A stretch of DNA of 64,000 nucleotides. Origin: Cliona cf. orientalis. Taxonomy: Eukaryota; Porifera; Demospongiae; Clionaida; Clionaidae. Within the stretch, counting starts at the first letter, position 1; every line of letters starts with the position of its first letter. The position numbers and the translations under genes were made by a program. Shown here one piece after another: positions 1 to 64,000 of this stretch. Under the pieces are notes generated by a model. That model was not told where the DNA came from. It saw only the letters and a list, made by a program, of their open reading frames with translations, and made no database searches. The stretch is from assembly GCA_963930775.1 (NCBI GenBank), contig OZ005703.1, forward strand, positions 4,340,001 to 4,404,000. Reading direction: 5' to 3'.

Positions 1-515
1 TATTCATTTATCGTTCGTATTATATCCTTGCTGGCAACAAAATTAATGTGTACATTTCACTATAAACACCACGATAGCTTGTGGTTATGTAACAAACTAT
101 AAGTATACAGCCGGTGTCTTACTGGTGTGCAACACCTGTTATTCATAATAATATAGAACCATGAGAACCATCATTATATTTTTGTCTTGATCACATTGAT
201 CAGTAACTTATTTGATGACACAGTATAATGATTATCTGTCACAAACACACACAGTATTGTGCTTTGTATGTAGTGCTTGTCTTGCAAACCACGTGCACAC
301 GATCAATCAATGTCCCAGCCGCTGTGACCTGGGTGATTCAATCTTTATCACATCAGTATAATATAAAAGCATACCAAGCCACTGAGATAGCTTATACACA
401 CATTATTATAGATACACATACATTGTATGAACATATCGTACATGTTTACATGAGGCTAATGAGCCATTTAAAAGCTTTATAGCCTAAAATAAAGCAAATA
501 AAATAGACATACAGA
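1..515. other. No gene seen (3' flank of SLC1A-type gene)
   Basis: AT-rich sequence downstream of the stop codon of the minus-strand transporter gene. I see no exon with family resemblance on either strand. It probably contains the 3' untranslated region of that gene, but I could not identify a confident poly(A) signal. Confidence 0.5.
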
Positions 516-3500
516 TCATAAGTTAGTTTCATCTCTGTCAGTGCTATCAGCTGAATCTCGAGAACTCTGAAGTTGATGCTGGTCCTCTACTGTCTTACTT
601 TTGTGACTAGTGGATACTGACAGTGCATCAGTGCCTGATTCAAGAACTGAAGTAGAGCGATCATCTGTGGGGGATACACATGGTACTCCATTCGAGGAAC
701 CATACATGGGTGAACGAGCCCTCTCTTCCACTGTGGAAATGGTGGGTGTGGTCTTTGGGGACTGAGACACAACAGGAGGGGGTGGTGGTCCAAGCTGCTT
801 GCGAGAGTATCGCTGGACAATACCAACTCCATAGCAGTCCCCAAGAACATTCACTGTAGTACGGAATCGGTCTCTGCAGAATGGAATGAGAACATACAGT
901 AAAGCCAAGATGTACCTGTCCCAATACACAATATTATTATCATGATAGGACATGGTCTCTGTGAGCAGAGATAAGTGCGTGCACATATTATCTGAACACC
1001 CCCAAGTGTACCCATATGTAATTATAGCAATAACTGATGCATCAAGGAATCTGATAACAAGGCCACATTCACTGATTATGCCAAGTTCATGGCCCCTTAA
1101 CAGGGTATTATGTAACCTAGTTAAGAGGGAGTGGAGTCAACACCAAACTATAACTTCCTTGATGGAACCTGCTCATCCACCTGTAGCACCTATGGCTAGT
1201 TTGTTACTAGGTAACCATTAGTTGTATACATAAAGCTTTTGGGCATTGTTGCTAGGATCTCAAGTTGTTAGACTCTGTTTAAGAGGTTTCAGGGCTCTAC
1301 ATAGAAACCTCCTAAATAGTATCTAACTATTATAGTCTTGTCCTGAGGCTCCCAAGTATAGTAGTATTGAAAGGGGAATGATATAATTATTATGCACTAC
1401 ACATAAAGTGGTAATGAACAAAATGTTTATCTAAAATTAGCTTTGAAGGAGGGGTGTAGACTAAGAATGATGATTTTAGCACACATACACTCACAGTAGC
1501 CAGTCCACTGCAAGAATGAGTGCAGCACTCTCAGGGTTCAGTCCAACAGCCACTAATACGATCACTAAGGTAAAGAATCCAGCCTGAGGAACACCAGCTG
1601 CCCCTATGCTTGCCAAAGTTGCTGTAATGCTATGATAATTGTGTGTGTGTGATGAAGAGGAAAGACATGTTATTATCAAGTGTGCATTCTACTGCCTGCT
1701 CAGGAAATCCTATTGATAAACTTGAATGACGATTCAGAACAGGTCATGTACATATATAAAATAATTGTGACTATAGATGCATGCTTGTTACCTAAAAGCA
1801 ATAATCAGTGCCTTGATGTTCACGTGGGCATCGTTGAGTGATTCAATTAACGATGATCTCATTTATGATACAGTGAAATCAGTATAATAATAATAATATT
1901 ATTATTATGATACCAGTGATAGTACATTGGTTATAATATTGAAATAGCACCAGAGGCAGTTCCAGAATTTATATAAGAAGAGCTAGGGCAGGTGCATGGA
2001 ACTCTTGCGATCACGCTCCTTAAATTGCTGTTCAGTGTAAGTTGACTTAGCTAAACAACTTTATGAGGCAAACAGCACAAGTAAATTTGTTCTTAAGTAA
2101 TTACCTTGCACACACGTGCAAGGGGTAATGTAATCGGCCGTATCATCGTCATTGTCGCTGTCGTTACATAATAATCTTGTAATTGAGACCTAGGCACCTG
2201 AGCGACTTGTAAGCACAACGAATCAATCAAATCTGGTGAAAAACCGGCTTCAAATTGAAGGATACGCTTCAGGAGCATCACAGATCGAGCCTTTTGTTGG
2301 TCATTGTAGCCACACCTATCGACAGTGCCTACTCAATGCATAATACATGCAGGCCTTGTGTTTTCTGCTCATTCGCACACAAGGAGTGGCCTGGTATCAG
2401 CTGGTAAAGATTGCCGAAATGTAAATATTGCTCTTGACAAAATAACGCTATAGAGTTTGGCCGCTGCTACATGTATGTAGCTATCCGCTGACTGAAATGT
2501 GATGCTCTATATATGGAACCGAATCAGAATGTAAGATAGCTATAGTTTATTAATATAACGCAATGTAGATAGTAGCAGTTCATATCTTCCTAGTCTAGGT
2601 CTGAAGCAGAGAGAGAATCCATGGTTTCGTATGCATAAAAGTACATCTACAGATTACGCAATGTGCGTGCAGGGTATGTGCTCTACAGAGCTCTAGTTTG
2701 AAAAAGAAGCAATAACAACAATAACAATAACAATAACAATATTAACAATAATAATATTATTACTATCACTTCAAGCAAAGTGTTTAAGCCGAGAGGGGGA
2801 TGGGGGAGGTGGGGGATCTGCATGCATGGTCAACATTAATAGTGCAAAGGACCAGCAATTACATTACTTGGGCTGATGTGGCTGGGCTAATTCAATGAGG
2901 CTGCCTTTATGCATAATACTACAGTGTAAATAATATTATATTATGTGTACATACAGGTACCGTACCTCCAGATGGCTGCGTGTGAGTAACATTGAGTGGA
3001 AAACTGTAAAATCCTGGTTACACAGTCACAGAATTAGTGATCCCTTGCTGCTACTTATTTGTGGACACGTAATTCTCTATGCTTTAGAGCCTGGGTACGA
3101 TACTGTTAATGTATGTGTACTATATGTATGGTTCGAGCATGACTACCGTATTTTCTCGTTATTAGGCACATATCACTTATAAGCACATAATATTTCGTCA
3201 TTAAGCGCATGTCATTTTGCTGTCACAAACACTCGCTATTAAGTGCACTTCGCATATAAGTGCATACCTGTACCTTGACCCAAGCCGACCATTACTGCGT
3301 GCATGCACTTCTCCTATGGATAGAGTCCAAATAGACTAGTAGACGTGATGGCCTCTGATTACGCTAGATAGTTCAAATGAAAAGTCGTCAGAAGTATACA
3401 CAATTTCATTTTCGAGCCTATACAGTACGAGCGAACAATTTAGCCACGCCCTATATAGGAGTGTGGTTATGACACGTCCGTACACGCGCGCGCTCGTTCA

Positions 3501-6500
3501 TGCTACAACTATTTTTATTTAAGCGTACCTCGCTGTTAGGTGCACTCCACTGTTAAGCGCAGGTTTCCTTCCTGTGAAATACTGTATGTGATTATAGCAG
3601 ATGTACGAATAACATTTTTATACTGGAGCTTAAGTGCTGTGTATACTGGAGTGGGTGGAGTGGAGGAGGAACGAGCTTCCCCCCCCCCCCAACCCAACCC
3701 AAGATCACCCTCTATCTAATGCAATAACCATCAGCAATGATGTATATTGAGAGGCTGTAAGTAGACATATTACATGTTATATCATAATGTTGTATCTATG
3801 AGTATGTACGTCCCTCTAGTCTCGCTGGCCAGACTCTCTTAACCCCTACAGATAGTCTGGAAACTGTGAACCATTGCCAGGCTTAGGATGAAATCCATGA
3901 ATAAGTATAGCAACAAGGTATGCTGCATCTTACTACTTGCTTCTCCATTGCTACAGCCAAGACTCTTGGCATGGATTAATAGCTCTATGTATGCTGAATC
4001 CAATGGCACAAGTTTCATGAAAAAATATTGATCACAAGAGGAGTTACGTGTACTCAGATACATGTACATACACTCGTTTTTCGGAAAATGTTGCAAATTT
4101 TATTCCCAATATATGGTTCCTTTTCTCTATTATTCTCATAGTGGGTCACATATGCCCGCACAACCTCTTCCTATGCCCATACCATTATAACATTCTGACC
4201 AGTCAGTTCGCTCCACAGGACTGGAGGTGGCTAAATCACTTATTCACTATCTTAGTTGGCCTGAGGGTATAGAGTCAAATCCTTTTTCACCTGACAACTT
4301 TCACCCACTCCCCACATGTGAAAAGGGTCTAGCAAAGGTCAGATTTAATGAAATTTTTATCTGGCCAATCAGATTCAGCTGGCTTTTGAAATTCATGCAA
4401 GCAATTTATGTGTGGGTACAGAGTAACTCTTGGCAAAGAATAATTAAGCACTAGGTTGTCTAAGATTAAGATGGTGCCTATTACACTTGTATGTGTACAT
4501 GCTTAAGCTTAGAGCTTATACATTGTATTTATTGGCAAAATCAGACTTGGCCATTTGCAGCTTCTTTCTTTTTTGAGCCAAGTGCATAATTACTCGCATA
4601 TTGATCACTGCTGCAAGACACAATGATGGAAGTAGGTAAAGGTCGTCGGAGTGGATTAGCCTGAGGCTGATGACTTGTTCACCCTCTAGTATTAGTATAT
4701 ATACAGGGTTTCATACAGGATTTTTTGTTAGGGGGGGAACTATATGTCGGTGCGCCCCCCCCCCCCCCCCCCCCCCCAGGAATAAAGAATTGCATCTTAG
4801 GCACAGCTATTTTGATCAAAAATTAGTGCTGATAGATTGTGATTGACAAATACATACCCACTAAGTAAGTGTGAAATTAGTACATATTATAGATTAACTT
4901 TCCCAAATAGAGCACAGACTCGATATTAGACATTTTCAAAGTCAAACCGACGAATCACTCATTTAAACCTTGGTATTTGTTTATTTAGTATTATATACTA
5001 TACTAAAATTTCTCAATATTTTAGGGGGGGGGAAACTGGTCACTAGGGGGGGGGGGGAAATCCCAGGGCACCCCCCCCTCTAAATGAAACACTGATATAT
5101 ATATCTATCTCAGGCCAACTAATTAAGAGCCACATGCATGGCATAGCTACATGTATAACATCATAGGCCATGGTACAAATTGAATAAAGTTAATGTGCCT
5201 TAAGTTTCATCTCCATACCATAAAATTCTGGTATCAATTCCAAACCTTCTCTCCCCCTTGAAAGAGGGGATACGAGAGTCTGGCCAGTGCAACTAACATC
5301 CATTACACTTAGGATGTAAAATTCTGCAAGCAGTGCATTCTTGTATTTTGTGCATGTGACCACATTACAGTGCACGACAAAGTCCCTATATACATGTAAA
5401 TCACACAGAGCAGTGTCTAACAGTTTACATAGATCCCTAGAGTTGAGCTAGCTGCTGCCTAGCTGTATTCACAGAACTTATACGATGTTTTGTGAAGAAT
5501 GAACTTAACCCAATCAGATTACAGTATACTTGCTACATCTGAGGATGTAATGGTTGGTATGTAGAGCATTTATACATGTATACGTACCTTATAATGATGA
5601 TCTTGTCAATGGTGGCTGGTACTTGTTCAACCTGGGATATGAAGATGGCTGCTACGGCCTCGTAGAGTGCAGTGCCATCCATGTTGATGGTTGCACCAAC
5701 TGGCAGCATGAACCGAGTAACTCGAGAGTCCGCCTCAAAGTTTTGTTCCAGACACTGGATGGTGACTGGCAGGGTGGCTGAACTGCAGGGAAATATAGGC
5801 CAATAGAAGGCTGTGCCTGCCATATATATATTATACTGTAGTGTCCTGGGCAAGTGGCCATGTACCCCATTTCAAGGGGAAAATGTAGCAGTTTCTATAC
5901 AAACGTATCCCAGGTAAGCGCCCATGTAGGCCAATATTGCAGGTTATGCTTAAGTGCCCATGGGCACTTACCCAGGACACTACGGTAACTGACTTCATGA
6001 TTTTATAGGCAAATTGACGGCTATCAGAGGGGTGTGGGCATGGATATTATAGACTACGTAAATGTAGTCTATAATATCTATGGTGTGGGTGATCAAAGGG
6101 TAGGCCAATGGGCAGTTACAAGACCTTAATTGGGGTGCATTTGACCACAATTCATCCCTTTCTCTTTGGATTGAAGGGATTACCTGGTGAGACTACATGT
6201 ATAAAACTACAACTCATGTGAAAGGTAAACGTCCTGTGTGGGTTTCTCGCTAGGTACAAGCAGGTAGGCATATATCCCATGAATCCTGCGTGGAAGTGTT
6301 ATGTGCAACACGCACACGCCAGCGCTATACAAGCACGTACAGTATAGCTACACGTGTGTGGGAAATATGCAAGCAGCTCGATGATTGTGAAACAATCTTT
6401 TGTACACTTACCAATCAGTACACAGATACTCTTATTTAATACAAGGGTCTGCGGGTACTAACACGCACATGCAGGACGTATTACCTTCAAAGGTTCTCAT

Positions 6501-9500
6501 ACATGTACATACATGTATCAGGTGTATATTAACAGAACTGTCGTGAGCTCATTCTCGATAGGGATACATGAATATAAATATTTCATGCGATAATAATTTT
6601 TCGTATTAAATCGAACAAACAACCATGTACCACATTATTATTAATATTGCACATGTATTTTTCACACGTTTAATTTTCGCATAAGCCAGGCTATCCGAAA
6701 ATATTCTAACAATGAAATATTCACAAGTTACAGTACTTTCCAATAGTTGTTGGAAACTAACAAACAACTACTGGTCAATTACTGTGTGATGCAACATACT
6801 GTATAGCCGGAAAATTTGGCAGGAAATTAAATTTGGCGGTTGGTGAATTGACCAGCCAATTGCCAAATTAAAATCCACCAATATCAAATCATTCCTTTGT
6901 GCGAGCGAAGGCGATCGCGAAGCAAATTGGTGGGTGTGGTCTTTGGGCCCTCGTATTGCTCACTCGAACTTCCACTTACCTGCCTAGACTTGTTTTCAGT
7001 TTCTCTTTCAGTGTAGGATAATATCAGAGATTATAACTGGCTTGAAGTCCAAACATTCCTGAAAAAAAAAATGATGCCCTCGTTCGCTGCTGCCAGTTTC
7101 AATTCTATATTGCTCAATTGATGGAAGCTGCAGCAAACCACTCCCTTTGAACATTAATGGTAGGCATGCACACGTAGGCGTCAAATTAAATTCGGAGCAC
7201 GGCTAGATCGAACTCATGCAGCTATCTGCCAAATTAAATCCGCCAATATTTTTGTTCTCGCTGATTGAGGCCAATCCACCAAATTTAATTTCCACCAAAT
7301 TTCTGGCTATACAGTAGATGATAACCACTTGCATGCAGCATTTGGCACCATACAGGTTACATAACTCTGCATGTACATGCGCATACATTATAGTCTAGAT
7401 CAAAGAATTTTGACTATTGCATGTGATGATCGTTACCAGGTACAATGAAGGATCAAAACTGCTTCCACAAAGACATGAAATGATCAAAGAAAAAGGTATG
7501 TTTGATTACTCAGGACTATACTGCACAAATGTATTATGCATAGCAAACTGCATGCGAGTCCAAAATTATATCAAGCTGCAATGCACTATTGCTGCACCAA
7601 TTCAAAAGACATGTACATGTACCAGTAATTACCTTAAGTGGCAAGAATACAATTAAGATAATAATAGGACCTTAATTCAGGTACATAAGATGCATGGTTG
7701 AATGCACTGAGACTCCAATGTAACTCTTTCACCCACACCCCGCTGGTTCATGTAGCTATGTATAAAACTTCGGCTGCTGCACGATGGCCACAAACACAGC
7801 TACGTACAAATATTTGACCATGTTCATATTATTTATCAGAGGATTTTGTTCTCTTACATGTAGTCTATCAAAAAAGATGCTTTGTCACTTACGCTTTTCC
7901 TACTTCCACATGCAGAGGGTTAGATTCACTGGGCTATACACGATCGCCATGCACTTCACGGTGAGGAGGTTAGTATACATGTACATCTATGAAACTTTAG
8001 TTATTCCCTACCTTGAAGAGGTTCCAAAAGCAGTCAACAAAGCTTGCATGGCTGCTCTGATAATCTTGAGGGGATTGCTCCTGGTCATCACAATGTAAAT
8101 CAGTGGCAAGGTTATACAGCCATGGATGAATAGACCCAACAACACTGTCAGCATATACAAACCAATCTCCTCCACAAGAACACTGAAGCTCTCCACTTCA
8201 GCCAGTTTACCCGCGATAATAGAGGCAATACCAACAGGAGAAGTCCTACGAGCGGAGGGAGGGAGAGAAGAAGAGAGAGAAAGAGAGAGGATATATTATG
8301 GCCACAATAAAACTAGCAAAGAGTCAGTATTAGAATCCATAATGGTAAGGTATGTTATGGGAGGAGTTTCATGCAACAATCATATCAAAACTGATCAAAG
8401 GAAACTGTTCACTGAAGGCTCTCAAATTTAAAGACACTCCATTACTCCATTGGGGAGAATGCGTTTACACTACTTTTAACTATTTATAATACCGTATTAC
8501 CTCTAATTTAACGGACACCAGAAAAATAATTATTTTGGCCAATGTCCGCTATAATTAGAGCCACGAAAATAGCCGGCGTTCGAAGTGTCCGATGAATTAG
8601 AACACGCTTTCACGCATGCGCATTCGGTCAAATGGATGTGCGATCGAGCAGCTGCAGAGATTGAGAAAATGAGACGGTACCTGGAGCTCCCTGTTCATGG
8701 TGGAAAAGAGAACAGCTCGCCTCCTTCATTACCACCAAAGAAGCAGCTGTCCATTGCAAGTTTTGCTCGATCAGTACCACGCTAGCGCGAGCTGTCCAAC
8801 GATGTCCGGATAATTAAAACAACAAAAACTCAAACTTCATTGACTGTCCAGTGTAATTAGAGGTAAAAAAATAATTCGAAATGGTGTCCGGATAATTAGA
8901 GATGTCCGTTAAATTAGAGACAATACGGTAATCACACTTCCTGAAGGTGACAAATATTTGTAATTTGTATGTGGAAATGGTATAGGATCGAAAAATTCTA
9001 ATGATCTAAATATTAGTTAGTCAGTGTTTAGGAGGTTTCTATGAGTGGCTGTACGTGGAATGCCGAGCAGAGCGAGCCCTAAAATCATTAGATCCTATAT
9101 TAAGCCCTTGATCCTAGCAACAATGCCCAAAAGCTTAATTGTATATAAACCATAGGCAAAAAAAATTTACTATGAAGGATAGATACTGCAATTCAACCAA
9201 TCAGATCACTGTTTTTGTTATAAATAACTTTCTATCCCATTGCGTGGGTGGAATAAAGGCTTTTATCAGTGTGTATACAACTTACTATGTGTGTAGAACT
9301 TATAAGTGGGGTATAACTTCCCAAGCTGGGGTATAACTTCCCAACTTACTACCCAGTTATCTTCAGAAATTCACAATCACACAAATACAATACAATACAG
9401 TAGTAATACATGTATAGTGACAATCATAGTGAACAATAAATAAACTGACTACATCAAATCATCAAGTTGAACTCCTTCCAACAGTTTCTCATAGGTAGCT

Positions 9501-12500
9501 GACTCACCACTAGTGCTCCCAACGGAAATTGGCCCAGAAGGGCAAATGTTGACTGTAAAGTTGACATTTCCATGGCTGTTGATCACTGGGCTGAATGCAG
9601 GCATCTGGAACGGAAATTGAGAAGGGCACGGAAATTGAGAGGTGCACGGAGAGTTCTGAACTACACCCGCTTGGGCAACTTCTTGATTAAAGGACCTCGA
9701 TGTGGATGGTGCAGTGAGAATCTTGCAGGCAGCTTGCTTCTGCTTGATTGCGACTTTCTCGTATTGACGAAGTCCTTTCACAGATCGATGTCCAGTGAAT
9801 TCCTGAATTACCTTCTCTGGAACATTTCTCTCAAACAGCTGGGTGGCTCCAGTGGCCCTCAGGCTATGGTTTGTGAAATGGCCCTCAATGCCCGCCTCTG
9901 AACACATTGTCTTAACCATGTCATTCAAAGTGTGCTTGCCCCTCGGCTGTCGAGAATACCAACATTTGCATTCAGCATACACTTGTAGAGGTCGACAGTA
10001 GAACAGATCCGCCTCTTTAGCTTCGTCAGGGATCTTTGAGATGTATAAATCGAGTAGATAGACCAAGCACCTTTCACCTGCTTCCCTGTTCCTATAAATA
10101 GGCACACATTTGTTCTCCACTCCTAGCTGATAGAAACCACCATTTCTATTTTTGGACCCATGTTCAGTGTACACGTAGTGCTCTTCAGGATCACTGGAAC
10201 GGGTGAACTGGGACAGCTTTAGGTTTCTCTGCTCCTCGCCTCCACGCAAGCAGCAGACTTTCCCCACGTAGAAGAACACAGCCCTTTGTAAACCAATCGG
10301 TGTCTTGGTATTCAGCACACCTTTCTGCCAGAGAAGATCTTCCTCAGCCTCACCGATAACCTGGGCAGACTTTTTGGTTGCACCAATTCCATCTTGCTGT
10401 AGCTTCCGGAAAACTACGTCGCAGGTCCCATGTAGCTTCTTGAAACGACTGTCCTTTCTATCCAAAAAGTTAACAGGGTCAACTTGCACTTCTCTGGAGT
10501 GCCTCAACAAGCCGCAGAGTATCGCATACAAGGTCTTTGCAGGGTACTTGGTGCCGTCAGTTCTCCTTGCTTCTAGGATGAAGCGCTGCAAAGAGCTGCA
10601 CATGACAGCAGGCGGATACTCTTTATCAAGCAAGTCAACAGGGCAGGCATTTTCCTTGTTCCCGTCGAGCGAGTTCCTGTGTTTAGCCCAGGCCGTGTAA
10701 GTATTAACTGCCCATCCAGTGCTTTTGGCAGTATTAGCCGGGACATATCCCTTGGCAGCTTCTTGCACTTCAGCATCAGTAGTGGTGTTGAAGCGAGATG
10801 TGGAGGAGAGCGCTAGCTTCTTAGACGGTTTAGGCAGACTGAGACTTTTTCGCTTGCGTTCAGCTGCTGCAGCCTTTTCTTCGTTCTCTATTTCTTGATC
10901 TAATCTCTCCACGAGCCCTTGGGTACCACAACAGTCAAATTCGACCATGCCCAAACATGCTGGAGAGTTTCCAGGGCAGCGAGGAAAGTCTGGCGTCTCC
11001 ATTTTTTCAAAGATTCTTGAAAATGACTAGTTCAAACGGACTATACTGATTGGTCGCTACGCAAAGCTGCTTAGCAACCTTTCGACGTCATCACCGGGAT
11101 CGAGCATAGACATCGGATCGGATTGGTCGCTAGGTCAAGTTGCTTAGCAACCTTTTGACGTCATCAGTGCACGGGATAGAAGCCAGTTAAATCCCGTGCA
11201 TGCTCGTACAATATCGCGGTTATTTCCGCGTCCTCGGCTGCGCCTCGGACTTGGGAAATAACCGCGATATTGTACTCGCGCCGGGATTTAACTATAACAT
11301 ATAGTTGTATATTATAGCTAATTTTGCAGTCAATCCACAGAGAATTGAACAATAGTACCCGCAAAATAGTCACTTTATGGTATCAAGTCTCAACTACAGT
11401 GTATTCATATCTGGCTATTTGTGCTAATGACAGACAAAAACAATTGCTTTACCCCTTGAGCTTGTGCAAAGGGCAATAATGTATAGTGAAATGCAGTAGT
11501 AAGAATGAAGGAGGGCTGAGGGAGAGAGGAGTAAGACAGGAGACAGAGAGAATCACATACCACATCACTAGAGTGACCAACTTCATGATTGCTTCATTAA
11601 GTACGCCAATACTCTTGACCACCTTTTGTCCCTCTTCACCAAGCCGACCAAGAGTGATTGCAAAGGCCACCGTGAACACAATAATACCGAGAATATTCAT
11701 TCCTCCCCTGGTTCCAAGCTCTACACTGCGCTTATTGTAATCAGTGGCATTGCTACAATCGATGTTATTGTCACCAATGTAGGCTTTGATGTCAGCACAC
11801 AGTGTTAAGTCGCTGGTATTGCTGCTGTTCACTGTATCCATACACAGCTTAAAGTCTGTCACATTCTCATAATCATAGTGAGTCTCTGACTACATAGGAT
11901 AGTGCATTAATACAGTGCAGTTGTGCATTATACAAAATTTACCTGCTGAAATGTAGCTGTGAACAAATTGTTGGGAAATAGGTTTCTGCAAAAAAAAAAA
12001 TCAGTGGTGACATCACACTAGTGCAAAAGGGATGTCTAGAGAGTTCGAGCGCCCCCGTATACATTGCATCTGCATCAGTGTGCACATACCGTAGGCCAGG
12101 TTTTAATTGCGTAGTTTAATGATTGCAGTTTTAAAAATTGCGACATCTAACAAATGCGAATGTCGACCCTGTACCATGTTACGGTATACGCGAATATTGA
12201 TGTTTGCGAATCTATTGATTACGAGCGTCACGATTCGCATTTAATAGATACTCGCAATTAAAACCCGGCCTACGGTAGTAGGGAGCTAGTGCAAGGGTAG
12301 TCTCATAACTTATGTACATATAGAGGGCTAGACTACGAGACTAGTGCACAAGAGCTGCATGCAGAATTTATTGATGCTCTTCACCTATATACTATACTAG
12401 ACTAATTATGCACATGGTGCAGTGGCATGGTCGATAGACATGGCCATGCAGGGGTGGATCCAGGATTTGAGAAAGGGGGGCACAATGATAGGTGCGCACA

Positions 12501-14181
12501 AAATTTTAGGCCACACCCCCAAAATCGATAAACCACGCCTCCTATTTGCCGCGATCGTCTGCTTTCAGGCAGTAAAATGCTCTATTTTGACAAAGTTTTG
12601 AACTTCTGAGCAGAGCTTGGTATGTTTTATGAAAGAACAAGTAGAGTACGCTATAAAACACTGAAGTTTACAGATGAATGAGAAACTCACAGTTGAAGGG
12701 GTGAACTAGCCCCCTATTCCCTCCCCCTGGATCCACCCCCGTATCCGATCTAATTAACGCGCCTTTAAAACATAATTACTGATCTTGGGTGGCGCATAAT
12801 TACAGCACGGAAATTAACGTTCTGGTCCAGGTGGCGCATCTTTTAGAGAGGTGCGTTGTAATTAGAGCGAAAGTATAGAAAACGTGGCTTCCAATACTCA
12901 GTATCAAGTACCAGTACTATCGCGCTATTATCAATTGTAAGTATACCTGTACCACTCTAATTAGTCTAATAGAACATGCCTGGAAATAATAATTAGCATG
13001 CCATGGCCACGTGGCGCATTCTTAGAGCGTGAAAATTAGGATTCTGGCGTAGTGGCGCATTCATTAGAGAGGCGCCTTAATTAGATCGGATACGGTAGTC
13101 ATCAAAAATATAATGCCTGCACATGTGGGCCATGCCAAAAGATTTGAAATACATTGAAGCCAGTTTTTGCTGAATTCGAAGGAATTATTGTGCTTATGAC
13201 TTGATCTGGGAATCTTTGTTCCCACAATGACAGAACTGACTGCTCGATGCCTTGCACATGCACGTGGGGTTTATAATAATAATATGCTCTTTGAGGCACT
13301 GCTATAGACTATACTTTCTCAAGTTTAGGCATTAGTATCTAGATGATGTGGGCTCTGCTTTTGCATGGATCGAAACAGATGAATGTGAACACCACAAAGT
13401 AAAACAACCAATACTCTGTTTATGCACTCAATTTACTTTCCAGCTATGTATTCTGCACAATAGATGCAACATTAATTAATTTATGGATAGATAATAAATT
13501 GAATTTATGGGTGACGATAATTTCATTGTGATTGCATGCGACTGTGTATCACTACATGTATACATGATCTACTCATTTCAGATCCCTATACCTGAACAGA
13601 TCCAAGATGGAATCCAGGGTGTCAAGATCACCATGCGAGGCAGAAGTAGAATTGTTGCACTCAAATTCCTGGCCCCGCCCACCTGGCTTGATGGTCACCA
13701 CGAGAATGATCCCTAATATGATGGCGAGAATTGTCGTGGAGAAATAGTAGAGCACAGTCTTCCAGCCGAGGGATCCGGCGACCTTGGCCTCCAGAGAACC
13801 CAAACCGGCTATCAGGCTGAATACGATGAGCGGAAGGATTAACATCTGCAGCATGCGGATGAACAGCTCGCCGGGGAACCCTAGCAGACGCACCATCAAA
13901 GAGTAAGACTCCTCGCTCAGTGTATTCCTAGCTTCCCGCGCAGGTAGCCCGATGATCACGCCCACTACTACCGAACCAATGGTCAGAACAAGCAGCAGGT
14001 TGGCGAGGAGAACCCGGCCGATGGACTTGGTAACACGGAGGCACTTACCTCCCCCATTACCATTGATGACCAGGGGCGAACTTTCCGTAGACGAGTTGTC
14101 TGCTTCGTCCACTTCACCTGATGTTGCTGTGTCCTCATCATCAGCTACAATGAGAACGCTTTCTTCTTCGTGCTTTGACAT
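516..14181 (-). CDS. Excitatory amino acid transporter (SLC1A/EAAT family), 7 exons
   Basis: Sodium-coupled plasma-membrane carrier that takes up acidic amino acids. Coding exons in order (minus strand): 13592-14181, 11943-11985, 11561-11889, 8012-8245, 5588-5782, 1495-1629, 516-873. All borders are GT/AG, phases agree, and the sum is 1884 nt (627 aa). The ATG at 14181 has an in-frame TGA 12 bp upstream. Family hallmarks seen: the HP1 serine motif GTSSSSATLP (about residues 395-404, split by an intron), NMDGT (432-436) in TM7, the HP2 segment [12 protein letters not shown], and [12 protein letters not shown] in TM8. Arg513 sits where EAATs bind the side-chain carboxylate, so glutamate/aspartate is more likely than neutral substrates. 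The loop between TM3 and TM4 has several N-glycosylation sequons. The tail after TM8 is about 90 residues, proline/serine-rich, and ends ETNL, a class I PDZ ligand. Length is slightly above the usual 520-570 aa. Introns 1-6 are rich in MITEs, and intron 3 holds a recombinase gene on the same strand. Confidence 0.93.
1207..1340. repeat. Dispersed repeat, inverted copy at 8990-9150
   Basis: The stretch around TGGGCATTGTTGCTAGGATC and the following AGAAACCTCCTAAA segment recurs as a reverse complement at 8990-9150, in a different intron of the same transporter gene. The two copies are diverged. No coding capacity is seen, and the family is unknown to me. Confidence 0.6.
2099..2700 (+). mobile_element. 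CG-rich-ended nonautonomous element, family 2, diverged copy
   Basis: Shares a long internal stretch with 26338-27005 and, inverted, with 54310-54905. Landmarks are the GTCGT-rich start, CCTAGGCACCTGAGCGAC, the conserved CTATCGACAGTGCC, and an end near CAATGTGCGTGCAGGGTA. This copy has lost the GCGCATGCGC core of its left end (now CACACGTGCAAGGGG). It lies in intron 5 of the transporter gene and looks like a short DNA-transposon derivative without a transposase. Confidence 0.6.
3145..3585. mobile_element. Putative MITE with TACCGTA-type ends (degenerate)
   Basis: Begins TACCGTATTTTCTCGTTATT and ends AAATACTGTA. The interior repeats AAGYGCA/TTAAGTGCA-like words on both sides in opposite orientation. 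The terminal inverted repeats are poor beyond the outer 10 bp, so this is a weaker member of the TA-bordered set. Confidence 0.4.
4700..5096. mobile_element. G/C-homopolymer fold-back element
   Basis: Inverted ends CAGGGTTTCAT and ATGAAACACTG enclose runs of G and C, including about 32 C at 4756-4788 and several G8-G12 runs. It is in intron 5 of the transporter gene. Similar guanine-run elements lie at 12450-12738 and 44496-44790. Confidence 0.5.
5834..5987. mobile_element. MITE, TACTGTAGTGTCC family
   Basis: 154-bp element with terminal inverted repeats TACTGTAGTGTCCTGGGCAA and its complement ending GGACACTACGGTA, plus internal copies of GGCGCTTACC-like words. The same family occurs in opposite orientation at 30034-30202. 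TA borders suggest a TA target-site duplication. It lies in intron 4 of the transporter, just upstream of exon 5. Confidence 0.75.
6000..6160. repeat. Dispersed repeat, inverted copy at 56805-56945
   Basis: Words such as GGCAAATTG, GGCTATCAGAGGGGT and CCTTAATTGGGGTGCAT recur in reverse complement at 56805-56945. This copy carries an extra hairpin at about 6042-6080 with a perfect 14-bp stem (ATATTATAGACTAC). No coding capacity is seen. Confidence 0.55.
6560..6720. repeat. Dispersed AT-rich repeat, second copy at 28735-28930
   Basis: ATATTTCATGCGATAA, TAATATTGCACATGTATTT and AAGCCAGGCTRTCC appear in the same order at 28735-28930. The copies are diverged, with no clear ends and no ORF. Likely an old short interspersed or DNA element. 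Confidence 0.6.
6797..7316. mobile_element. MITE with TACTGTATAGCC terminal inverted repeats
   Basis: The left end TACTGTATAGCCGGAAAATT and the right end, complement of TACTGTATAGCCAGAAATTT, extend into about 45-bp inverted repeats rich in AAATTTGG. The element is 520 bp with TA at both borders and is noncoding. It lies in intron 4 of the transporter. It shares its first ten bases with the 30818/39200 family but not its interior. Confidence 0.7.
8489..8930. mobile_element. MITE with TACCGTATT ends enclosing a short ORF
   Basis: Inverted repeats begin TACCGTATTACCTCTAATTT at left and, read inward from the right, TACCGTATTGTCTCTAATTT, with repeated GTCCGNTAAATTAGAG and GTCCGGATAATTAGAG blocks. 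A 66-codon ORF (8585-8785, plus) sits in the GC-richer centre. It has no family I recognise and may be a captured fragment or a transposase remnant. Located just upstream of transporter exon 4 in transcript order. Confidence 0.7.
9449..11002 (-). CDS. Tyrosine recombinase, Crypton/DUF3504-type, intact 517 aa
   Basis: Single-exon gene inside intron 3 of the transporter gene, same strand. The N-terminal ~90 residues are charged and low-complexity ([12 protein letters not shown]). Residues ~90-215 look like the SAM-like core-binding region of phage-type integrases, and ~220-420 form the catalytic domain. All expected catalytic residues are visible: Arg253 ([10 protein letters not shown]), a Lys near 284, His379-x-x-Arg382 ([10 protein letters not shown]), His405 (FTGHRS) and Tyr414 (RQYEKV). 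The LRGGEE and [10 protein letters not shown] signatures are those of eukaryotic Crypton recombinases and the related DUF3504 domains of ZMYM2/QRICH1-like proteins. The C-terminal ~100 residues are Ser/Pro-rich and unassigned. The intact frame and complete tetrad argue for either a recent mobile element or a domesticated gene under selection; I cannot decide which. A duplicated regulatory-looking module lies just upstream. Confidence 0.85.
   Translation of the reverse strand: METPDFPRCPGNSPACLGMVEFDCCGTQGLVERLDQEIENEEKAAAAERKRKSLSLPKPSKKLALSSTSRFNTTTDAEVQEAAKGYVPANTAKSTGWAVNTYTAWAKHRNSLDGNKENACPVDLLDKEYPPAVMCSSLQRFILEARRTDGTKYPAKTLYAILCGLLRHSREVQVDPVNFLDRKDSRFKKLHGTCDVVFRKLQQDGIGATKKSAQVIGEAEEDLLWQKGVLNTKTPIGLQRAVFFYVGKVCCLRGGEEQRNLKLSQFTRSSDPEEHYVYTEHGSKNRNGGFYQLGVENKCVPIYRNREAGERCLVYLLDLYISKIPDEAKEADLFYCRPLQVYAECKCWYSRQPRGKHTLNDMVKTMCSEAGIEGHFTNHSLRATGATQLFERNVPEKVIQEFTGHRSVKGLRQYEKVAIKQKQAACKILTAPSTSRSFNQEVAQAGVVQNSPCTSQFPCPSQFPFQMPAFSPVINSHGNVNFTVNICPSGPISVGSTSGESATYEKLLEGVQLDDLM
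11047..11166 (-). promoter_or_regulatory. Duplicated CRE + X-box-like + CCAAT module upstream of recombinase gene
   Basis: Two copies of a ~47-bp unit (11047-11093 and 11119-11166, offset 73 bp). Read in the gene direction each has TGACGTC(A/G), then GGTTGCTAAGCA(A/G)C, then CGACCAATC. The upstream copy has a perfect CRE (TGACGTCA, 11156-11163) and a near-palindromic GTTGC-N3-GCAAC resembling an RFX X-box. The block ends about 45 bp before the start codon at 11002, where a promoter is expected. Motif assignment is by eye. Confidence 0.5.
11186..11292. repeat. Long hairpin (fold-back) sequence
   Basis: Perfect 21-bp inverted arms at 11207-11227 and 11254-11274 (TACAATATCGCGGTTATTTC begins the left arm) around a 26-bp GC-rich loop, extended by outer arms GTTAAATCCCG (11186-11196) and CGGGATTTAAC (11282-11292). 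Probably a small fold-back transposon. It lies between transporter exon 3 and the recombinase promoter. Confidence 0.7.
12087..12276. mobile_element. MITE with TACCGTAGGCC ends
   Basis: 190 bp. The left end TACCGTAGGCCAGGTTTTAA and the right end AAAACCCGGCCTACGGTA are inverted repeats of about 25 bp, with TA at both borders. Noncoding, in intron 1 of the transporter. Confidence 0.8.
12450..12738. mobile_element. Fold-back element with GGGGTGGATCCAGG ends
   Basis: Inverted ends CAGGGGTGGATCCAGGATTT and CCCCCTGGATCCACCCCC, with a G6 run inside the left arm. The right end abuts, or overlaps by a base, the next element at 12738, which implies adjacent or nested insertion. Confidence 0.6.
12738..13097. 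mobile_element. MITE with CCGTATCCGATCTAATTA ends
   Basis: The left end CCGTATCCGATCTAATTAAC mirrors the right end TTAATTAGATCGGATACGGTA. Internal GGTGGCGCAT and TTAGAG blocks recur in both halves. TA is visible only at the right border, because the left border is fused to the neighbouring element. Confidence 0.75.
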
Positions 14182-14297
14182 CCTTACCGATCAGATGCTT
14201 AGTCAGCAAATGCGAAGGGTACAAGCCCCGCCCACAAACGGGTTGCATAAAATTAATACAGTATTGCTCAGACAGTACCTGGTGCTTACTACAAGGA
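14182..14297. promoter_or_regulatory. Probable bidirectional promoter between SLC1A and NOX genes
   Basis: Only 116 bp separate the transporter start codon (minus, 14181) from the proposed oxidase start codon (plus, 14298). It contains a GC-box core GCCCCGCCC at 14225-14233 and an AT-rich GCATAAAATT near 14244, about 50 bp before the oxidase ATG. Transcription starts must lie in or next to this interval unless either gene has an unseen 5' noncoding exon. Confidence 0.55.
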
Positions 14298-17200
14298 ATG
14301 GAGATTCCAAATGCAACTTTGATCATAGTTCGTAGCTCAAGCGTTTCAGAAGATGATGATTCCTCGATTGTCACTAATGGAGACTATTCAGGCAGCATTG
14401 CAAATCAATCCAGAGAAGGCATGATGTTTGCGAATCCTTCAGTGCACTCACCACATGCAGAGTGCTTGGAAAAGATACCCCAAAGATGTGCGATTATTAA
14501 AGGAAACACACAGTCTCTTGAATCTCATATGCTTGAGGAGATTGAGGAAATGGAGGAGGAAGAATTGAACTCTTCTAGTCTGTACCACAAGGATAGTCAA
14601 GATGAGCAGATTCTCGAGGATGATTCACCAACAGAGCTACCGCCTGATGACAACCACTGTGGGAACGGACTGCATAGTGTGTCAACGACTCTGGTGGCTG
14701 ATGGTGAACACCAGACAGAGAGTCTTGAAGATGAGGTCTCCAGTACATTGGAATGGTTCCGCTCCACTTTCAACAAAATTGGCAAAGATGACCGCATCAC
14801 ATTAAGGGACTTTAAGCAGGCTGCAATTGGATGTGACGTAAATACTCAAATTTAACATTTACTACTGTGATTATTTGATTATTCCAGGGGTTTGCGGAAC
14901 ACTTGTTCAAGCTATTTGATACTGACAATAGCTACTCGGTCAGCTTACAGGAGCTAGTTGGAGGAATGGGGCGTCTAACTATGTGAGTTCGCTTTCTTGG
15001 AAAAAGTTAACATTAATTTTATTATGTTAATGGAATGTTAAATAATATCAGTCAGAATAAGAAGAGAAAAATTCTGAGATGGTTTGAGCAGACATTCGCT
15101 TCAGTTTCTGGAGATGACCAACTCTTGCATCTGGATGACTTCACAAGAGCCATGCATATCAATGGCGTAAGTCACAGGTGTATGCAAACATCTAAGTGCA
15201 GACTATACTTACTTGCCTGCACTGCTTTGCTGCATGCTTGCATGAATTGATCAATTTCACAGTTCACTGACTAGAAAATGACCTGCAATGTTATTGTACA
15301 CTGTTGCTTAGCTACGCTGCCGGATCCAACTTCACTTACTGTAATAATATTATTAAAGTATCACCCATGATTGACTGTATGATATAAAGAGGTTATAAAT
15401 ATCCTTGGTGATGATAATAATACTATTCTTATGTAGATTAACAATGTTTCTGACTCAGTTTGTTGATAGATTGTACCAGCTAATGGATATCAGTGGTGGT
15501 CGTCTTACTTTGCCTGAGCTGCTGGATGCCTTTGGAAAGATAGCATGGTTAGCATATCATAATATACAGTATGAATAATTATTAAAGCAAGATCTCATGC
15601 TATAGTATGGATCGTGATGCAAAGTGGCTGGCTTGGTTTGAGCAGCAGTTCTCCAATCTTGCAGGAAGTGATCGCCAAATTGACCTCGAAGAGTTCAAAG
15701 AGGCCTTGCATGTAAAAGAGGTGAGCATGATTTCCAGAGTAATTCCTAAAACTAACTCTCGAGCTGGGTGGAGATTTCTTCCTCTAACTAGTGTTCATGC
15801 ATTTTAATCATCGTGAAAGGCTACTGCTACTATTAACCCAGATTCTCATGACATTGTGTGTTGTATTATGGTACATGTGCAGTCTTTTTTTGCTGAGAGA
15901 TTCTTTCGTCTTTTTGACAAAGATAGCAGTGGCTCCATTAGTTTAAGGGAGCTCATGGATGGCCTCACTTTGCTCACCAATGGCTCTGAAGTAGATAAAC
16001 TTCGCTTTCTCTTTCAAGTCTATGATGTTGACGGTAACTAACCATAATTATGATGTGTGATGCAAAGTTTTCGAGAGATATGACTTTTCGATTACCATAA
16101 CGTGTATGCTTCAATAAAGTTTTGATCCCTCAATTGCTGCTATAGTGTTAGTAATATTATTTCTCCAGGTAATGGGTTCATTGATTTTGATGAGCTGCGC
16201 ACGGTGCTCAAGTCCTGTATGGGAGAGAGTACGCTGCAGTTCAGTGATGACAAGCTTGATGATCTAACAAGAGCGCTGATTGAAGATGCTGATGTGGATA
16301 ATAGTGGTACCATTACTTTTGAAGAGCTGCAGGCCCAACTAGACAAATATCCTGGTGTGATAGAAAACCTTACAATAAGGTGAGACAAAACATGCAGTGT
16401 AACATCTACTATCACTACATTAGTATTATCACTACAACTGTACATCACTGTTTGTTATTGCAACAACTGTTGCCAACTACACACTTACAAAAGCATCCAT
16501 AACAGTTCCTCCTCCACTCCTATAACACTCATAATATTGAAACTTGCTGACGTAATAGTGAAATTACCACACACACACACACTCACATACATACATGCAG
16601 TGCGGCAAACTGGTTGAAGCCACCCAAATTTTCCTGCAGAAGAACATTGAATGACTTTATCCCTCACTGGCTAAAGTGGCGCTACATACGAAACAATCTG
16701 ACTTGGGTCATCTGGGTGATCATATACTTCTTTATCAATCTATTTCTCTTTGTTGAAGCAGCCGTAAGGCACAGGCATAGTGTAAGCTGGAATTAACGTG
16801 CATAACGTCTTTATCAAGTTCCGTATCATGCAACCTTTAGTATTTATACACGTTTGTTTATGGTGATTTAGAACTATCCATAATTATCTCTCTGGGGAAC
16901 TAAGGGTACTGGCATGTTAATGGATCCGAGTGCAGAGACTGCTACCATAGAATCCAAAACTTTAGAGTTTATGGATCACTATAATGAAGCCATAAAGATT
17001 TTCTCATAGACAGAGGGCATGGAAGTCAGTTAAGATACACTATGAATAGTTGTATGATATTCGCCAATGTAGGGTATTGCTGTTGCCCTAGCACGTGGTT
17101 GTGGACAGTGCTTGAACTTCAACCCTACATTTGTCATTATTTTGATGTTTCGTCGAGTTCTTACATGGGTGCGGTCAACAAGGATCTCCTTCCTGTTTCC

Positions 17201-19892
17201 CCTGGATCAGAGCATTGAGCTCCACAAGCTTGTTGGGTGGACAATTCTCTTCTTCTCCAGTCTCCATACACTATCCCACGTTGCCAATTTCAGTAAGTAA
17301 TATCACATGAATCAGTCAATATCTATTCTTTTGCTACATTTACTGCGGGGAGGGGATGGGTGGTAGTGGTGAAGAGGAACCCTATATAGCAACGTACTGG
17401 GTAGTACATGTATAATGCATACCGTATTAATTTTATGTTTGTGTATGTGATTGACTCATGATTCACTGATGGACTTGCCACACACAGCCCTCCTCTCCCT
17501 GAAGCCTGATGGACTTCCCTTGTGGCAGTACTTCTTCTTTGTACAGACAGGCCTTGGTTGGGTGTATGGTACAGCTGGACTCACTGGATGTTGCCTGCTT
17601 GTCATCCTCACTATCATGGTGCTGTGTTCTTTGCCTTGTGTACGAAGAAAGGGATACTTTGAAGTGTGCACTACAAATAATATTATGTATAATACCGGTA
17701 TTATACCAACTACCATATTATTACATTTTTAGGTATTTTTCTGGACCCACAATCTCTTCATTCCCTGGTACATCCTGCTGATTCTCCATGGCACACACTT
17801 TTGGAAGTGGTTCTTAGTTCCAGCACTGGTCTACATCATTGAGAGGATAATCAGATCAAAGTGGATTAAGTTGGCTAGGTATGGACGGATATATATCAAA
17901 GAAGCCTCACTCTTACCTTCAAAGGTAAACATTGATTAACTGTCTAGACAGTTAAGTCCCAGCAATGATTGTATGACTATTGATTAAGTGGGGGTTTAAT
18001 GATAAAACACCTTAATTACCTCACTGCATTTGACGTTACTTCCACACACACACAACAATGCACACTCCCATGATCATAGGTTACACATCTTGTTCTTTCC
18101 CGACCACTGAAGCTCAACTACCAGCCCGGTGACTACGTCTTCCTGCGAGTACCAGCCATTGCCAAGTATGAATGGCATCCCTTCACTATCTCTTCTACAC
18201 CTGAACAACATGGATTCCTATGGCTTCACATACGCTCTGTTGGCACTTGGACAAACAAACTCTACAAGTTTTTTGAGGAGCGAAACCAACTTCACCAGAA
18301 GGAGACCATCAAGATGCAGCTTCCTCGAGAGAGGCAGAGCACACACATAATTGAGCTGGAGCAGATGGCAGTGCAGGAAGTGGATGGAGAATCATGTGAC
18401 CTAGAATCTCTTAATGATGTACATCCACTGGCTGTTGATGAGGAAGTCATTGATGAAGTGTATGTTCACTAATGATATGTTTTGGGCCGATTAAAGTGTT
18501 GATCATGTAGGAATGTTGCGATGACTCGTGGACAAGATTTCTCGCACATGACAGGCTACCCTGCTGTCATCAATGTGCAAGTGGATAAGGAAGAAGATAA
18601 AGGAATTGAAGTAGGTTTTAGTCCGATATGTATATATGTCCAGAATAAAGTAATTTTGCAGGTATTCATTGATGGTCCATACGGTACTCCATCAACGCAC
18701 ATCTTCCAAGCTGAGCATGCTGTACTGATTGGAGCTGGTATTGGAGTGACACCATTTGCCTCCATACTACAGAGCATCATGATGAGGTATGCATCTATGT
18801 AGTTTAATAGCAGGAATGATAACTACTAGAATCTGATGGAATGTGTGAATATACTATAGGTTTGTACAAAAGCAGATGCTATACCATAAACTACAATGGT
18901 ATGTGCATAAAAATGCAAATCAATAAAAAAAAAACAGACTTCTCTAGAAAAATTTATATTGCACAGTGAAGTTTATATTGTGGGAACAAGGCTCTACTTA
19001 ATACATGTAGCTTTATAGCCGCCATTAAAATTAAATTACGCAGCCTAACCTGCATTACATGTACATACATGTATTATGTATCATCTTAGCATCAGTGCAT
19101 CATTAGAGCCCAGAATGTATTTGTTAGGTACCACAATGCTCGTCAAGTGTGCCCCAGATGCAACCACGGGTGGACTGGGGAGATACCTTCTTCTGTAATG
19201 AGGCTCAAAAAGGTAGAGTAATAATTACTTGTCACTATTTTTTTACTTGCATATTTGCTATGATAAAATTATCTTGTTGAAGGTTGATTTTTTCTGGATC
19301 AATCGTGATCAGCGTTCCTTTGAGTGGTTTGTGAGTCTGTTGAATCAGCTGGAGATGGAGCAGAGTGAACAAGGAGGATTTGACCGGTTTCTCGACATGC
19401 ACATGTACATGACTTCAGCTCTGAGGAAGACAGACATCAAGGCTATTGGTCTACAGATGGCTCTCGATCTGATTCACAAAAAGCAGAAGAGAGATCTCAT
19501 AACTGGCTTGAAGACAAAGACACAGGCTGGAAGACCAGATTGGGAAAAGGTTTATAAATAATTTCACCAGTACTGTATTTCGTATCTCCTGGCACTCAAG
19601 CATTATAATAATATTATTACTGTGGGTAAGTAACAGCACTGCAGCACATAGCATCTGCCCAGAAAAAGCAGGTCACATACCTATACTGATGAAGAGAATT
19701 GCTATAAGAGTACCTAACGGATTAGGTAATGTCATTAATAATAGTATTAATCATCTATAGGTCTTCCGAAAGTTGGACAATGAAAGGAGAGGCAGAGTTT
19801 CGGTGTTTTTCTGCGGACCTCCAGCAATAAGTAAAATTCTTAAGTCCAAGTGTGCTCAATATCGATTTGAGTTTCGTAAAGAACATTTTTAG
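14298..19892 (+). CDS. NOX5-like calcium-regulated NADPH oxidase, copy A, 17 exons
   Basis: Membrane flavocytochrome that moves electrons from NADPH through FAD and two hemes to oxygen, making superoxide. Exons: 14298-14837, 14888-14982, 15052-15166, 15459-15547, 15606-15720, 15883-16033, 16169-16379, 16601-16781, 17073-17292, 17488-17663, 17733-17924, 18080-18459, 18511-18610, 18662-18786, 19128-19212, 19283-19549, 19761-19892; phases agree, 1057 aa. Residues 1-148 are acidic and unassigned. Residues 149-439 hold eight EF-hand-like modules; canonical loops are DKDSSGSISLRE, DVDGNGFIDFDE and DVDNSGTITFEE, with DTDNSYSVSLQE close. Six helices follow (about 475-675) with heme His pairs HKLVGW...LHTLSH (14 apart) and THNLFIPW...LHGTH (13 apart). 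Then HPFTISS (FAD), DGPYGTPS, GAGIGVTPFAS and FFCGPP (NADPH) and C-terminal KEHF. The DLITGLKTKTQ..GRPDW segment is NOX5-typical. The frame is open upstream to 14175, so an earlier start or exon is possible. Exon 13 is a separate linker exon absent from copies B and C. Confidence 0.93.
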
Positions 19893-20228
19893 AATTTTAA
19901 TCCTTTTATACTATTATAGCTTCTGCAATTAATTTTTATCTGCGAAATAGTAATCAACACTTGTTATAATGTGATTACTAATTTTTATGATGCCGCAGTG
20001 AAAGTTTTTTTGTTTGTCTCTTCCCAAGTAGCACTACTGTATCACTGAGAATTTATAATTATGTTGTGTAAGATTGTAGGCCACACAAGTCTCACACGTT
20101 CCATTCTATAACAGTTTGTCATATTGATCTATTATCATTCCGACATTGCTTGATGCACCCAATTGCTTGGCACAGGGTCGCCATAGTCATAGAATCTGAT
20201 AGCAATGATATTCCAGGTGCAGCATGGG
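19893..20228. other. Short intergenic spacer between NOX copies A and B
   Basis: About 335 bp of AT-rich sequence holding the 3' end of copy A and the upstream region of copy B. No repeat or gene is seen. The tight head-to-tail spacing supports origin by tandem duplication. Confidence 0.6.
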
Positions 20229-20235
20229 TATAAAT
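20229..20235 (+). promoter_or_regulatory. TATA box of NOX copy B
   Basis: TATAAAT lies 33 bp before the ATG at 20268. That would put the transcription start a few bases upstream of the codon, so the 5' leader would be very short. It supports starting the protein at 20268 rather than at the in-frame ATG at 20205, which precedes the box. Confidence 0.5.
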
Positions 20236-20267
20236 CCCCGTGCATAGCGTGCGAGTCAGTTTCGAGG

Positions 20268-23200
20268 ATGGCTACTGTTGCTGCACTAAGTCCTGAGATA
20301 GCAGTATTAGAGGAAAATACATTGAACAGTGCTCAGCAGCCTCTGATGACAGATACTCATGATCAGGCTGCCACAGCAGTTACTCCGCTTGGTCCTTGCA
20401 TCCAGTACGAAGATGCTGCAGAAGATATGGAAAATGTCTTCCAAGTGATATTTATAGTGAATAGCAAAACACAGGAAGAAGCTCTCCCAAATTCAGGGTC
20501 TGCACATGCAAATATTGAGCAACAAGCATTGCAAGGAAGTATAGATCACACTTCACAAGGAAAAGGGGCAAACCAGGCTGATTGCCACGAGGATCAAGAA
20601 AAAGAATCACAACTGCAGGCTGACACAGGCTGTAAAGATGAGACAGCAAACATGCTAGAATGGTTCCGTTCCATATTCAGTCAAATAGAGAGGAATGGGA
20701 TCATTACATTGAAAGATTTCAAGGAAAAAGCTAGACACTCTGATGTATGTAGTCTTAAGCAAATTAGCGAACTGGTACAATAGGGATAAAGTGTATTGGT
20801 GCTGGCTCATTGCATGATATCATTCGTCTGACATTACACACTGATGCAGGAATTTGCAAAGCAGCTTTTTAGTCTATTTGATGCTGATAGCAATGGCTCT
20901 ATCAGCTTACAAGAACTCATGGGAGGAATAGGCCGCCTCTTATGGTAAGACTTAGTGAAAATTTAATAATCATCATTAAACAGCATACGGCTGATTAGAC
21001 TACTCAATTAGCATCAGCAATCAAACAAGTTAGTTCCCTGTATGAAACTGAAGAACTTTCTGATGTTGATCTTCCTTATCGTCAAGTACCCTTATAACAA
21101 TAATTAGGTGCCTAGGCCGTTATTCAGATGTCCTGCAAGGTCCTTCCATGCATATTACCTTTAGGCATGTTTTTACTCTTGATCTAGTGATAGCTGATAT
21201 AGTTCTGGGAAAGCTAGATATATTTTCATAATAATTGTGTACATGCCTAGCACGGTTTATTATACACATGCACACATAACACACACATCACTGCACATCT
21301 GCAATTTTGAAAATTTCAGCCGAAGCAGGAAAGGAAAGCCCACTCTGAAATGGTTTGAGGATACATTTGTTTGCATCTCAGGAGAGGATCAGCTTCTTCA
21401 AATTGATCAGTTTATAACATTTGTCCACAGAGAAGATGTAAGCAGTTAGTGAATTCTGCACTTCTAGCAAACACACAAATTGATGCTGAATGTTTGCATG
21501 CATGAATGCAGTACAATTTACAAATTATGGGATTGCCATGCATTTGCTTACTTAAACACAAGAAATGCATTATAAATATTGATGCAAGAGTGTACATGGC
21601 CACTTCAGGAGTACACAAAGGTCATTATGATTGTACACGTAGTAGATACCTACACTGGCATAAATTACAGCAGCTGCAAAGTTACTATAATAATATTATA
21701 GTGTATAATGATATTAATTTTGTACTAAATTAATAAAGGTAAAGATATAGTTATTGTTTTGGCTCCTATTATTAGAAACTGTCAGTGCTCCATGCAATAC
21801 TGAACTCAGTTGTCACTTGCATAATGATCTTGCATGAATCAAACAATTGAATAAAGGATATGTGATAATAGTGGTATACTGAGAGCATGCACTTTCCAAT
21901 ACACACATAGTTCATTGAAAGGTTCTATGGCCTAATGAGTGGTGAGAACAAGGACCTCAACTTGAGCATGATGCTAAATGCATTCAGCAAGATTGCTAGG
22001 TTAGTCAACATTATTCAGGAACTATGCATGTTGCCAGTTTCACTAGAATGTTTTGATCTTAACAGTTCCAATAGTGACACTAAATGGTTAGAATGGTTTG
22101 AGCAAAAATTTTCAAGTGTTGGTGGAAGCAATCAGGAGATAAACTTTGATGAATTCAAGAAAGCATTGCACATTAAAGAGGTACAGCTAAATATGATTTT
22201 GCTCACTTTCTGCAATCTTATACTTGATTCATCACTATTACTGATGTGTGATAGTCATTCTTTGCAGAACGATTCTTTCAAATCTTTGACAAGGACAAAA
22301 ATAACAGTATTAGTTTGCACGAGCTCAGAGAAGGTCTATCTCTACTGACAGGTGGCTCAGATATTGACAAACTCCGTTTTCTCTTTCAAGTGTATGATAT
22401 TGATGGTAAGTGCATTAAAAAATTCTACAGCTGGGCATACTATATCTTATTTGTTTACACTCTTGAGGTAATGGACATATTGACTTTGAGGAATTGCGTA
22501 CAGTGCTGGAATCCTGTATGGGAGAAAGTGCCCTTCAGTTCAGTGATGAGCAGCTAGATGAGTTGACCAGAACACTGCTTGAAGATGCTGATGTTGATAA
22601 TAGTGGTTCTGTTACTTTTGAGGAACTTCAATATGCCCTGAGTAGGCATCCTGGTTTGGTTGAGAATCTCACCTTTAGGTTAGTAATGCTACTCTATGTA
22701 CTTACTTAAAGCATTACCTGTTTGTCACTTATACTATTAATTTTATCCTCAGTGCTGCAAACTGGTTTCAGCCTCGCACAAGAGCACATCAAAGAAGGAG
22801 AATTAAACGTATCCCACACTGGATGAGACTGAACTATCTCAGAAATAATCTCACTTGGATCATCTGGCTCTCCATGTATTTTGTTGTCAATATAGTTCTT
22901 TTTGTTGAAGCAGCCATAAGGCATCGCAATAAGGTAACTCACTAGTCATCATAAGCTCTATATGTTCCATAATTACTTTCTAAACCACTTTAGGGTCTGG
23001 CTGTTGCCCTAGCACGTGGCTGTGGTCAATGTTTGAACTTTAATCCTACATTTATCATCATCTTAATGTTTCGCCGAGTCTTAACGTTGGTGAGATCGAC
23101 AAGGTTCTCATTTTTGTTTCCCCTGGATCAGAGCATCAAATTCCACAAGCTTGTGGGCTGGACCATTTTTTTCTTTGCCTCTATTCACACTATAGCACAC

Positions 23201-25287
23201 GTTGTCAACTTTAGTAAGCAATTCAGTTAGTACATAGCACATTGTAATAATATCCCACACGACAGCCCTGATTTCCATGGAGCCTGGCAGCATTTCTTTG
23301 TGGCGATACTTTTTCTATGTGAAGACAGGAGTTGGTTGGGTATTTGGAACTGCAGGACTCACTGGTATCTTTTTACTTTTGCTTCTGATGATCATGGTGG
23401 CTTGCTCTCTACCCTGTGTGCGTAACAAGGGATTCTTTGAAGTAAGTGCATCAAATTATTCACCGTGATTTCTAAACTCTGCCATACCATTAATTTTATA
23501 GGTGTTCTACTGGACCCACAATCTCTTCATTCCCTGGTACATCCTGCTGATTCTCCATGGTACACACTTTTGGAAGTGGTTCTTAGTTCCAGCACTGGTC
23601 TACATCATTGAGAGGATATTGAGATCAAAGTGGATCAAACTAGCAAGACATGGACATTTCTATGTAAAGTCGGCTTCAACTTTATCATCAAAGGTAGTGA
23701 CATAGGAGATGAGGTTTATCTCACTTGTGTTGCTCCATTTAAGAATAGTGTGAAAACTGTATTACACAGAAATATTTCATACAGTCATGAACTTAATTTC
23801 TCCCTTAGGTCACCTATCTTGAATTGACTCATCCCAAGCGATTCAACTATCAACCTGGGGACTACCTCTTCCTTAAGATTCCATCCATTGCTAAGTATGA
23901 ATGGCATCCCTTCACCATGTCCTCTTCTCCTGAGCAAGACTTCATTGGGCTCCACATAAGAGCCGTTGGTACTTGGACCAATAAACTTTATGACTTTATT
24001 GTTGAATACAACAAGACACTTAAGAAAAAAGCTGAGCAAGCAGAGAGGATCATAAGATTTAACCAAGAACAGAATGAAGATCTAGTATTCGCCAATGTGC
24101 ATTCAACCGATGTTGATATTGAGCAAGCAGAAAGCAGTAATTGCAACATCCCACTAGAGAGCACAATCAGGAAAGTTGATGAAACCATTGACTTCTGCAA
24201 GAGGATTGAAGTAAGTTGATCGCCAGGATAACACTACACCAATGTAATATCATCTTTAACAGGTATTCATTGATGGTCCATATGGTACTCCATCAACGCA
24301 CATCTTCCAAGCAGAGCATGCTGTGCTGATTGGAGCTGGTATTGGAGTGACACCATTTGCCTCCATACTGCAGAGCATTGCTAGCAAGTAAGAATGGTTG
24401 CAATCCTTTACATTGCACCTGTCATATAATTGAATTTTAGATATCGTAGTATCCGTCAAGTTTGTCCCCGATGTACTCATGGATGGACCGGAGATATTCC
24501 TTCATCTGTAATGAGATTAAGAAAAGTATGTTATAATTTCATTAGACAGATACAACTTTATTCTTCTATCATAATATTTGTATGGGCATACCACAATAGG
24601 TTGACTTTTTCTGGATAAGTCGAGATCAACATTCCTTTGAATGGTTTGTCAGTCTGTTAACAAACCTTGAGATGGAGGAGAGTGAACGAGAGCAAAATGG
24701 CTTTGAGCGATTCCTTGACTTTCATTTGTACATGACATCAGCACTGCGCAAAACTGATATGAAAGCAATTGGTCTCCAGATGGCTTTAGATCTCATCCAC
24801 AAGAAAGAGAATCGTGATCTCATTACTGGCTTGAAGACAAGGACTCAAACAGGGAGACCAGACTGGGATAAAGTAAGTCTGATTAATTTTATCTTGGCCT
24901 TCCCATATTACACTGATTCAGAACATAAAAAAAAACATAGGAAGGCCTGGGTACGAGGCTACTCCAGGTATATGATTTATAGTTGGAATTAGGCATCACA
25001 ATTTTTGGAACAAATAAGAGCATAATTATAGGGGTAATTCTTTGAAAAACTAGAAGTATCTTAGCCACACACTTCATTATATTATAAGCAATCTCGTCAC
25101 TATCTTGTATATAGCAATGGATATAACATTATTAAAAAGATCATTGAAATTTCAGGTCTTCAGAGATTTAGAGAAGAAAAAGAAGGGAAAAATTTCTGTG
25201 TTCTTTTGTGGTCCTCCTGCAATCAGCAAAATTCTGAAGATGAAATGTGCTAAATATAAATTTGAATACCGCAAGGAACATTTTTAA
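20268..25287 (+). CDS. NOX5-like calcium-regulated NADPH oxidase, copy B, 16 exons
   Basis: Tandem paralogue of copy A. Exons: 20268-20744, 20850-20944, 21320-21437, 21911-21999, 22066-22180, 22255-22405, 22468-22678, 22753-22933, 22994-23213, 23266-23441, 23502-23693, 23809-24210, 24263-24387, 24441-24525, 24600-24872, 25156-25287; phases agree, 1013 aa. The N-terminal ~130 residues are acidic and unlike copy A. Eight EF-hand-like modules follow; canonical loops are DADSNGSISLQE, DIDGNGHIDFEE and DVDNSGSVTFEE, with DKDKNNSISLHE close and the fourth (MSGENKDLNLSM) dead. A basic stretch (HQRRRIKR) precedes TM1. Heme histidine pairs, HPFTMSSSPEQ, DGPYGTPS, GAGIGVTPFAS, FFCGPP and the KEHF end are intact. 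The FAD-NADPH linker (about 725-809) is one exon with copy B, where copy A has an intron, and is rich in Lys/Glu. Closer to copy C than to A in the basic pre-TM1 segment and the FAD domain. Confidence 0.93.
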
Positions 25288-25603
25288 ACTTGACTCATGC
25301 TAGGCCACTGCACAGGCATCTACACAATAATCATATAACTGCATGATACATACACCTAATTATTATGGTGCATTCTGATTTCCTGACCATTGTTTATCAG
25401 CTATTGATATGTCATTCAGTTGACTGGTGAGTCTATGTTAGATATAATAGACTGGCTGAAGATTTGGTGAAGAAGGTCCACAAATCAAAACTCTCAAAGT
25501 ATTAACTGTTGAAGAGTTTGCATTACGAAAAAATTTATTAGCAATTTTATTAACAGGAGTCGCTCAGATGCCGACATCTCCAGATCTGTGCTGCTTTACC
25601 CCC
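25288..25603. other. Intergenic spacer, no feature seen
   Basis: AT-rich sequence after the stop codon of NOX copy B. It probably includes its 3' untranslated region. No ORF or repeat recognised. Confidence 0.5.
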
Positions 25604-25650
25604 GCTATTGCGCATGCGCGTAGGGGTAATAACGACGCATGCGCAATAGC
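25604..25650. promoter_or_regulatory. Inverted repeat with two NRF1-like GCGCATGCGC sites
   Basis: Perfect 15-bp inverted arms GCTATTGCGCATGCG (25604-25618) and CGCATGCGCAATAGC (25636-25650) with a 17-bp spacer. Each arm contains a match to the NRF1 consensus. It lies about 125 bp upstream of the start codon of the secreted beta-helix gene and may act in its promoter, or may be a remnant of the CG-ended element families elsewhere in the window. Confidence 0.5.
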
Positions 25651-25736
25651 ACATACACTTTACGGGTTCGGCTTCCTTTGCGAAATTGCCGACCAAGCAA
25701 CAACACCCCCGGCCTCGACCCCGTACCCTGTGTCGC

Positions 25737-25747
25737 GTATATATACC
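25737..25747 (+). promoter_or_regulatory. Possible TATA box of beta-helix gene
   Basis: GTATATATACC lies about 30-38 bp upstream of the ATG at 25775. The position fits a TATA element with a very short leader, as in NOX copy B. The AT-rich background makes chance occurrence possible. Confidence 0.35.
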
Positions 25748-25774
25748 GGTATATAGTGTCATCATCAGCTAGCT

Positions 25775-28700
25775 ATGGTATCAGCGATCGTGTTGTTTTT
25801 CGTATTCATCGTCGGTAGTGCTACCGCGAAAGTTCCTATAGAGAGGACTAATAAGTATGTCGGTCCTCTTCCGAAGGCCTATGGGAGCCCTCTAAACGTG
25901 GACCCTGAAGTGGACTGCGCTATCAAGATACTCGCCTGGGAGTATGCCAAGAAACTCCAGCCTCGAGTAAGTTCATTCCTATTATTAATGATTGGCATGA
26001 GCATAGACATAGTAGGACATGAGAATCGTCGTAGTATTGTTTATTAGAAAATCTAGCTTTTCGCGGTGGTCAGATCATGTGATGACACACCTACATTATA
26101 ATAATATCCCCCCACGCAAGTACACGTACATATAATTATATAAATTATACATTGACACCAGCATGTCCTGTCAGATTACATCATAGTCTATGTGTGTGAG
26201 AGAGAAGGGGGTGGGCCATGAATGCTTTTGACTGGCCATGCTTATTAACCATAGGCCTAATAAGGCCACTCTTTGTTGTAAAGGTGTTTCTGGTCCTATC
26301 AGAGCTCACTAAGGCATGCTGCGGGTGGTTATCATTATTACCCCGCGCGCATGCGCAAGGGGGTAAAGTAATCGGTCATGTCGTTGTCGTCGTTGTCGTT
26401 GTTGTTGTCGTTAGCACAAAAATCGCCATATCTCGAGGTCTAGGTACCTGAGCGACTAATAAGCACAATGAGTCAGTCGAATTTGGCGAAAAACGAGCTT
26501 CACTGTGCCTCGAATCGAGGGATATGGTCCATGAGCGTCACAAATAGTGCCTTTTTCTTAGCCTTCGTAACCACGCCTATCGACAGTGCCCACTCAATGC
26601 ATTATGCATACAGGCCTTGTGCTTTCTGCTCATGCGCATAGCATTGAATAATTATGGGTGGTAAAGGTCGTCAATAATGCTAGTGGCACACGTTTGGCGG
26701 ACTGGAATGTAAGATACCTATATCTACCTAGCTAGTCTAGATCTGGTGCAGAGAGAGATTCAATGATGCTTTGGCTGATATCACCAAGAGCCCTATATTA
26801 TACAACCAGGGCTTATGGGGTCTATAAGTATATAACCAAGCAACAACGAAAGCAATGATGCTTTGGCTGATATCACCAAGAGCCCTATATTATACAACCA
26901 GGGCTTATAGGGTCTATAAGTCCTTGATATAACCAAGCAACAACGAAAGCAGACCTATAGATTGCGCAATGTGCGCGCGGGGTATGTGCTCTATAGAGCT
27001 CTAGTTCATTATTCCATTATTTTACCTCAACGTATACTGTACAGTTTGAACATTTCCTGGACAAACCACAGACAGGATGCTGACATTAATCTTTGTAATT
27101 GAACTGAGCATGCGCAGTGCCAAATAATGACAATAATGGCCAAAACAGGCGGCCTCCAAAATAGCTTGCGGGCGGGTGACCAGAAACACGTTTACAACTA
27201 ACACTGGCCTTATCTACTTGGGCAATAGTATGTAAAGCTACAATAATAATACACTCGTGTGGCAGTCTGAAGTAGAAAACAAAAACTTTGATGGATTTTT
27301 GCAATTAGGTTTTCTAGCCTTTATTTTATAGTATACTAACCCAACTGTCCATGATAGCAAGTGATACCTTGAATCTCGACATAAAGCTAAGAAACTGTCA
27401 CAGAAATCTACTTGAGCATAGTCTAGGTAACTTCGATCCTACATAATATTATTTGAGTTATCTTGCTATACCAACATAACCTTGAGATTGTTTTATACCT
27501 GTACAATTATTAGCTCTCTGCTTCTTGTCCACCATTGTAGGCTAGCTAGTGAGTTCTTTACGCATGCCCCGCCTACTGTGTTTTAGCCTGCTTCCTGTTG
27601 AGTGCATGGTTTTTATTAAAGGCAATTTTCTTGCTGCCGCGAATCACAAGCATATTATGTGCTTAACAACCAGTTTCCATGATGATTTTGCTGACAGTCA
27701 TGATCATACACCGTTCATTAACCCTCGGCGCATGCGCGAGGGGTACGGTAGTCGTTCTGTGTGTGAGTGTGTGTGTGTGTGTCTGTTATCATGTCAGCTG
27801 CTACATACCTGGTTAATACGATGCAAACAAGGTGTCATTAGGCTTTTTACGGCATTTTTAATGTCTGAATTGTGTGGATTTCGTTGAAAACGCTTCGTTC
27901 AAAAGTTCTGGCGACATTTGCTGACAACCATGGCCTTCTTCACTTCTTGACGAGCTTTCGAGCGATGAAAGAGACAGCGATGGCTTCATTTCAAGATTAG
28001 TAGTGTGTAGCTCTAGCGATAGTTCTTAGAACTTGACTGACTCTTCACCGATCTCAGTAGGCTATCAACTATGCTTCTTGGCTTTATCTGGCATGCACGT
28101 GGTACTATTATGCAATACTGTGCAATCCGTATGGTGCCGCCTAGCACTGTTGCTTGGCTTACATGACCCCGCGCTCTAATATCTATGATGACAGCTTGCA
28201 AATTTGCAACATGCAGAATAGCTATTGCTATTGCGCCGAGGGTTTTGCACTATAGTGCTTCATTGTGGTAGTGATCGTTCTTGCTAGTAATGAGAGGAGT
28301 TGGCTGTACTTCCACGATGTTTTGGCCACATGCATTATTGTACTAGCTTTTTGTGGGTCAAGTTTTCATAACTACCCACGAAAATTACCAGATTGTACAC
28401 CAATTACCACCATTTGGTGTTGAAGTGGTGTAAAATCATGTTTTACATGCATGTACATGGTGTATAAAATTAATAATATTAACTGGAGGAGAGATTTACT
28501 GATGACTTTGACTTGAAGTCCTTACATACCATATACATGAACATTTTTGTTGATTTTCCCAAGCCCAGCTACCTTTATGTTGCCAAAAAATTTGGTGGAA
28601 TAATTGGCGAAAATTTTATTCATTAGATCACTGAATCAAGACTAGTTTTGTAATGTGTATAGAAGCTGAGAATGGCCATACAGTTCATGTTCGCTACTGT

Positions 28701-31700
28701 GTTCATATTCATGTTTGTATTCATGTTCACATTTACCATAAATCGCGAATATTTCGTGTCTAAAAATTTAATATTTCATGCGATAAATTTTCACGTTAAA
28801 TAATTTTCGGACAAATGATCCTGTACCGCATTATCGTTAATATTGCACATGTATTTATGTATGTTTAATTTTCACACAAGCCAGGCTGTCCAAAAATATT
28901 TTAACAACGAAATATTCGCGACTTACGGTTTTTTTTTGTTCATGTTCATGTGCGCACTAATGAGCATTTGGCCAGATATGATTAGTCTCGCAAGCCAGAC
29001 CTTCACACATCTGGCTGGCTTGCAAGACTAGATATGGACATTGCCTATGGCCAACTATTTAGATCACAGAAGTGACTGCTGCAGTTTGGGCGCCACACCT
29101 CTCATACATTTTGCCAACTACATGTACGTGACTATCTCATCACAAATCAATATTTTTGTTTGTACACAAGTGCAGTGGACGCATGACTTACTAATTGGCA
29201 TGGTTTTTTAGTCTTGACAATATGTCCTGTACTTTATGCCTTTATCTTATACTTTCTTGCCATCATTTTTATCCATGTCTGCATTGGAGCTTAAAGGTGC
29301 TCTGGAACAGAAGTCATTACGTAATCGAACAACGCTATCGTAGTGTAAAAAGTTTGCGAGCACGAGGCCAGCTCGTGGATGCCTATCACCCCTCTTGATG
29401 TCCACGACAGTAGGATCGTGAGCCATCTTCTCCACCTTTCACCTCGTGAATCAATTGATCGCTCATGTTGTGCGTCTTACCTCTCAATCAGCACTAGCAC
29501 AAATGGCAAACGCACGAAAGGATCGCTTGGTTATGCCTTTGCGATGACATTGGATTGACCAATCAAGTTTGAGCTTTGAAAACCGGGTCAGGAATTCGAA
29601 AATGTAGGAGGGCAGTTCAACCTCCGTTTCAGAGCACCTTTAATAGTGCCACGGGTAGCTATGGGGCTCATTACTATAGTAAAGGACACTCAATTAATAG
29701 GCAATCACACACATTCTCGTCCAATTAGGGAATAATTGTACACTCAGCAGTCCATTTTAGACTTGGCTTCACCTTATCAACTTTTGACTGGTACAGTACC
29801 TGCAACAGTTTCTTCTCAGCATTAGCACACCATGTATGAGTAGACCTTTAGTCGTTAAGATAACCTTGAATTGCACATGACATTATGCTACGTGGGCTTC
29901 AAAATGCTTGCCAACATAAAGAACTGACTGCTCCTTTAAATACAGTAATAAAGCTACCCTTATACTTACTCAAATTAGTCTCATGAGCAGGCACTCTGAA
30001 TACTCCATAGCATTCAATTCTTTCAGATAGTTATACCGTAGTGTCCCGGGTAAGCGCCCATGGGCGCTTCAACATTACTTGCGATTTTGGCCTGCATGGG
30101 TGCTTACCTTGGACATAAATGGCATATGTTTGTATAGAAACTGTTACATTGATCCCTTGAAATGTGGTACAGGAGTGGGCGCTTGCCCTGGACACTACAG
30201 TAATACGTAGCCTGTGGTAATCAGAGATTTTGGCTTCATGGGTTCTTGTGCTTGTTAAGCATCAGATGCTACACACATAAGTTGCTTAGGGTGTGTCACT
30301 TTATGCCAGCACAGCACTTGCAAAGTAGTTGCATTATCGAAAGTAAGACTACATTGCTGCTCTTAGCTTGATGCAACACCTAGATCCATCTAAAGGTGCC
30401 ACATGCTGTTTCCACTGCACATGCTTGAGCTCAATAGTCATGGAGTAGATTTGTTTAGGCACCAGAGGCATGTGCTCCCCCCCCCCCCTTCCAGAAGCCG
30501 CTGAAGCCATGCAAGTACATGAGTGACCATAATAGTAATTGCTGTTTGATTGAGTAAGTCAGAGGTCACATTATTAATGATTAAAATTAAGGGTAGTGAT
30601 ATAATTTTGCACATACATATACATATAACTAACTAGCGTAGTCTTGTGCCCAGCCTCTTTATCGCACGCGGAAAGAGAGTCTGGTGAAACACGTACTCAA
30701 GTTTGGTTCCATACGTACGTGATGTATTATGACATAGGCACAATGAATGTCATTATTAGTGATGGCGCGATCACTGTATTATTTGCGCAAAGTGTTTGAA
30801 AAGCACCTAGCGTAGGCTACCGTATAGCGGGAAATTTTCATATGGTGCTAATTTTCGTATATTTCGTATGCTCCATCCCTTATACGAAAATAAAAACGGC
30901 GAATGCGAAACTTTTCTTTCGTGTGTGACCTTTGACCTATAGGCCTACCACGGCCACATGCGGTCACTAGCGCGAGCGGCGGATGCTAAATGCAAGGCTA
31001 GCTCACTGAACAATGTCTCTTTATCGGTTCTTTGCCAAGGTCGAAACGGAGTGACCTTCTGATCCCAGTGGACATCGATTAGCCCCACTACGATCAAGGG
31101 TAAGCCAGTGATGCCTATAGTGCGAGCGCTAGCAGCTGCGCAATGCGCACAATCTCCCACAGCAAGCATACGAAATTAAAAAATACGAAAATTTATTCTA
31201 AGGGTATTTTGGTCAATCATACGAAAATTAGCACCAACGAAAATTTCCCGCTATACGGTATGGCGCCAGCGGGATCCTTGAACAATGGAGTCCGAGTGCT
31301 GTGCTTGTCTCATTGCCTGATTTGTACCCAAAAGGATGGTCAAACACCGGCAGTAAGCTTTCAAAAACAGGAAGATTTTTCTGGTAGAGACTAAGAGGGC
31401 TGAACTTCAAAGACACTCAAATGCGGGGTAGCTTCGATGATTGCTTGCTGAATGACAGTCTAGCTGTCCAACGACTACATGTACAGTAGCCATCTCCTAC
31501 TAGTAAAGTGCAAAGTGCAGGGTGGAGCATTGCAATCTTTTCTTGATGACATGGCACCATTCTGCAATCTGATTGGACGCAGCGAGATCTTGCTGTGCGG
31601 AACCAAAATTGAATACCCGTTTCACCAGGCTCTTTTCCATGTTATGCGATAAGAGGCTGGGTACAATACTATAACTAGTGCCCCCCTACTCCCGACATCT

Positions 31701-34700
31701 TTCCCCGCCTATGTAGACTATAAGTAGGGAATTAATGGCTGGGACACACCAGTAACCAGAACTCTCTAGAGCACATGCACTGCGTGCTCTGAGCTTGAAG
31801 AGCACCATCAGTACTTAGTCTACTGCCTTCTAAAAATTGGTGACCCTTATCTGAACAGAGAACAAGCGTGCATAGTACATGATGGTACTAGGTGTGGTCA
31901 ATAGGTTTGGCCGATTAAAAACTCATGATGAGTGTGGTTTCACTAAAAGATGGTATGTAGCTTTTTAGAAACCCCCCTATAAAAAACCTGCCCTATGCCC
32001 TGCATTCTTTAACCCTCGGCGCATGCGGGAGGGTATGGTAGTCCTTCTGTATGTGTGTCTGTTACCATGTCAGCTGCTACATACCTGGTTTATATATTGT
32101 AAATAAGGTGCCATTGAAAACGCTTTTCTCAATAGTTTTGGTGACATTAATTTTGCTGACCACCATGGCCTTCTTCACTTTTTGATGAGCTCTCGATTGA
32201 TGAAAGAGACAGCGATGGCTTCATTTCAAGAAGATCAGTGTGTAGATCTAGCGATAGTAACTGTTCTTATAACTCAACTAACTCATCACTAGTCACAATA
32301 GACTACCAATTGCGCTTTTTAGCTTTACTGTACTTGATCTGCTGATCTGGCATGCACTTGGTACTATTACGTGATTGTGTGCAATCGGTATGTGGTTACT
32401 CTCTGCAACTACTGTACACTGTACAGTAACAGTGTTGCTTGGCCTAGCTTGCAACAAATTTGCAACATGCAGACTAGCTGTAGCTATTGCAATGCGCCAA
32501 AGGTTTGCACTATAGTGCTTCATATTGTCATAGCAATCCAGAGACCTGTCATACTATAAGTGGCCCCCCTGGACTGTCCATAGCAACTATGCATAGTCCC
32601 CCTGCCATTTACGAGAGGGGTTAGGGGCTGGGTTTCTGGTTAGGGTTAGTCTCAAGGGTTTGTATGGCAGGATTAGACTACAGGGTCTGTATGGCAGGGT
32701 TTGTCTCCAGGGTTTGTACTGGGGGGACCAAATACGGCGCAGTGGACAGTCCAGGGGGACCACAATTTTGGGGGGACCATTGACAGCGTGACAGACCCCT
32801 GATAGATATTCTGTTGCATTTTGTTCATCATATGATAAGACTATTATTTTTCCCTTTCATAGTTTGGCAACCACCAGGCAGTATATGATGCACTCCAGTT
32901 AAGCTCGTGCAAAGTGTCCCTGAACTCTGGCAAAAGATATGCTCCCAGTCCTCTCCGATACAATACCATGCCCGGTGATGACAGCATAGTGGTCTACGTT
33001 GATCCTAATACTGGTGATGATGAAAATCCAGGTACGAGTAGTCAACCAGTGAAAACTATAAATACTGCAATCCAGCTCCTGCGACTGAAGAGAGCCATGG
33101 CAGATGGCAATGAAATGGGAATGATCTATCTGAATCCTGGGTACTATCATCCTACCAAATCCATCAACTTAACTGCTGATGACAGCAATTTGGCCATTGT
33201 GGGAAGTGGTATTGACAACACCATTATTAGTGGAGCAAAGAACTACACTTTCAACTGGGAAAAATATGCCTATGAGAGGGCCACATATATGAAAGATGTT
33301 AGTATTGTGAATGACACCATAGGAGAGCCAGGGAAGAATACTAGTCAGGCGAGGTTTGTCTCAAAGATGGTCAATGCCAGTGCTTGTCAGAAAGCCTGCA
33401 ATAAGGATCCTTCCTGCTTTGCCTACACATGGTTTGATGATCTTTCTGGAGAGTACTCGAATTTGTGCTATTTTCGTACAGATGGTCTATGGGTGCCCAC
33501 AACTATAGCTGGAGCTATGAGCGGACGAAAGCTGAACATCTTTGTTGCAGATTTAAGTGATCAAAACCCCTCCACCTTTTCCACCCTTTTCCTGAATGGA
33601 CGGAGGGGGATACGTGCTCGATATCCTGATGGAAATCCAGAAACAATGGGCCTTCATACGACTTTGACTGGCCACATGCATTCGGCAGAGAAGTGGCTTC
33701 CTGCTGCAAGTAAGCCGGCAGCTGAAGAGATTCACATCGAGAGTCCTCAGACCCCTAGGTCTGAATTTCCGGCATTCTACACTGGAATAGGTGGTCCTGT
33801 TGATGAATTTTATCCTCCTAAGTCATACTGGGGAGTGGCCCACCCTACAGGAGGTGGTGGTAGGAGCACTTACCAGGTTCCTTCAGGATTGGTGTATTCA
33901 TCTGATGAGGAGTTTGCATCACGCTCTTGGGAGAATCCCAAGACTGGAGTGATACATGCATTCCATGGATTTCATTGGGGCAACTGGCAGTTTAAGATCG
34001 ACGATCGTAATGAAACAAACAATATGATCACTTGGTCTTATGGTGGATTTCAGGAGGCCAGAGGGCATAGCGTCGGACAAGAATGGTTCATTGATAATAT
34101 TTTTGAAGAGCTTGATGCTCCGGGGGAGTGGTTCTATGATGAAGTGGAGCAGAAGCTCTACTTTTTCCCTAATGGTACTGATGATCTTCCTTCAAGTGGA
34201 TCTGGAACAGTATTGCAACGCCTGTTGAACATCAGAGGAACCCTTGATAATCCCGTATACAACATCACTGTGGTAAACATCACCTTCACACAAACAGAAC
34301 CTACCTTCTTGGAACGCTACGAGGTCCCGAGTGGTGGGGACTGGTCATTACATCGAGGTGGAACAGTTTTTGCAGAAGGAGTAGATGGGCTTACCATACA
34401 GCAGTGCCTATTTGACTCTCCCGGAGGAAATGCACTTTTTTTGAGCAACTACATCAGAAATGCAATAATTGAGGGAAACGAGTTTAAGTATACAGGAGAT
34501 AGTGCAATAGCTGTCGTGGGTAGTACTGAATTGATTGATGGCACAAGTGGAAATCAGCCGAGAGGAACGAAGATTGTCAATAACTTGATGCATGAAATTG
34601 GTATATATGGAAAGCAGACATCACCCTACTTTCAATCGCTCGCATGTCAAACAGAATTTGATGGTAACATCCTTTTCAATGGACCTCGTGATGGTTTGAA

Positions 34701-35397
34701 CTTTGATGATAACTTTGGCGGAGGTAATGTGCTCAAGAACAACCTAGCCTTTAACATGGTGCGTGAAACGCAGGACTGTGGACCCTTCAACTTCTTTGAC
34801 CGAGTACCTTACATTACCAGGCTATATGATGGTAAGACACCTTCATTGATGCCCGCCATGTCGTACATTCACAATAATTTTGTCATGTCCAATTATCATT
34901 CGATATGGCCCCTTGATCATGATGATGGTTCATGCTACTGGGTGGACACCAATAACTTTCTGGTCTATGGCGGCTACAAGAACAACCTTGGACACTCAAA
35001 GACAACCCTGAATAACACCTATATCTATCCAGATGCTGTTCACTATAACCTAGAGCGATTTTTTATTCCATGGCCTTACTGTGCTACTGATGTGTATGTA
35101 ACCCTAGACAAGTCTAGCTGGGGGGAGGTGTGGGCAAACAACAAATGTGTCATCGGTAATCCAAATATTTACTACTTTACTTCCTGTGATCCTGAACAGG
35201 ATAATCGAGATCTTGTTCCATTGACGTTCAGTAATGAATTTTATGCCCCAAATAAGGATATCTATATCAAATGTGGAGATCAACAGCTGACCTTCGAGGA
35301 ATATAAAGAATTAGGATTTGAAGGAGGAAGTGTTGTTCATGATATCATTGATGCAGCAACAATTGTTGCGTGGGGAAGTGAACTGTTTGGTCTTTGA
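25775..35397 (+). CDS. Secreted PAN + right-handed beta-helix protein, 2 exons
   Basis: Exon 1 (25775-25966, 64 codons) starts with a signal peptide (MVSAIVLFFVFIVGSATA) and ends CGA|GTAAGT. Exon 2 (32863-35397) follows a TTTCATAG acceptor and continues in phase to a TGA; 908 aa in total. The join across a 6.9-kb intron is inferred from phase, splice signals and continuity of an AxxYDALQLSSC-type segment. Exon 2 opens with a pectate-lyase-like start (VYVDPNTGDDENPGTSSQPV, about residues 109-128). Residues 224-288 are a PAN/Apple-like insert with Cys239, 243, 249 and 266. After a long middle region, about 510-700 show parallel beta-helix rungs (repeated asparagine-rich GNxF and NNLM turns). 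The motif GLNFDDNFGGGN and a following ETQDCGPFNFFDR are conserved in similar proteins of marine eukaryotes. Likely extracellular and carbohydrate-binding or -cleaving, but no catalytic residues can be assigned. The intron carries at least eight transposable elements. Confidence 0.85.
26338..27005 (+). mobile_element. CG-rich-ended nonautonomous element, family 2
   Basis: Starts TTACCCCGCGCGCATGCGCA and ends CAATGTGCGCGCGGGGTA, imperfect inverted ends. Shares its interior with 2099-2700 and with 54310-54905 (inverted). It has no ORF of note and includes a 90-bp tandem duplication at 26761-26950. It lies in the intron of the beta-helix gene. Confidence 0.7.
26761..26950. repeat. Two-copy tandem duplication, unit ~95 bp
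   Basis: The block starting CAATGATGCTTTGGCTGATA and ending CAAGCAACAACGAAAG occurs twice in direct succession with very few differences (GGGG versus AGGG and a short indel). The near identity implies a recent local duplication inside the family-2 element. Confidence 0.85.
27721..28243 (+). mobile_element. CCCTCGGCGC-ended nonautonomous element, family 1, copy 1
   Basis: Begins ACCCTCGGCGCATGCGCGAG and ends GCGCCGAGGGT. Contains a GTGTGT tract, then GTCAGCTGCTACATACCTGG, and conserved words such as GAAAGAGACAGCGATGGCTT. Further copies lie at 32012-32504, 49311-49855 and (inverted) 57053-57603. No long ORF. In the beta-helix gene intron. Confidence 0.75.
28735..28930. repeat. Dispersed AT-rich repeat, second copy of 6560-6720
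   Basis: Same ordered words as the copy at 6560-6720, including ATATTTCATGCGATAA and AAGCCAGGCT. No coding potential. Confidence 0.55.
28983..29030. repeat. Short hairpin, TAGTCTCG...CRAGACTA type
   Basis: TAGTCTCGCAAGCCAGAC faces its near complement ending TTGCAAGACTA across a short loop. Similar hairpins with the same ends lie at 40892-40947 and 52753-52786. Confidence 0.65.
29291..29643. mobile_element. TTAA-flanked MITE with AGGTGCTCTG ends
   Basis: TTAA at both borders encloses inverted ends AGGTGCTCTGGAACAGAAG and its complement ending CAGAGCACCT. The 353-bp interior has no clear gene. A TTAA duplication is typical of piggyBac-type transposition. In the beta-helix gene intron. Confidence 0.65.
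30034..30202. mobile_element. MITE, TACTGTAGTGTCC family, second copy
   Basis: Ends TACCGTAGTGTCCCGGGTAA and GGACACTACAGTA, with TA borders. The interior matches 5834-5987 in reverse orientation. Confidence 0.75.
30818..31260. mobile_element. MITE with TACCGTATAGCGGGAAATTT ends, copy 1
   Basis: Terminal inverted repeats of about 40 bp (TACCGTATAGCGGGAAATTT... and the matching ...AAATTTCCCGCTATACGGTA), TA borders, 443 bp. The interior contains TGACCTTTGACCTATAGG and a GCTAGCAGCTGCGCAATGCG stretch. The same element is at 39200-39639 in inverted orientation. Confidence 0.85.
32012..32504 (+). mobile_element. Family-1 element, copy 2 (degenerate right end)
   Basis: Starts ACCCTCGGCGCATGCGGGAG. 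The right end has decayed to GCGCCAAAGGTTT. Same internal order of words as 27721-28243. It lies just upstream of exon 2 of the beta-helix gene. Confidence 0.7.
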
Positions 35398-36959
35398 AAA
35401 TAAATTTTTCATTATAATAATACTTTTCTTAGAATACAATCATGATAATCATTAATGTCTGCATTGCATTTTAATTAGGACTATGGCATTTTGTAATGTA
35501 AAACTTCTGAATAATGAACACATAATTATAAGATTGGTACAGGTACCCATAGTATTATACAGTGGCCACATCGATCCTTCAATTGGAGCTCTCTAGAGCA
35601 CATACATAATATTATAATATTACAAGGAGTGAGCTCGCTTCGCTCGCTCACTCCTTTATCCTTGTGCTATTATTGTGCATGTGTGGTCGACGACCTTTAC
35701 CTACGTATTTGTGCGCATGTGCACATCCTGCCTAATCATGTGACTTTGTCAATCACCTAGCTAAAGCATTCGTTACTTGTCTTGCAGCTTCGCTCACAAG
35801 GGGTCCCAAGAAAAGACGTTTAGAATAGAATCGCCTCCCTCTGGAAAGCACCTATGGGCAACATCGACTCCAGAATGTCACTCTTTCGCATTCTCCAGGC
35901 CGCCATATGTAAGTGTACAGTTCAGTCTAAATACTGTCCTGCCGTTTTTTTTAAGCAGCTCACTTTAGTGGCTGCTGGGCCATAGCCAGCCGCCGTTAGT
36001 TGGCTGTCTGCTGTATCGTCCCAAGTCCAGTGACGCCCAGAAAGAAAACTTTTTAGCTCGGGTCAAATCACTTCCGGTCACCTCCCGCTCGGACGGACGC
36101 ACGGACGCACGGACAACTATAATCTTAGTATAATGATACTGACTGAGCTTTGCATGCTAGTTTGGATGCCACACTTAAGTTAATAGCACTGGGCATATAA
36201 ACAGGATTATTATGATATAATAATATAGTAGAAACAGCTCTTGCCTGTGGTGATACAAGTTAATTTACAGCAGTCCAAAAATTTATTTTAGCATCTACTG
36301 GTGGTAACATGAGGCACCGTTTTAAAGATCTCTATTCAATTTCCTTTTCAAATTAAATTCAGCTTAAATTTTGGAAGACATGTCTCCCTCCAAAACTTAA
36401 TCTCAGTGAAGTCATATGCATGGAAGTGCAGTGTAGCTCATCCTGAGAGGAATAAAATATCATCACCTTCCTGGCCTGTAATTATGGTATGAATTACCAG
36501 GGTATAATAATTAATATGCATGAGCAAAGCTGTAGTTAACTAATAATTTTCAGGGGGTCATTCTCAGAGATATTGATCGTGACTATATTTATGCTGTCTG
36601 TGTTACAATCAATACAGCTAGCGAAGTGCATGCTATTATACGATGTCACAAGGATACATGTACCTCTAGTAAACCTTTTTTTAGCTATCTCTCCAGGGGT
36701 ACATGCAAACAGAAGGCTTTTATCATGGATACTAATTAATCTGTATTACATTGATGACCATCACCCATACATGTAATAGACTCAGAAAGCTGTTAGCTGG
36801 AAGCCAATAGTCATTCCTGGGCTAATCTGAAAAGGTATCACTATGTGATTGAGAAGATGATTGAATAATTTATATAAATTATTGATTGTAACTGCAGTGT
36901 ACACAATAATGAATAAGGGTGGGGGGAGTTGACAAACAATAATAGCAACAATAAAATTA
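35398..36959. other. Intergenic region, mostly featureless
   Basis: 3' flank of the beta-helix gene, then AT-rich sequence. Contains a small hairpin at about 35630-35656 (GAGTGAGCTCGCTTCGCTCG...), an isolated exon-like stretch at 35788-35908, and three successive GGACGGACGCACGGACGCAC-type words near 36093-36113. I see no complete gene. Confidence 0.5.
35788..35908 (+). pseudogene. Isolated exon-like fragment, weakly FERM C-lobe-like
   Basis: A 121-bp open stretch bounded by CTTGCAG and GTAAGT. Its translation includes KTFRIESPPSGKHLWATSTP and ECHSF, reminiscent of the KHLWxxxxExHxFF segment of FERM C-terminal lobes. No neighbouring exons of such a gene are seen, so it is either a captured or relic exon or a chance match. 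Confidence 0.3.
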
Positions 36960-39660
36960 TTACATCCTGAGTCCCAATTCCAAAATCGATTCGGCCTCGC
37001 GATGAGGTAATTAATGACGAAATGATGATGAAAGTTACGATGAAAGTAATGATGAAATGATGATGAAAGTTATGATGAAATTATGACGAAATTGGGGGTG
37101 AAGACTACTACTTCAAAATGTTTAGCTCGCATAACAGGGTGAAATGATAATGAAAGTTATGATGAAATTATGACGAAATTGGGGTGAAGACTACTTCAAA
37201 ATGTTTAGCTTGCATGACAGGGTGTTCGGACCCAGAATTCGAACCTAGCGTAGAAGAGATCGTGGACTATCGATGATATATGGCGATTCTCTCAGTTCGC
37301 TTTCTTTGGTGAGCTCGCACTCGGGGGGGGGGGGGGGGGGGGTTCCCTATTCAGTCTAGCACATGGCAGGTGGAGGTCACGTCCGGGTCAACCGGCTCAA
37401 GCTGCGCGCCCCAATATACGTGTACGGAGCATGCACAGTTTGTTGACGTGTCCTAGTTCGAATTTATGGCGGCTACTTTTCATGAGGGACTCGGGATGCA
37501 GTCTAAGTTGTTCATTACGTCCAGAGTCCCAATTCCAAAAAAAAATTCGGCCTCGCGATGAGTAATTGATGAGTAATGATGAGTAATTGATGAGTAATTG
37601 ATGACGAAAGTAATGATGAAACCTATGATGTAATTGCTATGAAACTGTTTCAAAATGTTTAGCGCGCATGAAAGGTTGTTGGGACCCAGAATTCGAACCT
37701 AGCCTAGAAGAGATCGTGGACTATCCGATGATATCATTATGGCGTTTCTCTCAGTTCGCTTTCTCTAGCGAGCTCGCTTTCAGGGCAGGGGGATTTCCCT
37801 ATTCAGTCGAGCACATGGCAGGTGAAGGTCAACCGGCTCAAGCCGCGCGCCCCAATATTGTACGCATATACGGAGCATGTGCAGTTTGTCGATGTGTCCT
37901 AGTTCGAATTTATGGCGGCGTATTCGTGAGGGACTCTGGACGTAGTCTCTAAGTTTTTCATTACATCCTGAGTCCCAATTCCAAACAAAGGAATTCGGCT
38001 GACCGATGAGTAATTATGACGAAAGTAATGATGAAATGATGATGAAATTTATGATGAAATTGCTGTAAACACTGCTTCAAAATGTTTAGCTCGCACGACA
38101 GGGTGTTGGGACCCAGAACTCGAACCTAGCATAGAAGAGATTGTGGACTATCGATGATATATTATGGCGATTCTCTCAGTTCACTTTCTTTGGCGAGCTC
38201 GCACTCTGGGGGGATTTCCCTATTCAGTCTAGCACATGGCAGTGGAGGTCACGTCCGGGTCAACCGGCTCAAGCCGCGCACCCCAATATACGGAGCATGC
38301 GCAGTTTGTTGATGTGTCCTAGTTCGAATTATGGCGGCGTACAGGTAGCGAGGGACTCGGGATGTAGTCTAAATTGTTCATTACATCCCGAGTCCCAATT
38401 CGCAAAAAAGAATTCGGCCCTCGCGATGATGAAATTATGATGAAATTACGATGAAATGATGATGAAACCTATGATGAAATTTATGATGTAATTGCTCTGA
38501 ACACTGCTTCAAAATGTTTAGCGCGCATGAAAGGTTGTTGGGACCCAGAATTCGAACCTAGCGTAGAAGACATCGTGGACTATCGATGAGATATGGCGAT
38601 TTTCTCAGTTCGCCTTCTTTGGCGAGCTCGCACTCAAGGGGATTTCCCTGTTCAGTCTAGCACATGGCAGGTGGAGGTCACGTCCGGGTCAACCGGCTCA
38701 AGCCGCGCGCCCCAATATACGCGTGTACGGAGCATGCGCAGTTTGTCGACGTGTCCTAGTTCGAATTTATGGCGGCTACTTTTCATGAGGGACTCGGGAT
38801 GTAGTCTCCGAGTTGTTCATTATGTCCCGAGTCCCAATCAACAAATCAATTCGGCCAACCGATGAGGTAATTATGATGAAATGATGATGAAACCTATGAT
38901 GAAATTGGGGTGAAGACTGCTTCAAAATGTTTAGCTCACATGACAGGGTGTTGAGACCCAAAATTCAAACTTAGCGTAGAAGAGATTGTGGACTATCGAT
39001 GATATATGGCAATTCTCTCGGTTACCTTTCTTTGCTCTCTGGGGGGATTTCCCTATTTAGTCCAGCACATGGCAGGTGGAGGTCACGTCCGGGTCAACCG
39101 GCTCAAGCCGCGCGCCCCAATATTCACGTACACAGAGCATGCGCAGTTTGTCGATGTGTCCTAGTTCGAATTATGGTGGGGTACAGTAGCGCGGTGTAAT
39201 ACTGTATAGCGGGAAATTTTCGTTGGTGCTAATTTTTGTAAGATTGACCAAAACACCCTTAGAATAAATTTTCGTATTTTTTAATTTCGTATGCTTGCTG
39301 CAGGAGATTGCGCGCAGTAGTATGTGCAGTATGCAGTAACGCTAGCATCACTGGCTTCCTTGATCGCAGCGGGGCTAATCGATGCTGATAGCGGTCCACT
39401 GGGATCAGAAAGGTCACTCCATTTCGACGCCTCGATAAAGAGGCACTTTTCAGTAAGCTAGGCTTGCATTTAGCACCTGCTGCTAGCGACCGCGTGTGGC
39501 GCGTATAGGTCAAAGGTCACACACGAAAGGAAAAAATTTCACACGTTCAAATTTTCGCAGTTTTTATTTTCGTACCAAGGATGGAGCGTACGAAATATAC
39601 AAAAATTAGCACCATACGAAAATTTCCCGCTATACGGTACTTTTCATGAGGGACTCGGGA
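36960..39660. repeat. Tandem array, five units of ~360-550 bp
   Basis: Units begin near 36960, 37510, 37961, 38380 and 38817 with CATTACATCC(T/C)GAGTCCCAA. Each unit then has an ATTCGGCC...GATGAG start, a variable TGATGAAA microsatellite, CTTCAAAATGTTTAGC, a GGGACCCAGAATTCGAACCT block, a TCTCAGTTCGCTTTC block, a G-run (20 G at 37323-37342 in unit 1), AGCACATGGCAGGTGGAGGT, CGGGTCAACCGGCTCAAGCC, and GAGCATGCGCAGTTTGT. Length differences come mainly from the microsatellite and G-run. The last unit is split by a MITE (39200-39639) and resumes as CTTTTCATGAGGGACTCGGG. Confidence 0.85.
39200..39639. mobile_element. MITE with TACTGTATAGCGGGAAATTT ends, copy 2
   Basis: Inverted copy of 30818-31260, inserted at a TA within the last tandem unit of the 36960-39660 array. 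The unit continues on both sides, which gives a clean view of the insertion borders. Confidence 0.85.
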
Positions 39661-40008
39661 TGATTTCATGCCCAGTAGCAATTTATTTTTCTGCAATTAT
39701 TAGGTAGTGATGACGTAATCTATGAGGCAATTGCCAGAAAATTCAGGGTCTCCATGGAGCCTTTCTGAGACTTAAAAATCGGTACATATGTAGAGTATCT
39801 GACGCATGTATCCAGCGAATACATTACAAGCTGAGTGCTACTTTCTCTGACAAGTACTGCCGGCTGAACTTCACACGTTCTCTTGGCTGACATAATCCTG
39901 TGGATAAATAAAGCTAGCCTTGTGCTATATATAGCACGCACACTGTGTGCCATGCCGCAACCAACCTGATGTTCAGAAGCTGTATAGCGCTGTCGAGTTC
40001 GTCTCCTG

Positions 40009-40123
40009 TGATTGAAAATAATTGTCAGTGTTGAGGTCGAGAGTTGGTCTCAGACTCCATCTCTGCGATTGAGGCGCCGACATCGATGTGGCTTGGACTG
40101 TGTACGCTCTATATTGACGACCT
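40009..40123. repeat. Dispersed ~110-bp repeat, inverted copy at 49893-50000
   Basis: Shares CAGACTCCATCTCTGCGATT, GAGGCGCCGA and ATCGATGTGGCTTGGA with the reverse complement of 49893-50000. Noncoding, class unknown. Confidence 0.7.
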
Positions 40124-40216
40124 TTTACCATATGAACCATTATGCAGTTACTGAGCATGTGGTCAAGTTTTCAGTATACCAAGAAACTCTTTTCTTCATA
40201 GGAGGGGATTCGGTAG

Positions 40217-40823
40217 TTAGGATGAACTCTGGGCACCAGATTTAGCAGGGGAATCACCAATTTTTTGGATAGGTATATGTACCAAAAGATGGTTGCAACT
40301 ACAGTTCCTAAAAATGGTGCAGCTGAAGCAACAGCCAGCTGTTTTACGGACCTGCACATCAACTGGTAGCTGAAGTTTGGGCATGGGTACGTCCACATAT
40401 TCTTTGACGGTCAGTTGCATTTCAGTATTCATGAACATGGTCCATTTGTGGATGCCCTCTATTCATGTGAGCACGTAAGGAGTATCTTGCCCACCCAATA
40501 CCTTTGTCCAGTTTACCTGGAATCTCTATGGTGCTTTCATGAGATGATGGAACTCCCGATAGAAGAATAAAGTGGAATGGTAAGCTGTGATCTCCAGGTG
40601 GTAGGCTACCATCTGGTGTCCCACTCTTACTCCACAAGAATTTCGTCAGATCAACATACACTTTCTCAGCGCTGCGTACAGCTGTCGCCGAGTGGAAGCT
40701 CGAGATGCTATTTGATGAAGTCGTGTGTATGGTCGTTTTCGTCCAGCGCACTTTCCCCTCGCCCCGGAGATTGATCGCAATATCATCCAATTGCTGGGAA
40801 GAACCCTTTGGTACACCTACGTA
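40217..40823 (-). pseudogene. Arrestin-domain protein fragment, frameshifted
   Basis: From an acceptor-like GGTGTAG at 40829-40824 the reverse strand reads VPKGSSQQLDDIAINLRGEG and KVRWTKT, then KVYVDLTKFLW, LPPGDHSLPFHFIL and PSSHEST. These are the successive strands of an arrestin N domain as in ARRDC proteins. Near 40430 the frame breaks: one frame stops after HVHEY while the next carries MQLTVKEYVDVPMPKLQLPV and a KTAGCCFSC stretch typical of the start of an arrestin C domain. The frame ends at 40217 without the rest of the C domain. The first exon (strands with a YxPGE-type motif) is not seen upstream. A one-base shift in directly continuous homology, plus missing ends, points to a pseudogene; a sequencing error in a real exon cannot be excluded. 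Confidence 0.6.
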
Positions 40824-40891
40824 CTACACCAGCTCATCTTCCAATTTTCTCGTTTTTCAATCCCCCGTTCCTACTTCTATGCTTCTACACG

Positions 40892-40947
40892 TAGTCTCGT
40901 CCCCAGACCCCACCCTGCGCGGGGATTTGGGGCTGCGTACGAGACTA
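40892..40947. repeat. Short hairpin, TAGTCTCG...CGAGACTA type
   Basis: TAGTCTCGT at left pairs with ACGAGACTA at right, with CCCCAGACCCC facing GGGGATTTGGGG inside. Same ends as 28983-29030 and 52753-52786. Confidence 0.65.
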
Positions 40948-41044
40948 AACCTGAAGCCAGTGAAGTGTGAAGGGGCCGGGCTGGCCCACGCAGTACTAGG
41001 TGTACAAGGTGTCCGTACTATGTCATCTATGGTGTAGTGGTGAA

Positions 41045-42220
41045 ATGGTAGTAACACGAAAGGTAGGCATAGGTATCGTTTTAGTGATCCTGTTTACGGT
41101 TTTGCTTTCATTGACCTGGAAAACAAAGACGGTGTATGGCAGGGGGCGAGATACCAAAACACCAAGACCACTTCTCGTGCCGCTGTCGCCAAACATGGTC
41201 TCGCGATCGGATTCCACTACACCGAACAGTGCATATGTATTAGCAACTCCTACTAGTAGCACAATGACAAAAAGACCCCCCATGACTGTGATCGAGAGGT
41301 TAACTAAACAGATTGAGCGTATACCCACAAGAGGATCAGAAAGTAAAAGATTTTCAAGAATTATGTACTTGGTTCAAACCGAGAGTTGCCTTCCCAAACA
41401 TCTCAGCTCAGCCAATGGGATTGGAGACACAAACACATGTCAGTGTGATGTCCTGGTGCTCAGCTATAAACAGCAGTGCAATGAAATCAAACCACCTGAA
41501 CATGTTGAGTATCTGTTTAACTCGTCTGCTTCTTGGAATGTGGGACGAAACTTCTTGTTGGAGGTGGCAAAAAAGAGAGATCAGAACTACTTGTATTATA
41601 CACTCATGGACGATGATATCACTCTCAAGGTGGAAGGAACAAAACCACAAAATCCCTGGAGGTTTTTTGAGAACTTTCTTAGAGAATTAGAACCAGCACT
41701 TGCATCTATACGACTAGCCAACACCTGGATAAGCAATTTCAAAGCTATGGACAATTCAAGAACAAAACGTGGATGTAGCTTAAACTTTAGCGATGTTGAT
41801 AACATCCCCACTCCGTTCTTTGATCCTGCCATAAATGCATTTCACCATGAAGCAGTGGAGCACATCCTTCCCTATACGACCAGGTATGATAATGTCTCCT
41901 GGTGGTGGTCTGGGTGGTATGCCGGAATCAGAAGTGAAATAAAGTTCCCTGGGCAGGTGGTGGCACCTGCTAAGCTATTAGGAATCAATGACAAGCATCG
42001 GCCTTATCCACGGAAATCTCCAACAGAGTGGCATTCCATTGTAGGTGAAGCTGGAGCTGACCTACCTGAACAATATCGCAATGTACCGTTATATGAGGAA
42101 TGGAGGAGGCAAGGCCCAATAGGGCATTTCTTAAAGTCAACCACCCTCTGTTTACCGCCCGCACGACCACACATGATGATAAAGCCATTTGCATACCTTG
42201 AACAGGATATTCATGAGTAG
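41045..42220 (+). CDS. Type II membrane protein, putative glycosyltransferase (single exon)
   Basis: 391 aa from ATG at 41045, the first ATG before the membrane segment. A short cytoplasmic start (MVVTRK), one hydrophobic helix (about 7-25, GIGIVLVILFTVLLSLTW) and a Ser/Thr/Pro-rich stem to ~90 give the layout of Golgi glycosyltransferases. The lumenal part has CQCDVLVLSY, then SWNVGRNFLLEVA and LYYTLMDDDITL. The DDD at 189-191 after a hydrophobic strand resembles the metal-binding DxD of GT-A enzymes. Several cysteines and N-linked sites (NSS, NVS, NFS) fit a secretory protein. I cannot place it in a named family, and activity is inferred only from layout and the DDD. Intronless, unlike its neighbours, so a retrocopy origin is possible. 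No poly(A) tract is seen. Confidence 0.65.
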   Translation: MVVTRKVGIGIVLVILFTVLLSLTWKTKTVYGRGRDTKTPRPLLVPLSPNMVSRSDSTTPNSAYVLATPTSSTMTKRPPMTVIERLTKQIERIPTRGSESKRFSRIMYLVQTESCLPKHLSSANGIGDTNTCQCDVLVLSYKQQCNEIKPPEHVEYLFNSSASWNVGRNFLLEVAKKRDQNYLYYTLMDDDITLKVEGTKPQNPWRFFENFLRELEPALASIRLANTWISNFKAMDNSRTKRGCSLNFSDVDNIPTPFFDPAINAFHHEAVEHILPYTTRYDNVSWWWSGWYAGIRSEIKFPGQVVAPAKLLGINDKHRPYPRKSPTEWHSIVGEAGADLPEQYRNVPLYEEWRRQGPIGHFLKSTTLCLPPARPHMMIKPFAYLEQDIHE

Positions 42221-42817
42221 CTATGTACAGTCTGACAGCCATGTTTGATGATAACATTGCTGTCCTTGTATTTCATGTTCATGCAGGTGCATGTACTTCA
42301 TAATAATCAACCGTCCACAGAACTTGTTTTATACTGAAACAGCTGATATTGATAGTGTTCAAGTGACCAAGGAAACAGCCTAATAGCTATAATTAAGGAG
42401 CCAAGCAGAGCAAACCAGTGGAGTAGGAACCAGGGGGTCAGGGGGGCCATTGGCCCCAATATTTCAGAAGGGGGTATGTTGATGTTTTGATTCTATATAT
42501 TATTATTACCTCCCAGTGTAGCTGATAATTAAGTTGTGAGATCACAGGTACATCATGAGCCAAGCTTATGGCACACAGATTGAAATGTGTTCACATAAGC
42601 CCTAAATGTGTAATGTATGTAAGCTATTCTATCTCTTACTTGTTTGTACTGTGTATATCAAATGTTAAACTGTTAACCTAAACATGTTAACCTGTCATCC
42701 TAATTATAACCAGAATATGATATGTTGATGATGTTTGTGTGATGTAGCTATGCTTCTAGAACATTCTATAATCTCACTATATAAGTAAGCCATGTATGTC
42801 GCTCATTCCTACAATTG

Positions 42818-44067
42818 TTAAACTGAAACCTGAACAGAGATTTGCGGATTTACCCACGTTACAGATGCAGCCCTGCCCAGGAGTGACATGGAAACTTTGG
42901 CCCAAGTACTGTTGATAGTTGACACCAGAGAGTTTCTGACTGCAGAAATGAACTTGGATTTATTTAGTAGATGGTAGACGGCCATCCAAACAAAGAAACC
43001 TGGATTATTGCCTCTGACAGCCAGAAATGATAATATGGCTGCCAATGGGCAAAGTCATTATTTGCCCTGCCTAGACAGATCCACTCCTTTTCTAAAGGGG
43101 TCTGTCTTTGAGGCCCTTAAATGAACCCTTCAAGAATAGTTGGTGCTGAATTGTCATCTATTGCAATGTCATCATAACTCATGAGGTGGGTCTCTGGATT
43201 GTATGCTGACTCCGATGGAAGATATACGCATTAGCTCAGAAATGTTATAAGCTACCTGGAATTCTGCTCACTCCACAAACCACATCCTCTGCCAGCTTTG
43301 GAGCAACAAATTTGTGTCTTATTTAGCTAATTCACCAATAACTATCCTCAGGGGTATACTAAATCTTGGTTACAATAATTATTGCAATGAGGTCGGGCGA
43401 GATTCGTGAGTTAACCCATGCCAAAAATAGCTAGTAGTCCACAGTCCGATTCAGTTTGGTGTCCTAAAGTCCGGTTTGTCCACTGCAAGGAATCTAATAG
43501 CTCTGATGAATTCTTGCAGGTGAAGACTGGGTCTGAGGGAAGTTAGCAATTAAGAAAATAGTCTGTGTTTTTGCGGGACAGTGCATCAAGCCAAAGTGTT
43601 GATCTTGCCCTTGATATGAGATGCGAATAAGTGGACGTTGAATTTCACCGTTATGAAGGACAAATACAGCATGGCCTCCCTATCCTATATTCCCAGAGCT
43701 TATGATGGCAACAACTGCTGCCGAGTTATCACATTGTGAGCCTGCATGGTCTTGCCTGATCAGCTCCTACCCCAATTGCGACAGCAATTATGATAGGAAT
43801 CAATTCTGAACTGAAAGCCCCACAACTAAAATGTTCCAATGTGTCTGATATTAATTGAATGTCCAGGTTGTCCCGTCTAACTAGGGATAGCGTAGAAAAA
43901 AAGAAAAGGGTTACTTTAACCCAACTTTGGTTACCTGAGTTGCACTGATGAACAATGCATACACAGTCATCCATGAATGCATGATTTTGGAATATATAAT
44001 CATAATGTGTACCCATTGCACATAGTTTCTTGAGACGTGCATTGCTATGGAGAGCCAAGTAGAGCAA
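42818..44067 (-). pseudogene. Decayed DIRS-like retroelement (RNase H + tyrosine recombinase)
   Basis: On the reverse strand, around 43810-43740 SSELIPIIIAVAIG precedes CDNSAAVVAI (about 43738-43710), then EAMLYLSFITVKFNV and, around 43602-43571, NTLA and DALSRK. This is the order of the retroelement RNase H domain with its DNSAAV and LADALSR motifs. One-base shifts separate blocks, for example an extra T inside the LADAL region near 43588. Further downstream, 43045-42818 reads FLAVRGNNPGFFVWM, SKFISAVRNSL and a GAAS-like GRAASVTWV, matching the C-terminal tyrosine recombinase of DIRS elements. This RNase H plus recombinase pairing is diagnostic of DIRS-type elements. No reverse transcriptase core or terminal repeats were found, so the element is truncated as well as frameshifted. 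Confidence 0.65.
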
Positions 44068-44376
44068 GAGTATTTGCAGTGCTTCTGGTAATTACCACTT
44101 CACTTACTTCAATTACCAATTGCAACCACTTCACTCAATGTCATTCACCTTCATGTCCCTGTGCCAACTATAATAATTACAATAAGGTAGCCTTAGCAAC
44201 TTCATGCACGTCTCAGATATGTGAATAGCCTGGCTTCAAGTATGTTATATGATCAAAGCTAGGAATACTTTCATTCACATTCCATAATCATGGCTGGTCA
44301 CGAACTGCATTCTTTTAGCTTGTGAGTGCAACTCAGGTAACCTAAGATGGGTTAAACTAACCCTTTTGTTTTTGCA

Positions 44377-44378
<2 letters not shown>

Positions 44379-44424
<46 letters not shown>
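44379..44424. repeat. (TA)n microsatellite
   Basis: About 23 TA units with no interruption, within noncoding DNA next to the decayed retroelement. Confidence 0.95.
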
Positions 44425-44426
<2 letters not shown>

Positions 44427-44495
44427 ATTCCAATTTGCCACAAACTTGTGCCACCAATGGATATCTAATTGGGCAGATAAGTTTAGTCTACATAG

Positions 44496-44790
44496 GCGGC
44501 GGATGTTTGGGGGGGGGGGGGGGGGGGGCAAAGATTAAAATTTTTAGGGACACGCTGCTGCTGCTGTTGGAAGCAAATAAATGGTGGAAAATGTGCACTG
44601 TGATCGATTCTTGAAGCTATTCTAGGCAGCTTTTGCTTGTAGCTATTCTGATATATTTATTATGAAGAGTAGTTACTTTATGATATCACTAGCTTGGTTT
44701 TGGGGGGGGCATTGCCCCCCCCCCCATCTCTGAATGTGGGGGGCGAGTGCCCCCCCCCCCCCCCCCCCCCCGGTTCCGCCGCCTATGGTC
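44496..44790. mobile_element. Fold-back element with CATAGGCGGCGGA ends and G/C runs
   Basis: CATAGGCGGCGGA at left and TCCGCCGCCTATG at right are perfect inverted ends. Inside are a G20 run (about 44509-44528), GGGGGGGCATTGCCCCCCCC, and a run of about 22 C near 44751-44772. Noncoding. Similar in build to 4700-5096 and 12450-12738. Confidence 0.65.
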
Positions 44791-45130
44791 TAGCACAACA
44801 TTGATCCAATTGGCAGACTGAGGAAGCCAAGTTGATAAGGTGACAAAGGAAAGATCTACCTTGCCTGATTGCTTTATACACGCATGGTTCAGTGAGCTAA
44901 TAAAGGAGATCCCATTTTGTCAAGTTCGTTAATTTTTCGTCTAACATGCAACCTCATTTCCATGGCCATGGAGTCTTGTTTCATCCATAAGAAAGTTAGA
45001 TAAGTCGTTGGACCCTCTGCCTTCTCTGCTTCGTGTGGTGTGCCAGTCTGCCTTCTCTGCTTCGAGTGGTGTGCCAGTAGAATCAAATTTAATCGGTGTA
45101 ACTTATCATACAATCAGATATGAATTAAAT

Positions 45131-46481
45131 AATATGGCAGTATCTATTCACTGGACTGGATCACTGGAATGGACTACTGGACTGGACTACTGGACTCACC
45201 TTTGACCCCAAATACCAACTTAAAATATTTTAATGACCATTATTCAGTTGTGTGTCCCTATAATTATGCTTCTATTAAGTAGGATAAGGTATAATCACCT
45301 ACTTGGATGTGGACAACCGTGAATGCAGTGTGAGGTAGCTAGCTAAGTGAAGCTATAAATACCCATTGTGCTAAGCAACAAACTGGAGCAAAGAAATGTA
45401 GTAATGAAGAATTGACTCATGAAGCATCGACTCATGAAGCATCATTTCAGTATCAGTACAAGTCTCCAAAAGATGTTGGAGGGTGTAGGTGTGGCTCCAT
45501 GGCAGGGGGAGCCCGGAGAGGATTATTTAATTCAAATCAAGTGTTGAAGATAGACGATGCTATAGGCTAAATTTAGCCAGCTATAGCTTGGTGGGGCAGT
45601 TAAATTATACTACGTTGAGCCTGGCTTACTTTTAGTGGTAGCTATAAGTATGCAACATCTACCTGGGCACTGCCCTGGTAGCCTCAGGCATGCAGGTACC
45701 TGAGTGATGTGTAATGGTCTGAGATTACCTCAAGAAAGGTGTGCTTCAACCCAAGTTTACGGTAATAGCTACTAAATATCAAATTCTAGCCACAGTGACC
45801 CTGCTGTGGATACAGTTGTCATGATACAGTCTTTTAGTGACTGCGGCAGGATCAACCTACCATTGTAAGAAAACAAGCATGATGTATATTGTCAAAGTTA
45901 CTTGTTATGTATTACAGCCACAGATTAAGTTGCAGTACGCCTCCCCCTCACCTCCCGGGCCCACCCTCCCCCACTGGTTTGCCCAAAAGCCATGGAAGAG
46001 TACAAGCTATGGCAGTACACACAGAACAGTGGGCTTCCTAATCATAATTATTGGATAATCGATTTCAGGTAGCTAAGCCTATAGCATCAACACTTGATCT
46101 AAACAAGCGAATTAATTAATCCTCGATCTCCGGGCTCCCCCTGCCATGGGGGCACACCTACACCCTCCAATATCTTTTGGAGACTTGTACTAAACTGAAA
46201 ATGATGCTTCATGAGTCAACTCTTCATTCATTGCTCCAGTTTGTTACTTATCACAATGGATATTTAGCTATAGCTTCACTTAGCTAGCTATGCATTCATT
46301 GTTGTCCACATCCAAGTAGGTGATTGTACCATATCCTACTTAATAGAAGCATAATTATAGGGGCACAACTGAATAATGCTCATTTAAGTTGGTATTTGGG
46401 GTCAAAGGTGAGTCCAGTAGTCCAGTCCAGTAGTCCATTCCAGTGGTCCAGTCCAGTGAATAGACACTGCCAAATAATATG
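45131..46481. repeat. Large inverted repeat, arms ~430 bp, spacer ~500 bp
   Basis: Left arm 45131-45572 and right arm 46072-46481 are reverse complements with moderate divergence. Shared blocks include ATTCACTGGACTGG, GGTCAAAGGTGAGTCCAGTA (right) against its complement, CACCTACTTGGATGTGGACA, and ATGATGCTTCATGAGTC. A CTGGACTGGACTA-type microsatellite is near each outer end. No gene in arms or spacer. Probably a fold-back transposon, or an inverted pair of one element whose spacer is unrelated. Confidence 0.75.
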
Positions 46482-46600
46482 TAGCTAGCTAAATGAGCTG
46501 TAACTTTTGGGATAAGATGAGAGGTCTCATGTGCTAAGAGATAAGATACATAATAATATTATAACTATAAATAATTATACAAAGATAGTTTAAAAATAAG

Positions 46601-46989
46601 TACCGTAGAATCCCGCGATTACGCCCCCCCCTTTGTGCATGCTAGGATTGGGCAAAAGTGGGGAGGGGGCTTATACGCGGGATCCTAACATTTCCGTGTG
46701 ATGACCATTACCGACCGCCGAATGCCACGTGGGCGCGCGATCTCTGTACTTTCTCTGGCTGTTTGGTGGGCAAAACTCGAGAAAAACGACAAAGTAAGGC
46801 ATATGATGACACAAATAGCTAGTTTGCTAGCTGTAGCTACTGTTTTTATTGACTTATGGACTCCATTTTACAGTCAGGGAGGGGGGGGGGGCTTATATGC
46901 GAGACAAAACTACCTATGCAGGAACTTGAGCTAAAAATGCAGGGGGGGCTTATGCGCGAGGGGGGGCGTAATCGCGGGATTCTACGGTA
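46601..46989. mobile_element. MITE with TACCGTAGAATCCCGCGATT ends
   Basis: Left end TACCGTAGAATCCCGCGATT and right end AATCGCGGGATTCTACGGTA form inverted repeats of about 30 bp with TA borders. The interior has GGGGGGGCTTAT blocks in both orientations and a 78-codon ORF without recognisable homology. 389 bp. Confidence 0.8.
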
Positions 46990-47165
46990 TTATAATTATA
47001 GTTGCTCTTAACCGTGGACCTGAGCCTTTTCAGCAGCACTCACCTTTCCGCCTTGCCTACACTCGACTCAGATCGATGGTGCAGTGCGGGCGTATGCGCA
47101 TGCGCATGACGACCATTACCTTACGCGTTCAAAACTGAAATGATCACCCCACAAACATACGCATA

Positions 47166-47724
47166 TACATACAATATATGGAGCGCCATAGTGGACAAAA
47201 TTCATGATTGTACAATCGCATCGATGTTTCATACATGATGTCGACGTTTCGATCACTGATGTTCATGTCATCGATCATCGATGTCGACGTTTCGATCTCC
47301 TCTATTGACGTGGATTGTTGGCTGCTGTCTATGTTTCCATCTTTGGAGGTCTGGGACAGAATGCGCGCGCACGACATGACACACCCCTAGGCCCTTGCTC
47401 GTGCATGCACGGTACGCGGTACGCGGTTAGTCGCGCCCTGAGCCCCTCCTACGAAGTTGGAAACATAAGACATTAGTGATAGCGATAGCAAAGTATATCG
47501 CAGCAGCCAACATCCGCATCAATAGAAGAGATCGAATCATAGCTATCCAAGATCGAAACGTCGACATCGATGATCGATACATGAACATCAGTGATCGAAA
47601 CGTCGACATCGATGATCGATACATGAACATCGGTGATCGAGACGTCGATGTCATGTATGAAAACATCGATGCGATTGTACAATCATGAATTTTGTCCACT
47701 ATGGCGCTCCATACATACATATAT
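47166..47724. repeat. Palindromic element with GATCGAAACGTCGACATCGA repeats
   Basis: Outer arms ATGGAGCGCCATAGTGGACA (left) and its complement ending GGCGCTCCAT (right) continue through GATTGTACAATCGCATCGAT and iterated GATCGAAACGTCGACATCGA / GATGATCGATACATGAACAT units (one and a half at left, two to three at right). The centre is unrelated. The translated product would be a VHVSIIDVDVSI-type repeat, a consequence of the DNA repeat and not a gene. Confidence 0.75.
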
Positions 47725-48402
47725 ACTAGCGATACACTGAAGTGTGTAGGATTCCTCGCTCAGCTCTGTGGGTAGCGGTGCGCATGCGCAATTAGATCAC
47801 GTGACCAAACGGGACTTTCCCTTGCCATTGACCATGCGAGTCAAGTCAGTACAGAAACTATTGCAGGCATAGGTTCTACAAATGTTTTGATTGACAGACA
47901 CTGGCGATAGAGTTAAGACTAAGAGTTAGCTAGTGCATAGCGATCAACTTTTGCCACAGCTGGTCTAAGCAAAGGACCAGGCAGGCTCAAGCCCAGAATG
48001 GGCGAAGATTTTAGGCGTCGCGAAAATTTGTTCATCGGGCGACTGGACTTCGGCGATACTACAGCCATGTGGCAGCTGTGAAAGATTCAGAAGATATAAA
48101 ACCATGTTTGACGCCTGCTGCTACCGAAAAGAATTCAGCGTCGATGTTCACCAAGAAGAGCGACTATTTAAGGTCGACGCAAAATTTTTACTTGGTGGGT
48201 CATGGAGTCCGGGACGACCGTGGACTTGTGGCTGCCCTCAATCTTCGTGAAAGTAGGTCACTTTGTTTGACATCCTTGGAGCCGGCGGTGGAGCTGGACT
48301 CCCTCTAGCAAGCAAGAACGAAGTTTTAGAAGCTCGCAAAGAAACCGTACAAAAACTCGATCGACCCGAGTATAAACCTCGCTTCGCTCGGTAACTATAT
48401 AC

Positions 48403-48546
48403 TTATTGCCATAGTAGAACGACGATACCGGGAAATATCACGAGTTCATTGCCGCGTATTGTTACGAGTGCGAAGCACGAGTAACAATGCAAAAGGCAAT
48501 GAACGAGTGGTATTTCCGAGGTATCGTCGTTCTACTATGGTAATAA
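48403..48546. repeat. Long hairpin, arms ~65 bp
   Basis: TTATTGCCATAGTAGAACGA at left mirrors TCGTTCTACTATGGTAATAA at right; the stem continues inward through GGAAATA, TTCATTGCC and TTGTTAC to a GAGTGCGAAGCACGAG apex. A few mismatches. Nearly perfect cruciform potential, noncoding. Confidence 0.75.
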
Positions 48547-48631
48547 GGTATTTATCGTATATTTAAGAAGCCTATTGAATTCTGTACTGGAGCTTTAGTA
48601 GTTCGAGCGGTAAAGCTAAGAAGGGACTGCT

Positions 48632-49285
48632 TTAAGGTACCATTAAATTGCGTGGGCGTGAGGTGGGGGATATGACACCTAAACCACATCAAAGTCATTA
48701 GTGAGGTGCATGTTGTGTAACCACGCCCTTTTAATTGCATAGGTCTCAGGGGTGTGGCTGCTAGAGCCGGAAGTGTTCATTTAATATCCTCCATGGACCG
48801 GAAGCCGAGCCGGAAGGGAGGGGCCAGGCCACGCCCAAAACAGCCCCACCCTGTTCCCCAAGGACCACCATTCTCAATCAAGTGCCTACTAACCACCGGA
48901 TGTCCACCGGAAGCCCACAATCAATCCCAATTAAAACACACAGCTTCCTCAAGGCCAAAACACACACAAACACTTGGAGGCCGTTCTGCCACACCGCCCA
49001 CGCAAGAGCTCACCTCATTTCCTGTGTGGGCGGAGTAACAACACGTCATCGCAACCACATCCGCTTCAAACCATCGTCAGCTTCCGTCCAGCCGTACGGT
49101 CCCCTCCATCGCACAGTGCCTCATTAACAGACATGGCCTCACCTTTGACCTCCTGCCACGCCCCCAAAGCCTCCTCGCGGGGTTCAAAGGTCACCACCGC
49201 TTCCGGGACACGCCCACCTATCGCCGAGGCCAAGTCCCAGGCGCCGATATCCAAGCACTGGCCCGTGAAGCCACGCCCAATCGGA
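48632..49285 (+). mobile_element. TTAA-flanked GGTACC element, copy 1, right-truncated
   Basis: Starts TTAAGGTACCATTAAATTGC and follows copy 3 (53001-54013) closely until CACGCCCAATCGGA at about 49285, then breaks off. A family-1 element begins 25 bp later. The right ~350 bp and its terminal repeat are missing. Confidence 0.8.
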
Positions 49286-49310
49286 CATGCCCAGTACTGC
49301 ATAATGATTA

Positions 49311-49855
49311 ACCCTCGGCGCATGCGCGAGGGTTACGGTAGTCGTTCTGTGTGTCTGTGTCTGTTACCGCGCTAGCTGCTACATACCTGTTTTATACGTT
49401 GAAAACAAGGTGCCATTAGGCTTTTCGTCGTAGATACAATATATGCATTATGTGGATTTCGTTGAAAAGTCTGTTCAAAAGTTCTGGCGACATTTTCTGA
49501 CCACCACGGCCTTCTTCGCTTCTTGTCGAGTTCTCCGAGGGCTCGATGAAAGAGATAGTAGCCGCTTCATTTCAAGAAGATTAGTGTGTAGCTCAAGCGA
49601 TAGTTCTTGTAACTCGACTGACTCATCACTAGTCACAGTAGGCTGTCAACTACGCTTCTTGGCTTTAATGTATACTAGATCTGCGCTGCTGATCTGGCAT
49701 GCACGTGGTACTATTGCGTAATACCTTGCAATCCGTAATGCATTCTTGTGGTCATAATTTCTCTCTACAACACTGCTAACAGCAACAGAGTGTTGCAGGC
49801 TTAGCTTGCAATGTAGACTAGTCACTACTGCAATAAATCTCACAGCGCCGAGGGT
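49311..49855 (+). mobile_element. Family-1 element, copy 3
   Basis: Starts ACCCTCGGCGCATGCGCGAG and ends GCGCCGAGGGT. Same internal words as 27721-28243, with local differences. Confidence 0.75.
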
Positions 49856-49892
49856 TTAGCACCAATGGTGTTCATTAATTATGGTAAAAGGT

Positions 49893-50000
49893 CGTCAATA
49901 TAGTGCATACACAGTCCGACTCCAAGCCACATCGATATCGGCGCCTCAATCGCAGAGATGGAGTCTGAGACCGACTCTCGATTTCGACACCGACAATTTT
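49893..50000. repeat. Dispersed ~110-bp repeat, inverted copy of 40009-40123
   Basis: Carries AATCGCAGAGATGGAGTCTG and TCCAAGCCACATCGAT in reverse order relative to the first copy. Confidence 0.7.
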
Positions 50001-51100
50001 TAATGGATCTCGTTATGTACAGACATCCTACGAAAACTTAGAAAAATTTCAACAACTGAAAAAAGTCAAAGCATAAAGCGAGATTCGAACCCGCTACATA
50101 CATTACACCATATAACCACAGAAAAGTAAATTTATACTGGGCACATGTAAGTATATAATACTGGTGTGTGTGTGCATGTGCTAATACAATATATTAATAA
50201 TTATAGTAATAACTATAAGAGTGATTACAGCCACAATACATTACTCCCGTAGGTATATAAGAGTACAAATAATAATATTATTTTATTATCATTATGATTT
50301 ATTATCATAATAATTATGAGGAATATTTTCTATTCACGGGCACAAAAATTGGGCAAATCGCTAAAGTAGTATCCACAAACAAAAAGGGTAATAAAACTGT
50401 GTAATTAAGGTATGTAATAATTACTGTTTGTGTAGCTAAAGTTTCTTGCTGATCAAAGCTGAAAGTCCAAATCTGAAACTACCGTATTATAACATCAGTA
50501 TGTGATTATTATGCACATATGTCTGGCTAGGTGTAGTTTTGGGGCTTTGTTAACAGACATGTGGCTTTTATATTAATTTTATGTCACTGTATTGTGGTTT
50601 TGTTTGAACTTTGCATTGATAATCAGATTCAGATTTTTTTTTTTTTTCTACTTAGTGTGTAATTTGCCTGCCACCCGGGTCTCTTTTGATGGCATGCCTG
50701 TCCGAGAAACATATATTCAAATTGTTACGGCCTAGTTTCATTGTATATTGTGGTAAAGGGTCACTATGTATGTAAGTAGCATACTTAAGTTATGCAATGT
50801 TACGTAATCGTTAACTGTTTTAGGTGGCATAACTTGAAAATGAAAACAGATGACAAATATTTATAGAACCACTTTCCATATTCACCTGTATCTGTGCCAA
50901 ATTTCACAAATTGATACCCTTACTGTCTCAGAAAGCCCTGCAGAAAGCAATTATTGATGCGGAAATTTTTCCTAGTCCGTGTGCGCATGCGCAACAAGGG
51001 TGAAGTGAGCTGGATCTGCTGGAAACCTTTACCAACATGTTGTGCTCATGACCAGAAAGCATAAGGCCGGTAGATGTAGTGTCAATAGGTGTAGCCCTTC
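50001..51100. other. Noncoding AT-rich region
   Basis: No gene seen. A tRNA-like stretch on the minus strand (about 50067-50137) has a good B-box (GCGGGTTCGAATCTCGC) but is too short for a full tRNA. A T15 run lies near 50634-50648. Confidence 0.5.
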
Positions 51101-51400
51101 CCCTATGGTATGGGGTGCCGTTTGTCTCAAAACTACTTAGACGTCGATGTTTAGCACAGGGATCGATGTTTAGCAAAGGAATCGATGTTTAGAGTCCCTG
51201 TCGATATTCTATAGGAGAATACAGCATTCGGAATCGATGTTTAGATGACAAATAAGATAGCTTGAGATCGATATTTAGCAAGCGATCGATGTTTAGCGAA
51301 GGGATCGATGTTTAGTCAAGCGATCGATGTTTAGCGGGGTGGACAGCCACACCCACTAAGTACGTAGATGCGTGACCAAAGCCAGCTTGACCTTTGACCT
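51101..51400. repeat. Element built of ATCGATGTTTAGC units, intact copy
   Basis: Eight or nine spaced copies of (A/G)TCGATGTTTAG(C) between 51141 and 51340, flanked by TATGGGGTGCCGTTTGTCTC at left and CACACCCACTAAGTACGTAG...TGACCTTTGACCT at right. The whole block recurs inverted at 52925-54211, split there by a 1-kb insertion. Confidence 0.8.
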
Positions 51401-51732
51401 GTTTGTTCGCAACTCCTATTCAGCACTCATGATGGGCTGATCAATGGGTCCTAGAAACAGTGTGTATTTCATAGATAATTTCTGACTCTAACAGGTGTCT
51501 ATTTCATGGGCACATTTTTGTGCTGGTCAAATCTAATTTGAGGTGTAAGCCTCAGAACTATTGAACTCTAAATGGTGTGTGGGAGGCAGTTTCTAGTCAT
51601 CTGGTACATGTAGCTGCGTTGGGCGAACGAAGCTAGCAATCTGCCAGCTCCTTCATTAGAGTAACTCTAATAGTCAAGTAGTGCTACTATAAATAATGTA
51701 GGGACCATAGTTCTAGTCTCGTGCCCAGCCTT

Positions 51733-52742
51733 TTAAGGTACCATTTAATTGCGTGGGCGTGAGCGTCAGGAATGGCTAATTCAATTAGCGAATCGTGAAG
51801 GGGCGTGGCCGAAGAGGCCATACGAGTGCTTTTGGTCGAAGGTGGGCGTGTCCAGAATCGGCCAGGGATGATTATGCGCGTGTAATTAGCGACCGGAAGT
51901 GGCCCCTGAAGAAAAGGCCGGTAATTGCCCACATCAAAGCAAGATCAAAGCATTCTTTCTTAACTATTAACCGCAACGACTTAAAAAAAAAAAAAGCTTA
52001 TTAGGCCTAATTAAGCATGTGGGCGTGTTCCTGGCACTGTGTGGAGTGTGTGCGTGTGCGTTAATGCAGGTTTTATTGCTTCCGATTGGGCGTGGCTTCA
52101 CGGGCCAGTGCTTGGACATCGGCGCCTGGGACTTGGCCTCGGCGATAGGTGGGCGTGTCCCGGAAGCGGTGGTGACCTTTGAACCCCGCGAGGAGGCTTT
52201 GGGGGCGTGGCAGGAGGTCAAAGGTGAGGCCATGTCTGTTAATGAGGCACTGTACGGTGGTGCGATCGAGGGGCCTGTACGGCTGGACGGAAGCTGACGA
52301 TGGTTTGAAGCGGATGTGGTTGCGATGACGTGTTGTTACTCCGCCCACACAGGAAATGAGGTGAGCTCTTGCGTGGGCGGTGTGGCAGAACGGCCTCCAA
52401 GTGTTTGTGTGTGTTTTGGCCTTGAGGAAGCTGTGTGTTTTAATTGGGATTGATTGTGGGCTTCCGGTGGACATCCGGTGGTTAGTAGGCACTTGATTGA
52501 GAATGGTGGTCCTTGGGAAACAGGGTGGGGCTGTTTTGGGCGTGGCCTGGCCCCTCCCTTCCGGCTCGGCTTCCGGTCCATGGAGGATATTAAATGAACA
52601 CTTCCGGCTCTAGCAGCCACACCCCTGAGACCTGTGCAATTAAAAGGGCGTGGTTACACAACATGCACCTCACTAATGACTTTGATGTGGTTTAAGTGTC
52701 ATATCCCCCACTTCACGCCCACGCAATTTAATGGTACCTTAA
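51733..52742 (-). mobile_element. TTAA-flanked GGTACC element, copy 2, full length
   Basis: TTAA at both borders; inverted ends GGTACCATTTAATTGCGTGG and CCACGCAATTTAATGGTACC. About 1.0 kb, rich in GGGCGTGGC words, with a central A13 run. It carries a 92-codon frame also kept in copy 3, with no family I recognise. Inverted relative to copies 1 and 3, and 258 bp from copy 3. Confidence 0.85.
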
Positions 52743-52752
52743 CAAGACTACC

Positions 52753-52786
52753 TAGTCTCACGCGGAGGGGCTGGCGCGCGAGACTA
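52753..52786. repeat. Short hairpin, TAGTCTCR...CGAGACTA type
   Basis: TAGTCTCACGCG pairs with CGCGCGAGACTA. Third example of this hairpin type in the window. Confidence 0.6.
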
Positions 52787-52924
52787 GAGACTACCATAAT
52801 ATTATGGTAGTTTATGGTAGAATCATGGAGCAACTTGCATGTACCCCGGTAGGTAAAATCACTGAAATGCGCCCATCAAATAGAGTCAGATAATATTATT
52901 ATCATTTTGCGCTCCTTGGAGAGA

Positions 52925-54211
52925 TAGGTCAAAGGTCACTTGGTCACGCTTCTACGTAGCTTTGTGGGTGTGGCCCTCAACACCGCTAAACATCAATTGC
53001 TTAAGGTACCATTAAATTGCGTGGGCGTGAGGTGGGGGATATGACACCTAAACCACATCAAAGTCATTAGTGAGGTGCATGTTGTGTAACCACGCCCTTT
53101 TAATTGCACAGGTCTCAGGGGTGTGGCTGCTAGAGCCGGAAGTGTTCATTTAATATCCTCCATGGACCGGAAGCCGAGCCGGAAGGGAGGGGCCAGGCCA
53201 CGCCCAAAACAGCCCCACCCTGTTCCCCAAGGACCACCATTCTCAATCAAGTGCCTACTAACCACCGGATGTCCACCGGAAGCCCACAATCAATCCCAAT
53301 TAAAACACACAGCTTCCTCAAGGCCAAAACACACACAAACACTTGGAGGCCGTTCTGCCACACCGCCCACGCAAGAGCTCACCTCATTTCCTGTGTGGGC
53401 GGAGTAACAACACGTCATAGCAACCACATCCGCTTCAAACCATCGTCAGCTTCCGTCCAGCCGTACAGGCCCCTCGATCGCACCGCCGTACAGTGCCTCA
53501 TTAACAGACATGGCCTCACCTTTGACCTCCTGCCACGCCCCCAAAGCCTCCTGGACGGGTTCAAAGGTCACCACCGCATCCGGGACACGCCCACCTATCG
53601 CCGCAGCCAAGTCCCCGGCCCCGATGTCCAAGCACTGGCCCGTGAAGCCACGCCCAATCGGAAGCAATAAAACCTGCATTAACGCACACGCACACACTCC
53701 ACACAGTGCCAGGAACACGCCCACATGCTTAATTAGGCCCAATTAGCTTTTTTTTTTTTTTTTAAGTCGTTGCGGTTAATAGTTAAGCAAGAATGCTTTG
53801 ATCTTGCTTTGATGTGGGCAATTACCGGCCTTTTCTTCAGGGGCCACTTCCGGTCGCTAATTACACGCGCATAATCATCCCTGGCCGATTCTGGACACGC
53901 CCACCTTCGACCAAAAGCACTCGTATGGCCTCTTCGGCCACGCCCCTTCACGATTCGCTAATTGAATTAGCCATTCCTGACGCTCACGCCCACGCAATTA
54001 AATGGTACCTTAATACTAAATATCGATCCCTTCGCTAAACATCGATCTCGAGCGATCTTATTTGTCATCTAAACATCGATTCCGAATGCTGTATCCTCCT
54101 ATAGAATATCGACAGGGACCCTAAACATCGATTGTTTTGCTAAACATCGATCCCTGTGCTAAACATCGACGTCTAAGTAGTTTTGAGACAAACGGCACCC
54201 CATACTATGGG
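52925..54211. repeat. ATCGATGTTTAGC element, inverted copy split by an insertion
   Basis: 52925-53000 and 54014-54211 together match the reverse complement of 51101-51400. The interruption is exactly the TTAA-flanked element at 53001-54013, so the uninterrupted copy at 51101-51400 serves as an empty-site comparison. Confidence 0.8.
53001..54013 (+). mobile_element. TTAA-flanked GGTACC element, copy 3, full length, nested
   Basis: TTAA borders, ends GGTACCATTAAATTGCGTGG and CGCAATTAAATGGTACC, about 1.0 kb. Nearly identical to copy 2 in reverse orientation, apart from small clusters of differences and the length of the central T run (17 versus 13). It inserted into an ATCGATGTTTAGC element. 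Confidence 0.85.
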
Positions 54212-54309
54212 CGCTCTGCGAACAGCCTAGATCTATATAGATCTACCTATTAATCTGGGTACCAGCCCCTTCACAAGAAAGGAAGAGGCTGACACCCAGA
54301 CTAATACTA

Positions 54310-54905
54310 TATTTAACTAGAGCTCTGTAGAGCACATACCCCGCGCGCACATTGTGCAATCTATAGAAATTATTGCTTTTGTGTGAACTTCAGAAAGTTA
54401 GTGGAAATGCTTGTATGTGGCTACCAGAGGTCCCGGTGACAAAAGCACTCTCTCTGCACCAGATCTAGACTACTAGGAGATATGAACTGATACTTCCAAT
54501 ATTTTGTTGTAATAGTATAGCCATATTTCAGCTCCGTCAGCGGATGCGGATGGACTACAGATTTCACAAGCATTATTAATTTTGACGATCTTTACCAGTC
54601 ATATTCTTGGCGACTTAGTTATGCGCATGAGCAGAAAACACAATGGGCATGCATTATGCATTGAGTAGGCACTGTCGATAGGCGTGGCTACGTTAGCCAA
54701 CAAAAAGGCACTATTTGTGACGCCCGTGGACAGTGTCCATCGATTTGACGCACACTGAAGCTAGTTTTTCGCCGAATTCGATCGATTCGTGGTGCTTACC
54801 AGTCGCTTAGATGCCTGTATCTCGAGATATGGCGATTTTTGTGCTCACGACGACAACGACACAACCGATTACTTTACCCCTTGCGCATGCGCGCGGGGTA
54901 ATAAT
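54310..54905 (-). mobile_element. CG-rich-ended nonautonomous element, family 2, inverted copy
   Basis: Starts CATACCCCGCGCGCACATTG and ends TTGCGCATGCGCGCGGGGTA, the reverse of 26338-27005. Internal conserved words such as GGCACTGTCGATAGGCGTGG are present. Confidence 0.7.
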
Positions 54906-55841
54906 ATAGGTCACACTACATCTCTGTCCAAGCATAGACCTATTAGTCTGGTCCTGTCCAAGCATAATAAATTATTATGCTTGGACAGAGGTGTAGGTAC
55001 CTATTAGTCTGGTCCTATTATAGTTATAATAGGAGGATTCCACGCGAACGTGTGAAGGACATCTGGTCTGAAATCTGGCCATCACTAGAATCATAGCTGA
55101 AATCAGGAAATCCGTGTTTGAAATCTCGTGATTTGGAAATCTCGTACTCCAAAACTGATCGTTGCGGATCCCTCTGAAAAGCTGGAATGAGTCTTTCAGG
55201 TTTCATGTGATACAAGGCGGCATGGCTTTATTGAAAGCCTCGCTACATGTTGTCCTGTGACAGTGTATTATATTATGTGGCATATGCGGTTTTGAAACAT
55301 GTCACAGTACAAGCCCTATATAGCCACAACTATCAATTCACTTTCAGCCAATATTTGGCAAACAAGACAATGCCACAATGAGGAAAAGTGGCCTAACAAT
55401 ACATGCAATAGATGTATAGCTATTATGCTTATGCTACACAAACATTCCCATAATATTATGAATCGGAAGTGATGACTACTTTCAGCCAGGTGTGCAGGTG
55501 TGCTATGCTTCTATTCAAGGCTAACTAGCTAACTACCTATAGCATGCATATTGTGCATGCATGTAAATTTCAAAATTCAGTTGCAATATTATATATAATA
55601 TATATATATATGTGGGTACCGTTCAGCTTGAAAGACATCACCCTTTCCTAAGAATGAATTTTAACCGCTAATACAACATTGTAGCTTGGTGTGTGGCCTC
55701 TCTCTATCATATGTGACTGTTATGACCTAATATTCTATCTGTTTTATCAACCATGACCACTGTTGACTATTATTGTGTTGTTCATGTATGACATTGTGTA
55801 CTGTTATATAATGGTGCTCTCAAAACCATGATATCAGCTAT

Positions 55842-56013
<172 letters not shown>

Positions 56014-56804
56014 CAGTGACACACACACACACACACACGCTCACTAGCTGTGGCTATATAATATACTTCACCAGCTGAGATTACCCAGGAACTATAATAT
56101 ACACAATAATTATTGTATTTTATGCATGCAGAGCCTGGCACTAGTTAAGAAATATGATGCTTTAGGAAGTCCAGGTACCAGTGTACGTCATTAGTCTGGG
56201 AATATTATGATCATCTAAAGTAGATGTGATTAATGGACATGCATGCATGCTTGCTGCAAACATAAGCAGGTCCTAAACATCGCTATCACATAATACATAA
56301 CAATATACATACATTACACTTTCATACACAAGCCGGTGCAGGAGGGTAATGGTGAATTAAGTTTCATTTATGTGTTTGTAGCTACCCTTTGACTAAATTA
56401 TATTGCACCCCTTGCTTTGCATTACGTATTTCTTTGGTTTGCTCTGCTTATTGACACAATTTACCTAAGAGAATGGTTAAATGACAATTCAAGGTACTCT
56501 CCAGAGTCTACAAACTGGCTATTTTTGACATTATGAGAATTATGATGGAAGTATGCAAGTGATTAGCAGCATCATTAAAATTAATAGACATTAATATGCT
56601 TTGAATTCCCTATGCCATAAGATTACTTCCAAGTACTTAGCTGGCTTGTGCAAGATCACAGACTTTTTGCAGCATTGCCTAGCATTCCTGTGTACAATAC
56701 CTTTCATAATATGTAGGCATTTCATTACTACACTGTCTTATAGAAAGGGAGTGTTGAGCAGCAATTTATGATGCTGCTTGTGGGTGACTTCACTAGTGTT
56801 CATA

Positions 56805-56945
56805 CACGCATGACCTAAATTGGGGTGCATGAGATGCATGGTACATCTATTTTAATTTATTGGCCCATGATCGATCTTTAATTGGCCTATACCCTATGAT
56901 CACCTATACCCCTCTGATAGCTGGCAATTTGTCTATAAAAATTTT
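56805..56945. repeat. Dispersed repeat, inverted copy of 6000-6160
   Basis: Reverse-complement match through AATTGGGGTGCAT, TTAATTGGCCTA, CCCCTCTGATAGC and CAATTTGTCTATAAAA. Noncoding. Confidence 0.55.
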
Positions 56946-57052
56946 GGTTCTGGTTTATAATGAAATACTCTTACCAACTGAGCTACTGGGTCCTGATGGT
57001 GGCAGAATGATGGTAATATCAACTCAATATTAATGAAGCACTATAGTGCAAA

Positions 57053-57603
57053 ACCCTCGGCGCAATAGCAATAGCTAGTCTGCATGTTGCAAATTCGCAA
57101 GCTACAATGTAAGCCAAGCAACAGTGGTTCTTGTGTAAGTTGTAGAGTAGCCACAAGAATGCGGATTGCACGGTATTACGTAATATTTAGCTTACCACGT
57201 GCATGCCAGATCAGCAGATCTAAAGCCAAGAAGCGTAGTTAATAGCCTACTGAGATCGGTGAAGAGTCAGTCAAGTTCTAAGAACTATCGTTAGAGCTAC
57301 ACACTACTAGTCTTGAAATGAAGCCATCGCTGTCTATTTCATCGATCGAGAGCTCGTCAAGAAGCGAAGAAGTCGTCCATGGTGGTCAGCAATGTCGCCA
57401 GAACTTTTGAACGAAGCGTTTTCAACAAAATCCACACAATTCAGACCTTGAAAATGCCGCAAAAAGCCTAATGACACCTTGTTTGCATCGTATTAACCAG
57501 GTATGTAGCAGCTGGCGTGATAACAGACACACACACAGACACACACACACACACACTCACACACAGAACGACTACCGTACCCCTCGCGCATGCGCCGAGG
57601 GTT
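57053..57603 (-). mobile_element. Family-1 element, copy 4 (inverted)
   Basis: Starts ACCCTCGGCGCAATAGCAAT and ends GCGCATGCGCCGAGGGT, the reverse of 27721-28243, and is the copy closest to it in the middle. A CA/GA tract sits at the end. Confidence 0.75.
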
Positions 57604-60120
57604 AATGATATTCAATGTTTACCTGAATGGTTTAAATATTCATAGCTTGTGACATCACTCACATATTTATTACTGGTAGTTTATCAATCTTACTCTACTC
57701 ATGGTGATTAGAGGATAGATGGCAGCCCGGATCAAGCTAGATCGAGTAGTTCAACCCAGAGTACATGGGCATTGGAGTTGACTCGGTATATCAAGGTCCC
57801 ACCCCAGCATTAAGGAGAATAAATACTGTATTACGAATGCATTCTTAGCCACAGTATAGTAACGGATAATTATAATAACAGTAAATCGTACAAACATTTA
57901 TGACCGTATGATATTACCCATATTTCATTGATTTTGGCTAATGTGACAGGGAATCAACAGATTTCTTTTGTAGCACAACAAGTCAAGAAGAGCAATGAAA
58001 TCAGGGACAGGGGGGAGTTCTGTATGGGGTTGCAAACCAACCCCCCCCCCCCCCCCCCCCCCCCCCAGCCATGCAAATGTGTTGATCCACACGGGCATAC
58101 AGTTCTAAACCAGTTGTAAAAACCATTCCTGACTGCTGTGGTGAAACCTACTTATTGTAGTAGGCTGCTAGTGGGAGCCAATTAAATTAGGTAAAATTTG
58201 GGTTAACATTTACAACCCCATTCTAGACCTGCCCCCTGGAAATTTCATGTGATGACCTATGCCTTAGTACTGAACTATTGTGCTCACTGGTTGGTGTATA
58301 CTGAACTATCATGCTAATAGATGTCACTGGTTGGTGTAAGAAGTAGGGTGCTCAGTGCTGTAGCCTCATCCCCAGACCACTTCCACATTAATTTTCCATA
58401 CTTTAATGACACTTAGCCACGCAGATGACACAGCCATTTCTCTAATCAAAGACAGCTAGCTCAAGCTAGAACGAGAGATCAGCTGACAACAGCTTAGGTC
58501 GCATATGCACCGTCGATTACCTAGGACAGTACTTCTGCGCATACGCCATGCTCAAAACAGTAACAGTAATGAAACAACGGCCTGCAGCTTGGTATTTAGA
58601 GCAGAGATCAAATATGAAAAGTATACAAGTTAGACTGGTCAAAACCCAAGACAAAAATTAATGATCCCAAAATATAGACTTACTTAGTGCTGTGCATAAT
58701 AATGCTGGGGACTAACGATGATGAACTTGGAATACAATTTGTACCCACCTCCCCACCTCCTCTGATTGGTCTATATACAATAATTTCAACAATTATCTTT
58801 CTAGGCTCATAGTTCTCTTTCTATAAGTGTCTGCACTTTATTGCATGTGCTGAGAACATGCCTAGCGTAAGGTGATTGGAGTTGATGGGGTGGTGGGACT
58901 GTCCCACAGTATTAGTGTGGTCTCCAAGATCCATTGCTTGATTGATTCTTTGAAGGGAGAGGCCCTGTCTTTGTATTTGGATTTATTGTGCCAACTAACC
59001 AAAATAAAATTGGCCTTTTTGAGATATCGACCCCTAATCCTTCAGTACTTGCTCTGAAGGTGTTAGCTCAAGTCAAATGCCAAACGTTTAGCAAGGCTAA
59101 TTCCCAGCCTAATTCAATATGAACACATGCACATGTAACAGGAGTGTCCTGTAGCAGTTTGCTTAATGTAGTTCTCATAGCTCTGCATTGAGAATCTCTT
59201 CAGGAATTGGCTATAGGATACATTGAATCCATACTAAATGACCTAGCTCCAATGCATGATTGAATGTATGTGTAATAATATTTAATAAATATAGGTTAGA
59301 CGTCGAAGCCAAGGGATCTATGGTCTTTAGAATACCTGAAGATGTATATAAATCTCGAGGGTGAAGCCCGAGATCCCAGTACTGATCAATCAAATTGCAG
59401 GATTTGTTACAACTATAGTCTAATCATGCTTATTGATATTATTGTGCAATTATGCGGTATAGCTACTTCACAGGTAGACAGGCTGGTGACATACACTAGC
59501 TGATATCATTACAAAGGGCTTATAGAAGTCCTTGCCAATACTGTAATGATAAGCAGATGTAAATATGGCATTTTTTTAATCTCTGTGCGTACGTGCATGC
59601 ACACAAACGGTATAAAAATGACAATGTGCAATACAATACTCTATAGTTGCAACTTCTGTGGGGACAAAATTTTAATGGAAATGATCATGATATTGCTCCC
59701 AGTTAAACATCTCAGAGTGGATTTTCCTTTCTTGCTTACAGTTACATACTTAGTTAGTCAGAAGTGCAGATGTCCAATAGAATCATGTTTATGTCAGTTT
59801 GCATGTGTACATTAGGAGTGTAAATGCACCAGAACATTTATTCTTCAGTTTCAAAAGTCAAATGTTGTATATATACATGATATGTCTCAGTGCTAGAAGA
59901 TATACATATAACATGTAGAGAACTTAGTACCTGCAGCAGCTGACCTGTATATGTAGAAACATATTAGATGCGGTATATAGTAAATAATTCCTGGGAATTC
60001 CCAGCCTTAGAAACAGCATGTTGCCAATTTGATTAAATCAACGTACGTGACAAATAATTTATTCCTAATCAAATGATTGCAAAAGAGGATGTACAGTAAG
60101 TAGAAAAACCTGACTATAGC
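57604..60120. other. Noncoding region upstream of NOX copy C
   Basis: AT-rich sequence with a run of about 27 C at 58040-58066 and no exon I can support. Short frames here lack conserved motifs and splice context. Confidence 0.5.
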
Positions 60121-60128
60121 TATAAAAG
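60121..60128 (+). promoter_or_regulatory. TATA box of NOX copy C
   Basis: TATAAAAG, a full consensus match, lies 84 bp before the ATG at 60205. That would put the transcription start near 60150 with a leader of about 55 bases. Confidence 0.6.
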
Positions 60129-60204
60129 TCAACTTCTTGCAGTGTGAAAATTATTATATTCACTGCAAGCAGTTGACGGCTATATCAAGACTGGATGAAT
60201 TGTA

Positions 60205-63200
60205 ATGGCATCTGAGAACGAGACAACCGAGTCTCAGACTCTGCAGTGGTTCCGTTCCAGCTTTAGTAAGGTGGAACAAAATGGTTTCATTTCACTAAGG
60301 GACTTCAAGCATGCTTCACATAGAAGCTGTCATGTAAGTTCATATCATGCATGCTGGAAGTACGTGTATGGCCCATAGAATTACAATTCAATGCGATGCA
60401 TGTGAATAACCATCACACATGCTTTCAGAGTGCTGCATGATAATGATAAATGAGTGGTAGAATAATACCATGGAGTTGTATATTAATAGTAGAGTCAATC
60501 TAACTATCCATGGGGGTTGGGGAGGAGTGATTCACATGCATGCCGGCCTTGACCTGCAGTGACTCTGCTGCATTTTGCTCAAATGTACATATTATAATAT
60601 GTATAATATAATATAGGACTTTGCAGAGAATCTTTTTAGCTTATTTGATACCGATGGCAGTGGTTCTATCAGCTTGCAAGAACTCATGGGAGGAATGGGA
60701 CGCCTTTTGAGGTAAGCTCTATAGATAGATATTTGTTGTACAATGACTTTCTTTGGTTTTTATTGATGGCAACCAATCAGAGTTGAATTTTAAAACATGG
60801 GTGATGGTATTAGCCTCATCCCCAGGACCCTGGGCCTGGAGATGAGGCTATAATGATGTATCTGCACACTTTGCAGTCAAAGCAAGAAAAGGAAACTTTT
60901 GAAATGGTTTGAAGAAGTATTTGTCCATCTCTCAGGGGAAGATCAGCCAATCCAAGTTGACCAGTTTGCTACAGCCATTCATACAGACCAAGTAAGTGGC
61001 TTCCACTCGGGTCACATAGAAACCAACTGAAATATAAAGCTGATCTGGCCACTTGGTACAAGTCATGCCTGTATGGTGCTAGCTTAGACAATGGCTCTAT
61101 TGTTACTTTCAAATATTTCCTTATGCAAGGCTACAAGGTTCGATTAGATATCTTTGAATGTCATATGCAAAAGAGTGTATTGATTCAGGCCACTGCAATA
61201 TTATATAAGATGCATATGATTTTATCTTTATACTATAGTTTATTGAGAGATTTTATGATCTTATGGTGAATAACAATGAGAGTCTTAGCCTAAAATACCT
61301 GCTGAATGCATTCAAGAACATAGCAAGGTTAGTGGAGATTCTTCACATACATGCGTGAATGCATAATATTGCTGTATGTACCAACAGTACTGATAGAGAT
61401 CACAGATGGCTGGAATGGTTTGAACAGAAATTTTCTGGTCTTCCTGATGAGATCAATTTTGAGCAATTCAAGAATGCACTGCATATCAAGGAGGTGAAAC
61501 TTTTTCTGGTTCTTTATTATTTTTATGTCAATCTATGGATCCATATAAGTTATTATTCTCATGCATGTATAGTCCTTCTTTGCTGAAAGATTCTTCCACA
61601 TTTTTGACAAGGAAAAGAGTGAATACATTAGTCTCAAGGAGCTCAAGGAGGGGTTATCCCTATTGATCAATGGTTCAAAGACAGATAAGCTTCGATTTCT
61701 CTTTCAAGTGTATGACATTGATGGTAAGTAGCTAGTAGCCAATATATGCAGCAGCAGTATTGATTGATGTTCCTATATTCAATTTAGGTAATGGAAATGT
61801 TGATTTTGAGGAATTACGTACAGTGCTCAAATCTTGTATGGGCGAGAGTGCCTTGCAGTTCAGTGATGACCAGCTAGATGAACTAACACGAGCACTGATT
61901 GAAGATGCTGATGCTACCAATAGCGGTTCACTTACATTTGAAGAGCTTCAGATCGCCTTGAGAAAGCACCCTGGTTTAATTGAAAATCTCACCTTCAGGT
62001 AAGAGGTATACCTTTGATCTATTATTCAAGATTGACTGTATGCTTTCACTATAATATTATTGTAGTGCTGCCAACTGGTTTCAGCCACACCAGAAGCCCC
62101 GAAGGAGGAGGAGGATCAAACGATTGCCACACTGGATGAGGTTGCATTATTTCAGAAATAACCTCACCTGGGTCATTTGGTTGTCCCTCTACTTTGCTGT
62201 AAACATAGTTCTCTTTGTTGAAGCAGCCTACAGACATAGGAAGAAGGTCAGATAATATGTGTACAGTTATACAGCAATTCATAGTCATGGCATCTGGGCC
62301 AGTACTGGTGACACATGCTTTTCAGATTGTGTATAGCTGCATGCAAGCTACCATGCAGTAGCCTAGTTAAAGAGGTTCCCTCTTCATCATTATTTTTATG
62401 CTGGATATTGATTTTGGAATGTTCCAGGGTGTTCCAGTTGCCATAGCACGTGGCTGTGGTCAATGTTTGAACTTTAATCCCACATTTGTCATCATCCTAA
62501 TGTTTCGTCATGTGCTATCCTGGGTGCGTTCAACAAGGATCTACTTTCTATTCCCTCTGGACAATTCCATAAAATTTCACAAACTTGTGGGATGGATGAT
62601 ATTCTTCTTTGCCAGTCTTCATACTCTTGCACATGTTATCAATTTCAGTAAGTAGCTATGTGGGCATACTTTGCTAATTAATTAATTTCAATCGATTATT
62701 GATTATGTATGGTTACCCCCAGCTCTCGTATCATTGAGGCCTGGTAGCCTTCCCTGGTGGCAGTACTTTTTCTATGTAAACACTGGGCTTGGTTGGGTGT
62801 ATGGCACAGCTGGACTCACTGGTGTCTTCTTGATGATTATCTTAGTGATCATGGTACTCTTCTCTCTGTCATGTGTGAGAAGGAAAGGATTCTTTGAGGT
62901 GTGTATAAACTTACTACAGTCAACTGACAAAATAAACCAACCTCTATCTGCATTTAAGGTGTTCTACTGGACCCACAATCTCTTCATTCCCTGGTACATC
63001 CTGCTGATTCTCCATGGCACACACTTTTGGAAGTGGTTCTTAGTTCCAGCACTGGTCTACATCATTGAGAGGGTAATCAGATCAAAGTGGGTGGAATTGG
63101 CAAGATATGGGCGATTCTATATCAAGGCAGCTTCCAACATGCCATCAAAGGTAAACCCTGGGAAAAAGATTGTAGCTATTACTTTTAGGATAAACCCACA

Positions 63201-63940
63201 AACATAATTAGCTACATTGTTTGTAATGCAGGTCATTTTCCTAGGTTTGACTCGCCCCAAGCGATTCAACTATCAACCAGGGGACTACATCTTCCTTAAG
63301 ATTCCATCCATTGCTAAGTATGAGTGGCATCCCTTCACCATGTCCTCTTCTCCTGAGCAAGACTTCATTGGGCTCCACATAAGAGCCGTTGGTACTTGGA
63401 CCAACAAGCTTTATGAGTTTGTGGATGACATAAGTCAAGCTCAGAAGCAGAGTGTTGAAAGAGCAGAGAAACGGTTTCAATTAAAGACACCTGGCATAGA
63501 TATGACAGACGAAAAAGATAAAGAGGGTGAGCAGAAAATAGCTATCACTCTGGATACTAGCACTGGAGCTCTGGATCAAAATGGAAGCTATAGCAAAAGT
63601 TTGGAGGTTAGCTACGTGCAGTAAACAAACTTGGACTTCACTAGCTCTCTAGAAGTAATAATCCTCGTTAAACTAGGTTTTCATTGATGGTCCATATGGA
63701 ACTCCTTCACTGCACATCTTCCAAGCAGAGCATGCTGTGCTGATTGGAGCTGGTATTGGAGTGACACCATTTGCCTCCATACTGCAGAGCATTGCCAGCA
63801 AGTGAGTTCAAATAAATTGAATTATAGGCAAATACTAGAGTGATTGTGAATGCAGGTACCGTAATGTCCGTCAGCTGTGCCCACGATGTAATCATGGCTG
63901 GACAGGTAACATACCTTCATCTATTATGAGATTAAAAAAG
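60205..63940 (+). CDS. NOX5-like calcium-regulated NADPH oxidase, copy C, 14 exons seen, 3' end outside window
   Basis: Third paralogue. Exons: 60205-60333, 60617-60711, 60877-60991, 61239-61327, 61388-61493, 61573-61723, 61788-61998, 62066-62246, 62428-62647, 62723-62898, 62959-63150, 63232-63606, 63677-63801, 63856-63940; phases agree, 750 aa so far. By comparison with A and B, two exons (the GRPDW and FFCGPP segments and the KEHF end) lie beyond 64000. The N-terminus is only ~11 residues before the first EF module, without the acidic 130-150-residue extension of A and B. Loops DTDGSGSISLQE and DIDGNGNVDFEE are canonical; DKEKSEYISLKE and DATNSGSLTFEE have lost a position-3 Asp. The pre-TM1 segment is strongly basic (RRRRRIKR). 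Heme His pairs, HPFTMSSSPEQ, DGPYGTPS and GAGIGVTPFAS are intact. The linker between the FAD and NADPH regions is one exon, as in B. The fifth exon is 9 bp shorter than in A and B. Confidence 0.92.
60811..60850. repeat. Hairpin TAGCCTCATCCCC...GATGAGGCTA in NOX-C intron
   Basis: TAGCCTCATCCCCAGG pairs with CCTGGAGATGAGGCTA around a small loop, in intron 2 of NOX copy C. A half copy (TAGCCTCATCCCCAGACC) is at about 58361. Confidence 0.65.
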
Positions 63941-64000
63941 GTTTGACAACTAGCTACTGTAGCTACGATTATGGCAGACTGGTATAATATCTATTTTGGT

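What the first reader, a model, noticed from the sequence alone, without database searches (positions are those of the whole stretch)
14700..16379. NOX5-type oxidases with eight EF-hand modules, built by repeated exon-pair duplication
Each of the three NOX genes has four successive pairs of EF-hand-like modules, where NOX5 in other animals has four modules in all. In copy A pairs 1-3 share one layout: an exon with a WFxxxF...F(K/T) half ending in phase 0, followed by an exon opening with an FxxxLFxLxD-type half. The downstream pair (FLFQVYDVDG onward) follows the ancestral NOX5 layout. In all copies the fourth module has lost its calcium ligands, while the second keeps a near-canonical or canonical loop. 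The sensor therefore probably has four or five working sites spread over twice the usual length, which could change calcium threshold or cooperativity. The duplication predates the split of the three genes.
Basis: partly seen in the sequence, partly recalled or inferred. Interest (0 to 1): 0.75.

Follow-up and report, generated by a model that had tools for sequence, protein, structure and literature searches.

The report
NOX5 oxidases with tripled N-lobe
Three clustered genes, part of a family of five found in this genome, encode calcium-activated superoxide-making enzymes of the NOX5 kind whose calcium-sensing arm is twice the usual length because one half of it was copied twice; this is a real but incremental variation on a known enzyme.

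Summary
Copies A and B lie wholly in the window; copy C runs past its end. All three, and two further genes found in the same genome, are intact NOX5-type NADPH oxidases with four EF-hand pairs. Human NOX5 aligns from the third pair on, so pairs 1 and 2 are additions. They are copies of NOX5's own N-lobe: a profile of pair 2, which has lost its calcium ligands, finds human NOX5 residues 10-67 as its only credible PDB match (E 5e-7), and pair 1's best match is the same lobe (E 2e-12). Intron phases repeat in all five genes, and each pair groups together across them.

The functional inference holds only in part. Modules doubled, but canonical calcium loops did not: A 3, B 4, C 2, D 2, E 0, human 3, by one recalled pattern. 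C and D lost the ancestral EF2 and EF4 loops and kept EF3 and the loop of added module 2. Sites moved rather than multiplied.

Published surveys give NOX5 up to four EF-hands; one insect paper reports five. Other sponges could not be searched. New variant of a known kind.

The parts
14298..19892 (+). NOX5-type gene copy A, 17 exons, 1057 aa
   Evidence: GT-AG exon model without internal stop; human NOX5 is best PDB match, E 8.8e-253; [quoted passage not shown]
14298..14837 (+). A exon 1: leader of about 150 aa plus module 1 (first half of added pair 1), ends phase 0
14888..14982 (+). A exon 2: module 2 (second half of added pair 1), loop DTDNSYSVSLQE, phase 0 to 2
15052..15166 (+). A exon 3: module 3 (first half of added pair 2), phase 2 to 0
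15459..15547 (+). A exon 4: module 4 (second half of added pair 2), no canonical calcium loop, phase 0 to 2
15606..15720 (+). A exon 5: module 5 = human NOX5 EF1 (calpain-like), phase 2 to 0; has an in-frame ATG at its start, in copy A only
15883..16033 (+). A exon 6: module 6 = human EF2 and the start of module 7
16169..16379 (+). A exon 7: rest of module 7 and module 8 = human EF3-EF4 (C-lobe)
20268..25287 (+). NOX5-type gene copy B, 16 exons, 1013 aa, eight modules
   Evidence: spliced alignment with A, GT-AG, no internal stop
20268..21999 (+). B exons 1-4: leader, added pairs 1 and 2
22066..22678 (+). B exons 5-7: ancestral N-lobe and C-lobe (pairs 3 and 4)
60205..64000 (+). NOX5-type gene copy C, 16 exons, 884 aa; runs on beyond the window to window-equivalent position 64496
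   Evidence: with flanking DNA
60205..61327 (+). C exons 1-4: added pairs 1 and 2; start codon lies 12 residues before pair 1
61388..61998 (+). C exons 5-7: pairs 3 and 4, with module 5 shortened and modules 6 and 8 degraded

Best explanation
These are NOX5-type oxidases in which the N-lobe of the calcium sensor (EF1-EF2, an exon pair) was duplicated twice in tandem, giving N-lobe / N-lobe / N-lobe / C-lobe ahead of an ordinary NOX catalytic core (shown from sequence; about 0.95). The gene then multiplied to five copies. Inferred (about 0.4): activation still runs as in human NOX5, with the calcium-loaded C-lobe (pair 4) binding the dehydrogenase domain and N-lobes being needed for the switch. 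The added lobes do not raise the number of calcium sites. Instead they let sites move: pair 1 carries a good site in module 2, pair 2 is a ligand-poor structural lobe that links pairs 1 and 3, and in copies C, D and E the original N-lobe has itself become ligand-poor. Each copy would then have its own calcium threshold on a similar catalytic core.
For: Human NOX5 (PDB chain residue 4 on) aligns with A from residue 282, leaving pairs 1-2 extra. Profile of pair 1: best PDB match human NOX5 10-64, E 2e-12; next E 1.3e-7, over one EF-hand (305 sequences matched, 60 listed). Profile of pair 2: human NOX5 10-67, E 5e-7; next 0.014, not an EF-hand protein; five matches in all at E up to 10. hhalign with shuffles. 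Intron phases 0/2/0/2/0 at matching places in 5 of 5 genes. Pair tree: p1 95/89, p2 98/97, p3 with the human N-lobe 86/87. Start codons lie 10-12 residues upstream of pair 1 in C and D. The added pairs are constrained: over 10 gene pairs dN is 0.13-0.33 (pair 1) and 0.16-0.51 (pair 2), against 0.56-1.29 in the insert between the FAD and NAD parts and 0.25-1.09 in the leader (only 10 codons in 7 of 10 leader comparisons). Where dS could be estimated, dN/dS is 0.05-0.23 for pair 1 (6 of 10) and 0.03-0.32 for pair 2 (5 of 10), against 0.25-1.00 for the insert (9 of 10). Loop counts and loss of the module 5 closing Glu show redistribution. Literature: in human NOX5 the C-lobe binds calcium more tightly (Kd 3.8 against 15-20 micromolar) and touches the dehydrogenase domain (tested with the C. 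stagnale domain), and csNOX5 without its N-lobe showed low or no calcium activity, with lower expression (PMC7317449, passages).
Against: No transcript, protein or calcium-binding data. dS could not be estimated or is very high in many comparisons, so dN/dS is rough. Loop function is judged by a PROSITE-like pattern recalled from memory; a failed pattern does not prove loss of binding (copy E scores 0, yet its modules 2, 7 and 8 each fail at one position only). The pair tree warns that the long branches of p1 and p2 meet, so the order of the two duplications is unsettled, and p3 support is below the program's star level. No structure of the spliced protein was predicted. The functional steps are transferred from human and cyanobacterial NOX5.
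Confidence: 0.7

Rival explanations
1. The added lobes are not calcium sensors but an adaptor arm: they fold as EF-lobes and bind a partner, the membrane or the enzyme's own tail, and the calcium switch is set by pairs 3 and 4 alone.
For: Modules 1, 3 and 4 have no canonical loop in 5 of 5 copies, yet both pairs are conserved.
Against: Module 2 is canonical in B, C and D; A keeps all six ligand positions and differs at the non-ligand position 6, and E differs at position 3. In C and D module 2 is one of only two canonical loops left. That pattern is hard to explain without calcium binding.
Confidence: 0.3
2. Alternative promoters or splicing tune the number of lobes, so that eight-, six- and four-module forms are made from one gene.
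For: Exons 3+4 together are a multiple of three in 5 of 5 genes and lie between phase 2 introns, so skipping pair 2 keeps the frame; exons 2+3 and 4+5 are also multiples of three. Copy A has an ATG at the start of exon 5 (15607), close to where the human chain begins.
Against: The in-frame property follows from the duplication itself. Exon 5 holds such a Met in A only of five copies; ATGs inside the preceding introns were not examined. No RNA data.
Confidence: 0.2
3. The eight-module sensor is older than this lineage: the early animal NOX5 already had extra N-lobes, and vertebrates lost them.
For: Nox5 of N. lugens, Apis and Tribolium is reported with five EF-hand motifs by SMART, and N. lugens Nox5 is 1210 aa long (PMC7564065, passages).
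Against: The same paper gives four motifs for pea aphid, Drosophila and Bombyx. Massari et al. 2022 report up to four EF-hands in calcium-dependent NOXs (PMC9421330, section 3.2). Kawahara et al. 2007 state four motifs for Nox5, a group in which they count insect orthologues (PMC1940245, passages). The insect motifs were not shown to be copies of the N-lobe. No other animal sequence could be searched here.
Confidence: 0.25
4. Pairs 1 and 2 were captured from another EF-hand protein such as a calcineurin B or calcium-dependent kinase relative.
For: Many EF-hand proteins also match the pair 1 profile (305 sequences at E up to 0.1), and one, a centrin-1, does so over profile positions 9-54 (E 7e-5).
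Against: Most of the 60 listed matches to pair 1 lie in its second half only. NOX5 is first by far (E 2e-12 against 1.3e-7) and pair 2 matches no other EF-hand protein at E up to 10. In the genome, 20 of 20 scored matches to pairs 1-2 lie in the five NOX5 loci.
Confidence: 0.03

Closest known systems
Human NOX5 (PDB 6sz5, 8u7y, 8u85-8u87)
   Same: Catalytic core, and pairs 3-4 = EF1-EF4, aligned in two stretches that cover most of the chain; EF1 calpain-like and EF2-4 canonical in human (PMC7317449 and PMC9421330, passages)
   Different: Human has one N-lobe and one C-lobe; here two more N-lobe copies and a leader of about 10 to 150 aa precede them, and canonical loops are redistributed
Insect Nox5 with five SMART EF-hands (N. 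lugens, Apis, Tribolium; PMC7564065)
   Same: NOX5 with more than four EF-hand motifs
   Different: Five motifs reported, not described as pairs or duplications in the passages I saw; sequences not available here
DUOX (PDB 7d3e, 6wxr)
   Same: NOX core with EF-hands
   Different: DUOX has a peroxidase domain and two EF-hands (PMC5372347 and PMC9421330, passages); the genome also holds three DUOX-like loci on C17 and C3 (their peroxidase part was not looked for)
DspNOX of demosponges (PMC9524095)
   Same: Calcium-regulated sponge NOX
   Different: DspNOX has a PAS domain, a disordered region and extra transmembrane segments; no PAS or cytochrome b561 domain appears in the Pfam table of copy A

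Membership tests
NOX5 | Ferric reductase, FAD-binding and NAD-binding domains of NOX | tested here: met
   Pfam PF01794, PF08022, PF08030 over cut-off in copy A; the other four spliced copies were not scanned whole but align with A through these parts
NOX5 | Four haem-binding histidines | tested here: met
   All four motifs found by pattern in A-D; in E three by pattern, the fourth read directly in the protein (LSMVHVIAH). That these are the haem ligands is recalled from known NOX
NOX5 | N-terminal EF-hand domain before the transmembrane part | tested here: met
NOX5 | Closest solved relative is NOX5 | tested here: met
   Copy A: human NOX5 E 8.8e-253; next 5o0x putative ferric reductase (C. 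stagnale NOX5, name recalled) 5.2e-83; DUOX1 2.8e-72
NOX5 | Exactly four EF-hands (a usual description, not needed for kinship) | tested here: not met
   Eight modules in 5 of 5 genes
NOX5 | Superoxide production activated by calcium | not testable with these tools
   needs expression
DUOX | Animal haem peroxidase domain | tested here: not met
   absent from the Pfam table of copy A at E up to 0.001
DspNOX | PAS domain and extra transmembrane module at the N-terminus | tested here: not met
   absent from the Pfam table of copy A at E up to 0.001

The most novel reading that the evidence does not exclude
Eight-module NOX5 is an old animal design in which calcium sites migrate between repeated N-lobes, and the four-EF-hand NOX5 of vertebrates is a shortened form. 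EF-hand number in NOX enzymes would then have risen by acquisition and not only fallen by loss.
Probability: 0.22. Interest if true: 0.65.

Novelty: new variant of a known kind. Interest (0 to 1): 0.42.

Why it matters
A published survey concludes that differing EF-hand number among calcium-dependent NOXs is probably due to loss rather than acquisition (PMC9421330, passages). These five genes show an acquisition: the N-lobe was copied twice inside the gene. Because the five paralogues share a core but differ in which loops keep ligands, they are a natural series for asking what the N-lobe does in NOX5, which the human work calls unclear (PMC7317449, passages).

Tried and rejected
Rejected: capture of pairs 1-2 from another EF-hand protein; pseudogenes (no internal stop and no non-GT-AG intron in 5 of 5 models); a further NOX5 with four EF-hands only in the same genome. 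On the last: the 9 matches to FAD_binding_8 are the five NOX5 loci, three DUOX-like loci and one locus at C17:660463 that I take for NOX2-like by eye; the 7 matches to Ferric_reduct add only a sub-cut-off one at C16:7566547. These searches go exon by exon and are lower bounds. No tblastn match to the five proteins (E up to 1e-3) lies outside the modelled exons in the 81 kb joined stretch or the 18 kb E stretch.

Led nowhere: a scan of prokaryote genome contigs with alignment A1 (three of the five copies, without the NAD part) gave 62 pattern matches and no relative. Copies C, D and E first received doubtful leader exons from my aligner, and B an incomplete one; I replaced them by reading the open frame upstream of module 1 and shifted one intron of E by four bases to the site used by the other copies. 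The aligner is my own script and was not benchmarked. In one search the pattern for module 3 missed B and E, so I claim nothing from it there. Paper searches (terms such as eight, additional, six and five EF-hand, number of EF-hand, exon duplication) showed no description of a NOX5 with eight modules; one search returned 1,789 papers of which 20 were listed, and the library lacks most subscription papers.

Full report
What is there. The window is C15:4340001-4404000 of a 216.8 Mb genome in 149 contigs. Copy A was modelled by hand from the sequence: 17 exons, 1057 aa, every intron GT-AG. Copies B, C, D and E were modelled with my own spliced aligner using A as query and then corrected at the first exon and, in E, at one intron. 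All five give one open protein (1057, 1013, 884, 909 and 956 aa) with 16 or 17 exons. A, B and most of C are in the window; D starts about 3 kb after C ends; E is on contig C19. A search of the genome with A's pairs 1-2 gave 20 matches, all 20 in these five loci. A search with A's pairs 3-4 gave 23 matches: 15 in the same five loci, 3 in the DUOX-like loci, and 5 on C12 and C16 that I did not examine. No NOX5 gene with four EF-hands only was found.

What the extra part is. phmmer of A against the PDB aligns human NOX5 from chain residue 4 with A residue 282, so human EF1-4 are modules 5-8. Pairs 1 and 2 match the human N-lobe. With a single sequence the signal is moderate (E 2.6e-5 for A pairs 1-2, aligned over pair 1 only). 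With five-sequence profiles it is clear: pair 1, E 2e-12 over both halves; pair 2, E 5e-7 over both halves, with the next match at 0.014 to an unrelated enzyme. Pair 2 is the more telling case, because it has lost its canonical loop and so cannot match through a generic EF-hand. hhalign scores rank pair 1-3 > pair 2-3 > pair 1-2, each well above 40 shuffles. Pair 4 matches pairs 1 and 3 above shuffles too (31.3 and 26.5 against maxima of 22.7 and 17.3), but over 20-22 columns only, which is the generic EF-hand signal; pair 2-4 is within the shuffles.

How it arose. Pairs 1, 2 and 3 are each split by a phase 0 intron between their halves, and pairs 1/2 and 2/3 are parted by phase 2 introns, in all five genes. 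An exon pair with phase 2 on both sides can be duplicated without breaking the frame. The tree of 15 pairs of this genome and the human N-lobe puts each pair on one side of a branch (95/89 for p1, 98/97 for p2, 86/87 for p3 with human). The program warns that long branches of p1 and p2 meet, so the order of the two duplications is not settled. Holding the five own p3 rows together without human was not rejected (p-AU 0.25). Rooted with human, pairs 3-4 give A first, then B, then E, then C with D (98/96, 82/84, 85/87).

Calcium sites. A strict pattern (PS00018 as I recall it) finds modules 6, 7, 8 in A; 2, 6, 7, 8 in B; 2 and 7 in C and in D; none in E; EF2, EF3, EF4 in human. The last agrees with the literature. 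E's modules 2, 7 and 8 each fail at one position. For the calpain-like first halves, module 5 keeps the human length and closing Glu in A and B, but C, D and E have 11 residues in place of 14 and Gln in place of Glu. Module 4 has no canonical loop in any copy. So the added modules did not double the number of sites.

Selection and exchange. Over 10 gene pairs, dN of pair 1 is close to that of pair 3 (higher in 7 of 10), and dN of pair 2 is higher than that of pair 3 in 10 of 10, but both added pairs evolve far slower than the insert between the FAD and NAD parts. Among residues that agree, codons agree in 0.54-0.61 of cases in the EF exons for B-C, B-D and C-D, in 0.58-0.74 in the transmembrane part and in 0.76-0.88 in the FAD and NAD parts. 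The transmembrane tree separates A and B from C, D and E (95/95), whereas the NAD tree separates A and E from B, C and D (80/77). I read this as gene conversion between the neighbouring genes B, C and D that evens out the 3' catalytic exons and spares the sensor exons. Codon bias is a possible alternative, though comparisons with A or E do not show the contrast as strongly.

How it probably works. From human and cyanobacterial work (PMC7317449, passages), the C-lobe folds on calcium and touches the dehydrogenase domain, and loss of the N-lobe left low or no calcium activation. I propose that pair 4 keeps that job here, that pair 3 couples to it, and that pairs 1-2 form an added arm with one good site in module 2. 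That step is inference (about 0.4). The adaptor and the splicing rivals remain open.

Against what is known. Kawahara 2007 (passages), Gandara 2017 (passages) and Massari 2022 (passages and section 3.2) give NOX5 four EF-hands, and Massari argues that numbers changed probably by loss and not by acquisition. Hewitt and Degnan 2022 (abstract, passages and NOX results section) list sponge NOX5 genes, for example 3 in Amphimedon besides one DspNOX; the parts I read do not give their EF-hand number. One insect paper (passages) reports five motifs in three species. I saw no description of eight modules in the searches listed under Tried and rejected. Pfam finds mostly one of the four added modules, so motif scans could overlook such an extension.

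Verdict. It is a new variant of NOX5, interesting to NOX and EF-hand specialists, not a new kind of system.

Noticed in passing
B 23809-25287, C 63232-64000 and on, D at C15:4410398-4411756: FAD and NAD parts of copies B, C and D are much more alike at silent sites (0.76-0.88 identical codons) than their EF exons (0.54-0.61), with identical coding runs of up to 158 nt between B and C: likely gene conversion of the catalytic part.
   Followed up: partly
9452-11026 (-): Intronless 525-aa open frame with DUF3504 and Phage_integrase domains, on the same strand as, and just downstream of, two parts of a sodium:dicarboxylate symporter gene (13576-14190 and 11452-11889); a third part may lie at 5533-5871 (by eye), which would put it inside an intron. 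It looks like a tyrosine-recombinase element or a host gene derived from one.
   Followed up: partly
48632-54211: Nested inverted and direct repeats: arms 51983-52742 and 53001-53760 are 98% complementary over 760 nt, and a 300-nt direct repeat (48632, 53001) is 100% identical; no Pfam match for one repeated open frame (53134-53667).
   Followed up: partly
32863-35394 (+): 844-aa open frame with weak matches to GH141 insertion domain (27.8 bits, cut-off 27) and, below cut-off, pectinesterase and right-handed beta helix; its origin could be worth a look.
   Followed up: no
L006, L008 (C17), L007 (C3): Three DUOX-like loci whose EF-hand and NOX core lies in single open frames of 895, 927 and 909 aa, in contrast to the intron-rich NOX5 genes of the same genome. 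Pfam was run on the L006 frame only.
   Followed up: no
copy A residues 767-848 (exons 12-13, within 18080-18610) and equivalents: The stretch between the FAD and NAD parts holds a long, nearly unconstrained insert (dN/dS 0.25-1.00 in 9 of 10 comparisons).
   Followed up: no
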